Part shown: one piece after another, positions 1-64,000 of the stretch | How positions within the stretch are numbered: the stretch's first letter is position 1 | Layout of the letters: the number at the start of each line of letters is the position of its first letter | Assembly (NCBI RefSeq): GCF_026151205.1 | Contig: NC_087078.1 | Span: 4,357,675-4,421,674 of the forward strand | DNA from: Bolinopsis microptera | Taxonomy: Eukaryota > Ctenophora > Tentaculata > Lobata > Bolinopsidae | Direction of reading: 5' to 3' | Length of the DNA: 64,000 nt | Made by a program: the position numbers and the translations under genes | Notes under the pieces: generated by a model | Databases searched by the model: none | Told to the model about the DNA's origin: nothing | What the model saw: only the letters and a program-made list of their open reading frames with translations

Positions 1-450
1 CTTCAACGAAGGCGGGAGCGATTCATCATTCTCCATATGTGGAAAATCCTCCACGGAAAGACCAGCAATGATCTGAACGTTCTATTTGTTTCACGCCCAA
101 GGCTTGGAAACCTTGCAGTAATTCCATCAAAACGTAGAACCAGTTCAACAGCAAACCTCACCTTGTTTGACAACTCATTTGCAGTTCAGGGACCTAAATT
201 GTGGAATGCAATCCCCTACCATCTGAATGTCATTCAAGATCTAGAGCACTTCAAAGATAAGCTCACAAAGTTCATGTTGTCTCTCCCTGATAAGCCGCCG
301 ATCAGGGGATATACTCCTCCAAATACGAACTCTCTGCTGTGCTGGCGCAACGAGCGAGACTCTACTTCGCTATGGGGTGGTCAGAAGATGTGATGGCCCC
401 GTCAAGTCTTGACGAAACTCAACATAGGTCACATAGGTAGGTAGGTAGGT
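1..450 (+). mobile_element. LINE (CR1/jockey-like) reverse-transcriptase C-terminal end with TAGG tail
   Basis: An open frame runs from base 1 to the stop at 391-393 and is cut by the window edge. Its product shows the usual C-terminal pattern of non-LTR retrotransposon reverse transcriptases: an RRRERF..I motif near the start, then LFDNSFAVQGPKLWNAIP (residues about 42-60 after the first Met), a short FKDKLTKF segment, and NSLLCW near the end. After the stop, a short 3' UTR ends in a (TAGG)n run at 433-450, as in many LINE tails. No endonuclease or catalytic RT motif is in view, so this is only the 3' end of an element. It lies in the large 3' part of the minus-strand SCO-spondin-like gene or just beyond it. 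Confidence 0.75.
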
Positions 451-1020
451 CCTTTCATCAGCTGTGGAACATTTGGAATAGCAGAACTATAAAGACTCCA
501 ACCAAGATCAGGATCTATAGGGCTGCTGTCCTCACCATCCTGTTGTATGGAGCTGAAGTCTGAAACACCACCAAAAAGCAGATGAAACGCTTCAAGGTTT
601 TCCATCAAACCTCCTTGAGAAGGATCCTTAGGATTAAATGGTTCTTTCATGTGACCAACGAAGAAGTTCTTAGGAGGGCTGGCATCAAGTCAGTCGAGAC
701 TTTCATCAGTGCTGCCAGGTTACGTTGGTATGGACATGTAGTTAGAATGCCAGACTCTAGACTACCAAGGTTTCTGTTGAACTGGAAGCCAAATTATGGA
801 AAGAGGTCAAGGGGCAGACCCCGTAAGAACTGGAAGTCCTGCGTACTCGAAGATGCTGCTAAGTTTACAGGTGTTGAAAACATCGACAACAACACGACAG
901 AAGCTTTGGCTACCAACCGAGTACAGTGGAGACATATGTTACGCCGCCAACGCGATGTGTGTGATGCAGGCCACTCCAACGACTAGGAGGAGACCTTACC
1001 ATGTAACATGTATGTATGTA
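451..1020 (+). mobile_element. Second LINE 3' end (RTE-like endonuclease/RT C-terminus), 5' truncated, in-frame TGA
   Basis: Directly after the TAGG tail a second reverse-transcriptase frame is read from 453 to 986. It contains KIRIYRAAVLTILLYGAE, then a TGA at 561-563 where the family normally has Trp (GAETW), then RLRWYGHVVRMPD and GRPRKNWKSCVLED. These are hallmark C-terminal motifs of LINE polyproteins seen in many invertebrates. The single stop shows the copy is dead. The 3' flank has a short ATGT-rich tail near 1007-1020. The head-to-tail junction suggests that this element inserted, truncated, next to the tail of the first, or the reverse. Confidence 0.75.
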
Positions 1021-1029
1021 TTACATATC

Positions 1030-1376
1030 TATTTGCACGTGGGCGGTCGTGCAAACAAAGAGAATCTTTCGAATTATAATAATGACTAAAAAACCCGTGG
1101 TCACAGGGAGGAAACTAATAGCGTTCTTATCGCATGAAAAAACATCCATCCCTACCATAGATATAGTCGATTTAAATTAAAACCACTCTCAACACAGCGT
1201 AATTAATTAGTATTGCTGTACAACTACTACAGCGTAATTATCACAAAGCCGATAAAAATGACGTTCCAACAATCATTGCAACAATCGTTGCAGAAGTTGC
1301 TATGCAACTTCTATTTCTCATCTGATTTGCACGTCGACGGTCGTACATACAAAGAGAATTTTTCGAATTATAAGTA
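1030..1376. repeat. Two copies of a short dispersed sequence
   Basis: A stretch of about 48 bases beginning TTTGCACGT at about 1032 recurs at about 1326 with roughly 85% identity; both copies end in a CGAATTATAA segment. The sequence between them is AT-rich and holds no coding signal. It lies in what is probably an intron of the minus-strand gene. Confidence 0.5.
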
Positions 1377-1547
1377 AGATATACAATAATATCGTATCGA
1401 TTTTTTTCTTTCTTCAAAATAATTATTTTCACAAAGATATATTACGGCACCTTGGTACTAGTATTGCTGTATTATAGTATTATTATAGCTTATTATTATA
1501 AGTAATCATAGTAACAAAGTATCATAGTAACAAAGTAACAAACTTAC

Positions 1548-2040
1548 CACTGAGCACAGGGTTTGTTGACAGTTTCTCCCTCACTATACAGCTCCCCGCT
1601 CATCTGACACTTGCACTGTGACTTCTCCACACAGCTCTCGTCCTCATCCCTTACCAACCCTGGAGAGCGAGGGTTTAATGATTAAGTACTGGGAGAATAT
1701 GTAGAATTAAAATATAACTTTTGAGACAAAGGTGGCAGAGAATTTTAGTAAGGTGTTTTATCCTTGGCCAATAATAGCAGCTGCATCTGTACCCATTATT
1801 TATTTTTTGATTTCCCCCTGAAATTTCATGTTGTAGAGGCTTTTACCAATGCAGCTTGTGCTTTACCTTGTTTAAAATATTCTTGTAATAAATATTACCA
1901 ACCTGGTGGACAGTTGCAGCCCTCCACTGTGGCTGTCTCATCACATCTCGGAGTTATACCAGACTTTAGATCAGAGCACGTGAGTTGGCATGACGACCCT
2001 GCTTCTTGGTACGTCTCCCCGGAAACTTGGCAGTCCACCT
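1548..2040 (-). CDS. TIL domain 2 and last visible exon
   Basis: Exon 1903-2040 encodes VDCQVSGETYQEAGSSCQLT, then CDETATVEGCNCPPG, a TIL domain. Exon 1548-1659 continues LVRDEDESCVEKSQCKCQMS, GELYSEGETVNKPCAQ and ends TG|GTAAGT in phase 2. The next exon (expected to start by completing Trp or Cys) is not found down to base 1, so the gene runs out of the window past the LINE fragments. Confidence 0.85.
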
Positions 2041-5000
2041 CTGAGGAAATCACTTGTCAGACATTGGGTGAAATGAAATCAAGATCTGGAGTTGTCTTGA
2101 TATCAACTTGTTTGTTTGGGGACCAGCTTTTGGTACACTGGTTAAATGTTTACTAATATTGAACTTGAAATAAAGACAACTCCAAACCTTTATTACCAAT
2201 TATATTACCTAAAGTTTTAACACAAAGTAAAAGCTTGCGCTTATCAGACATTTAACTATTTTATAAATGCAGATAAATGATGTAATAAAACTAACTGCAG
2301 TTTGCGGCGGATCTCCACCATAGGTTGACATCATGTCTCTCGCATTGTTTAGCGTAGAGCTCCAGTGCTTCACAGCGACATTGAGCGTGTGTCATGTGAC
2401 CAGGGCAGGAGCACATGTCCTGGGGAGATGGCCGTTATTTTAGAGATTAGAGAGTAGATCCTCAGCTCTAGACAAGGTGCTCTAGACAATTGGTGCTGGT
2501 GGGTACATTTAAAAAGTTATAACTCTATAAGTTGACTGCAAACTACAGTCTACACTATTGGATACGGGTTGTTTTTATAGTGATACAACTTCATTCGGTT
2601 TTTGAGTACTTCAATTCTTGTCTGTTAAAACTTGTTTGAACCACGCCAAGTTTTCCAGAAATGCGGCAGAACTTATAACAACACGCAACACTCATTGCTC
2701 ATGTATTGTATAAAATGTAAAATAACTAAGTCATACTCATATCCAACCTGCAAGCACATTTCATAAAACAGTTCAGGGTCCACAGTACCATGACACCTCT
2801 GAAACACCCCCTGCTCCCTGATAATCCTACAACTCTCCCGGGCCCAATTTATCTGCTCCTCCTTTCCATCACAGGGTTTCCCGGAGAGGTCTCTAGTTGG
2901 GCACTCTTCCTCTGTCCTCCAACTGTTTGCAAACTCACTTGATGAGGTCGAGAGTGCGCTGAAAGTTTGGAATTGTAGATCAACTGCGTTTAATGTGAAA
3001 CTCTCAATCGATATTATAATTTCATTTTGCACTTAGAAAGTAATTACCTTATCGGACCTTATTTGGACGGACATTAACATGAATGGACACAATTATGAAC
3101 GGACATTAATATGAACGCTCGAAGGCATTCAAAACCATCAAAAATCCAAATTTTTTTTTGACGTTTTTTAATTTCAGCAAATGATTTTTAAATCCATTTT
3201 TATACAGTAAAGTAAGGAAGAAAAGCAGTCATTAAGCAGTAAAAATGTTAAAATATGTGTACATGATCAGTGTCTAATATCACATTATATCATCTTTATC
3301 AAATGGGTTTTCGTGCATGAAATTGTCCATGCTTAAAGCATCAGTGATTTCTAGCTTAATGGAAACCTTTTTTATCAAACTACCCCGGTCATGCATTTCA
3401 GTGTTAACTTTTACAAGCCATTCGGCGTGAAGTGGTTTTATCTTAGACAACTTAATGTTAACCTTCACATTACGTGGAGCTTTCCTAGCACTGTTTCATT
3501 ACCGCCCCCGAGTAATATGAACTATAACAACTTCGGACAATGTCCTTGGCAACACGATTTACCGTCATATCTAGAGGCTGGAACAAGTTTGTCATGTTGG
3601 CGGGGACTAGTTCATGAACTATGTTGTTGAGTGCCATAATTTCGTTGACTATTTTCCGCCAAGTGACCCTTGAAAACATCATATACTAGTAGTAGTAGTA
3701 GTAGAGATTTTGTGCCTCCAGCAGACCAAGGAGAACCTTTCCGTCGTTAACTTAAGGCACAATAAAGTTCTCAAAGTTGTCATATTCTGGACAAAAAGTT
3801 CGAAATGGAACAATTTTTGAAAAAATTTCAATGGACTTTATTTGAACGGACATTAAGATGAACGCTAGGGCCTCCAGCGTTCAAGTAATGTCCGTCCAAA
3901 TAAGGTCCGATAAGGTATGTGATTATTTGTTTGAACATATTCTTGAGGTGCAAATAGCAAACACGTTTCAGCCATGCAAGGTTTTTGAAGAGTGGTGGGG
4001 TCGATACGTCACGGGTTGAAAGTTAGGTAATTGTCCCTTCCCGAGAAAATCGAAATATTGGGAGGGCCTGATTTGATTTTAAATAAAGCTGCGTCACAGA
4101 CAATAACTCTTGCTGGTAAATTAAACTGTTTTTACGTTTAACTGTTTAAAAGGATCAGAATTACAGAGTTGTAATTAAGAGAATCATTAAATCTTGTAGT
4201 TGAACTCCCAACCAGCTCAATTATAGTTTTTGACAAATGGGTTCTTTTGCGATAGTCAAAACGCGACAACTAGCGCTAGTTGGCGACAACTAGCGCTGGA
4301 TAGCGACAATTATCGAACATATATATTTTGCGCTGGCCAGCGTTATCCAGCGCTGGATAGCGACAACTAGCGCTGGATGGCGACAACTAGCGCCGAAATG
4401 TTAATCAGAGTTACAAACTTCTTTAAACCTGTGCGCGGAGATGAAGTAACTAGGTGGTAACTAGGTGGTAACTAGGTGGTAACTAGGTGGTAACTAGTTG
4501 GTAACCTGTGTGCGGAGACGAAGTCGTCACTGCTTCTCCCATTGTAGGAACCACACAGACCACACACACTCTTCTGTAAACTGTCCGGAACCGATACCTG
4601 AAGTGGGTCATTTCCGGATAATTAATAATATGTGGATAGTTAATGATATGTGGATAATTTAATGATATGTGGATAATTATGATATTCAGTTTCAACAGTA
4701 AGTAATTAAATCAGATTTTCAAATAATCCGATAGGAAATACTTTGAGTTTGAGAGTGACGGCTTGAAGTAACAATACAGTTGTGGATCAGATCTTGATAT
4801 TAAAATATCCTTAACGTTCGGTTATTAGTGATTACATCTCATTGGTTAATAATTAATCTATTAATTACAATCACCTTGACTAAGGGATATGTACAGCAGT
4901 GTGTCTGAATTATTGGCGTGTTTTTATGCGTATTTTATGATGAAATAAATATTTTTCAACGGGTCATAACTTTACTTCTGAATATCGAAATTACAAAATT

Positions 5001-8000
5001 CAAAAACTGGTCTGTAGACAATCGTTTAAATTTTTTCTAGTTTCAGAATATTGCGTTGGTGTACTTCAAAACACATAATTTAGGCCGTTATTTAAAGGGT
5101 CGATTCCATACTTGGTTAGGTTTATAAAGGAGTAAGGGATTTATGTGTCTTTTTTTCTGAAATGATTCTTTAGACTAAAGTGTACAGCTTTTCAGGCGAT
5201 AGCGAAACATATAGAATTTAGAAAACTATAGCTTTTATAAAAATTCTCTTTCTCCCCTAACTGATGAAATAAAATTTAGTCGAGCGGATGCATCCCAGAA
5301 ATCAGGGAAAGTAGCCACATTTTTCACTTTCGTCGTAATTATCGACAAAATTTACCTTCTTTCAGACTTCGATTAACTCTCGAATGATCAAAACTGCAAA
5401 ACTAACTCTAAAAAGTCAAGAAATTATCGTTTTTATAAGCTTCGGTAAGCTAAAATTTCGCGCAAAATTGTCTACGCGGTCGATAATTATGACACCCTAG
5501 GCTGTAGGACCTACCTACATCCTCTAAAATCACCTAATTTGTTCAATTTTAGGGAGGGGCGCCAAAAGGGGAGGGGGAGCTGATAGGGGGGGGGGGCGGA
5601 TTTTCGGCGGGGGTGCCAACAAGCAACGTTACGCCACTGCTGTAGGTGTCAAATTTAAAACAAGGAATGCTTGAATGCTTGAATAAAGGAATGTGCATAC
5701 ACCCTTGTAAAAAGTTGCTATTATTCCATTCCCATTTGAAGTGCTTTGTCCTGTTGGCTATTTGGCGACAGGTACATTTCTCATTTCTTGCTGTACTTTA
5801 AATTTCTTATTTCTTGTTGTAAATTTAGCTAGGACGGCAGTTCTGATGTCATTTGTATAAATGTATTTTTCTTTCTTTGATTATATCATCCCTGAGTATC
5901 ACGTTGGTAGATACTGTAGTGTTGTAGTACCCTTACCTCGGCATAATGACTACCGTCCCAGGATATCTTAATGTTATTGTAGAGACTGATAGTGACTACA
6001 AGTGAGGAGGCTTTATCCACAGTCAGGTACCGGTTATAGTACGGTATGTTGTGCTTAGTGCTCTCCTCTCCAACTCTTTGTACCTGTGGTAGTTTACTGT
6101 GGTTACTGTGGTTACTGTGGTTACTGTGGTTAATATTCAGCTACCTCATAATGGCTAATATCCCTCATGTAGCAGACCTCTAGTTTCTCAAAGTTCTAAT
6201 GAAAAACAAACGAGGAAAAGAACTGACCTGAGTAACACTAACTCCGATGATTGTAAAGATTTCTTCTGCAATAGATATACGGAGCTTCCTTCCACATGTC
6301 TTGCTGTCTTCGCAAGCTAAAGAGTAAAAAATTATAGTGTAGTTTAGATGACCCTAAAAAATCCGCCCATCTCGGATGATATGACCCCACTAACAACCCC
6401 CACTAACAACCTCCACTAACCTCCACCGCGCTGAGAGAGGATCCTGAAGCTCTGTCCTATGTTGGGGTCCAGGGGGTCACCCTGGTCACAGTTACTGAGC
6501 AGAACATACTCGCACTCCCCGTAGAAGTCAAACAGGGTATGGTCTAGTGTCTGGTAGTGTCCAAACCCTCCTACTGAGCAGGTAGATCCACAACCTGGGA
6601 TATTACCACACTCCCACCGTCCTCCAACACAGTAACTAAAGGGACAGAGTGGTTACTAGGTCGTAACTAGGTCGTAACTAGGTCGTAACTAGGTCGTAAC
6701 TAGGTCGTAACTAGGTCGTAACTAGGTCGTAACTAGGTCGTAACTAGGTCGTAACTAGGTCGTAACTAACTAAAGGGAGTTGTATATTAGTGGGATCTTT
6801 AAAATAGTTAAATTAACATTAGCCGCTCGTTCGTTGTTGTGAGGCTAGAAATTGACTTTTTATTTGACTATTTTTCTCAATTATGAAAATCTATGAAAGA
6901 CAAAGAAATGTATCTGACCATTGTTCACAGTTCTGGGTCCTCTTAGCACCGGAAGGATAGACCACGTTGTTATGTTGACAAGTGCACTGTGTTGCCGGGA
7001 TGCAAGCTCCTCCAGCATGTTCATCTGAGGGATAATTACTAATTAGTAATTAGTCTTATTTAGTTAAGTTATCCTCCTCAAGGCATTGGTACTACTTCCG
7101 ACATACACACCATTGTTCATCCGACAATGTGGCTTCCTGGCATTGCCCTATATTTCTAGCCATAATACTTCTCTTCGTGTCCGTGCCAAGAATTACATGT
7201 CGGCCAACAGGTATTTAATACTGACAGTACTATCGAAATGATAACTACTAGTATTGAACCTGCTCTGAAGCTTTAGAGAGCACACAAAAACCAGTGCTTT
7301 TATCTCTTCTATTGGACAGTACGTTGTAATATATTTTGTAATTAAAAACTCAGAAATAAATTCGTTTTTGAATTCTGTTGGCTCTAAAATGTATTTAATG
7401 TTTTATACCATGACGGCACTTTCATTTTAAATATAGTTCAAATTTCAAGCAAGTAAACGCTCCATTAGAGTTCAGACGAATTTCCCTTTGAGTGTATTAA
7501 CTTTCATTTAAATTAGTTTGAATTCTATTGAGACAAATGCGGAGACTCCCTTGTGCACCTCAATGTCAGGATATTCAGTTTTTAATTTTGGACGTTTAAT
7601 CATCCGTTTAATCCATTCGTCAGTTACATACTCCATAATATAGAAACCACTTAAATGATGTCTGGTGAGAAATGCTGGTTAAGTTTAACAGCTATGACAA
7701 GCTTTAAAGACATCATTTGAGGACGCTCAAATGATGGCTCGCAACCTGTCAGAACATTTATATAAACCATCAGAAACTGCGAAACTACCGAATATGAAAC
7801 AGCTGCCCTAATGGAAATTCTTTGCTGGACTGGAGTATGAAGAAGGCAGCAGTGATGCTATAAGGGTGATCGAACTATTCGATGACCCAGTAGAGGAATC
7901 TACGAATATCTCCTAAGTATCCTGAGTAAGAAATGTTGTGCACATACCAGCTACAGTTCCAGCAGGACAGAAGCACCCCTCAGTACACTCCAGGTCGCAC

Positions 8001-11000
8001 GTGTCATGGTGTTGGTAGTTTGCGCAGGATACCGGGCAGGAGGTCCCACAGGTTGAGTAAACCGTGTCCCCCGGACACTCTTCAGCTGGAGAATGAGAGT
8101 CTATTAGTAACAAACAACAATTGGGATAAACTTGTTCAGGATTATTATTGAGACTAGTAAGTAGTACACCTAGTTGTTTTGTTAGTTGTACCAGCTGCCA
8201 GGAAAGTAGCTGGTATAAGATAATTAGCCTCTATGACAAGAAATCTCGGTAGAATATTAGTTACTTAAAATTCCTCCTTAAAACTCCTCCTTAAAACTCC
8301 TCCTTAAAATTCCTCCTCAAACTCACAACACACGGATCCAGATCTCCAGTTGACATCAAGTCCAGTATTTCTGGCGCAGTTGGAGAAGAAAGTAGCTAGG
8401 ACGGTACAGGACGAGGAACCTGAACAAGAACTCCGGGTACAGGCTGAGTAGTAGGAGTCATCCGGGTCCGGACACTGGTCAGAGAACAGCTTTATAGCCT
8501 GAAAGGTAGGTCGTGGTCAGTGTGGTCATCATTCTACACTGGTCAGAGAACAGCTTTATAGCCTGAAAGGTAGGTCGTGGTCAGTGTGGTCATCATTCTA
8601 CACTGGTCAGAGAACAGCTTTATAGCCTGAAAGGTAGGTCTTGGTCAGTGTGGTCATCATTCTACACTGGTCAGAGAACAGCTTTATAGCCTGAAAGGTA
8701 GGTCGTGGTCAGTGTGGTCATCATTCTACACTGGTCAGAGAACAGCTTTATAGCCTGAAAGGTAGGTCGTGGTCAGTGTGGTCATCATTCTACACTGGTC
8801 AGAGAACAGCTTTATAGCCTGAAAGGTAGGTCGTGGTCAGTGTGGTCATCATTCTACACTGGTCAGAGAACAGCTTTATAGCCTGAAAGGTAGGTCGTGG
8901 TCAGTGTGGTCATCATTCTACACTGGTCAGAGAACAGCTTTATAGCCTGAAAGGAAGGTCGTGGTCAGTGTGGTCATCATTCTACACTGGTCAGAGAACA
9001 GCTTTATAGCCTGAAAGGTAGGTCGTGGTCAGTGTGGTCATCATTCTACACTGGTCAGAGAACAGCTTTATAGCCTGAAAGGTAGGTCGTGGTCAGTGTG
9101 GTCATCATTCTACACTGGTCAGAGAACAGCTTAATAGTCTGAAAGGTAGGTCGTGGTCAGTGTGGTCATCATTCTACACTGGTCAGAGAACAGCTTTATA
9201 GCCTGAAAGGAAGGTCGTGGTCAGTGTGGTCATCATTCTACACTGGTCAGAGAACAGCTTTATAGCCTGAAAGGTAGGTCGTGGTCAGTGTGGTCATCAT
9301 TCTACACTGGTCAGAGAACAGCTTTATAGCCTGAAAGGTAGGTCGTGGTCAGTGTGGTCATCATTCTACACTGGTCAGAGAACAGCTTTATAGCCTGAAA
9401 GGTAGGTCGTGGTCAGTGTGGTCATCATTCTACACTGGTCAGAGAACAGCTTTATAGCCTGAAAGGTAGGTCGTGGTCAGTGTGGTCATCATTCTACACT
9501 GGTCAGAGAACAGCTTTATAGCCTGAAAGGTAGGTCGTGGTCAGTGTGGTCATCATTCTACACTGGTCAGAGAACAGCTTTATAGCCTGAAAGGTAGGTC
9601 GTGGTCAGTGTAGTCATCATTCTACACTGGTCAGAGAACAGCTTTATAGCCTGAAAGGTAGGTCGTGGTCAGTGTGGTCATCATTCTACACTGGTCAGAG
9701 AACAGCTTTATAGCCTGAAAGGAAGGTCGTGGTCAGTGTGGTCATCATTCTACACTGGTCAGAGAACAGCTTAATAGCCTGAAAGGTAGGTCGTGGTCAG
9801 TGTGGTCATCATTCTACACTGGTCAGAGAACAGCTTTATAGCCTGAAAGGTAGGTCGTGGTCAGTGTGGTCATCATTCTACACTGGTCAGAGAACAGCTT
9901 TATAGCCTGAAAGGAAGGTCTTGGTCAGTGTGGTCATCATTCTACACTGGTCAGAGAACAGCTTTATAGCCTGAAAGGAAGGTCGTGGTCAGTGTGGTCA
10001 TCATTCTACACTGGTCAGAGAACAGCTTTATAGCCTGAAAGGTAAGTCGTGGTCAGTGTGGTCATCATCCAACACTATGACGTGTTGGAGAGTGACGTAA
10101 TTTAGCACGCTCGTGTATAGAGACTAGAGAGAGGTACGGTACATAAGGCTCTATAGTGAATAATTTAGTGTCAAGTGCTGCTCAATGGCGACAACTTGGT
10201 CTCTTGATTGTTGACAACTGCATCTGATGAATTTATAAATCATTTTAGTGGCCTTAGGGTACATGTACTCTACTTCGACACACACTCTATATGACATGTA
10301 CTATAGTTCAAAAAACCCTTAAGTTTGACTGTGTTGAACTAGACTGCTCTTGAAATCGCACAACTTAGTCTTTTTGTTGTTGCTAATATATAGGTACTTA
10401 TAGGTACTATAATTGAAACATGAAACATCAGGCCAACGTCGTGAATTTTCAACTAATTTGTTTAGCTTTTATAAGCTTCTAATAGAGCATGGAACGGATA
10501 GTTTGTAGTTTGATTATTAGTTTGATAACTTGGAGAACAGACAAATTAATGATATTTTTGGCAGATAAAAGAATTTTTATGAGGGCAATCTTCTCATAAT
10601 GACACATTTCCAATATCTCTTATTGGGATACGATATTGTATGTGATATTATTTCTCAATTAATATCTCTGGTTGAGATAATTGGCCATCAGTCTATCTCT
10701 ACAGATACTATACTTGTATCTATGGATACTATCCTTGTTTCTAGGATACTATCTTTGTTTCTAGGATACTATCTTTTTATCTAGGATACTATCTTTGTAT
10801 ATAGGATACTATCTTTGTATCTAGGATACTATCTTTGTATCTAGCTCTCACCTTGCACTCCTCCGCTGGTTGCTCTTCATCGCAAGCTCTCGGAACAGTA
10901 CAGTTCCCTGCAAAGAAGGCGAATTAGCAGTGAATTAACAGTAAGCGTTAAAGATGATTTCACATTTAGTCACTAATTGCTAAGGAGTATGGTCATATTG

Positions 11001-14000
11001 CTATATTGGCATTGTTTAGTAGGTTAATATTACTTAATAACTTGACGCTACTATAATTTTATTTATTTTAAAGCAGTTAATTAGCGGATGTGATGTATCA
11101 GATTCAATAATAGTGGCTTGTAATGATCTTCGTTAATGTCATCGGAACAATTACAAATAACGAGAATCCAACATTTACCAAAGTCTCATTCGTCGTACAA
11201 AACGGTTTATTATGATTGATGCACGTTCCGTTAATTAGCTAAATATCAAGACTGCATATAAATAATTTATGATCATTCCCTCATTTTATCATCTCTTGTA
11301 GTTAATTCTTTTCGTTTCTTTGCAGCTTACCTATTTGACCTAACCTATCTAGCTTCTCATATCAATATTGATATCTTAATATAAGGTCATACCGCGAGTA
11401 GCACCAATCATGCCTCATCGAGATGTATAGTGAGTTACCTTGAGCCCATGAGTTCAGGAAGGAGATAGCATCAGTCTGGTCCCCGAATGGGTCAGTAAAC
11501 TCATCCTCCGAATCTCCGTTGAAGTCTCCACAGAGACCACACAATCGCTCCCTGATTGGATAATGAGGGGGTTTAATAAAATCAGTTATTATTGTGTTCA
11601 CCTTCTGGATTGGTACTTGGATTTAATTTCTAGTGCACAATGTCTTCATACTACAACTTTTTTAAATTTAAGTCTCTCGATTTTCGAACATTAACTTTTG
11701 TTGGTTTGTGTTTTCTGGTTATTGTTGGATTTATTCATGAAGTATGATGGGTATCGTGTTTGGATGACATGCCGTGTATAGGAGGAAGCTACTACAAGAT
11801 CAATTAGCTCGCACTTCCTCGGGACGTTGCCACAATCTGACACGTGACAACGATTAACCGATGAGTTTGCAGCAGTAACCAATCAAACCCTCGGTTAGTT
11901 AACTGACGTGGTAACACAAATGTGTCACGTCATTGCAAATGGTGAAACGAAGGGCTACGCCGACCCCGCTGTGCGGGGGGGGAGCAATCTTAGGGGGTCG
12001 CCAAATCGACGTTTGAATGAGGGACAATTTCGAAAAATCAACAGGGGGGGCGCTTTTTCAGCGGGGGGGAGGGGGCGCCAACAGGCAACGTTAGGGTCTT
12101 TTTTTTTAATCTGTGCCTCTATTCCCCGAGAGTTTCCTTGCCAACTGGCGGGAGCTCTAAACATGTACTGTGCCTTTTGACCCACGCCATGACCCACGCC
12201 ATGTGGTCCGTCACCACATGGCGTAGTGTGGGCAGAAATTCGGGGAATAGAGGCGTAGTGTGGGCAGACCCTTACGCCACTGTATATGGCAAATGTGTCA
12301 CGTCATGGCAAATGTGTTGCCCTCTATTTTACCTGAAGTGAGAGTCTGCGTGTACATGTAAACTATCTGCTCCGTCCCAGCGAACTGAAATGTCCTGAAA
12401 AGTGGATTTTATAAAGGGCGTTATCTTATGATTTATCTGTAATGGTATGTAATGAATTTTAGCAGACTATGATTGCCGTCAAGGTGTGCAAGTTCGAGTC
12501 AAAATCATGGAGAGTAACTCAAAAAATCACTTAGAAACATTTAAGTGAATGTCACGACCTTATTTGTCTCTATTTTATATTAGACCTGAACTTCAATCAG
12601 AAAATATATGTAATTTCTCCTAAAAAGCAATTGCTGATTTTAACATACAGGCGTGGTTACAAAGAGGAAGAATCCGACTCTCTGCAGTATAATCTCGTTA
12701 ACACTGTGCGGGAGAGCGACAGTCACCCCGTCAACCTCCACTAGCCCGTCACGTGACAGTACAATGTGATGTGTTGTGTAGTGGATATCAACCTGGAGAA
12801 TAGGGGGTCATTACTGGGACATTATAAATACTGGGACTTTACAGCTCCGCTACGTATACCGCTGTGGAGTGTGGAATAGGAGGTCATTACAGGGACATTA
12901 TAAATACTGGTACATTACAAATAGGAGGTCATTACAGGGACATTATAAATACTGATTACTGGGACATTACAAACCACACCTTGCTCCACCACGTATACCG
13001 CTGTGGAATGAGGGGTTATTATGCTATGTCTCCACAACAACGTATACCGCTGCTATTACGACATACGTCACTAGACATTGTGAGGTGTAATTTGTATCCC
13101 TATTCCCTTTAACCTGATATTGGCAGTGCCAAGCCCAACACCTGTCAGTATCCTGACAGGTTCTACATCAATCTGATATCTTGTGCTGGGTAATTTTCAT
13201 TCTTTAGATATTTGAGGTCAATTTGATCTCTGCTTCAGCGGTTCTTGGCGGTTGTCAGTGTAATTTTAGCTTTTTGTTATTTACATTTTTTGTTGACTCC
13301 AACTCTTTGTAGTTCTGTGACGCAATATAACTGGTTGTAACTTTTCGAACCTATGACGCAACATGACTGGTGGCTGGCAAACCTTTTTTGCGAACACTGG
13401 CCTTCAAACCAGCACGTGAATAATAGAGTTTAAAACCAATCAACAGAAAGATGCAATAATCTCAAAACTGCTGACGGCAACAGGTGGTGAGCCTGTAACT
13501 TACCAGTGAGATCTGTGATACTCTGTCACGTGACTGCAAGGTTTGGTCACGTGACAGCGAGGTTAGCAGAATCTTGAACTTCTGTTCTTCAGAGCAGTCC
13601 TTAGCTAGCACGTGCTGGCAGTTTGTGGTTTTCTGGTAGTGCAGACCGTCGAACGACAGCAGGTTCCCCCCAAAAACTTGACAGACACCTGCGGAGATGA
13701 TGATAAGGTTTTTTTTTATTCTTTCGTTTTGTATCTCGTATGATTGGTCTCAGCTGAGAAATAAGATTTCTTCTGACGTCACACGAAGTTTAATAACTTG
13801 ATTAAAATAATAAAAAGTGTGCAGTTTTAATGTTTAGATTGATAGAAATGCCTTTACAGTTTACAAGCTTAACAAGATCAAGTCGTTGCTCCAGGAATTA
13901 ACTGTATCCCTTATGACACCGTCTTATTGCTTTATACTTTTATAGAGCGGATACACTTATGAATATCATTATCTTGAGTGAGTGAGGGGTTTCATAACGT

Positions 14001-17000
14001 TTTACGGCAGTTATTAAGGAATACGTTTATATAGGGGTTTGCCTTGGTTGCAGCATCGCTTCACTTATAGGTGCATATAGGGCCCAATGTAATTGCTATG
14101 ATCAGTTTACTGGTCAACTGGTGTTTCGGTGTCCCTAATTTTGTTTACACTCGGTCACTTGTCAAGGCATGTAAGGTCATTCGGCGATATTTTCTTTGAA
14201 ATAAAATGATGTATTTGTGTAACAATTTGAAAGTTTATTGATTAAAAAAAAGAAAAAAAAAAGCTTTGTGATTATCGCAGTCTCCGATTCGCCTAGTGAT
14301 TCTCGGATCTTTACTAGCTTCATTTGCTGACGTTTCAGTTCAAACACCTTGAGCAATTACACAGAATTGATCAAGCCTGTACTCTTTAAGAGCTTAGCAA
14401 TTCAATTTAATTTGTGAGGGTTTCGCTCTAGCTGAGCGTTGCTGACCAATGACCATTTACCAGAGCGGTGATATCCATGTACCTTGTAACGTGAACTTTA
14501 TTGCTTTTATTTCCAGTCTAGAGTTATTTCCTTGATTATAAACTGTGCTTAGTAATCAGAGTTTATAAGCAGTGCTTACCATTGCAAGAGCTGGTATCAC
14601 AACTCCACCTTCTGCTCTGACATTCACTGAGAAACAACGATTTATTAATTCTTGAATGATTTAGTTTTAATTAAACAGCGTGCAAGACTTTCTAACTATC
14701 ATGAAGTCATGATATCACAGTGACTGCTACTTTTTTCTAATATTAGGTAACAATTCACAATCCACACAGTGTCCACTGACCATCTCCTACACCCTGCAAC
14801 TCTGATCTGACCCTCAGTCTCACAGACTACCTCATCTTTCTGTATTTCTGATCTGTAATTTGGTCCTGTCAGCACTGAAAATACAATAGTTGTGCTTTGT
14901 TTGTGGGGGAGGTATAAATAAATAGAATACATAGAAAATAATGGTTTTACAAAGAAAGTATTTAATCTCCACAAATATGGCTAAATACTTTCTTTGTAAA
15001 ACTTGCTATAAATTGTTTATATTGACGTGGTTCCTTTATTTTACGTGAAGATGAGTTTTACATAAAAAATTGCTCTCTAAATGTTAGATCTGAGTATCAC
15101 AGCTAGTTTATATCACGACATGCTGGATTAAAACTAATGTGGTTTTATCAAGTCTTTAATATTTTGACCTGCTAATGATCAAGCAAATGAACTGTGTTAG
15201 TTATAATATATCTCATCAGAGTGAAATAAGTATGGAGGACGTAAGACTTTTAACTTATAGTTATAAAAACAGTAAAATGGACAGCAGCATGCAAGTACTC
15301 AAGAAGTATCCCCTTTCTTAATAATTAGTTTCATTAGTATAATTACTACTAATTAGACTGACCTTGATCGCAGTCGTCTCCCGTCCAGCCTGGGCAGCAT
15401 TCCCTTATTTCCCTAGGGTCGTGTACATATGTCATTCTGAAATCATACTTTAACTTACTTTCCGATGTTCAGTAAGAAATAAACTTTTGTAGAAGAAATA
15501 AACTTTTGTAGAAGGATTGGCACGATCAATTAATGAAAATTTAACATAATTATTACTTATTAGCATTATTGGGCAGTATCCAGATAGCCCGACACTTTTT
15601 CGCGAACAGGTGTTCGCGAGTTCATTCGTTTTGTTTTCTCTGTTTGTGTACAACTGTCGGGTAATCTGGATACTGCCCACTATTGCAATTAGATTATTAT
15701 CATTTAATATTTATATGTAAGAGTGTCATGAGCATAATATGATCCATGAGGCCTTTGTTAGCGTCATTCTTTCATTAACTTCATACAGACAGAAAGATCT
15801 TCAAATGTACAGCTCATTCTTTATATCCCCAATAATTACTTGCATTTAATCTTTGTTGTTTGATAATTAATTAATTTTTTTAAATTTGATATCTTTTGTT
15901 TAATGGCCAATTAATTACTATCTGTTTAATCTCTGTTGTCGGAATGAGTGTGAACTTGCTTACCAGGCAATCATGATTTCCGCTTGGTACTCATCAGGTC
16001 TCTAAGAAAGCCAACAGTATGCTGATATGTATTGTCATATGTACTTCCTAGAAGCAGCACACGGCCCATTTCGGACTTGCACGAGTTATAATTATATTTT
16101 TATTAATCTCTGTTGTTTTAATGGTGAGGCAGGCTAATCAATGAGTGTCTTACAAAGCTGTAACAGCTGGTGTTGCATTCAACCCACCCGGCGTCCAATG
16201 CACAATTTATCTAATGGCTAAATAAATTGCAAGAATATTGGTGAGAGAAGGCGGAATTTATTCGGATTGTTGTCTGGTAAGCTGCAGGTAACTGTAAAGC
16301 CGTAAGTGGTGTAGTAAGTAGTGTAGTTACGTTTTAAAATAGACTTGCAATGCAGGTATATTTCTGCATTACGTACAGAGCATCCACTAGTACGATATGA
16401 TATTGCTGTTTTTCTGTTAATCATAAAGATTCAGACGCGTATATTAATATAATATTCAGTCACTACATATTCAGTACATAATAAAATATTTCTTTGAAAT
16501 TGTCATTTTTTATTGAAATCTTGTATTCAGATCTGTTAACTGATCGGAATTGTATACTAAGATACTAGTTCTGATTAACTATATTTTTATTTTTAGCAAT
16601 AAATTAAATATAGATCGTATAATGATGATCGTGTGCCTAATCACAAATTATTCATAACATTTTTTTTCTTAGATTTCTGTTTATCTTGAAATTGCTCAGT
16701 TTTTATTCGTTTTCATTTTCACAACTACAAATCACTACAACTGCAAATCACACGAATCGAGATTTCTCAGTATTCGGGGCAATTATAACTCTACATTTGT
16801 AACATCATCGAGCAATCAGCAAATCATCACTTTATTGTAGCTTACTAAACATTCTAATCTACAAAAATTTCAAACTTACTAAGCATAAACCTTACAAAAT
16901 TAATTTCGACCTGTAATTATAAAACTCACTTTATCCGATGACAAGCTTCAGTTCCTCCATCTGGGTCAGCACATCTTCGTACCCTAATACTCCTTACAAA

Positions 17001-17768
17001 CTTTGCTCCCTCCTGATAATTAAATATTAAGTCGGTAAACTTGGTGGTTAGCGTGGTTACTAGGTGGTTACTAGGTGGTTACTAGGTTGTAATTATGTGG
17101 TTACTAGGTGGTAACTATGTGGTTACTAGGTGGTTACTAGGTGGTTACTAGGTGGTAACTAGGTGGTAACTATGTGGTTACTAGGTGGTTACTAGGTGGT
17201 TACTAGGTGGTTACTAGGTGGTTACTAGGTGGTTACTAGGTGTGGTTACTAGGTGGTTACTAGGTGGTTACTAGGTGGTTAATAGGTGGTTACTAGGTGG
17301 TTACTAGGTGGTAATTAGGTGGTTACTAGGTGGTAACTATGTGGTTACTAGGTGGTTACTAGGTGGTTACTAGGTGGTTACTAGGTGGTAATTAGGTGGT
17401 AACTATGTGGTTACTAGGTAGTTACTAGGTGGTTACTAGGTGGTTACTAGGTGGTTACTAGGTGGTTACTAGGTGGTTACTAGGTGGTTACTAGGTGGTA
17501 ACTAGGTGTTTACTAGGTGGTAACTATGTGGTTACTAGGTGGTTACAAGGTGGTTACTAGGTGGTTACTAGTTGGTTACTAGGTGGTAACTATGTGGTTA
17601 CTAGGTGGTTACTAGGTGGTAACTATGTGGTTACTAGGTGGTTACTAGGTGGTTACTAGATGGTTACTAGGTGGTTACTAGGTGGTTTATAATATGACGT
17701 AGCTCTTGAAGGTGTTCAAACATATCCTTGAAGTACGAGACCAGATCGCACTTGCGGAAACTGAGACT
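1548..17768 (-). CDS. SCO-spondin-like secreted EMI/VWD/C8/TIL protein, partial (21 exons seen)
   Basis: Large extracellular modular glycoprotein of the SCO-spondin/mucin/von Willebrand class, expected to be secreted and to multimerise through disulfides. Exons in transcription order: 17679-17768 (tentative), 16930-17012, 15363-15436, 14781-14865, 14580-14626, 13504-13688, 12649-12792, 12333-12394, 11439-11551, 10852-10907, 8327-8498, 7948-8085, 6919-7024, 6421-6635, 6228-6316, 5937-6083, 4506-4573, 2748-2937, 2296-2419, 1903-2040, 1548-1659. All junctions are GT-AG and every phase matches, giving about 812 uninterrupted codons. Domain order is EMI, Cys-rich linker, VWD1-C8-TIL, VWD2-C8-TIL. 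The N-terminal EMI followed by VWD-C8-TIL modules is the known N-terminal plan of SCO-spondin. The last visible exon ends in phase 2, so the gene continues leftwards out of the window. No signal peptide or start codon was found. A mucin or IgG-Fc-binding-like relative is the alternative. Confidence 0.85.
2296..2937 (-). CDS. C8 domain 2 of the SCO-spondin-like gene
   Basis: Exons 2748-2937 and 2296-2419 join in phase 0. Key segments: EFANSWRTEEECPTRD, ARESCRIIREQGVFQRCHG, VDPELFYEMC, then DMCSCPG, CRCEALELYAKQC and WWRSAANC. This is a full C8 cysteine set. The first base of exon 2748-2937 completes a Ser codon with the AG left by exon 4506-4573. Confidence 0.87.
3047..3915 (-). mobile_element. 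Pogo/Tigger-like DNA transposon with decayed transposase, TA-flanked
   Basis: Ends are inverted copies of CCTTATCGGACCTTATTTGG and are flanked on both sides by TA, the target duplication of the Tc1/mariner-pogo superfamily. A subterminal hairpin (about 3833-3915) repeats the end sequence once more. It lies in the intron between exons 2748-2937 and 4506-4573 of the host gene. Two further members are at 17999-18392 and 28375-28573. Confidence 0.8.
3280..3682 (-). pseudogene. Pogo-type DDE transposase remnant
   Basis: Two minus frames, 3485-3682 and 3280-3468, are separated by a stop and a frame change. The first contains VPANMTNLFQPLDMTVN, the strongly conserved stretch between the catalytic residues of pogo/Tigger/jerky DDE_1 transposases. 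The second begins KLSKIKPLHAEWLVKVN and continues with a degraded ITDAL segment, the region that follows it in that family. Only the C-terminal third is left; no DNA-binding domain is visible. Confidence 0.75.
4264..4395. repeat. Short palindromic repeats around AGCGCT
   Basis: Several copies of GCGACAACTAGCGCTGG and relatives, in direct and inverted orientation, within an intron of the minus-strand gene. The core CTAGCGCTAG is self-complementary. Confidence 0.6.
4429..4524. repeat. 11-bp array between two copies of a splice donor
   Basis: Read on the minus strand, the exon end CTTCGTCTCCGCACACAG is followed by GTTACC and about five units of ACCTAGTTACC, then by a second copy of the exon end (CTTCATCTCCGCGCACAG, + strand about 4429-4447) followed by GTTTAAAG. 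The array therefore starts at the donor of exon 4506-4573 and is bounded by a duplicate of it. Confidence 0.75.
4506..6635 (-). CDS. VWD domain 2 of the SCO-spondin-like gene
   Basis: Exons 6421-6635, 6228-6316, 5937-6083 and 4506-4573. Segments: YCVGGRWECGNIPGCGSTCS, GFGHYQTLDHTLFDFYGEC, EYVLLSNCDQGD, CEDSKTCGRKLRIS, VVTISLYNNIKISWDG and VCGLCGSYNGRSSDDF. Phases 1, 0, 0 and 2 fit. Compared with other VWD domains, the stretch between ISWDG and VCGLCG is about 10-15 residues short (only SHYAEKS joins them), so a small exon may have been missed in the 1.36-kb intron at 4574-5936, or this domain has lost a strand. Three of the four exons have short tandem arrays at their splice sites. Confidence 0.83.
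5553..5645 (+). repeat. G-rich dispersed element, copy 1
   Basis: A G-run-rich segment ending GCCAACAAGCAACGTTACGCCACTG. A second copy occurs near 11985-12095 (GCCAACAGGCAACGTTAG), and a piece, TTACGCCACTG, recurs at about 12270. Likely a non-autonomous interspersed repeat; no ends could be defined. Confidence 0.5.
6094..6135. repeat. 9-bp array at the 3' splice site of exon 5937-6083
   Basis: On the minus strand four to five units of TAACCACAG lead into ACTACCACAG|GTAC, the acceptor of the exon. Each unit therefore carries an AG like the functional one. Confidence 0.6.
6631..6777. repeat. 11-bp array between two copies of a splice acceptor
   Basis: About ten units of TAACTAGGTCG lie between two copies of TAACTAAAGGGA (6633 and about 6766). 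Read on the minus strand these are CTTTAG|TTA, the acceptor of exon 6421-6635, and a duplicate of it upstream. The repeat unit itself reads CTAG|TTAC, mimicking the junction. Confidence 0.75.
6919..8085 (-). CDS. TIL domain 1 and following Cys-rich segment
   Basis: Exon 7948-8085 encodes a trypsin-inhibitor-like domain: EECPGDTVYSTCGTSCPVSC, then CDLECTEGCFCPAGTVAG. Exon 6919-7024 continues with ACIPATQCTCQHNNVVYPSG and NCEQC, the usual segment after TIL in von Willebrand-type assemblies. Phases 1, 1 and 2 connect it to C8-1 and VWD2. Confidence 0.85.
8277..8322. repeat. Short repeat abutting the donor of exon 8327-8498
   Basis: On the minus strand the donor GTGAGTTT is followed by three to four units of GAGGAGTTTTAAG. 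Confidence 0.55.
8327..10907 (-). CDS. C8 domain 1 of the SCO-spondin-like gene
   Basis: Exon 10852-10907 encodes GNCTVPRACDEEQPAEECK and is followed, across an intron of about 2.35 kb filled mainly by a 64-bp tandem array, by exon 8327-8498. That exon gives AIKLFSDQCPDPDDSYY, SACTRSSCSGSSSCTVLA, FFSNCARNTGLDVNWRSGS and a final Cys: the conserved cysteine ladder and WR of C8. The 3' splice site used here (TTTCAG at 8499-8504 read on the minus strand) is the last of 25 near-identical copies. Donor is GTGAGT. Confidence 0.85.
8473..10076. repeat. 64-bp minisatellite carrying a 3' splice site and exon start, 25 copies
   Basis: Exactly 25 copies spaced 64 bases apart with no length change; only a few point differences (for example GGAAGG for GGTAGG). 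Read on the minus strand each unit contains CGACCTACCTTTCAG followed by GCTATAAAGCTGTTC and TCTGACCAG, i.e. the polypyrimidine tract, AG and first 24 bases of exon 8327-8498, plus about 25 intronic bases. The copy at 8473-8498 is the one joined to the true exon. The array fills most of the intron between the two C8-1 exons. Confidence 0.95.
10690..10845. repeat. 22-bp repeat next to the donor of exon 10852-10907
   Basis: About six units of CTAGGATACTATCTTTGTAT with small differences end seven bases from the exon border. Confidence 0.7.
11439..13688 (-). CDS. VWD domain 1 of the SCO-spondin-like gene
   Basis: Four exons: 13504-13688, 12649-12792, 12333-12394, 11439-11551. Key segments are CQVFGGNLLSFDGLHYQ at the domain start, QHVLAKDCS, LVEVDGVTVALP, VRWDGADSLHV and, at the end, LCGLCGDFNGDSEDEF with the CGLCG motif typical of VWD domains. 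All phases fit (0, 0, 2, 1). The donor of 12649-12792 is GTATGT. The exon 13504-13688 carries several TCACGTGAC words, probably by chance of codon use. Confidence 0.88.
11985..12290. repeat. G-rich dispersed element copy 2 with inverted segments
   Basis: Contains the second copy of the GCAACGTTA-bearing G-rich repeat and an inverted structure: TCTATTCCCCGA near 12118 pairs with TCGGGGAATAGA near 12239, and ACCACATGGCGTAGTGTGGG pairs with the CCCACGCCATGTGGT before it. Probably a composite non-autonomous element in an intron of the minus-strand gene. Confidence 0.45.
12795..13060. repeat. Degenerate repeats beside the acceptor of exon 12649-12792
   Basis: Five or so copies of GGTCATTACAGGGACATT and ATAAATACTGGGACATTACA start just beyond the 3' splice site. 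No coding potential. Confidence 0.5.
13700..14570. other. Intron, nothing notable
   Basis: AT-rich intron between exon 14580-14626 and exon 13504-13688, with an A-rich run at about 14244-14265. I see no further gene or mobile element in it. Confidence 0.6.
14580..14865 (-). CDS. Cys-rich linker exons between EMI and VWD1
   Basis: Exons 14781-14865 and 14580-14626 join in phase 2 and encode VVCETEGQIRVAGCRRC followed by ECQSRRWSCDTSSC. This C.CQ..RWSC....C pattern is the type of small vWC-like segment that precedes VWD domains in SCO-spondin and mucins. The junction to VWD1 is phase 1 and gives Gly-Val-Cys. Confidence 0.7.
15363..17768 (-). CDS. EMI domain exons of the SCO-spondin-like gene
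   Basis: Exon 15363-15436 ends with the diagnostic EMI closing motif RECCPGWTGDDC; exon 16930-17012 precedes it in frame and adds two cysteines (VRRCADPDGGTEAC). Both splice phases agree (2, then 1). A further candidate exon at 17679-17768 is open for 30 codons with RKCDLVSYFKDMFEHL. Its donor (CTA|GTAACC) lies on the edge of the 11-bp minisatellite, and its phase 0 fits the next exon, but it has no independent support and I rate it about 0.35. Upstream exons for the signal peptide are not visible in the window. Confidence 0.7.
15571..15678. mobile_element. Short TIR element (MITE), 108 bp
   Basis: Begins GGGCAGTATCCAGATAGCCC and ends with its near-exact inverse, GGTAATCTGGATACTGCCC; the interior is 60 bases. 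No clear target duplication. A similar GGGCAGTATC word occurs at about 23031. Confidence 0.65.
15690..16925. other. Intron, nothing notable
   Basis: AT-rich intron between the two EMI exons. I see no gene, element ends or array in it. Confidence 0.6.
17041..17688. repeat. 11-bp minisatellite (GGTGGTTACTA)n, about 58 copies
   Basis: Units alternate between GGTGGTTACTA and GGTGGTAACTA(T). Its left edge is 29 bases from the acceptor of exon 16930-17012 and its right edge forms the donor of the candidate exon 17679-17768. Related 11-mers are at 4448-4505 and 6645-6770 in the same gene. Confidence 0.93.
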
Positions 17769-17871
17769 CTAATTACAGATACTCTCTACGTTACTGTACG
17801 GTGAATGAGAAAAGCAATCTGACGTTAGCATTGAAGCACCTGCTAGACTCAAATAAGAAGCCGATTTACGC

Positions 17872-17950
17872 ACTCTAGTTCGACACGCATTATAGTTCGA
17901 CAACTTAAGATATCACCCTTGTAGAACTTCGGTACGTGTCGAACTAGAGT
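17872..17950. mobile_element. Small TIR element with TTCGACACG ends
   Basis: ACTCTAGTTCGACACG at 17872-17887 and its exact inverse CGTGTCGAACTAGAGT at 17935-17950 enclose 47 bases. Degenerate copies of the same ends lie at 18645-18830. The end sequence equals the unit of the 17-bp satellite at 29150-30590. Confidence 0.6.
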
Positions 17951-17998
17951 CCAGGTAGAGCACTTTAGTTCGACAGAGTGGTATGTGGTAGATATTTA

Positions 17999-18392
17999 CC
18001 TTATCGGACATAATTATCACGGACAAGTTTTTCACGGACCAAATGTTTCACGGACATAATTATTCACGCTCATGACCACCCAAAAATTTCCAAGAAATTG
18101 TGATAATTTTTGGTGATTTTTTAATAAGTATTTTACTCTTTTTCTGAACTCTAGAATGTGACTGAGGAGTGATTATATTTGTCCTAGTATACTAATAAAC
18201 TAATATAGTAATCGGGCTACACACATATCTACGCATATGTAGGACACACACACTAAAATTAATGGAAATAATTACCGGACTTTATTATTCACGGACCTTA
18301 ATGCCACTGACATTATTTTCACGGACATACTTATTCACGCTAAGGTATTCAGCGTGAAAGTATAATGTCCGTGATAATTATGACCGATAAGG
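17999..18392. mobile_element. Pogo-like MITE, TA-flanked
   Basis: 394 bp with inverted ends CCTTATCGGACATAATTATC and GATAATTATGACCGATAAGG, flanked by TA on both sides. Internal inverted TTATTCACGCT words form a subterminal hairpin like that in the element at 3047-3915. No coding sequence. Confidence 0.75.
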
Positions 18393-18644
18393 TATATAGC
18401 GTACTCTACCATCTAGATCTATAAAATAGAGTACGGGTTACACGTAAGTCTTTTCTCCGCTTAGTCTACATTAATTATGCTAACTAACAATTGAGTATGA
18501 GGCCAGTTAAATTTTCATAGATGAGTATTACAGAGATTACATTCACACCAATCACACATAATTGAACAGCATGAGACAAGTGGAAAACAAACAAACAAAT
18601 AGATTTCAAGCTCGTAAAGAATCGTTGCTTGATATCGGAGATTT

Positions 18645-18830
18645 CAAAACTCTAGTTCGACAGTCGAAGTTATTTTGTTGAAAAACTTTAGTACATGTCG
18701 AATTTGAGTCCAGGTAGCGGCTAACGCACTTTAGTTCGACAGAATCGAACCTTATAGTTATAGGGTTTGTCGAACCACAGTACGTGTCGAACTAAAGTGC
18801 GTGTCGAACTTGAGTACGTCTACCGAAATG
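18645..18830. repeat. Degenerate copies of the TTCGAC element
   Basis: Contains CTCTAGTTCGACAG, ACTTTAGTTCGACAG and the inverse GTACGTGTCGAACTAAAGTG and GTGTCGAACTTGAGTACG. Otherwise 18395-19090 has no gene. Confidence 0.55.
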
Positions 18831-19119
18831 GAAATGAATTCTCGCACAAGTTCTTTCTTTTCTTTTTTCTCTTTTTTTTAAATATGCAACCTACCAAAAC
18901 CAATGGTTGAGGCCGACCGTCAGCCTGGGATGCAGGGCCAAGTGGGAAACAACGTCAAGGCCCCTTCCTACATGGGCCATGTTGGTTCTGGTAGATACTG
19001 TAGTAATAAGATATGAGGTGAATTGAGTGAGGTGATGTGAAAAGGGCGTAGTAAAGGAGGAAGTTAAAAGGTAATTTAGGAAATGAAGGAAGCAGGGCAT
19101 GAAATAGAAAATTTGAAAT

Positions 19120-21200
19120 TTCGTTTTCTGAGAAAAGTGCTTAAGTACAGCCACATCAGCAAAAGCTCCATGTTCTGATGAAAATGACCCGTTCAAACCA
19201 TTGGTCATCGAAAGTAAAACGAAAAATTAGCCTAAAACTTTTTTGATGAAACATTGGTTGTAAATAGGGGACACGCTGAAATAGAAAATTTCGTTTTCTG
19301 AGAAAAGTGCTTAAGTACAGCCACATTAGTGGGATCTTTATCTGCGATCATTCTGACCTAAAATTTTACGACAAATTGATTGGTGGTGGTTTAAGAACAC
19401 GAAAACACTCCCTTCTCCCCAGCGGATTAAAAAATAGTCGAAATTCTACCAGCATTTCAACGAAGAGTTGATTGGTGAAAGTACGGGATAATAATAAATA
19501 AGTTTCTTTCTTTAGAAATTAAATTAAGAACTCAGATGAGGCTTTCTTCATAAAGACCAATGATTTGAGAATTATTGATATCGTAACGCGAGGCAAAGAA
19601 AAACAAGCGTATAAAAATGTAACATAATTGTAAGTAATGCTGTACATAAATAAATGGTAAATAATACAAGAAATAGATGATTTTTAGTCAAACACTCGAT
19701 TAAGATCTGTTATATAGCTTTACTATCAGGCAAGTTCATCCAGAATACCCTACTACTCGGGGCCATAAGCCTGCACAGTTTACGTATAATGTCTTGTTTT
19801 TTGGGAGTAGCTATCCCCCGGGGCTCTTCCTGGGCGAAAGCTATTTTGCAACCTATGGAAATGAGTCTCTCGTCTTTTTGTCTGAGAAATGGAGTGAAAT
19901 GAAAGGAAACCTCGTCATGATTTGTTTTCGATTCCATTTCTACAGACCCACGCTGGAAACTTACAACTTTAACATCTTTAGTTTTTTAGTTGCTTGTTCC
20001 GTAGGACCTTGGCCACGATTCAAAGTCTGTGCAGTTCATGCTTATCGCAAAACCCACCTGTTCAACTGCCCGAACAAAGTCCTTATAATCATGAAGTTGA
20101 CCTGATTGTTTAATGGACAACTCCACTTTATGGTGGAATGAGTCTGCACTCATAAAGGTGTGCACTGGCTTTAGATACTTGACCGTTATCTTGTCCAGGT
20201 CAACATCTGGGCTGTTGATGAACATAGGGCAGTAAATAAAGTCCAACACTTGTTTTGAGCAGAACAATTGTCTGCCCAAAAAATGATCTCCCTGCTACCA
20301 CCAATCTTGCCAACTGGCAAAATGTTTTATTGCCCTTATCCAAGTCGAGGACACATTCTCATCTTTCCTTCCTGCGATTGACTCATTCCAAAGAATTGCT
20401 AAAGGAGCTCCGTCTGACCCCAGCCTCGCGAAGGTCTCGTTAAATGTGACAAGGCGTCTTGTAAAAATCGCCTCCTTGTACTCCGGCATGTGTGGTAGTA
20501 AAAGAACTTTCTCCATATCAACAGAGAAGGAGCAGTGAAGCAAATCGCTTCTATCTCTTTGCTAATGTTCCCTTGCCTCTCGATAATCCCGCCAGTCTCA
20601 ACTTATAAGAGAATAAAAAATTTTAAAGCAAATTATGACGTATATTTTGAAACGTTCTGCATTAACAAACCGGCAATTTTGACGGCGAAGCTAGCGTTTC
20701 TGAAGTTTATGACCATCACCAATCGATCCGTCGTGAAAATTTAAATTTGTTAGTGCCGATTATATAGTTTCAGTTGGCAGAATCAACATTTAATTAAACG
20801 TATAATGGCACTTAAGCACTTTTGTGAGAAAACAAGCCCGTTTTCACAAAAGTGCTTAAGTGACATAAATTGTTTTTTCCCAGGCCAAAAGACCCACGAT
20901 CACCAAATTGCCGTCACTAGGCCAGTTTTTGACGTAGAAAACAATGCCACCGTTTTTAGTTTCCAAAATGGCACCATTTTTGAAATAAACGGCACCCGTT
21001 TTCCAAAATGTTACTTAAGCACTTTTCTCAGAAAAATGACCATTTTTTGCATTTTAGGGGGTTTCAAAAAGGGGGTTTTGGGGGGTCGGCGAATGCATCC
21101 AGTGGTCCTCAGGGATAGTTCTTGGCCCAAAAACAAAAGTTAGACCAAAAAACCCGAAATTTCCAAAATGTTACTTAATCACTTTTGTCAGAAAACGGCA
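19120..21200. mobile_element. Composite DNA element with repeated ACTTAAGCACTTTT ends
   Basis: TTTTCTGAGAAAAGTGCTTA is found at about 19126 and 19294, and its inverse ACTTAAGCACTTTTCTCAG or close variants at about 20810, 21011 and 21173; a hairpin of both orientations is at 20812-20868. These look like terminal repeats around the transposase-like pseudogene at 19710-20543. Exact ends and target duplication are unclear. Confidence 0.5.
19710..20543 (-). pseudogene. DUF7869-like transposon protein fragment, frameshifted
   Basis: Minus-strand frames 20295-20543, 19986-20279 and 19710-19937 together resemble a widespread uncharacterised animal transposon protein whose copies carry a WADNC..QNK motif and a GHTFMSADSFH motif. 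Seen here: AILWNESIAGRKDENVSSTW, then in another frame near 20255 IIFWADNCSAQNK, then YLKPVHTFMSADSFHHKVEL and LHDYKDFVRAVEQVG. At least two frame changes and one stop make it non-functional. The family name is from memory of these motifs and should be verified by search. Confidence 0.6.
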
Positions 21201-21934
21201 GATGTACTACTACTACAAAACAGTTAGTAGTACTACAAGATAATAACAATAACCATTAATAATTAAATATCGTAGACAGCAATTTAAATGGAGTGGACAT
21301 TTTGCCCTAATCGGCAAAGATCGACACAATAGAACTTATGTGACCTATTTTGTCTCCTGTTAGTGAAAGCTTAAGTAATTGTGAAAGCGTAACTAATTTG
21401 TGAAAGCTTAATTAAAGCAAAGAGTTCTTGGCATTTTAGTGTTTTGATGTAGGATACCTTAAGCCGGACTCGGTATTAATAATTAGCACAAAGGTATAAA
21501 AATAAAAGTACACATTTCGTTGTTATCTTCCAGACCACTCAGAAGATAACATTAAAGGAGCTGTAGTAATACTCATCAGCAGCAAAGTGATTCACGTTTC
21601 TGCGCCATTCAGAATAACAGGTACTATTGTGGTTCTGAAAATCTTCGTCTTGATCTTCCTACATATTTCCGATTTCCAAAAAGCATTGCTTTCCAGGCTG
21701 AGGCAAGGCTTTTCCTAACATTGATGTCTCTACTCTCTGCTAGTTGAACTTATGTAACTGTAAGATCCACGGTATTTGAAGTCATTCACTTCTTCTAGAG
21801 GTGTGCCGTTGAAGAACACACGCACTTATTGTTCTTTGTTAAAATGTATACAGATAAATATTTCCCATTAATTTTACTTAAAAGCCGTATAATTGTTGCG
21901 CAACAGCTTCCAAAGATTCATACTAATCTATGTA

Positions 21935-22563
21935 ATAAGCGCCATGAGTGGGCACAGAATTTTTGTCTCCGATTTTGATAAATTTTGTATCGAAAGTTAC
22001 CTTCAAGTGTGCATAATGCAAATTCACCGTGCAGCACGATAAGATCGAGCTGTATGTGGGCCTCCTGTGCATTGCAAGAAGGACGAAAAATGGGTAATTT
22101 TTTGCTTAAAAATAAAATGCCTATAATTCCTAAAATATCGAATAGTTTGAAATAGCTTGGTCAGACGAAATTTTGTACCAAAATTATAATAGTTTAAAAT
22201 TATAATAGTTTAAAATAGTTCAAAATTTTACACAAAGGGTGAGTGACCCTTATGTTCAGGTTTTAAAATTTTTTAAATAATGTTCCTTTAAATCTATTGA
22301 GATATTAGTACCAAAAGTTTCGTCTCGCTGAGCTGATTACGACTCCGTATCAATTATTTCAAAATAAATGAAACTGTGGAAGTTACAGGCTAAAATCTAA
22401 AAATGTTCGCGGAGAAAAGTACGCGCGGCGAACAAGCGCCGTGCAGCATTTTTATCGAAAATTGCTACACGGTGAAATTGTTTAATTCACATTTTAGACA
22501 AATTTTTGTACCAAATTTATCAAAATCGGAAGAAAAAATTCTGTGCCAACTCATGGCGCTTAT
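21935..22563. mobile_element. TIR element of about 630 bp with TGTA target duplication
   Basis: Left end ATAAGCGCCATGAGT followed by GGCACAGAATTTTTGTC; right end is the inverse, ACTCATGGCGCTTAT. Inverted similarity extends about 60 bases (TCCGATTTTGATAAATTT and AAATTTATCAAAATCGGA). TGTA flanks both ends (21931-21934 and 22564-22567). Non-coding. A lone right end of the same family lies at about 54765-54860. Confidence 0.7.
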
Positions 22564-22569
22564 TGTATA

Positions 22570-23985
22570 AACTATACCTGTTGAACTTGAGGAGCAGGGT
22601 AAGTACACCAATTCCCATCATCTGCACTCGTCAGCAGTCTGTGTAGTGAGGAAGTAGTTTATTTTACAAAAAGTCTCGCCAGTAATCATTTAAATTACCG
22701 TCTGCAGTGTTTATAAGCGGAGGATCTCGTATTAAATTAAAAAACCACTGTTGCAAACATGAGAGTAAATTATTGATTAACACGAAGTTTAACAAATGGT
22801 CCTCTTTGACAACCTACCTAGACAAATCGTTGAGAATCCCACCATCAGAAATAAAAAGCAGGGCAGCTATAAAAAACACGCTTACAGCATGACTGCCAAA
22901 TAAACTCATAGTTGAAACAAAAATATTATCCTCTCACCCACAACTGAGCATATTGAGCGTCCGATCACATGACGACACTTCGAATCCCATTCTCCCAGAA
23001 CCGCTTCTGATTGGACAGTCCCTATCATTTGGGCAGTATCTGGCTTCTGATTGGCTTAGAGAGGATCGGAACGACGGGTGTTGGTGTAGGGGTAATGATA
23101 TGAATGCAGGTGATTCTATAAGGCGGGCCCACATCTAACAGTGGTGCGAGCTTGATAATCACATCACATGATGTGGTTCCAGGTTCTTACTTACTACTAC
23201 TAGTTACTACATCAACAATACTGCATTTTACTATCTCATATCAGGTATTGAGGTTACTGGAGCAACTGTCCCAATCTTCTTAAATAAGTACTGTAATTCT
23301 GTAGATTATCTGGAAGCTCGGTTAGTTGGTCACATTACGGAGGGTTGCTAGCATACAACAGAGATAGCAGCTTAGGAAGATAACGATTGTAATTTTAGAA
23401 ATGAAAATAGTGATTTTACAAAGTTGAATTCTCAGTATACACTATTCACATATATTCAAGGAGAATGCCAATATAGCCGGAGTCCAAGTATCCAATAGCA
23501 ATTCAAATACCTTTCCTTCTCTTTATACGTGTGCATATAGTTCGGTATAACGGTGCGTTAAGTGTTTTTTTTGTTAACTGTATGTCTCAAGTGGGACCGG
23601 GACTCTGTTTCAAGAAATATCCAAATTCTCTACAGGATCTTCAAAACTCTGTTTTTTCCGTCAGGCGTTATTTTTATCTCTCTTGAACGATGGGCGTGTC
23701 TGAAATGCACAGGGCTACTCAGGTGAAAATGTGATTTTAATCAGAAAGTTCCTCGACCTTTATCCAATTCCAGCTGTTCTCATCTGAAAGTATGTTTTAA
23801 GTTTACGTAGCATACTTTTCACGTAGCTTTTATTTCAGTTGTAGCTGGGCTTTTAATGCATCTTGTCTTTCTCATCGATCACGAAATATATTCAACAACA
23901 AGCTCATTGTTCAAGTTTCTTGTTTTGGCGCTCAGGTAGCATGATTAATAATAGTCCAGGATTAAATATTGGTTAGTAGAATCAG
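22570..23985. other. Intergenic, no gene recognised
   Basis: AT-rich. A short self-complementary ACATCACATGATGT is at about 23161-23174, and two ATTGG words occur near 23011 and 23053. I find no supported coding exon. Confidence 0.5.
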
Positions 23986-23991
23986 GTAACA

Positions 23992-24807
23992 CGACTCCTG
24001 TCCGACAGCGACATCTGTCCGACAGCGACATCTGTCCGACTAAGGGTACCAGAAAAAAACGACATTTGTCCGAAATTGTGATTTGATTTCAATACCCAGG
24101 TGTCTATCTCCAGGTGTCTATTTTCCAGGAATGAGTCCATAGAAGAGGGGGAGGTGCCAGCCATCAGGGAAGAGTCCGTGGACTATGAAGAGCTGATGGA
24201 AGAGATTAGGTGCGGATTTGAAGGTACCGTCGACTACCCAATGCTCCGCGACCACCATATGATCTGCGTTCTTAGAAGTCCCCCAAAGGAAAGATCGACG
24301 AGTCTGTTGATCGTCCCATCCAGAGTCCCAGAGTATCATTGGACTGTTGTCGGTAGAGAGGATGTAGTTTGCAGGAATGGATAGCGTTTCCAGATCTCTC
24401 GGGTCTGTTTGCTGCGGATCTGGGTCTGTTTACTGAAGATTGGTTGATTTTGTGGATTGCGATAACTGATCTCCATACGGCCGCTGTCCTATATGCACTC
24501 ATGTAGGCTGTGTCCTGTGATGTGATCGACAGTGTACGGCTAGCACAACCCTGTCCTCAAATAGTCAATCACGTATCGATGGATCAGATCTCAATGGATC
24601 ACATCAGCATTCGAACAATGGGAGCAACGTCACGAGATTACCCGTGAGCTTGTGAAATACGAATGTGAACCGAAATTACAATATGATCCGAAATTCGGAC
24701 AGATGTCGCCAAGAACGACTCCTGTCCGACAGCGACATCTGTCCGAAAACCCCAATTCGGCTGTCGGACAGATGTCGCTGTCGGACAGATGTCGCCCAAT
24801 CCTAACG
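23992..24807 (-). mobile_element. MULE-like DNA transposon remnant with complex inverted repeats
   Basis: Left end carries tandem GACAGCGACATCTGTCC words; the right end carries the inverse GGACAGATGTCGCTGTC twice and also one direct copy, forming a local hairpin (24715-24807). Between them lies a MULE transposase fragment on the minus strand. Target duplication could not be defined. Confidence 0.65.
24118..24400 (-). pseudogene. MULE-type transposase fragment
   Basis: The minus frame reads ILWDSGWDDQQTRRSFLW, ADHMVVAEHWVVDGTFKSAP, NLFHQLFIVHGL and LPLFYGLIPGK. The WVVDGTFK..P..F.QL..IHG pattern includes the first catalytic Asp of MULE transposases. The frame stops at 24118, so the rest of the catalytic core is missing; the upstream part is not cleanly open. 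Confidence 0.7.
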
Positions 24808-25339
24808 TAATTCTCTCCTATTACAAATATTATCCAGAAAAACCCAATATTAATTTCTAACACAAAGATATGGGTTACTATGAGTTTAAACGTCTGTTAG
24901 TTGGCCTGCAACATTTTACATTAATAAATAGAGCGGTAAAACCTTTTTTGAAAAGGAATTACAAAGATACCCGACTGCTCCATACTATATTATAATTATA
25001 TCGATAAAGGGTTTTACCCCTTTTGTGACCTCCTGCCTGAGTGCACACTTTGCGTGCACGAGAGAGGCTTGCAACGTGTAGCAAATAAAGGGGGAGTTAT
25101 AACTTGTATCATAGGTACCCAATATCATACATGGAGAACAATGTTAAAGCATCGGCGGGCAGTAAGGACTTTACCTGTGCCTTATACTTATAGCTAGTGG
25201 AACAAATGACAAGTTTTAAGTGCTAACTTCATGGCGAGCGCTATTTTGATCGGTTTGTGAATTGTGGTAATTACGTTGTGTTCAGTGCGAGCTTCATTTC
25301 ATCGGTTGAATCTTCGGTTGTGACGGATATTTTTTGATG

Positions 25340-27815
25340 CTACTAAACACTATAATACTAAACACTATAATACTAAACACTATCATACTAAACACTATAA
25401 TACTACACTTTAAACACTGTAATACTACACACTTAACACTGCAATACTAAACACTTAACACTGTAATACTAAACATTAAACACTGCAATACTAAACATTA
25501 AACACTGCAATACTAAACACTAAACACTGCAATACTAAACACTAAACACTGTAATACTAAACACTAAACACTGTAATACTAAACACTATAATACTAAACA
25601 CTATCATACTAAACACTATAATACTACACTTTAAACACTGCAATACTACACACTTAACACTGCAATACTAAACACTAAACACTGCAATACTAAACACTAA
25701 ACACTGTAATACTAAACACTAAACACTGTAATACTAAACACTAAACACTGTAATACTAAACACTAAACACTGCAATACTAAACACTAAACACTGTAATAC
25801 TAAACACTAAACACTGTAATACTAAACACTAAACACTGTAATACTAAACACTAAACACTGTAATACTAAACATTAAACACTGTAATACTAAACATTAAAC
25901 ACTGTAATACTAAACATTAAACACTGTAATACTAAACATTAAACACTGTAATACTAAACATTAAACACTGTAATACTAAACACTAAACACTGTAATACTA
26001 AACACTAAACACTGTAATACTAAACACTAAACACTGTAATACTAAACACTAAACACTGCAATACTACACACTTAACACTGTAATACTAAACACTAAACAC
26101 TGTAATACTAAACATTAAACACTGTAATACTAAACATTAAACACTGTAATACTAAACATTAAACACTGTAATACTAAACACTAAACACTGTAATACTAAA
26201 CACTAAACACTGTAATACTAAACACTAAACACTGCAATACTAAACACTAAACACTGTAATACTAAACATTAAACACTGCAATACTAAACACTAAACACTG
26301 CAATACTACACACTTAACACTGTAATACTAAACATTAAACACTGCAATACTGAACACTAAACACTGTACTACTAAACATTGAACACTGCAATACTAAACA
26401 CTAAACACTGTAATACTAAACACTAAACACTGTAATACTAAACACTAAACACTGCAATACTAAACACTAAACACTGCAATACTAAACATTAAACACTGTA
26501 ATACTAAACATTAAACACTGCAATACTACACACTTAACACTGCAATACTAAACACTAAACACTGCAATACTAAACACTAAACACTGTAATACTAAACACT
26601 AAACACTGTAATACTAAACACTAAACACTGTAATACTAAACACTAAACACTGCAATACTAAACACTAAACACTGTAATACTAAACACTAAACACTGTAAT
26701 ACTAAACACTAAACACTGTAATACTAAACATTAAACACTGTAATACTAAACATTAAACACTGTAATACTAAACATTAAACACTGTAATACTAAACATTAA
26801 ACACTGTAATACTAAACATTAAACACTGTAATACTAAACACTAAACACTGTAATACTAAACACTAAACACTGTAATACTAAACACTAAACACTGTAATAC
26901 TAAACACTAAACACTGCAATACTACACACTTAACACTGTAATACTAAACACTAAACACTGTAATACTAAACATTAAACACTGTAATACTAAACATTAAAC
27001 ACTGTAATACTAAACATTAAACACTGTAATACTAAACACTAAACACTGTAATACTAAACACTAAACACTGTAATACTAAACACTAAACACTGCAATACTA
27101 AACACTAAACACTGTAATACTAAACATTAAACACTGCAATACTAAACACTAAACACTGCAATACTACACACTTAACACTGTAATACTAAACATTAAACAC
27201 TGCAATACTGAACACTAAACACTGTACTACTAAACATTGAACACTGCAATACTAAACACTAAACACTGTAATACTAAACACTAAACACTGTAATACTAAA
27301 CACTAAACACTGCAATACTAAACACTAAACACTGCAATACTAAACATTAAACACTGTAATACTAAACATTAAACACTGTAATACTAAACATTGAACACTG
27401 CAATACTAAACACTAAACACTGCAATACTACACACTTAACACTGCAATACTAAACATTAAACACTGTAATACTAAACATTAAACACTGTAATACTAAACA
27501 TTAAACACTGCAATACTAAACACTAAACACTGCAATACTACACACTTAACACTGTAATACTAAACATTAAACACTGCAATACTGAACACTAAACACTGTA
27601 CTACTAAACATTAAACACTGTAATACTAAACACTAAACACTGTAATACTAAACACTAAACACTGTAATACTAAACACTAAACACTGCAATACTAAACACT
27701 AAACACTGCAATACTAAACATTAAACACTGTAATACTAAACATTAAACACTGTAATACTAAACATTGAACACTGCAATACTAAACACTAAACACTGTACT
27801 ACTAAACACTATTTA
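25340..27815. repeat. 22-bp satellite (TAATACTAAACACTAAACACTG)-type with higher-order repeats
   Basis: About 110 units, varying at fixed positions (AAACACT/AAACATT, TGTAAT/TGCAAT, CACACTTAACACTG). A rare variant block with ACTGAACAC and TGTACTACTAAACATT recurs at about 26348, 27207 and 27582, showing that blocks of about 39 and 17 units were copied as larger segments. Confidence 0.95.
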
Positions 27816-27819
27816 TTAT

Positions 27820-28372
27820 TATCTTTAGTAAATGGTATAATATCGAACGCTGTGTTCTATTATATTAGATGACTAAAGTTTACTTTTGGGTTAGTTGAGA
27901 ATCCATCTATGTTACTGAATAACTGATCCTGAACCAAATACCATCTGATTTAAATGGCTTTATTACAAAAGCTTTAATTGACCAGCTTTGTTGAAGAGAG
28001 TTTTGCTATATGTTGTATATCTCTTATCTTTTCTTAGAAAAGGGGTTGCAACGTGTTGAAGAGAGTTTCAGTACGTTGCGACCTCGACTATAAATAGACA
28101 GTGTCACTGGCAAAAGAGGGCGCAAGCGTATATTATCTTATTATTTGTAAATGTAACCTTTCCTGAAAGTAATATTTACACACTAATTACAGGTATGTAT
28201 CTACAAGCACCTCAATACAGCTTAATTGTGTCTCTTCGTTTTCGGTGTGTCTTTGTTCTCAACATATGTAGATTGTAGGTAGCTAAGCAGCCTAGCTTCT
28301 TGCGTCTGCTCTGCAGTGCTTCTCTCGCGTTAAATACCACATGCGTTTAATTCTTCAAGATATCAGCAGAGT
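27820..28372. other. Intergenic, no gene recognised
   Basis: Unique AT-rich sequence with a duplicated GTGTTGAAGAGAGTTT-like word near 27992 and 28052. Nothing else seen. Confidence 0.5.
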
Positions 28373-28374
28373 TA

Positions 28375-28573
28375 CCTTATCGGACGTTATTTGACCGGAT
28401 ATTTTGTGAACGGACATAATTTTGATCAACGGACATTAAAATGAACACTCAAAGACATTCATTTAATATATTTAATCTAAAAACCTTGTCGGACTTTATT
28501 TGAACGGACATTAAAATGAACTCTAAGGCGTCCAGCGTCCAATTAATGTCCGTTCAAATAAAGTCCAATAAGG
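28375..28573. mobile_element. Pogo-like MITE, short copy, TA-flanked
   Basis: 199 bp with ends CCTTATCGGACGTTATTTG and CAAATAAAGTCCAATAAGG, TA on both sides. Its right half (about 28492-28573) matches the subterminal hairpin of the 3047-3915 element closely, so it derives from that subfamily. Confidence 0.75.
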
Positions 28574-29149
28574 TAGTTAAATTTAGCTCAAGTAGCAAAC
28601 TATGGACAATCTAGTATCTACATTGTGAACGTTTCTTTGGAAGCAACTTTTATATTCCAGTGACTTGTACGAGTCAGCACTAGATCACAGCTATAATATG
28701 CAACATTGTAATGAAACTTGAAACTTGATACGGCTCCCCTCATCAAGCTTACACAACCCATTAAAAAGTCACAAACCCATTAAATAGTCGCATATTGTTC
28801 AATTTGAAATGGTCCGTGTATCAATATTCAATAGTTTTTCAATTAACTGCATGTTGGCATACCTTACTTTTTTTCTTTCCAGTGGAAAACCCAATTGATT
28901 TTCAGAATTAGAAAAAAAATACAGCAAATTTGAGCGTCTTCCTTTTCTATTTTTAATCGGCATATCTATGCGAAACACTTCTATAAACATTTAAATTCGA
29001 TAGTGTTTATATACACTGTACTATATTATATTCCTTGTGCACTTACAATTTCAGATGTAGCGTTTAGTAATTTCGTTTAGCTTTAGTAATGTTCCCTCTT
29101 TAAGTACTTACGTCTTACAGTTACAATTACTCAAGTACAACTACTGTGC

Positions 29150-30590
29150 ATGTGGTCAAAGTTTTCAGTACGCGTACTCTAGTTCGACATGCACTGTAAT
29201 TCAAGTTCAACACGTACTCTAGTTCGACATGCACTGTAGTTCGACATGCACTGTAGTTCAAGTTCAACACGTACTCTAGTTCGACATGCACTGTAGTTCG
29301 ACATGCACTGTAGTTCGACATGCACTGTAATTCAAGTTCAACACGTACTCTAGTTCGACATGCACTGTAGTTCGACATGCACTGTAGTTCGACATGCACT
29401 GTAGTTCGACATGCACTGTAGTTCAACACGCACTGTAGTTCAACACGCACTCTAGTTCAACACGCACTGTAGTTCGACACGTACTCTAGTTCAACACGCA
29501 CTCTAGTTCAACACGCACTGTAGTTCGACACGTACTCTAGTTCGACATGCACTGTAGTTCGACATGCACTGTAATTCAAGTTCAACACGTACTCTAGTTC
29601 GACATGCACTGTAGTTCGACATGCACTGTAGTTCGACATGCACTGTAGTTCGACATGCACTGTAGTTCAACACGCACTGTAGTTCAACACGCACTCTAGT
29701 TCAACACGCACTGTAGTTCGACACGTACTCTAGTTCAACACGCACTCTAGTTCAACACGCACTGTAGTTCGACACGTACTCTAGTTCAACACGCACTGTA
29801 GTTCAACACGCACTCTAGTTCAACACGCACTGTAGTTCACCATGAACTGTAGTTCAACACGCACTGTAGTTCAACACGCACTGTCGTTCGACACGCACTG
29901 TAGTTCAACACGCACTGTAGTTCAACACGCACTCTAGTTCAACACGCACTCTAGTTCAACACGCACTGTAGTTCAACACGCACTCTAGTTCAACACGCAC
30001 TGTAGTTCGACACGTACTCTAGTTCAACACGCACTCTAGTTCAACACGCACTCTAGTTCGACACGTACTCTAGTTCAACACGCACTGTAGTTCAACACGC
30101 ACTCTAGTTCAACACGCACTGTAGTTCACCATGAACTGTAGTTCAACACGCACTGTAGTTCAACACGCACTGTAGTTCAACACGCACTGTCGTTCGACAC
30201 GCACTGTAGTTCAACACGCACTGTAGTTCAACACGCACTCTAGTTCAACACGCACTGTAGTTCAACACGCACTGTCGTTCGACACGCACTGTAGTTCAAC
30301 ACGCACTGTCGTTCGACACGCACTGTAGTTCGACACGCACTGTAGTTCAACACGCACTGTAGTTCGACACGCACTGTAGTTCAACACGCACTGTAGTTCA
30401 ACACGCACTGTAGTTCGACACGCACTGTAGTTCAACACGCACTGTAGTTCAACACGCACTGTAGTTCAACACGCACTGTAGTTCAACACGCACTGTAGTT
30501 CAACACTCACTCTAGTTCAACACGCACTGTAGTTCAACACGCACTGTAATTCAACACGCACTCTAGTTCGACAAACTTTGAAGTTCGACT
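29150..30590. repeat. 17-bp satellite (GCACTGTAGTTCAACAC)n
   Basis: Roughly 84 units with variants TTCGACATG, TTCGACACG, TTCAACACG and CACTGTA/TACTCTA. Variants come in blocks, e.g. a TTCGACATG block repeats at 29222-29420 and 29536-29670. Both strands are open for long stretches because 17 is not a multiple of 3 and stops are rare; I do not consider this coding. Confidence 0.93.
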
Positions 30591-30594
30591 ACTT

Positions 30595-32218
30595 TGACCT
30601 GCTTAATTCAAATATTTATTCCTAGAAGATATCTAACACTCCAATTGGTACACGTACACGTATTACACGTGGTTTACAAATATCAGGTAGCATGTTTATA
30701 AAGTTATAAGGTGCAAAATACTTTTCAGAACATCAATTTGATGCCCTTAAAAATAATTGTTTTCACTTTTCATAATTTATTTTGAATTTCGGAACAGTCT
30801 GTAACCTTTCGACTCGGGTGGTGATTGGCTACAATTTTGGGCGATCCATTTATTTGTTGAGTCATTTTTTACAAACTTTTAAATTACTAGGCCAGAAGTA
30901 ATAGTATGCTGTATGCGACGAAGAATGTTCAAATGATATGTGATAAAGTGTGATTTGAGCATGCGGCATTGTGCAATATGTCACATACTACCCTGTAGTT
31001 ACCTTATAAATCTAGCTCACGATTCTTATATATCATGGAATATTTTGTATCACGTCGTGTCGCGTAACCCCCATTGTCGTTTCACTAAGTAGTAGTATCA
31101 TGGCGAAAGCCTTGTGACAAGGAATATTCAGATACTGGAACAATGACAAATATGACTAATTGAATAGCAATACACTTACAGTTAAACAGTCACCTGGCTT
31201 CACTCACTTGGTCAACACGTGCAAGCCATCCTATATGTGACAGGGCTTTTGCAGTACAATCATTATTATTGTTATAGTGTTATTGAAATGTAATCTACAA
31301 CTTCTTGATTGCACTATCAAAGCAGATTATTTGCATATATAGATATATGTACGCGATTGTATCAAAGATGTGTTATTTGAACACCATAATGAGCCATTCT
31401 GAGAGCATCTATTTTTGGAAAAACCTTTATTCTGGGAACTAATTTGCCACAAGCATTTCTGTGAAGGGTTGTTCATGATAGTCCCACCCTAAAGACTTGT
31501 TAAGGTAGGTTTGATAGGCTCGTTACCACGTGTTATGGGAAGTGCTCGATGTTAACAATAATCTCTATAACTCCATCATTTCTGAATTCTGAACTCCAAT
31601 GCTTGTACTCTTGTATATATTTTCGCATCTCCATTTGTTTTATGTTCAACTTTTTATCTATTTATTTATGTTTTGAGCCAGTGTTTATCTAATTGGTAAG
31701 CGTGTCGGCACGAGTTTCATGTTGTGTGAGCACGATACGAACTTCCTGTTATCAGCCTAGTGGTTTACTCACATATTATACATACAGTTCATGTTTGTTT
31801 TATAAACGGCTCATGTCCGGCATGTCAATTATATTCTTGTTTCAAGATGTGATAGTTTAAACTTTATTAATTCGTCATTTAAATTTTTTTCTTCCATTAT
31901 AACTGATCATTATCAATGCTACGTTTATATATGTATATATTATTTCATTCATTGAATATTTTGTTACTTTAAATTAACATAAGCGAACAGAAATGAAGTG
32001 GAGTGTTTTCGATGGCATCTTTTCGAACATTTATATTTTTGTTCAAGAAAAGATCCATCTTCTTGTAGTTTACCACTCCTGGTTATGTTTTTCTGGGAAT
32101 CAGAATATACCTAGGTACAGTCTTGCATCAGTCACATACTGATCAAAATTCATTTACAGCTATTATACTAAATAAGTACCTTTTTTCTATAATACTAGAA
32201 ATGTGACGATTTTTCTTC
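30595..32218. other. Upstream region of the tetraspanin gene
   Basis: AT-rich, no coding exon recognised. The tetraspanin start exon is preceded by a good acceptor (TTTTTCTTCAG at 32210-32220), so at least one 5' untranslated exon should lie somewhere in this stretch, but I cannot place it. Confidence 0.45.
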
Positions 32219-32222
32219 AGCA

Positions 32223-34668
32223 ATGTCGTGTGGAACAGGAGTGGTACGGATCGTACTGTTTATCTGCAACATAGTAGTATGGGTAAGTCATACTTATTCT
32301 CCCTTTTCTATCTATTTGAGGTGCTCTTAACTTATTTAAAAACATAAATAAAAGTGGGCTGGGGGTTTCCATTCATGCGAATGAATACTGAATGTTGTTG
32401 CACAATGTAAAGTTTGTTATTTGCGCTTAACTAGTTTATCAATAATATAATATAACCTCAGTTGCTAGGTGTGGCCCTGTTTGCAGTGGGTCTCTACATC
32501 TTTATAGATGGTAAAGACTACTCAGAGCTTATGGACGGTGGTCTCTTCAGTGCGAGTGTTGTTCTTCTAGTGGTCGGGTTCCTTATCGCTCTTATCGGCT
32601 TCCTGGGCTGTTGTGGAGCCGCTAAGAAGAACGGCTGCATGCTCTTACTGGTGAGTGTAGTTCGAGAGTTTACCTAGGTTACCACGTGTTACCTGGGTTA
32701 CCATGTGTTACCTGGGTTACCTGGGTTTTACCACGTGTTACCTGGGTTACCACGTGTTACCTGGTTTACCACGTGTTACCTGGTTTACCACGTGTTACCT
32801 GGGTTACCACGTGTTACCTGGGTTACCACGTGTTACCTGGGTTACCACGTGTTACCTGGTTACCACGTGTTACCTGGGTTACCACGTGTTACCTGGGTTA
32901 CCACGTGTTACCTGGGTTACCACGTGTTACCTGGGTTACCACGTGTTACCTGGGTTACCACGTGTTACCTGGGTTACCACGTGTTACCTGGGTTACCACG
33001 TGTTACCTGGGTTACCACGTGTTACCTGGGTTACCACGTGTTACCTGGAGTTACCACGTGTTACCTGGGTTACCACGTGTTACCTGGGTTACCACTTGTT
33101 ACCTGGGTTACCACGTGTTACTTGGGTTACCACGTGTTACCTGGTGAGTGTAGTTCGAGGGTTTTGGAATGAAAACCAATATTTATACCCTCTGAGTTAT
33201 ACTTATGCTTTTAGTTAAACGTTACTCTCTGTATTAACTTAAGTTATAAATCATCTATAATAATAATTTTTTTATTACTTAGAAAGTTCGTCGATGCCTC
33301 TACAAGGTCGTCGTATAGTTCGACTGCCCTTTCTTTACAGTACACTTCATTGTAGATGTTCTACAATGAAAACCCTCCAAATTTAACACGCGACTTATTT
33401 ACCTGCAATATTATTTTCGGAACAAAATTTGAAATCCACCGAATTTACCAGTCATATTGCAAAATTCTACCCAATTTTGCTTCCAGACTGCGTTTTTGTT
33501 CGCAGTTTCAAAGTAAAATAACATTTTAAATTAAAAGTATTGTAGTATAATATCTTAGTAATTGATATGAATAGGTAGTAAGTTTGAATAGGTAATAAGT
33601 ATCATAGTACGGTATCAATCAGTTTGACAGTACTTATTCGTCTATTACAACCAACGTATTTGAATAAAACCACCTCGCTATGGTCGGACTACCTAGAAAG
33701 TGAGTTCATGACCCTTGTTTCAATGTAAAATAGGAACGATACAATTATTATGATATATTCCCTGTCAGTAATCCAAAAGTTGACTCGGCGGGTTTTTATT
33801 ATGGCGGGTAAAAATAATGGCGGGTTAAAATAAGACGGAATTTCCGAAAAACCGCCGAATTTAACCCGCCATAATTAAACGAACTTGGGTATATATAATA
33901 TAATATTATCTAAAACCCACAGTAACTCAACTTTAAGTAATAATGTTTTATTTCAGTATGGAATTTTTCTTCTGATAATAATCCTAATTCAACTGGCTGG
34001 GATAGTCATCGCTTTCCTCTTCCAAGACGATGCTGAGTCTTATATCAGGGAAGGAATCACCAAATCTCTAGCGGCGTACGGAGGGACCGAGTCGGAGGAG
34101 GAGGCTTATACAACCGCTCTCAATTTAGCTCAGGTAACCTGATTTCACTTTGATATCAGTATATCAGAATTCAGAGTATTTCACTATAATATTATATCAG
34201 AGTGAAGTCTTAATAATCAAATAATAGGGAAATCCGAAACTAAAACTGACTAAATACTTTCAGGAGAATCTCGACTGCTGCGGGTTGACTGACTACAAAG
34301 ACTATTCTAACTCCACGCTAGCTGTAAAGTGGGTTGCTGCTGGTAACTCCACTCACGTGCCTGACTCATGCTGTCTAAAGGTGGAGCTGAAGTGCGGGGA
34401 AAACCAGGGCACCAAAGCTGACTCAATTCACACAAATGTAAGTTTATCAAAATTCAAAACGTTTTAAAAAATTCTTAAACTTATTGGATTAATTACGTTA
34501 AGATTGAATTAATTCTGTATTTGAAACCATTTTCAGGGCTGTGTGACGAAGCTGGAGGATTTCGTGACGGGTAACCTCAAGTTAATGGGAATTGTAGCAA
34601 TAGTATTTGTGGTGGTGGAGATCTGCAACCTTGTGTTCGCGTTCTGGCTTTACAAGAGATACAAGTGA
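32223..34668 (+). CDS. Tetraspanin, complete, 243 aa, five coding exons
   Basis: Four-pass membrane organiser protein. Exons 32223-32282, 32462-32650, 33957-34133, 34264-34437 and 34537-34668 (stop TGA) join in phase 0 throughout. The start MSCGTGVVRIVLFICN is the usual short cytoplasmic lead into TM1; exon 2 holds the end of TM1, the small loop and TM2 ending in FLGCCGAAKKNGCM; exon 3 holds TM3 and the start of the large loop; exon 4 carries the diagnostic DCCG and PDSCC motifs plus a further C; exon 5 gives GCVTKLEDF, TM4 and a short tail LYKRYK. Two N-x-S/T sites in the loop suggest glycosylation. Length is typical (about 230-260 aa). Intron 2 contains a 19-bp array that begins and ends with the splice donor. 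A CD63/CD9-type member cannot be chosen from this alone. Confidence 0.93.
32651..33165. repeat. 19-bp array (GGTTACCACGTGTTACCTG)n between duplicated splice donors
   Basis: About 24 units follow the donor CTG|GTGAGTGTAGTTCGAG of tetraspanin exon 2 (32648-32666). After the last unit the same CTG|GTGAGTGTAGTTCGAG recurs at about 33139-33160. Each unit has the palindrome CACGTG. All three frames stay open, but there is no sign of coding use. Confidence 0.93.
33170..33950. other. Rest of tetraspanin intron 2
   Basis: AT-rich sequence. A GGCGGGTAAAAATAATGG word is repeated in direct and inverted form at 33788-33875. No gene. Confidence 0.5.
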
Positions 34669-34679
34669 AGATATCAGGA

Positions 34680-34945
34680 GTAGGCACTACTTGTTATCTC
34701 ACGATATCACCTCACACAATCTCACATCTCATAGTCATAAGAGCAGCTATCTTTTCTCAGGATCAGTGATACCACTTGGTATAATGCAATGACAACTTTC
34801 ATATCACAATATCACCTATCATATCACAATATCAATTACCATATCACAATATCATCTACCATATCACAATATCTCCTATCATATCACTATATCTCCTATC
34901 ATATCACATTATCACTTACCATATCACAATATCACCTACCATATG
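34680..34945. repeat. ATATCAC-rich repeats in the tetraspanin 3' UTR
   Basis: About ten degenerate copies of CATATCACAATATCACCTAC just downstream of the stop codon, so probably transcribed. Confidence 0.75.
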
Positions 34946-35095
34946 GCAGTGTAAGTCATTTCACCTGATAACTTGATCACTTATTTCCTCATCGCCCATC
35001 GATCAATGCTTTACTTCATATCAAAGAGGACAGAACCACGTGGGAATGAAGTGAGGACATTTAGGATACCATGTTCAGACGGTAAAAGATAGTGA

Positions 35096-35121
35096 AATAA
35101 AGTTAAATAAAGTGAAATAAA
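35096..35121 (+). promoter_or_regulatory. Polyadenylation signals, three AATAAA
   Basis: Three overlapping-spaced AATAAA words at 35096, 35106 and 35116, about 430 bases after the tetraspanin stop; likely 3' end of that transcript. Confidence 0.6.
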
Positions 35122-35744
35122 GTGAAACATAGTAGACTGAAGAGACGTTAGAGCGAGTAAGATAGTCATACGCCTAGCTAGAAGACGAAGAAACAAGACA
35201 CCAACTGCGGAAATTTTATCAGATACATTATAATTTGAATTTGCGATTATGATTTCTTCAATTTCAATTGATTGTTAATAGTTCAGACTTTAAGACTAAC
35301 AATTGCTTTGTTTTCATTTGAGGGGTAAGCCATGATAAAAAGCCATTTCATTTTTGTTTGTGCCATGTCATAATATGTTAATATTTTTATCGGTATTACT
35401 ATAGTATGGAACCATAGTAACTAGTAACTATAGTAACTAACTATAGTAAGGAAAATAACTATTGATATACTGGCATCTCGTGATTTTGTCAATTCAGGAC
35501 CGTGAACACGATATCTTACTTCTAGCACACATACAAGGAAACTTTTTCTAAACTTCACCTATATATATTATATAAGGAACTTTTGTTCTGTAGTATTGTT
35601 TTGAATGGTTACTGTTCAAGAAGTAGAATACAAAGTGCCCTGCCAAGATTACCATAACGCTGGAAACAAAAAAATTCTCTCAAATCTGTGAACGAATTTG
35701 ATTGAACTCAAGGACAAAGCCAGTTAATAATAGGTTGAAGTAGC

Positions 35745-35890
35745 GGGATACGGCAAATAGTATACCACCGAATCTGGATCTTCACATTTCTTTCAGTGAC
35801 TGGGCGGTGCTGAGCCTGTCGTTCCGACTTCAATCTGTTTATGAACAGAAAAGCCTGAGGTCCGGAGGTAATTTTTTTAAATCTTGGAGG
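35745..35890 (-). repeat. Dispersed repeat related to the GC-rich element at 60262-60470
   Basis: On the minus strand ACCTCCGGACCTCAGGCTTT and TGTTCATAAACAG match ACCTGTGGACCTCAGGCTAT and TGTTCATAAACAT at 60388-60422. Both can be read as GPQA..FIN, so this may be a protein-coding remnant of a mobile element. Family unknown. Confidence 0.5.
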
Positions 35891-36125
35891 TCTCTTGCTT
35901 ACATTCAATAAAACATTTTGCCTTAAATTATTAAATTTATTTACGAACATGAAGATAATCAACCCAGCAACACGCACAATTGACCCAATTTGAATTTAAG
36001 TAACGTAACTGCAATTATTTCTAGTCACAACATTCAATTTAAATTTGGTAACGAAAATATGAGATTTTTTTCCGAAATCCACCGCATTTCGCACCCCAAA
36101 TTAAATCATCGTATTTGAGGAATTT

Positions 36126-36131
36126 TTTATT
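36126..36131 (-). promoter_or_regulatory. Polyadenylation signal of the minus-strand gene
   Basis: TTTATT on the plus strand reads AATAAA on the minus strand, about 40 bases after the stop at 36170. Confidence 0.5.
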
Positions 36132-36169
36132 TGAGAAAATCAATAAAATAAAATATGAAATTTGAAAAA

Positions 36170-36583
36170 TTACAAGTCAATTTCTTCTTCTGGTTCAGGG
36201 ACGTTTCTCTCTCCAGTGTAGTCCCAGGTGTAGGCACCTCTAACAAGCTGTTTCATCTTATGAACAGTTTCTCCGGCGCCTTTAAAAGTTAGTTTTAACT
36301 TGACTTCTAATCCTCCAGACGGGAATCGGAATGGGAGACCGCCGGCATTTATTTTCCTCCACCGCTCCCGAAATTTCACCGCCGTGGCAAATGAAATAGT
36401 AGCAGAGCTTGCTGACTTCTATAAATGGAACGTGTTCAACCGTTATGAATCATATTTATAACTTACTAAATTGATAGTAAATCGACAAAGTCTTCTTCTT
36501 TCTTCTTTTGATTGGTCGGCGTCGACTGTAAGCCTTCCTTGCGGTGGCTTTCACAACGCGTCCCCATTCTCCAACTCCTGCTG
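36170..36583 (-). CDS. Unrecognised protein, last two exons
   Basis: Two exons join in frame: 36467-36583 (GVGEWGRVVKATARKAY, then RRRPIKRRKKKTLSIYYQF) and 36170-36411 (SATISFATAVKFRERWRKIN, LPFRFPSGGLEVKLKLTFKG, then QLVRGAYTWDYTGERN and an acidic end PEPEEEIDL before the stop). The donor is TTTA|GTAAGT and the acceptor GTCAG|CAAG, with phase 1 matching. The basic middle and acidic tail, plus an AATAAA 40 bases later, favour a real gene. No family recognised. Upstream exons are not seen; the 36.8-38.3 kb minisatellite lies in that direction. Confidence 0.45.
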
Positions 36584-36799
36584 CTAGAGAGAGAGACTCC
36601 CAAGTTATATACCATAATTATATTATACATAGATATCGACAACAGAATCCGAGAGTCTTGAAGTTCTGTTACCACCGCCCCTGGTGCAACCCCTTACGGG
36701 TTAACGATGAGGAGACAGGGACTTCCAGGGACGGTCATGGCCTGCTACATGCAACTCGTAGGAGTATGCAATGTTCCTGTAACGTCACTATGTAGACCA

Positions 36800-38290
36800 C
36801 TCCTCTGTCGTTGTTTTGAGTGTCCGATCCAAAAACCAAATCCTAGGGTACACGAGACGTGGAAGCCTGTGAGCGTGTTAGAGTCTGTTAAGTGTTAGAG
36901 TCCTAAGGTTACACGAGACTTGGTAGCCTGTGAGCGTGTTAAATCCTAGGGTTACACGAGACATGGTAGCCTGTGAGCGTGTAGAGTGTAGACCGCTCCT
37001 CTATCGTTGTTTTGAGTGTCCGATCCAAAACCAAATCCTAGGGTACACGAGGCGTGGTAGCCTTTGAACGTGTAAAATCCTGGGGTGACACGAGACATGG
37101 TAGCCTGTGAGCGTGTACTCGTGTAGTCCGCTCCTCTACCGTTGTTTTGAGTGTCCGATCCAAAACCAAATCCTAGGGTTACACAAGACGTGGTAGCCTG
37201 TGAGCGTGTTAAATCCTGAGGTTACACGAGACTTGGTAGTCTGTGAGCGTGTAGACCGCTCCTCTATCGTTGTTTTGAGTGTCCGATCCAAAAACAAAAT
37301 CCTAGGGTACACGAGGCGTAGTAGCCTGTGAACGTGTAAAATCCTGGGGTTACACGAGACATGGTAGCCTGTGAGCGTGTAGACCACTCCTCTATCGTTC
37401 TTTTGAGTGTCCGATCCAAAACCAAATCCTAGGGTACCCGAGACGTGGAAGCCTGTGAGCGTATTAGAGTCTGTTAAGTGTTAGAGTCCTAGGGTTACAC
37501 GAGACGTGGTAGCCTGTGAGCGTGTTAAATCCTAAGGTTACACGAGACGTGGTAGTCTGTGAGCGTGTAGACCGCTCCTCTATCGTTGTTTTGAGTGTCC
37601 GATCCAAAAACCAAATCCTAGGGTACACGAGACGTGGAAGCCTGTGAGCGTGTTAGAGTCTGTTAAGTGTTAGAGTCCTAAGGTTACACGAGACTTGGTA
37701 GCCTGTGAGCGTGTTAAATCCTAGGGTTACACGAGACATGGTAGCCTGTGTGCGTGTAGACCGCTCCTCTATTGTTGTTTTGAGTGTCCGATCCAAAACC
37801 AAATCCTAGGGTACACGAGACGTGGAAGCCTGTGAGCGTGTTAGAATCTGTTAAGTGTTCGAGTCCTAAGGTTACACGAGACTTGGTAGCCTGTGAGCGT
37901 GTCAAATCCTAGGGTACACGAGGCGTGGTAGCCTGTGAACGTGTAAAATCCTGGGGTTACACGAGACATGGTAGCCTGTGAGCGTGTAGACTGCTCCTCT
38001 ATCGTTGTTTTGAGTGTCCGATCCAAAACAAAATCCTAGGGTACACGAGACGTGGAATCCTGTGAGCGTGTTAGAGTCTGTTAAGTGTTAGAGTCCTAGG
38101 GTTACACGAGACGTGGTAGCCTGTGAGCGTGTTAAATCCTAAGGTTACACGAGACTTGGTAGCCTGTGAACGTGTCAAATCCTGGGGTTACACGAGACGT
38201 GGTAGTCTGTGAGCGTGTAGACTCTATCGTTGTTTTCAGCGTCCGATCCAAAACCAAATCCTGGGGTTACACGTCATGTGGGGGCCTGTG
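36800..38290. repeat. Higher-order minisatellite, about 42-bp subunits
   Basis: Subunits of the form GGTTACACGAGACTTGGTAG then CCTGTGAGCGTGTTAAATCC alternate with a spacer block (CGCTCCTCTATCGTTGTTTT, GAGTGTCCGATCCAAAACC). The spacer recurs roughly every 130-230 bases, about nine times, so the array is organised at two levels. Confidence 0.9.
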
Positions 38291-38649
38291 AGCGTGTTAG
38301 TTTCCTGCGGAAGGTGTTATTTGCCTGTGGGAAAAGCGGTTATGCTGCGGTTCTAAGGTTAGTAGAGGCTATTAGAGCCTTTCCTTGTTGTAGAGATGGC
38401 TAGTCCCTTCCTTTGCATAGGTTAGAAACACCCATGCACCTCCCGTTCGAGCCACCCACCCCACACCGCGTGGAGGTTCGGTGAGGTTTTTCGACAAAGT
38501 CATACCTAATTAAAGAAAATACGTGAAAAATAATTTGGGGAAAATGATGATGGTGACCTAAATTGTGGTAGTCCGAAAATATGGTGTTTTTTCGGAAAAC
38601 CACCGACTTTCATACCTTTTTAATATTTCTCGTAAGGTATTACCCACTA

Positions 38650-39105
38650 CCCCGGGTAGTACCCGTTCGATTTTTTAAGAAGACGATCTCCTTGTTCTTT
38701 TGTTGCAAGATCAAAATGTTCTTCGTTTGAGTAAAGCATAAATTTTAGGGATAAGGTTGTTGAGTTGTAAAACCAACTTAAATCGATTTCTCGTGCAATG
38801 TCAGGTGAGGAACAGTCACCAAAATGAGTTGCTTACCTGCTGTGTGTTTTCGTACTCTGCTCTTCAATCAAGTTGCAAAGCTGCAATAAACATATTGCAA
38901 CGAACATTTCTCTCTGAAAATTATGTTAGTACCTGTTCGATCAGTTAAGTTGACGATTGCCTCGATCTTTCGGTTTCGGTTTAACCCCCGAAGATCAAAA
39001 TATGTGTTGCTTGCTGCTCGTATTAACTGTAAAACATCAATTTTAAGGGATAAGGAAGTGTTTGTGGGTTCTGAAACCTAGTTAAATCGATTTCTCTCTC
39101 AGGTA
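38650..39105. repeat. Two-copy tandem duplication
   Basis: Blocks beginning ACCCGTTCGAT (38660) and ACCTGTTCGAT (38932), then GACGAT, AAATTTTAGGGATAAGG versus AATTTTAAGGGATAAGG, and TTAAATCGATTTCTC, share about 75% identity. No coding exon found here; 38300-40500 is otherwise unique sequence with a short direct repeat (ACATTGGTCTCTCTGGCCGC) at 39834-39880. Confidence 0.5.
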
Positions 39106-40514
39106 CTTACTATTGAAGTTAAAAAATGTACCTCTCCTCCCCACGATACGAGAATCCACATCTATAACAAATTTTCTTTATTTACATTTTTCCTTGTTCC
39201 ATTATTCTATCGCCGAGAAACTTTTTGGAGCACTTGTCACTTATACCCAATCAATTGGGTTCTGGCCTGGTCAGCCCCCTGTCACCCGATCTTGAGGTGA
39301 CGTACGACACCTCGTTGACCCATTCAATGTCTGGAAGGCTGCAAATTTTCTCATGCCAAATTCACAAGATTCTTAAAGTTAGAGAGTTGTGCGAGATGAC
39401 GATACATAGAGGCCGCAGAATTATGAAGACTACCAGATCCTGGTGGAACATAAGCGATCCATAATATCACGACAGGCCCTAGCACTTGAGGCACAACATT
39501 ACAATCCGCGTTACAACTACATGCAGCACTGAAAGAATTTGACTGACATTTCATTCTATTTGATTTTGTAAACGATGAGTATACAGAGGGTAAAAACATG
39601 ACACAATGTTTAATGGGTTGGTCTCAGCCTGATTGTTCACTCTTCCAGGACCTTCCATAGTGCTAGTACATATCCTTTATTTATGGTTGTTAAACTATCA
39701 AATCCTACGCGAGGTAGTATATTAGTTTAACACAGGGTAACTGCTATATTTTTACTGTGCACAAATCGTACCTTTAAAATTACGTGGAGAAACATGCTTC
39801 GGTGAGGCCAATGTTTACAGTAAATTTCTGTCAACATTGGTCTCTCTGGCCGCACCAAAACATTGGTCTCTCTGGCCGCACCAAAACATGGATCTTTAGG
39901 AGATCCTAACGTATATTGGGAGGTAAGATTTCTGTACAGTATACGTGTTCATCATTTGAGTTTTACGACTGTGTTTAATAAGTCCATGGTCGTATTACTA
40001 TTAATCTTATCTTTGAGTCTACGATATTTGGTTAATACTTTCAACATTACTATATAACAAATAATTTGAGATCATGAATACGATGTAGTTACATTGAAAC
40101 GTCGAGTAATCTCCTTTCCCTAATAAGAGCATTTTTACTTGTCGCAACAACCGGGATAAAGATAATTTTACCCAGAATACATTACAACAATGCGACTCAT
40201 AAATAATACTCCAATCCGGATTTTACATATTTGGTTCCACCATATAAGTGTCCGAAGTAATGTAATAGTGTAACTGTAATGTGATTTCACCATAATCTCA
40301 ATCCTTTCCGAAAAGATCCACCCGTCCGCCGTAAACTATATGTTGTGTCGATTTCATCTGGATAAACTTAAATCGTTAAATTGTTTTCATACTAACAATA
40401 AATAGCTTGGACAGTAGTGTGTCACATGACTCCATTTGAATGTGGGATATAAATTCCACTGTAGGTCTGATGATGATAGTCTTTTAATAAAATCCCATCG
40501 ACTTCTATTTATTA

Positions 40515-40743
40515 TTTAATATTTACGGCGAATGATATGATGAAATAATAAGAAGATTTTTTTGAAAGTGGGGAGTTTTCACATGTTCAGCATACAGAAT
40601 TACTAAACACTAATAAACGCATTTTGGTCCATTTGCTCGCTACACGAGTAATCCGCTTGCAACGTCCACACAATTTATTTCCCAACCTTCAAGGCTCGAC
40701 AGGGTTGGTTGCTGCTTGAATAACAGTTCTGCTTGTATTTGAG
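40515..40743 (+). promoter_or_regulatory. Upstream region and 5' untranslated exon of lectin gene 1
   Basis: From AATATTTACGGCGAATGAT (40519) onward this matches the sequence upstream of lectin gene 2 (54985 onward), so the duplicated segment includes the promoter. A 5' untranslated exon ends TTTGAG|GTATGT at 40743, matching TTTGAG|GTACGT at 55350 in the paralogue. Its start is not defined. Confidence 0.55.
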
Positions 40744-40906
40744 GTATGTGGAATATAGCGATAGCGATATATATTGTATAATGCGTATATCACCAAACCT
40801 TTATGAGCTTTGGGAAATGACTTTTCTTTATTTTTGATTTTGTATTTATTCAATAAAAACACAACATAACCGCTCAATCAACCTTTAATTTATGCTCCTT
40901 CAGGAA

Positions 40907-43900
40907 ATGAAGCTGTTTCTACTCCTCCTATTGGTTGGCACAGGGTATTGCCTTGACAAAGAGCAAATAAAGGGCCTTAAGGCTCTTCTCAAAAACCTTG
41001 ACGGAGCTTTCGCAACGTGCCAACTTGTCTTATTCAGTGTAAGTAAAATAAAGCAAAATAAAATCAACTTTCGTGCTTGCCAGCATTGTGACATAATAAT
41101 GTCACAAGAACAGAAGATTTAGCTTATGGTTGATTTTTTGAAGATGACTAGGTGAGTCGTATATTTTCTGTACCGGTTATTAGTTAAAACTAAATCCTTG
41201 AATGAAGGTACGTGTGCGTGTATTCGAAATCACGCATTACATTTTCTTACTTAAAACGGTGCGAAAGTGTGAACTCGCTCATTCCAAACAGACTGCAATT
41301 TAATTCTGGGTGCCCTTCACAAGTCACATAGCTAATACTCTTGAAGCAATACTTGATAACCAATCTTGAGACCTAGTCCACTGCCAAATTACATAACTAT
41401 AATATGATATATTGCAAATCTGTTATGAGGGGAGAGATAGTAGGAGAGTACACTCACACACTTTAGTATCACATTTGGGTCACAAAATGATCAATTAAAC
41501 CACTTACCATCGACCGATTTTTAATCTTGGACCTCGTTTTTTGATGATTTTTTGAGGTCCACGATTTTCAAAATCGAATAAAAATTTTTAAAAGGCCTAT
41601 CTCAAAATTTTGTCTGGCTCATCTCTTTTAAATGATCCCTAGAACATATCCTGAAAGTTTCAGGGTGATTGCTTTAAAAATGTAGGAGAATATAGATTTT
41701 TAGACTCGATTTTCAGGGCACACGATTTGAGAACCCCATTAGGACGAATTTAAGATTTTTTGGAAAACTGCCAAAAATCAACCAAATTATGAGTTAGAAT
41801 CAAATGAGAGGCAAAAATGAAATATGTAAAGTTTATGAACTGATAGCAATTCACCTTTCAAAATTTGCTCCTTCATAAAAAAGATGATCGATTTTTACTT
41901 TCCACACACTATTTTCAACTCACCCTGTATGTAATGAGGTCTGATCGTCATCTTCTTACAGCGTTCGATGTCTGTGTGAAGGTAAAATGGTGATATCCTC
42001 TGGATCAGGCAGAGGTTGAGTGTTATCGGGATTATTTCTTTAGTAGTGGAAGAATTATACACCCTGTATATAATCACAACTACTTCATAATCAATACTTC
42101 ACGATATGTATCCTGCAGGAACTGGTTGACTACGACACAGCAGAGCAAAAATGTCAGAACTTTGATATAGGTCAGTGTTTGTTTATTCCTTTGTGCAGCT
42201 ATCATGTTAAAGTATATCATCACAGATTAGGTACTCAAAACCCCAAAGAATATAGTTCAAAATTTCAAAAATCATTTGTTTATTCATATTTCGATAAAAC
42301 CGGCACTATACTTACAATCTTAGTTGTTATGGACGGTTGATTTCGGAATAAAAACGTTTTTAAACTCTTCTTGAAAAATAAACGATAAAAAAGATTTTAG
42401 CTTAAACGATTCAAAAATTTTCAACAGCAGGTATTTATGTTTTTATTAGTGAACTTACGAATTCATTTGAATTCCACCTTCTCCGCCTCCAACCCTAAAT
42501 AAAAACTTTGATTTGGGATACCCTTACAAAACGTTTTTTATCGTTTCAAACGGTAATATGTGAAAAAACGTTTTTAACGATCTTGTGAAAACGTTCTTAA
42601 CGTATATAACAACTAAGCTTACAATAAATAAAACGTTTATTATCAGATCCCATCAAAGTAAAAGGCTGAATTATTTAAAAATTATGAGCTTGGATTTGGA
42701 AAAGCCATTTTGCCCAAAATATTAATTACTCACTATTCTAACGGCCAAATTAAACTTAAGGCCGATAAATTAGCGTCCCAATTAGCATGGCACATTACAC
42801 AATACTTAAAACGCATAATTACCTAAGGAGTATGACTTTTCTATTTCCATACTTGTTTTTATAGATAGATTAAACATTCCAAAATGTATAATATTTTCAT
42901 TTTGTCCCAGGTACGGGAAGTGGTACCGGAAACCTGGCAACTGTGTCAGATGAGGACAAAAACACTGATCTGAAGTTGCTGTTAGGCATGGCTTATGATG
43001 TGAAAGAAGACAAATCTGGCAGGTATGATCATATAAGTAATTGTTTCACAAGTAAAAATGGCGGTCGTGCGCTATTGGTACTGCAAGCGCAAGAGTGCTC
43101 TGGTTAGAGACATTTTATAGGATGGCTCAGAGTTAACACTATACTATCTAAGGTGGCATATATATTTTTAGTTGTGAGCTATTTTTTAAACACGATCGTA
43201 GTGTTAGCTAAACGATCAATAGATTGACTTTAGTTACATTTTATTTTGTTTACGGACGACGACTTTATTTTAAATCAATCAAGAGGAAGAGCTGTTCAAC
43301 AAATTAAAGTAATCGTATCATCAAAACCTATCGTAGTTAAGTTGTTAATATAATAGGTGGGACCCTGATCAATGGGTTTGGGCTGGACTAAGAAAAACGA
43401 CAAATAACGACGGTAGCCAAATAAGTCGCACTTACAACGCAGAGGTAGGTTTTTTGTAAATTTCGTTTAAACTGTTCATGCCGGTAAATATTATATCTAT
43501 ACAAAGTCCCCCAAAGAAGTGTAACCAAATAATCAGTTTTAATAACTCAAGATCGGCTTGAGACCGTTGTTTTTTGTAACGTTAAATCTGAGTCGAATTA
43601 TTAACAAAAGTAATTTGGTTGCGTTTGTTTTGGACCACTCCGTATCTATCAATTTTACTTCTAGGATTGGGAATGGGCAGACGGGGCCAATCCAAACGAT
43701 TTCAAAAAGTGGATGAAAGGACAGCCTGATCAGAGGAAGGATGGTGACAACCTGCAGAACCAAATGAGAATCAGTCATCACGGTACATTAAACATTTCAA
43801 TATCGGTGATAAGATCACTGATAAGAAAAGAATGATACTAAATCGTTTTTATAAAAAGTTGGAAATTTCATGGTGTTTAATTTTATGAATATCAAATTTC

Positions 43901-46900
43901 TCCAACTTTTCACAAATAAATCTTAGAACTGTGCAGTATCGATAATAAAAAATAAAAATAACTCTGCGCCAGGAATCAGTAAATTAACGGTTAAGGGGGG
44001 GTGGGGGGGGGGTTCACCCTGATTTTTTTGTGAAACTTGGTTTCGAGATAGCAGTTGACCAACAAACTAGGACCGGTGACCAAACTTTTGAGGGGGTCCC
44101 GGACCCCAACCGCCAAACGGTGCCCGCGGGGCAGCCACGCCCATATTTGGTCCAAATTAGGTCAAATTTAGCCAAATAGCCTGAACATGCCCAAAAACCA
44201 GATTTTAGGTGCTCTTCTTGTAGCTAGTGGTCTCTTGAACTCGTATATGAATTTTCATTAAGATTGGACAAAAAATGACCGAGTTATGAGCCAAAAACCA
44301 TATGACCATATTTGGGCATACGCACCAAATTTGATCGATTTTGGCCCATAAATTGGTCAAATATCAATATTTTTGAATGAAACCAACTTTATATGGAAGG
44401 TAAGCCTATACTACACATCCTCTATGATTATCAGCTCAGTATCTACCTAACTGTGGATTCTGTGTTCAAATAATCGCAAAAAATGAACAAAATCGTCCAT
44501 ATCTCAGTTCGCGATATTTGCGAAACTGATTTCGCTCAAAACAATAGAACTCAATAGGGTTTCCATATTTTTACATGAAATTTTCAGAATCAACGTAGAA
44601 TCGCATTTCGACCTTAAGTTTTGTATTGGAATTTTGAGTTAGGCCTTTAAAAAAATTTGGCGGCCAAATTCTGAAAAATGCCAGGCAAATTTTGGAATTT
44701 GGCCGCCAAATTTTTTTAAAGGCCTAACTCAAAATTCCAATACAAAACTTAAGGTCGAAATGCGATTCTACGTTGATTCTGAAAATTTCATGTAAAAATA
44801 TGGAAACCCTATTGAGTTCTATTGTTTTGAGCGAAATCAGTTTCGCAAATATCGCGAACTGAGATATGGACGATTTTGTTCATTTTTTGCGATTATTTGA
44901 ACACAGAATCCACAGTTAGGTAGATACTGAGCTGATAATCATAGAGGATGTGTAGTATAGGCTTACCTTCCATATAAAGTTGGTTTCATTCAAAAATATT
45001 GATATTTGACCAATTTATGGGCCAAAATCGATCAAATTTGGTGCGTATGCCCAAATATGGTCATATGGTTTTTGGCTCATAACTCGGTCATTTTTTGTCC
45101 AATCTTAATGAAAATTCATATACGAGTTCAAGAGACCACTAGCTACAAGAAGAGCACCTAAAATCTGGTTTTTGGGCATGTTCAGGCTATTTGGCTAAAT
45201 TTGGCCTAATTTGGACCAAATATGGGCGTGGCTGCCCCGCGGGCACCGTTTGGCAGTTGGGGTCCGGGACCCCCTCAAAAGTTTGGTCACCGGTCCTAGT
45301 TTGTTGGTCAACTGCTATCTCGAAACCAAGTTTCACAAAAAAATCAGGGTGAACCGCCCCCCCCCCCTCCCCTTAAACAAACCATACATCCCCAGGTGAA
45401 TGGGATGACACATTCAAGTACAAAAAACACCCTTACGCTTGCGACTACCAAGGGAAATATATCCTCTCCAGTTCTTTGTCGAGTTGGAGCCAAGCTAAAG
45501 CGGCTTGTGAAAAGGCTGGACTACAGCTGGCAAAGGTAAGACTTGAAGAACTTAATCGACCCTTAATTTTCTGGCCTTTGGCTTTAATACTTAAGATATC
45601 AAGAGTTTAAATTCCCAAATAGCCAGACTGAGCAGGTTGAGCTGTAGTAAAACAGAGTACTGAGGTGTTAAAACATTTTCATTACTATCTTCAGTAACAT
45701 CCTGAATCAGAAACTCGGTTAATATCAGTTCTTACAAAGTGTAACATTGGAAATGAAATGACACAACTAAAAACGATATGAATATTTTTAAAAACATAAC
45801 TCTTGTGCCCCAATGCAATACTTAAAATATAAAATGTCATCTTACAAACTCCAGTTCTATCTACCATCTACTTCATCAAACTCTGTCCTACTTTTCCCTC
45901 TCCCTCCTATTCTGGTTCTTTTCAGCAAGCTCGGGCTATATTCTGCTCTATCTAGCTCTATCCTATTTTTCTCTCTCCTCCTATTCTAGTTATTTTCAGC
46001 AAGCTCGGGCTATATTCTGCTCTATCTAGCTCTATCCTACTTTTCCCTCTCCCTCCTATTCTAGTTCTTTTCAGCAAGCTCGGGCTATATTCTGCTCTAT
46101 CTAGCTCTATCCTATTTTTCTCTCTCCTCCTATTCTAGTTATTTTCAGCAAGCTCGGGCTATATTCTGCTCTATCTAGCTCTATCCTACTTTTCCCTCTC
46201 CCTCCTATTCTAGTTATTTTCAGCAAGCTCGGGCTATATTCTGCTCTATCTAGCTCTATCCTACTTTTCTCTCTCCTCCTATTCTAGTTCTTTTCAGCAA
46301 GCTCGGGCTATATTCTGCTCTATCTAGCTCTATCCTACTTTTCTCTCTCCCTCCTATTCTAGTTCTTTTCAGCAAACTCGGGCTATATTCCGCTCTATCT
46401 AGCCCTACTCTACTTTTCCCTCTCCCTCCTATTCTAGTTCTTTTCAGCAAGCTCGGGTTATTTTCTGCTCTATCTAGCTCTATCCTACTTTTCTCTCTCC
46501 CTTCTACTCTAGTTCTTTTCAGCAAGCTCGGGTTATTTTCTGCTCTATCTAGCTCTATCCTACTTTTCCCTCTCCGTCCCTCCTATTCTAGTTCTTTTCA
46601 GCAAGCTCGGGTTATTTTCTGCTCTATCTAGCTCTATCCTACTTTTCTCTCTCCCTTCTACTCTAGTTCTTTTCAGCAAGCTCGGGTTATTTTCTGCTCT
46701 ATCTAGCTCTATCCTACTTTTCCCTCTCCCTCCTATTCTAGTTATTTTCAGCAAGCTCGGGCTATATTTTGCTCTATCTAGCTCTATTCTACTTTTCCCT
46801 CTCCCTCCTATTCTAGTTCTTTTCAGCAAACTCGGGCTATATTCCGCTCTATCTAGCCCTACTCTACTTTTCCCTCTCCCTCCTATTCTAGTTCTTTTCA

Positions 46901-49900
46901 GCAAGCTCGGGTTATTTTCTGCTCTATCTAGCTCTATCCTACTTTTCTCTCTCCCTTCTACTCTAGTTCTTTTCAGCAAGCTCGGGTTATTTTCTGCTCT
47001 ATCTAGCTCTATCCTACTTTTCTCTCTCCCTCCTATTCTAGTTCTTTTCAGCAAGCTCGGGTTATTTTCTGCTCTATCTAGCTCTATCCTACTTTTCTCT
47101 CTCCCTTCTACTCTAGTTCTTTTCAGCAAGCTCGGGTTATTTTCTGCTCTATCTAGCTCTATCCTACTTTTCCCTCTCCCTCCTATTCTAGTTATTTTCA
47201 GCAAGCTCGGGCTATATTTTGCTCTATCTAGCTCTATTCTACTTTTCCCTCTCCGTCCCTCCTATTCTAGTTCTTTTCAGCAAGATCGGGCTATATTCTG
47301 CTCTATCTAGCTCTATCCTACTATTCTCTCTCCCTCCTATTCTAGTTCTTTTCAGCAAGATCGGGCTATATTCTGCTCTATCTAGCTCTATCCTACTTTT
47401 CCCTCTCCCTCCTATTCTAGTTATTTTCAGCAAGCTCGGGCTATATTTTGCTCTATCTAGCTCTATTCTACTTTTCCCTCTCCGTCCCTCCTATTCTAGT
47501 TCTTTTCAGCAAGCTCGGGCTATATTCTGCTCTATCTAGCTCTATCCTACTTTTCCCTCTCCCTCCTATTCTGGTTCTTTTCAGCAAGCTCGGGCTATAT
47601 TCTGCTCTATCTAGCTCTATCCTACTTTTCCCTCTCCCTCCTATTCTAGTTCTTTTCAGCAAGCTCGGGCTATATTCTGCTCTATCTAGCTCTATCCTAC
47701 TTTTCCCTCTCCGTCCCTCCTATTCTGGTTCTTTTCAGCAAGCTCGTGCTATATTCTGCTCTATCTAGCTCTATCCTACTTTTCCCTCTCCCTACTATTC
47801 TAGTTCTTTTCAGCAAGCTCGGGCTATATTCTGCTCTATCTAGCTCTATCCTACTTTTCCCTCTCCCTCCTATTCTAGTTCTTTTCAGCAAGCTCGGGCT
47901 ATATTCTGCTCTATATAGCTCTATCCTACTTTTCCCTCTCCGTCCCTCCTATTCTAGTTCTTTTCAGCAAGCTCGTGCTATATTCTGCTCTATCTAGCTC
48001 TATCCTACTTTTCCCTCTCCCTACTATTCTAGTTCTTTTCAGCAAGCTCGGGCTATATTCTGCTCTATATAGCTCTATCCTATTTTTCTCTCTCCCTCCT
48101 ATTCTAGTTATTTTCAGCAAACTCGGGCTATATTCTGCTCTATCTAGCTCTATCCTACTTTTCTCTCTCCTCCTATTCTAGTTATTTTCAGCAAGCTCGG
48201 GCTATATTTTGCTCTATCTAGCTCTATCCTACTTCCCCTCTCCCTCATATTCTGGTTCTTTTCGCCAAGCTCGGGCTATATTTTGCTCTATCTAGCTCTA
48301 TCCTACTTTTCCCTCTCCGTCCCTCCTATTCTAGTTCTTTTCAGCAAGCTCGTGCTATATTCTGCTCTATCTAGCTCTATCCTACTTTTCCCTCTCCCTA
48401 CTATTCTAGTTCTTTTCAGCAAGCTCGGGCTATATTCTGCTCTATATAGCTCTATCCTACTTTTCTCTCTCCTCCTATTCTAGTTATTTTCAGCAAGCTC
48501 GGGCTATATTTTGCTCTATCTAGCTCTATCCTACTTTTCCCTCTCCTCCTATTCTGGTTCTTTTCAGCAAGCTCGGGCTATATTCTGCTCTATATAGCTC
48601 TATCCTACTTTTCTCTCTCCTCCTATTCTAGTTATTTTCAGCAAACTCGGGCTATATTCTGCTCTATCTAGCTCTATCCTACTTTTCTCTCTCCTCCTAT
48701 TCTAGTTATTTTCAGCAAGCTCGGGCTATATTTTGCTCTATCTAGCTCTATCCTACTTTTCCCTCTCCTACTATTCTAGTTCTTTTCAGCAAGCTCGGGC
48801 TATATTCTGCTCTATATAGCTCTATCCTACTTTTCTCTCTCCTCCTATTCTAGTTATTTTCAGCAAACTCGGGCTATATTCTGCTCTATCTAGCTCTATC
48901 CTACTTTTCTCTCTCCTCCTATTCTAGTTATTTTCAGCAAGCTCGGGCTATATTTTGCTCTATCTAGCTCTATCCTACTTTTCCCTCTCCCTACTATTCT
49001 AGTTCTTTTCAGCAAGCTCGGGCTATATTCCGCTCTGTCTAGCTCTATCCTACTTTTCCCTCTCCGTCCCTCCTATTCTAGTTCTTTTCAGCAAGCTCGT
49101 GCTATATTCTGCTCTATCTAGCTCTATCCTACTTTTCCCTCTCCCTACTATTCTAGTTCTTTTCAGCAAGCTCGGGCTATATTCTGCTCTATATAGCTCT
49201 ATCCTACTTTTCTCTCTCCTCCTATTCTAGTTATTTTCAGCAAGCTCGGGCTATATTCTGCTCTATATAGCTCTATCCTATTTTTCTCTCCTCCTATTCT
49301 GGTTCTTTTCAGCAAGCTCGGGCTATATTTTGCTCTATCTAGCTCTATCCTACTTTTCCCTCTCCGTCCCTCCTATTCTAGTTCTTTTCAGCAAGCTCGT
49401 GCTATATTCTGCTCTATCTAGCTCTATCCTACTTTTCCCTCTCCCTACTATTCTAGTTCTTTTCCTTATATTTGACCAATTATGGCCAATCGATCAATTT
49501 TCGTCTACCCCAATATGTCTGGTTTTTGCTCATAACTCGGTCATTTTTTCCAATCTAATGAAAATCATATCACGTTTCAAGAGACCACTACACAGAAACC
49601 CTAAATCTGTTTTTTGGCAGTCAGCTATTTGGCTAAATTTTGCCTATTTGGACCAAATATGGCTAGCTTGTTCCCCGTGCACCGTTGGCAGTTGGGGTCG
49701 GACCCCAAAGTTTTTCACACCGGTCTAGTATTTTGGTCACTGCTACTCAAACCAAGTTCACAAAAAAATCAGTACCGTTCCCCCCCCTCCCTTAACAACC
49801 ATAATCCAGTGAATGGGATTACAATTCAAGTACAAACACCTTACGCTTTGCCACTACCTAGGATTATATCCTCTCCAGTCCTTTTCGAGTTGGATGTTCC

Positions 49901-52900
49901 AGCAAGCTCTTGTGAAAGCTGATATCAGCTGCAAAGTAACTTGAGACTCTATACCTAATTTTCTGGCCTTTGGCTTTAATACTTAAGATATCAAGAGTTT
50001 AAATTCCCAAATAGTCAGACTGAGCAGGTTGAGCTGTAGTAAAACAGAGTACTGAGGTGTTAAAACATTTTCATTACTATCTTCAGTAACATCCTGAATC
50101 AGAAACTCGGTTAATATCAGTTCTTACAAAGTGTAACATTGGAAATGAAATGACACAACTAAAAACGATATGAATATTTTTAAAAACATAACTCTTGTGC
50201 CCCAATGCAATACTTAAAATATAAAATGTCATCTTACAAACTCCAGTTCTATCTACCATCTACTTCATCAAACTCTGTCCTACTTTTCCCTCTCCTCCTA
50301 TTCTAGTTCTTTTCAGCAAGCTCGGGCTATATTCTGCTCTATCTAGCTCTATCCTATTTTTCTCTCTCCTCCTATTCTAGTTCTTTTCAGCAAGCTCGGG
50401 CTATATTCTGCTCTATCTAGCTCTATCCTACTTCCCCTCTCCCTCCTATTCTAGTTCTTTTCAGCAAGCTCGGGCTATATTCTGCTCTATCTAGCTCTAT
50501 CCTACTTTTCCCTCTCCCTCCTATTCTAGTTCTTTTCAGCAAGCTCGGGCTATATTCTGCTCTATCTAGCTCTATCCTACTTTTCCCTCTCCCTCCTATT
50601 CTAGTTCTTTTCAGCAAGCTCGGGCTATATTCTGCTCTATCTAGCTCTATCCTACTTTTCCCTCTCCCTCCTATTCTAGTTATTTTCAGCAAGCTCGGGC
50701 TATATTCTGCTCTATCTAGCTCTATCCTACTTTTCCCTCTCCCTCCTATTCTGGTTCTTTTCAGCAAGCTCGGGCTATATTCTGCTCTATCTAGCTCTAT
50801 CCTACTTTTCCCTCTCCTCCTATTCTAGTTCTTTTCAGCAAACTCGGGCTATATTCTGCTCTATATAGCTCTATCCTACTTTTTCCTCTCCCTCCTATTC
50901 TAGTTATTTTCAGCAAGCTCGTGCTATATTCTGCTCTATCTAGCTCTATCCTACTTTTCCCTCTCCTCCTATTCTAGTTCTTTTCAGCAAACTCGGGCTA
51001 TATTCTGCTCTATCTAGCTCTATCCTATTTTTCTCTCTCCTCCTATTCTAGTTCTTTTCAGCAAGCTCGGGCTATATTCTGCTCTATCTAGCTCTATCCT
51101 ATTTTTCCCTCTCCCTCCTATTCTAGTTCTTTTCAGCAAGCTCGGGCTATATTCTGCTCTATCTAGCTCTATCCTACTTTTCCCTCTCCCTCCTATTCTA
51201 GTTCTTTTCAGCAAGCTCGGGCTATATTCTGCTCTATCTAGCTCTATCCTACTTTTCCCTCTCCCTCCTATTCTAGTTCTTTTCAGCAAGCTCGGGCTAT
51301 ATTCTGCTCTATCTAGCTCTATCCTACTTTTCCCTCTCCCTACTATTCTAGTTCTTTTCAGCAAGCTCGGGCTATATTCTGCTCTATCTAGCTCTATCCT
51401 ACTTTTCCTCTCCCTCCTATTCTAGTTCTTTTCAGCAAGCTCGGGCTATATTCTGCTCTATCTAGCTCTATCCTACTTTTCCCTCTCCCTACTATTCTAG
51501 TTCTTTTCAGCAAGCTCGGGCTATATTCTGCTCTATCTAGCTCTATCCTACTTTTCCCTCTCCCTCCTATTCTAGTTCTTTTCAGCAAGCTCGGGCTATA
51601 TTCTGCTCTATCTAGCTCTATCCTACTTTTCTCTCTCCCTCCTATTCTAGTTCTTTTCAGCAAGCTCGGGCTATATTCTGCTCTATCTAGCTCTATCCTA
51701 CTTTTCCCTCTCCCTCCTATTCTAGTTCTTTTCAGCAAGCTCGGGCTATATTCGCTCTATCTAGCTCTATCCTACTTTCCCTCTCCCTCCTATTCTAGTT
51801 CTTTTCAGCAAGCTCGGGCTATATTCCGCTCTATCTAGCTCTATCCTACTTCCCCTCTCCCTCCTATTCTAGTTCTTTTCAGCAAGCTCGGGCTATATTC
51901 TGCTCTATCTAGCTCTATCCTACTTTTCCCTCTCCCTACTATTCTAGTTCTTTTCAGCAAGCTCGGGCTATATTCTGCTCTATCTAGCTCTATCCTACTT
52001 TTCCCTCTCCCTCCTATTCTAGTTCTTTTCAGCAAGCTCGGGCTATATTCTGCTCTATCTAGCTCTATCCTACTTTCCCTCTCCCTCCTATTCTAGTTCT
52101 TTTCAGCAAGCTCGGGCTATATTCTGCTCTATCTAGCTCTATCCTACTTTTCCCTCTCCCTACTATTCTAGTTCTTTTCAGCAAGCTCGGGCTATATTCT
52201 GCTCTATCTAGCTCTATCCTACTTTTCCCTCTCCCTCATATTCTAGTTCTTTTCAGCAAGCTCGGGCTATATTCTGCTCTATCTAGCTCTATCCTACTTT
52301 TCCCTCTCCCTCCTATTCTAGTTCTTTTCAGCAAGCTCGGGCTATATTCCGCTCTATCTAGCTCTATCCTACTTCCCCTCTCCCTCCTATTCTAGTTCTT
52401 TTCAGCAAGCTCGGGCTATATTCTGCTCTATCTAGCTCTATCCTACTTTTCCCTCTCCCTCCTATTCTGGTTCTTTTCAGCAAGCTCGGGCTATATTCTG
52501 CTCTATCTAGCTCTATCCTACTTTTCCCTCTCCCTACTATTCTAGTTCTTTTCAGCAAGCTCGGGCTATATTCTGCTCTATCTAGCTCTATCCTACTTTT
52601 CCCTCTCCCTACTATTCTAGTTCTTTTCAGCAAGCTCGGGCTATATTCTGCTCTATCTAGCTCTATCCTACTTTTCCCTCTCCCTACTATTCTAGTTCTT
52701 TTCAGCAAGCTCGGGCTATATTCTGCTCTATCTAGCTCTATCCTACTTTTCTCTCTCTCTCCTATTCTAGTTCTTTTCAGCAAGCTCGGGCTATATTCTG
52801 CTCTATCTAGCTCTATCCTACTTTTCCCTCTCCCTCCTATTCTAGTTCTTTTCAGCAAGCTCGGGCTATATTCTGCTCTATCTAGCTCTATCCTACTTTT

Positions 52901-54351
52901 CCCTCTCCCTCATATTCTGGTTCTTTTCAGCAAGCTCGGGCTATATTCTGCTCTATCTAGCTCTATCCTACTTTTCTCTCTCCCTCCTATTCTAGTTCTT
53001 TTCAGCAAGCTCGGGCTATATTCTGCTCTATTCCACTACTACTAGTGTTTATATGATGTCTGGAGTATCAATGAGGGGGGTTCGAATTTCAACGCAGTTA
53101 GTGCTTGGTGTGGCACCATACATCATTCAAAGTGCTGAACACCTCTTAACATAGTTGTATTGGTAATTGTCGGTAGATATGATGAATGGCTTCAGGCACT
53201 AACTTATTCCAGGTAAGAAGTGACCAAGAAGTAACGGAGATGATGGCGGCGGCAAATAGTTTTCTGGGACTCCGGTAAGGTCTAGACGTTACGATCGCTT
53301 TTAAGATCATTCTCATTGTGTTCTAGACTCATTATTCTAGACTCATTGTCCTAGACTCTTTATTCATAAAGAGAGTACTCAAAATATTTTAGATTGTTCC
53401 AGAAAATGGTAAAAGTGTTATGTATTTAAAATTCTCTTAGACGTACCTCAAAAAGCTTTTAAGGAAAAAATATGCACTCATTTGACAAATGACTTTAATA
53501 TATTAAGTGAGTACATTTGCTGCACGTTCTTTAAAAACGTGCGATCACCACATGATCTACGTAATAAGATCACAAGCCCAGTTAATAACATTACAACTCT
53601 ATACTAGTCTAGTAAAACTAGACTAAAATAGTCAAAACATGTTAGTAATATTACAACTTTGGGCTAATCATAATCTATAAGTAATTTATTTATTTCCAGT
53701 CTAGACCGGACTAATAGTACGTGATTCGAGAATTTGGAGTGGTGGTGGATCCGCATTAAAATCTACCCATAAGTCATGAGTTCCAACACTTGGATTGCAG
53801 TTTCTTGATTTCGTTCCCTAATTAAAATAATCTAATCCGCAATTTTCATGAATATAAATGTTGGAATTCTCTCAGAGATGAATCTCTGAAGACGTGGAAT
53901 CCTTCCAACTGGATCTGGCTTGGTGGGTCTGATGCCGCAGAAGAGGGGGTCTGGAAATGGGTCGACGGATCTCCTGTTAGTATATTAAGAGGGAAAGTAA
54001 CAAATAATAATATAAACATTAATTGTAAAAGCCGATTACATTGTGAGATAATCACTTTATCAAGAAACATTCGGTAAGTTATCAATGAGAACGACATTTC
54101 CTGGCTGCTAATGGGATAGTTCTCAAGTTTGATAAATCAATGTCTGACTAATCTTTACTGACTATCCAACATTTCAGATTGACTACTTCGATGGAATGGA
54201 TTGGAGACCCCCTAACCCCGACAATGCTGACTTTCTAGGCGGCGAAGATGGCCAACATTTCCTCGCTCTTTCACGATGGGGTAAATTTGATGACTCCTTT
54301 GATAGCAAGAAAAAACAACGACCATTTGCTTGCCAATGCCCAGGCACGTGA
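40907..54351 (+). CDS. Secreted double C-type lectin domain protein, copy 1 (325 aa, nine exons)
   Basis: Exons 40907-41038, 42119-42170, 42911-43022, 43357-43444, 43665-43782, 45396-45535, 53213-53274, 53876-53975, 54178-54351 (stop TGA); all GT-AG and phase-consistent. Residues 1-15 form a signal peptide (MKLFLLLLLVGTGYC). CTLD1 (about 45-200): EQKCQNFDIG, GNLATVSDE, WVWAGLRKT, WEWADG, then GQPDQ and WDD at the calcium/sugar site and closing YACDY. CTLD2 (about 200-325): YILSSSLSSWSQAKAACEKA, LQLAKVRSDQE, WIWLGGSDA, VWKWVDGSPI, PPNPDN, FDDS, FACQC. QPD in CTLD1 is the galactose-type motif in this family; both domains lack the usual inner cysteine pair. The start ATG follows a 5' UTR acceptor (CCTTCAG) and is conserved in copy 2. 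Introns 5 and 6 are expanded by a fold-back element and a minisatellite, so intron 6 is 7.7 kb against 0.47 kb in copy 2. Confidence 0.92.
43995..45372. mobile_element. 1.38-kb perfect fold-back element with TTAA target duplication
   Basis: Two arms of about 677 bases (43995-44671 and 44695-45372) are almost exact inverse copies, separated by a 23-base loop. Ends are G-runs then GGTTCACCCTGATTTTTTTG, and the inverse. TTAA stands at 43991-43994 and again at 45373-45376. The same intron of lectin gene 2 (57457-57724) reads AACGGTTAAACAAACC with no insertion, i.e. an empty site with one TTAA. TTAA duplication is the mark of piggyBac-type elements; no transposase is present. Confidence 0.9.
45890..49463. 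repeat. 75-bp minisatellite in lectin-1 intron 6, part 1 (about 47 units)
   Basis: Unit: CTCGGGCTATATTCTGCTCT, ATCTAGCTCTATCCTACTTT, TCCCTCTCCCTCCTATTCTA, GTTCTTTTCAGCAAG. Length variants of 74 and 79 bases come from the CTCTCC/CTCTCCGTCCC segment and shift the frame. Each unit carries a pyrimidine tract ending TTCTTTTCAG, a plausible 3' splice site on the sense strand. Confidence 0.95.
49464..49950 (+). pseudogene. Indel-rich copy of the fold-back arm end and lectin exon 6
   Basis: Follows 44999-45545 from base to base but has lost about 65 of 547 bases in scattered one- to five-base deletions, plus substitutions. It includes the TTAA end of the fold-back arm and a broken exon 6 (about 49809-49936; GAATGGGATTAC, CTCTCCAGTCCTTTTCGAGT). 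The reading frame is destroyed and the donor lost. The directly following 325 bases are nearly perfect, so either this is an unpolished stretch of assembly or a partly decayed duplication. Confidence 0.8.
49955..50275. repeat. Near-perfect second copy of the start of lectin-1 intron 6
   Basis: About 320 bases match 45567-45890 with a single difference seen (AGTCAGACTG for AGCCAGACTG) and lead into the second minisatellite block in the same way as the first copy leads into block one. Confidence 0.9.
50275..53027. repeat. 75-bp minisatellite, part 2 (about 37 units)
   Basis: Same unit as 45890-49463 but more uniform. The minus strand is open in 25-residue repeats (LLKRTRIGGRGKSRIELDRA plus EYSPS) because 75 is a multiple of 3; runs end at units with 74 or 73 bases. 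Not treated as a gene. Confidence 0.95.
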
Positions 54352-54359
54352 AACTTGGA

Positions 54360-54984
54360 GGGAGTCTGTGGAATATAGCTGTAGAGGGATTATTGTGTAT
54401 GAAAATTGATTGCTTTAGATAAAACTTGCTCCAGAAAAAAACAAAGATTATATCATGGAAGTTGACAACTGTAAAATATTTTACATTTTCAATAGTTTCA
54501 AAAAAATATTTTTTTATTTTGAGTTCTCGACAGTGAAAATGATAAAATAGCATTATCGTCACATTTTAAGCTTTCAAAAAATTATTTCATCTGAGTAGCT
54601 AGAACTCCCATTTTTCAGGAGAAGTCTATTTTAAAAGGCCAAACACAATCCATTATAAAATTATAATTTTCAAAACGCGAAAAAGAACGTGGTTATTATT
54701 TGATTTGATATTATAATCCTCGAATGAGTAATAATAGCAAGTCATACCAAAAATATTTATTAATCGATGAAATTATCTTATTCACATTTTAAGACAACTT
54801 TTGGTACCAAATTTATCAAAATCGGAGAAACAAAATTCTGTACCAATTCATGGCGCTTATTAATATTACATTAGACTATTACATTAGACTTATTACATTA
54901 CATAGACTATCGGGCGCACTCAATGAATCAGAAATAAGCCCCAGTGTATGTGTACTGACTTCTCGCACACACCTCCCCCTTCCC
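54360..54984. other. Spacer between the two lectin genes
   Basis: Begins with the 3' UTR of gene 1 (matching that of gene 2 for about 90 bases) and contains, at about 54765-54860, a lone right end of the TGTA-flanked TIR family (AAATTTATCAAAATCGGAG, CATGGCGCTTAT). No gene. Confidence 0.6.
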
Positions 54985-55350
54985 TTAATATTTACGGCGA
55001 ATGATATGATGAAATAATGAGAAGACGTTTGTACTTGTAGATTTTTGCGCAGTATTTAGAATCGTGAACATGTACTTTAGCCCGTAAAGCGGAGAATTTC
55101 TATGTGTTCGTAATACTAAACACTAATAGTAATAGACAATTTTGGAAAAATGAGCAATTTAAACAAGATGTGCTTCATGTCATTTGCTCGTTAGAAGAGT
55201 TGCATATCGCCCACTTTTCGTGTTGCAACGCCCACGTTCACAAAATTTATCTTCAAACCTTAAAGGCTCATTACATTATTTTTGTTGCTCGTGCCTGGTT
55301 GCTGCTTATAGATTGAAGTTCATTAAATACAGACTCTGGTTGTCTTTGAG
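54985..55350 (+). promoter_or_regulatory. Upstream region and 5' untranslated exon of lectin gene 2
   Basis: Homologous to 40515-40743. The untranslated exon ends TTTGAG|GTACGT at 55350; the coding exon acceptor is TTTTTCAG at 55473. Confidence 0.55.
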
Positions 55351-55476
55351 GTACGTGACTTTTCCCAGCTTTGGGAAATTAATTTGTTTCATTTTTGATT
55401 TTTGATTTATTCAGTCAAAAATAACATAGGTAACCAGTCAATCAACCTTATCGTTTTATTTTTCCTTTTTCAGGAA

Positions 55477-58400
55477 ATGAAGGTGTTTCTACTCCTCCTA
55501 TTGGTTGGCACAGGGTATTGCCTTGACAGAACGCAACTCCATGGCCTTAAGGCTCTTCTCAAAAACCTTGACGGAGCTTTCGCAACGTGCCAACTTGTCT
55601 TATTCAGTGTAAGTAAAATAAAGTAAAATAAAATCAACGTTCGTGCTTGCCAGCATTGTGACATAATAATGTCACAAGAACAGAAGATTTAGCTATGGTC
55701 GATTTTTTGAAGATGGCTAGGTGATTCGTATATTTTCTGTACCGGTTATTAGTTAAAACCAGGTATGTGTGCTGTAAAAACAAATTTGTGTCACCGATCC
55801 GACCATTAACCAACTTTATCAATCAGTAAGAGCATTAAACTTTGAGATACCATTAATACATCTACTATTATATCTATACTACGGCCGGGACTTCACTATC
55901 GCAGTTGAAATGCAAAAGTATAAAACCTCTATTATATTCTAAAACACGCATTACATTTTCTTACTTAAAACGGTGCGAAAGTATGAACTCGCTCAGTCCA
56001 AACAGACTGCAATTTAATTCTGAGTGCACCTCACATATCTAATACTCTAAAAGTAATACTTGATAGCAAATCTTGATACCTCCACTGCCAAATTACATAA
56101 TTATATGATATATCGAAAATCTGTTATGAGGGAAGAGAGAGATATAGCGAGAGTGGGAGAATACACACATACACTTTAGTATCACATTTGTCATTTGGGT
56201 CACAAAATGATCAATTAAACCACTTACCATCGACCGATTTTTAAAAACTTAATCGTTTGGCTTCGTCAGAGTTTTTTCGACAGTATACCGAAAAAACCAG
56301 TCGCGTATCTCTTACCGTTTTCTTGATTTAACCGTTCGGAAATTTCCCACACACAAACAGACACACACATCCTGGGATTATTAATATTGATATATATAAT
56401 CACAACTACTTCATAATCAACACTTCACGATATGTATCCTGCAGGAAATGGTCGACTACGACACAGCCGAGCAAAAATGTCAGAACTTTGATATAGGTCA
56501 GTGTTTGTTTATTCCTTTGTGCAGTTATCATGTTAAAGCATATAATAATAATATATATATAATAAGGAACATGCATTTTCTATTTCCATATTTCCAAAAT
56601 GTGTAATATTTTTCCTTTTGTCCCAGGTACGGGAAGTGGTACCGGAAACCTGGCAACTGTGTCAGATGAGGACAAAAACACTGATTTGAAGTTGCTGTTA
56701 GGCATGGCTTATACTGTGAAAGATAAAGCCGGCAGGTATGACATAGGGTTTTAACTTGTTTCGCAAGTAAATCAAGCGTGAGAAGGCTCTCGTTAGAGCA
56801 ATGATATATAATAGCTCAGAGTTAATCACGATCGTAATTACAAATGTAAGCTGAACGATCAATAGCGCAGATCTAGTTTAGTTAACATTTATTTAGTACA
56901 CTACCGACATATTTATTTTAAATGAATCATGAAGAAGAGCTGTTCAATAAATCTAAACTATTATCATTATAAAACTTAGGTGGGACGCTGATCAATGGGT
57001 TTGGGCTGGAATGAGAAAAACGAAAAACAACGACGGTAGCAAAAAATCTCGCGATTACAACGCAGCGGTGGGTTTTATGTAAAACTTTCTTCCAGTAATT
57101 TTATACAGGGTGCCTCAACAAAACTCATCCAAATTATCAGTACTGGGTTTTATTTCGGGTTGGAATTAAACGCTGGACGCCACAATAAGATGATGGTTTA
57201 ACATATAATGATGGTCTTACTAATATAACATGTTGCTACACGTTGTATACCTCTTATCTTCGGCCGCCGAAAAGAGGTATTTATACAAGCGTGTGTCAAA
57301 ATACATTTTTTCTTCCATCTTATCAATTTTACTTCTAGGATTGGGAATGGGCAGACGGGGCCAATCCACAGGATTTCAAAAAGTGGATGAAAGGACAGCC
57401 TGATCAGAGGAAGGATGGTGACAACCTGCAGAACCAAATGAGAATCAGTCATCACGGTACATTTTTAATATTATCTTATCAGTAATGTTTTGTCTGGTCG
57501 TTCTTAAAATTGGTAGAAAAACAACCGAATAACATCGTGCACAATTTTTACCATCCAATTTATCACTGATAAAATACTTTTCAAAAGAATGGTACTATTA
57601 GTATTACTAAGTCGTGTCCATAGAAAGTTGAAGATATTTGGTGGTATCGACTATCGATAATAAAAATAAGATAATTCTGCGTCAGATCAGAAAATTAACG
57701 GTTAAACAAACCATACATCCCCAGGGGAATGGGACGACACATTCAAGTACAAAGAACACCCTTACGCTTGCGACTACCAAGGGAAATATATCCTCTCCAG
57801 TACTTTGTCGACTTGGAGCCAAGCTAAAGCGGCTTGTGAAAAAGCTGGACTACAGCTGGCAAAGGTAAGATTTGAACGTCCCTAGTTTTCTGGCCTTAGA
57901 GTTTTTTTGATTTTGGTTTCAGAGGATACTGGGATAGAAAAACAAAACCCCGTGAATAATTAAGACAGAATTAGGCTATGTACGTAAACTCATGAGTCGT
58001 GACGATCAGTCACTTGATCTGAACAAGCGGAATATTTGTATACAACAATTAGTTCAGAAATAAGATGTGAATGGAGTGGTGTTATTGTTAACGGTAGAAA
58101 AATTGAGTCAAGGATTTGACAATTTCGATTGACAGCTTAACAATATAAAGATTGGGAGAATTGGGACAGAGATCAAAATGTTTTATTAAATTAGGGCCGA
58201 AATTTCTGAATAATTCTTAATTATTTGAATATTAAATTTGATTGATTTTATCAGTATAAGCACCCCAGACCAATTTATTTGTTAATTATTCAAAAGGAAA
58301 TTGTCGTTAGATATGATAAATGGCTTATTCCAGGTAAGAAGTGACCAAGAAGTAGCGGAGATGTTGAGGGCGGCAAATACGTTTCTGGGGCTCCAGTGAG

Positions 58401-59730
58401 TACTATCCGCTACGAACGCTTTTAAAATCATTTTTCCATCATTTTCATTTTGATCTTGACTCTCATTATTGATCAAGTGCGCTAAAAACAGTTTAGAATT
58501 AGATTGTTTCAGGAAATGGTAGAGGAGGTATGTATTTAAAATTTAGTCGATATTCGTCCTTAACCTACCTCACAAAGCTTTTAAGGCAACAATATGCACT
58601 CATTTGACAAATGACCTTTATATTAGTAAGTATAAGTACATCGTATTTGCTGCACATTTTTTAGAACGGCCGATCACCACATGATCCACGTACTATAACT
58701 ATAAATAACTATAAATAAGATCACAAGTCCAGTAAAGTAGATAACACTACAACTCTATATAACTGTATACGGGCTAATAGTACGAGATTCGAGTGAGGAT
58801 TCAGTGGTTTCGTGTTAAGATCTAGTCATAACTCATGAGTTTCAACACTTGGAGTTCGTTTTCTTAATTAAAACAATCCGCAATTTAGTACAATAAATAT
58901 AAACCCTCCCAGAGACGAGAGTCTAGCAACCTGGGATGCTCCCAACTGGATCTGGCTTGGTGGAACTGATGCTGCTGAAGAAGGGGTCTGGACATGGATC
59001 GACGGATCTCCTGTTAGTTATTTATATTTTAGACAGATCAAAGTCACAAATAATAATATCCACATTTATAAAACCGATGAAATTATGGGATGATTATTAA
59101 TTACTCTACACTCGAATGTCACGTGACTTTTTCAACTCGTTCTCTAGCTTGCCCTGAACGACTATTCGAAACCCTAAGTCTAACCCTCTAATCTGATCCC
59201 AACTTTAACCCTAACCCAATCCCTAACAAAAGCATATGCTGAAACCCTAACCACTAACCATAACGAGAAATTAGACAAACTTCCTTATAAGGTCATATCA
59301 CGTGATCGAGACATTTTTTCGCCAATACCTTGCCACTTATTTTAACCCTATGTCATGTTGGGTGACTTCGAGATTTTTCAAGAAAAATCTCGAAGTTCGA
59401 GTGTACTTGTAGAGTGATTTAACACGCTCGGAAATCATGACGGACGTCAATAAAACATTTTTTGGCTGTTTAAGGCTATCCCACTGAAAGCGGGAACTCA
59501 AGTTCAATAAATCATTGTGTGACTATTATGTATTATCTACTGACTATCCAACTTTTCAGATTGATTATTTCGATGGAATGAACTGGAGAGCGCCTAACCC
59601 TGACAATGCTGCCTATGTAGGTAAAGATAGCCAAAACTCCCTTTCTCTTTCACGATGGGGTGAATTTGACGACTCCTTTGATAGCAAGAAAAGACGACGA
59701 CCATTTGCTTGCCAATGCCCAGGCACGTAA
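55477..59730 (+). CDS. Secreted double C-type lectin domain protein, copy 2 (323 aa, nine exons)
   Basis: Exons 55477-55608, 56445-56496, 56627-56735, 56980-57067, 57339-57456, 57725-57864, 58334-58395, 58913-59012, 59560-59730 (stop TAA). Same exon phases as copy 1 (0,1,2,0,1,0,2,0) and roughly 90% identical protein, so a recent tandem duplicate. Signal peptide MKVFLLLLLVGTGYC. Differences cluster after the signal peptide (RTQLHG for KEQIKG), at exon 3 (YTVKDKAGR, one codon shorter), exon 4 (MRKTKNNDGSKKSRDYNAA) and the last exon (AYVGKDSQNSLSLSRWGEF, one codon shorter). CTLD1 keeps QPD and WDD; CTLD2 keeps WIWLGG and APNPDN. Introns are compact except intron 8, which holds an insertion with telomere-like repeats. 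Confidence 0.92.
59100..59430. mobile_element. Degenerate TIR insertion with CCCTAA-like repeats in lectin-2 intron 8
   Basis: Intron 8 is 547 bases in copy 2 and 202 in copy 1. The extra sequence is bounded by ACTCTACACTCGAA (59102) and the loose inverse TTCGAGTGTACTTGTAGAGT (59396-59415) and contains about ten AACCCTAA/ACCCTAACC words at 59165-59265 plus two CACGTGA words. A short hairpin CGAGATTTTTCAAGAAAAATCTCG is at 59369-59392. Confidence 0.55.
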
Positions 59731-59915
59731 AACTTGGTGGGAGTCTGTGGCATAGCTGTAGTATGTAGAGGGATTATTGTGTATGAAAATTGATTGCTTT
59801 AGGGAAAACTTGCTTCAGAAAACACAAAGATTATATCATGGAAGTTGATAACTGTGGAATATTTAACATAAATATTTTGATCGCAAGAGATCAAATTTTT
59901 CAATAGTTTTGAAAA

Positions 59916-59921
59916 AATAAA
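59916..59921 (+). promoter_or_regulatory. Polyadenylation signal of lectin gene 2
   Basis: AATAAA about 190 bases after the stop codon. Confidence 0.45.
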
Positions 59922-60261
59922 ACAACCGAAAATGTTTAAAAAAGTGTTTTTCTTCATAAAATTATTTAACTATGTATAGTTTCAATGACAAATTTTTCAA
60001 AAAAGCTTTTTTATTAAAAACCCAAAGTCCTCGAAAGTGAAAATGATGGACGCTACAGATTATAAAAATTGTATTTAGTTTTACATCACAATCACATTTA
60101 AGCTTTAAAAATAGTATTTTAGATACAATGTTGACATTTCACACTTGGAATTGGAAATGATGTTATGAAAGATACGTACTACAAAAGAAAAGTCCAGATA
60201 TTAATTCAATCTGTTCAAATTGATGCTGCTTCCAAATTGTAGTACAATGCACAATATAGTT

Positions 60262-60470
60262 ATACTGGGCCGCGCCGCGCATCCAACAATTCTTTTCGTT
60301 AGATCGGCGAGATGGCGGGATGCATAGACTAACCCGGCGCGTGCTACTTCGTAGCACTTGCCTCGAGAAGAAACAAGAAAGCGGCTTACCTGTGGACCTC
60401 AGGCTATTATGTTCATAAACATAGAGATTCGGCGCGGCGGAATGACAGGCCGAGCGCGGCCCAGTAAAAA
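60262..60470. mobile_element. GC-rich element with ACTGGGCCGCGC inverted ends
   Basis: TACTGGGCCGCGCC at about 60262 and the loose inverse GAGCGCGGCCCAGTA at about 60453 enclose a GC-rich stretch in an AT-rich region. Contains a perfect small hairpin, GTGCTACTTCGTAGCAC (60342-60358), and the segment shared with 35745-35890. CpG-rich sequence continues to 60650. Confidence 0.55.
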
Positions 60471-61338
60471 GTTGTATCACGTTGCGACCCCCACGGTCGT
60501 TTCACTATACAGGGGGAGCCGTGCACTTCGTGCGCGACGGGTCATACAACGTATGACAAGTAAAAAGCGGCGCGAGCTACTTCGAAGAAATTTAGACGAG
60601 TACACTCCTGCGCGCAGTGTCGTGACCTCCTTTCGTCGTAATTAGCTCGTATTCAGATTGAACAATTTTGAAGTCAAATAAATGTGGTTTCTTTTAGACT
60701 TAAATAAACAATATGGATGTAGTCCGAAAGTAATTTGTCTACTAAATAACATTTTGAAATTATGAACAAAATTGGCGAAAATTTGCCGTAGATGTGACCA
60801 AAAAACTACGCGCAGAACTAAATATTTCTTCATAAACGCGTGAAAATTTTTTCCTTTTCACCCTTTTGAAAAAAGGCAATAGTGAAAGGTTACGAATGGA
60901 GGTTTTTGCAGAAAAACGTGGATTTTGGAGAACGAGATAGGTGGGTTTAAATATGTCGTGTGTCCTTCCTTCCGTTCGTTACCATGCAACGAAAAAGTTG
61001 GGCGCGCGCGAGGATTGCTTGCGGAGATGTGATGTATAGATAGCCTGTGATCTATGAATGCGCGGCGCGACTGTGTTTTAATGTATATGATGCATGTAAT
61101 GTATAATATTACTATTGGTTAATACGCCCAATTTGTACGTGGCACGCGTAGTGTATTGATGTGTACACGAGTATAGTTTACCTTTGCTGATAATTTCTTG
61201 AATTACAGATACAAGTTAAGTTCTACGGCAATTGAACAGAATTTCAAGTGTTTCCCGTATTTGATGCATAATTTATCAATATTATTATCATGAAGATTGA
61301 AGTGAGCTGATTGGAGCTTATACTTAAATTTATAGTAA

Positions 61339-61673
61339 ATCTGACCAAAACCCATAATCATGGGTAGAGTGAACCGCTGCCAGTGTCTCTGATCTTTTCC
61401 AAACAAAAGGAAATGATATTAATTTGAGGAACCGTCCGCAAATGCAAATTGATACCGAGAATGAAATCGGTCGCTCGCTTTTCCCATTCAATAAGCTTTA
61501 TTACAATTCGTAAGCCGTGAATGAATGGGAAAAGCGAGCGACCGATTTCATTCTCGGTATCAATTTGCATTTGCGGACGGTTCCTCAAATTAATATCATT
61601 TCCTTTTGTTTGGAAAAGATCAGAGACACTGGCAGCGGTTCACTCTACCCATGATTATGGGTTTTGGTCAGAT
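61339..61673. repeat. Perfect palindrome, 152-bp arms, 31-bp loop
   Basis: 61339-61490 and 61522-61673 are exact inverse copies as far as I can check by eye; the loop is 61491-61521. Arms contain CGGTCGCTCGCTTTTCCCAT and its inverse next to the loop. The flanks do not match each other. Confidence 0.9.
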
Positions 61674-61679
61674 ATCATC

Positions 61680-64000
61680 TCTTTTTGATTATAATGTCAG
61701 GATAATTTACAAAGTCGAAACTTCATTAATAAGGAGGTAATTTCAACGATTTCGAAATTTTACCTTTGAAAACGTTTCCTTGTGTTTAGGTAGGTATATC
61801 TGTCGATAACAGACTGAATATGGCACTTTTTATTCATTCAAGTTGGCATTTAATTCATATATAATGCCATTTAAATATCGTGGGAAAGCAGAATATATTC
61901 GATATCACGAATGAGCAAAATTCTCACCTTTCGCACGTACAAACTTTGAGCGGACGTTGCGTGCGCATACAATATTGAATCGCCGTAAAATTTTGCATAG
62001 TGGTATTTAATATATAGTTTAATAAGCATGCAAAGTTTCAGAAGATTTCAACAAGAACTTGAATCACAACGGGACTCCAAAGTTGATAAAAATCGTGAAA
62101 ATAACAATTTTCAGTGATATAAGCTATTTTAAATCAATTTGGGCGTGTCCCCACGTGTGCAACTTTTCGATTTTTAACTTTAAAACTAGTCTATAACACA
62201 ATTTAGACCTTTAGGAAGCAAAATTGAGCTCCACAACCCAAGGGATGGTCCAACACCAGAGAATACTAATTCACAACTTTTGTGTTTTTATAAAATTATT
62301 CTTCAAAAAAGCACTAACTTCAATAGCGAATATCTTTATGAAGGAGTAAGGTAGGAAACTTTTCCGGTAGATTTTCAGAATGCTTGAACAATTATCTAAG
62401 ATGAAAATGTCCTCAGATTTTGAATAAAATTACTTTTTAATGGTGTAATATCGATTTGAAAAGTTGTTACTTTGTCAAAAATCAAGTTTTAAAAACACTT
62501 AAATTGATGACGTCATCAAGTGATGATTATGACGATAAATTATTTTTCAATATAGTGTAAACTAAAGTATAAACAATTATCTTTAAAACCTGTGGTTCGA
62601 AATGACTGTATCTTTTATACTTTTGAATCTATGGACACTTAAATGTAGGCTATAATTGACTGCCAAAGCGTCTATACATATATACATATTATATACTATA
62701 CTTCACGACAATCTGTTGTAAAACAGGGGTTCCAGAAAACCCACTTCCCAATACTCCTGAAACATGAAATTTTTTTAACAGTCGATTTGGACAAGGTCTA
62801 GACGCCCTGCAAAGTTTCAGATCTCTAACTCAATTTTAACATGGTTTTTAAGGCACCTGAATATGGCGATTTTGGGTTTTTTACCTAATTTCGTATAACA
62901 TGCTGGCGCGTATTTTGCGCAAATTTCTTAAAAACCTCCACATAACTATTTCTTATTCCTGTCATCTTTAACATTGAATTAGAATGTTTTGAACTTAAAT
63001 GTACCTGCTGATCTACTTTCGATGAGTCTTAATGCCTGGAAATCAATAAAGGGGATATAATAGTATAGGGGGTAAATAGTATTGTGGATATAAGGGCGAC
63101 GGTAATGCTTGCCAGCATTGTGATGTGAAATGGAAATCTAGCGTCCGCCGAAACGAAACAACGGGCGCAATTCTTGTTGAGTTTAACATTGAATATTTTA
63201 GCTTGGTTATTGTAATACTTAATTTTCAAGTCTCTATCCGATAACTAAATATTTTATCTTTACGACAGTATAAAATTTGTTTGTATATTTGCTAAATTAA
63301 AAAAACAGTAGCAATAGAAACGTCGAAGGTCTTGCGCTTATTTCAGTCCCAAAATATACCCTAATCATAAACTTCATAAAACCCACTGAAAATGATGTCT
63401 ACAGGCATATTTATCCCGTACACCTTCCTAAATCATTTAGCAAGGGTTCAGAGCCAGTTTTTAAAATTAGCTTTCGAATATCATTGTCAAGACATAAAAC
63501 TATAAATAAATGAGTGCCTTTTTCTCTTTCGTCTCAACAATTTCTCTTTCATTTTAACACTATGCATTAGTTAAAGCAATCAGCGATCTTTATTAATCAT
63601 TGAAGGAGTAGAGTAATTGGTCCTCGTCAATGTTTAGTGTCTGATTACAGTTTCGGTCCGACCTCCACAACTGAAAAGATATTGGGGGTATTATCAGTTA
63701 TGTAAATGGACAAATTATATTTGCATCATAAAACTATGAAAAGATTGAAACTAATGTTTTTGAAGGCTCGCCTTTTCGTTTAACTTTAAGCAATCAAATA
63801 GTCAGTGCATGCACAGTAAAGAACAGTTGAAGGCACCGGGAATGTTTCAAATATAACCTCTGTCTACTATCAAGTATCAGACCACACACCCCATTATGCA
63901 CTACAATGTACAATGGCAATTAAAATGTGTTCCCGCCATTTTAAAATGCGCGCATCTTGCGCCGTGACCATGATGGTCACAGCGCATGCTGGTGAACGAG
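61680..64000. other. Intergenic, no gene recognised
   Basis: AT-rich sequence with loose similarity to other non-coding stretches (TGCAAAGTTTCAGA, TTAACATGG). At the very end, 63930-63995, the base composition rises: TTCCCGCCATTTTAAAATGC (E2F-like) and a near-palindrome GTGACCATGATGGTCAC. This could be the edge of a promoter lying outside the window. Confidence 0.4.

Follow-up and report, generated by a model that had tools for sequence, protein, structure and literature searches.

Within the window (the whole 64,000-nucleotide stretch of Bolinopsis microptera DNA analysed here), the end of one intron and the start of the following exon are repeated in tandem 25 times. This raises the question of which of so many near-identical 3′ splice sites a transcript would use, and of how such an array could arise.

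A repeated intron/exon boundary in a VWD-C8-TIL gene

TRF reported the array with a period of 64, 25.1 copies, 98 % matches and a score of 3112 (Table 1). Each unit comprises 37 intronic and 27 exonic bases, reading AGAATGATGACCACACTGACCACGACCTACCTTTCAG/GCTATAAAGCTGTTCTCTGACCAGTGT on the minus strand (the slash marks the splice junction here and below), the intronic part containing a branch-point-like CTGAC, a pyrimidine tract and AG. The 64-bp spacing is exact across the 25 units; 15 are identical to the consensus, whilst the remaining 10 carry one to three substitutions, giving a mean pairwise difference of 1.04 per 64 bases (n = 25) and eight variable columns (six intronic, two exonic). AG is kept in 25/25 units, and the outermost copy, which is transcribed first, has three differences, the highest of the 25, the copy at the exon-proximal edge having none. 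The original prediction of 25 near-equal acceptors at 64-base spacing, each with an exon start and all lying before the real C8 exon, was thereby confirmed by TRF, unit comparison and the junctions; it had counted 24 coding bases per unit where we find 27, and did not give the strand of the host gene and array, which is the minus strand for both.

A Pfam scan of 10 ORF proteins gave VWD in three, C8 in two, TIL in one and no domain in four. The gene was previously named SCO-spondin-like; its domains are equally those of other VWD-C8-TIL proteins and do not single out SCO-spondin. The array-holding intron carries a 20-bp array near its 5′ end and the 64-bp array at its 3′ end; the C8 exon has its donor, GTGAGT, starting at 8326, and the intron downstream of it is 241 nt long. 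When the preceding exon is joined to the exon of the last copy the frame reads ..EECK/AIKLFSDQCPDPDDSYYSAC.., and the placement of the C8 exon made earlier holds, as the last acceptor opens 8498..8327 in phase 0. This exon is 37 % identical to the C8 exon of the paralogue L011, and the array-encoded CK/AIKLFSDQC aligns in frame and without gaps with CELIK/QYSDQC of L011; as such, the repeated exon start is a duplicate of ancient coding sequence and not an array captured as an exon.

Smaller repeats adjoin other junctions of the same gene. At 4423–4523 (minus strand) a VWD exon's final 18 bases and its donor (CTTCGTCTCCGCACACAG/GTTACC) have an imperfect repeat 77 bp downstream (CTTCATCTCCGCGCACAG/GTTTAA), the two donor copies being separated by an 11-bp array; this is a degenerate donor duplication that the 20-mer junction test described below did not flag. 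Placed junctions are also adjoined by an acceptor-like CCACAG repeat (6094–6132, 9 bp × 4.3) and a donor-like GTTAGT repeat (6385–6420, 13 bp × 2.8).

A two-unit query against the genome (264.65 Mb, 232 contigs) gave at least 12 matches, all within the array; the search skips very common words, so that its counts are lower bounds and copies elsewhere may have been missed. A dispersed satellite or transposon was rejected, as the query matched this locus alone at these lower-bound counts. A phage search returned nothing, as expected for an animal gene. Two glutamate-receptor fragments of this genome each matched four distinct PDB chains at E below 1e-15, three being ML032222a, whose ML prefix is the Mnemiopsis gene code, and one 4zdm, a Pleurobrachia receptor; the ML032222a fragment in turn found its best counterpart here at 77 % identity. 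Such ctenophore-type receptors told against a lancelet host.

Table 1. Features of the VWD-C8-TIL gene and junction-spanning arrays at other loci
Feature	Position or locus	Strand	Size and details	Evidence
VWD-C8-TIL gene, stretch read	1547..14874	−		Pfam VWD, C8, TIL; 34 junctions placed by eye
Next exon, TIL domain	7948..8085	−		Pfam TIL E 5.4e-9; donor read by eye
13-bp array	8264..8321	−	4.5 copies; begins at sixth base of intron after C8 exon	TRF; junctions
Real C8-domain exon	8327..8498	−	172 nt; acceptor phase 0, predicted to be fed by exon-proximal copy	Pfam C8 E 2.7e-5; junctions
64-bp array over 3′ splice site	8472..10076	−	25 copies plus 5-base AGTGT remainder	TRF; unit-by-unit comparison
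Array-holding intron	8499..10851	−	2,353 nt; donor GTGAGA at 10851	TRF; junctions
20-bp array	10704..10844	−	7 copies; begins after first 7 intron bases	TRF
Preceding exon	10852..10907	−	56 nt; ends phase 0 (..EECK/)	Junction reading
Donor array	L004		43-bp unit, 34 further copies (TRF: 35.8, truncated at locus end)	20-mer test; TRF
Donor array	L010		10 further copies, 31 bp	20-mer test
Acceptor array	L011		2 further copies	20-mer test
Acceptor array (kinesin)	L049		37 further copies, steps 21–23 bp	20-mer test
Donor repeat	L049		1 further copy, 38 bp	20-mer test
Acceptor repeat	L039		1 further copy, 158 bp	20-mer test
Donor array (myosin), end of P-loop exon	L026		22.1 × 40 bp, 100 % match	TRF and reading; uncounted
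Acceptor array (myosin)	L033		3.1 × 72 bp	TRF and reading; uncounted
Acceptor array (kinesin)	L045		4.7 × 49 bp, runs off locus	TRF and reading; uncounted
Donor pair	L050		53 bp	TRF and reading; uncounted

Comparison with lancelet mirages and other known systems

Tandem repeats spanning intron/exon boundaries are known from lancelets as 'mirages', in Adh and globin genes (PMC3087553) and in TnC and PGBD5 (PMC3902484), the Adh3 case being credited in both papers to Canestro et al. (2002). In these reports, the boundary-spanning unit (in Adh3, BflGb6/BflGb9, TnC and PGBD5) lies at a 5′ or a 3′ splice site, measures 10–160 bp (PMC3087553), and has the real boundary at an end copy. The array described here likewise consists of a tandem unit across an intron/exon boundary, in 25 copies, its 64 bp fall within the published range, and a real coding exon, recognized by Pfam C8 and by in-frame homology to L011, stands at its edge. 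By its anatomy the array is a mirage, and the earlier statement that no such case had been described does not stand, since lancelet mirages share this anatomy and the same genome holds other arrays. There are also differences: the two haplotypes of BflGb6 carry 6 and 3 units (PMC3087553), as against 25 here and ∼36–38 at L004 and L049; PGBD5 copies are described as imperfect, whereas the ctenophore copies are near-identical; and it is in lancelets that splicing, which RT-PCR suggests is undisturbed (PMC3087553), and length instability have been measured. Among the open papers searched we found no report of a mirage in ctenophores or any other non-lancelet, and the available text of the Hormiphora (PMC8527503) and Mnemiopsis (PMC11797021) genome papers makes no mention of junction arrays. 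Mirages, previously confined to lancelets in the open papers searched, are now seen repeatedly in a ctenophore, motor-protein genes included, which suggests that their origin needs little more than an abundance of intronic minisatellites.

Tandem alternative acceptors (NAGNAG and similar) also set several competing AGs before one exon. Unlike these, the copies here are complete-looking 3′ sites 64 bp apart that all include a branch-point-like site, and choosing an alternative leads to a stop. Intron gain from AG/GT sites copied in tandem (Rogers; Gao & Lynch; Zhuo et al., cited by PMC3087553) similarly involves tandem duplication of segments bearing splice signals, but the present copies stay inside an existing intron.

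Choice among 25 acceptors

The preceding exon was joined by script to each of the 25 acceptors. With 24/24 upstream acceptors a stop appeared at codon index 41 or 45, and with the last acceptor the C8 frame was open. Two options had been offered originally, namely that splicing reliably chooses the last copy or that alternative micro-exons are made; as the frame is kept by the exon-proximal copy alone, the former is the likelier.

Array acceptors, scored with a generic matrix not trained on this genome, ranged from 6.6 to 9.1 (n = 25): 18, including the copy presumed to be used, have 7.4, and copy 10 is the lowest at 6.6, whilst copies 7, 11, 19, 22 and 23 (9.1) and 24 (7.9) score higher than the used acceptor, which counts against proximal choice. 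Because the score of the used acceptor is common to 18/25 copies and close to the family median of 7.5 (46 acceptors), strength cannot select among the copies, and position must. In every unit the A of CTGAC lies 19 bases ahead of the exon, and with its own tract and AG each copy thus forms a complete-looking 3′ splice site.

As regards position, a survey of alternative sites states that large flanking introns favour the nearest site across the exon, and short introns the nearest across the intron (PMC9225289). The array intron is 2,353 nt long but the next only 241 nt, so that the exon has a large intron on one side only and the case is not a pure one; moreover, intron definition would favour the copy nearest the upstream donor and break the frame, which again counts against proximal choice. 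Nevertheless, the exon-proximal acceptor is the most likely to be used, since exon definition would pair it with the donor at 8326 on the far side of the exon (upstream intron 2.35 kb). The reading we favour, with a probability of about 0.82, is that of a mirage-type array, in which an AGTGT-bounded acceptor duplication expanded to 25 copies. The transcript would then present 25 equivalent acceptors, all of them equipped with a branch-point-like CTGAC, a tract and AG. Of these, the exon-proximal one would most likely be used by the spliceosome, and the other 24 copies would leave with the intron as a tolerated intronic minisatellite. We infer both proximal choice and neutrality of the array, and the same positional logic would fit donor arrays, in which the first donor is the one that has to be chosen.

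The proposal of alternative micro-exons draws on the presence of an acceptor and a GT in each unit. On the coding strand the GT sites score −6.5, −0.6 and −0.4, the latter two lying in TGTAGAATG, whereas the 43 real donors placed in the VWD-C8-TIL gene and five related loci have a median of 6.9 and a minimum of 0.3; no usable donor thus follows any copy. Given also that the resulting exons would be 23 or 25 nt long, neither length being divisible by three, and would shift the frame, the chance that upstream copies yield micro-exons is close to negligible.

It may also be argued that the array is used, with upstream acceptors spliced at a real rate, the stop-containing mRNAs decayed, and array length tuning the amount of protein. 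Such a role would suit both the early stops in 24/24 upstream choices and the finding that 23/24 upstream acceptors score no lower than the used one, copy 10 being the only lower one. Folds of one unit, of two joined units and of the stretch next to the exon, however, were no better than those of shuffles (z 0.39, −0.04 and 0.47, respectively), and RNA structure hiding the upstream copies was rejected on this result. As lancelet mirages are reported not to disturb splicing, and repeats at junctions are not enriched over intron interiors (see below), we consider a regulatory array distinctly improbable.

Junction-spanning arrays elsewhere in the genome

Genes were sampled by homology, not by repeats, to give 295 junctions, of which 89 belong to the window gene or one of five VWD-type loci, 102 to myosin and CCT genes, and 104 to kinesin and adaptin genes. 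VWD-family junctions were picked by eye with the hypothesis known, whilst motor, CCT and adaptin junctions were called by script, using 51/58 introns (myosin and CCT) and 52/62 introns (kinesin and adaptin), the other 7 and 10 having failed the score filter. Loci L007 and L009 were left out, as were L001, L002 and L008 (in the window region) and L006 (overlapping L011); the window TIL donor was omitted from the junction counts, and the first of 28 matching places was taken for the L004 donor string. A junction was scored as repeated when the 20 bases centred on it recurred within 2.5 kb with ≤ 3 mismatches.

By this test 7/295 junctions recurred, or 6/294 without the query, made up of 3/88 VWD-type, 0/102 counted myosin and CCT, and 3/104 kinesin and adaptin junctions. 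The arrays at L026, L033, L045 and L050 fall outside the count because their introns were unpaired or failed the filter. Pfam identified the exon peptides as Myosin_head at L026 (5.3e-11) and at L033/L018 (6.7e-8; 31.7 bits, under the 33.3 cut-off), Kinesin at L045 (1.3e-23) and TIL at L004 (1.9e-7). These separate arrays of the same kind also bear on whether assembly inflated or collapsed the copy number in the window. The genome search covered one haplotype and gave no second, which leaves some room for such an error, but with an array of only 1.6 kb and private and shared variants scattered among its copies, we judge it very unlikely.

The many arrays abutting junctions in the VWD-C8-TIL gene first prompted the idea of a hot spot. 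With the query excluded, the frequency of recurring 20-mers was 6/294 at the junction, 2/293 and 1/292 at 20 and 50 bp into the exon, and 19/293, 29/293 and 22/290 at 20, 30 and 50 bp into the intron. Targeting of arrays to splice sites was rejected on this profile. TRF arrays of period ≥ 7 occur in 31/103 script-called introns and take up 6,410 of 55,409 intron bases. Junction arrays thus seem to be the edge, on the exon side, of a minisatellite growth that is general in introns and is held in check by constraint on coding bases.

Two observations concern the kinesin genes. An intron at L049 (4345–6051) holds a 21-bp unit, GTATGTTTTCAGGAGGTAACA, in two blocks of 14.9 and 24.2 copies, the second reaching the called acceptor and representing the smallest acceptor unit seen. 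The kinesin copies L034 and L035, 87 kb apart, are 97.5 and 99.7 % identical in their aligned parts and differ in one intron (122 vs 1,062 bp), the longer version of which contains tandem repeats; splice scores there are weak.

Origin and consequences of the arrays

The myosin paralogues L018 and L033, whose aligned blocks are 91–98 % identical, carry one and three copies, respectively, of a 72-bp acceptor unit. In single-copy L018 one CAACTATTTC is intronic and another exonic, matching both ends of the repeated unit. Judged from these sequences, the pair points to an origin in which short direct repeats bounded the segment that was duplicated, although the difference could instead be a loss, from three to one. 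The window array has AGTGT at both of its outer ends, a 5-base homology and hence a weaker trace than that in L018/L033. Such an origin would here mean that a short stretch across the acceptor of the C8 exon gained a tandem copy, the ends of the duplication probably being set by two AGTGT direct repeats separated by 59 bases. Slippage or unequal exchange would then have raised the number of units to 25, a mechanism we infer for the 64-bp array.

The array-bearing intron (boundary at 8498) lies exactly 9 nt (three codons) upstream of the homologous L011 intron (minus-sense index 1503) and in the same phase, a displacement for which intron sliding is a possible explanation on sequence comparison. 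This offset, seen in the CK/AIKLFSDQC and CELIK/QYSDQC junctions, hints at splice-site turnover. A broader proposal, that junction minisatellites are so common in ctenophores (∼2 % of sampled junctions) as to act as an engine of such turnover, providing reserve sites, sliding boundaries and new introns, is speculative and in our estimation unlikely. Junction arrays make genes harder to annotate and could contribute to the sliding or gain of introns, and they offer natural test cases, with up to tens of near-identical splice sites in competition, for how a site is chosen by position alone.

Elsewhere in the window, a 7.1-kb array of 75-bp units (45881–53031, ∼95 copies) lies beside ORFs that by eye resemble C-type-lectin; the plus strand of its consensus contains acceptor-like sites, the best of which scores 8.6 and all of which are candidates only. 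Across the window and loci, GTTACT/AGTAAC was the top-ranked 6-mer, present in 11/99 distinct array units where random windows would lead one to expect 1.85 (uncorrected for multiple testing), and is a possible shared minisatellite core.
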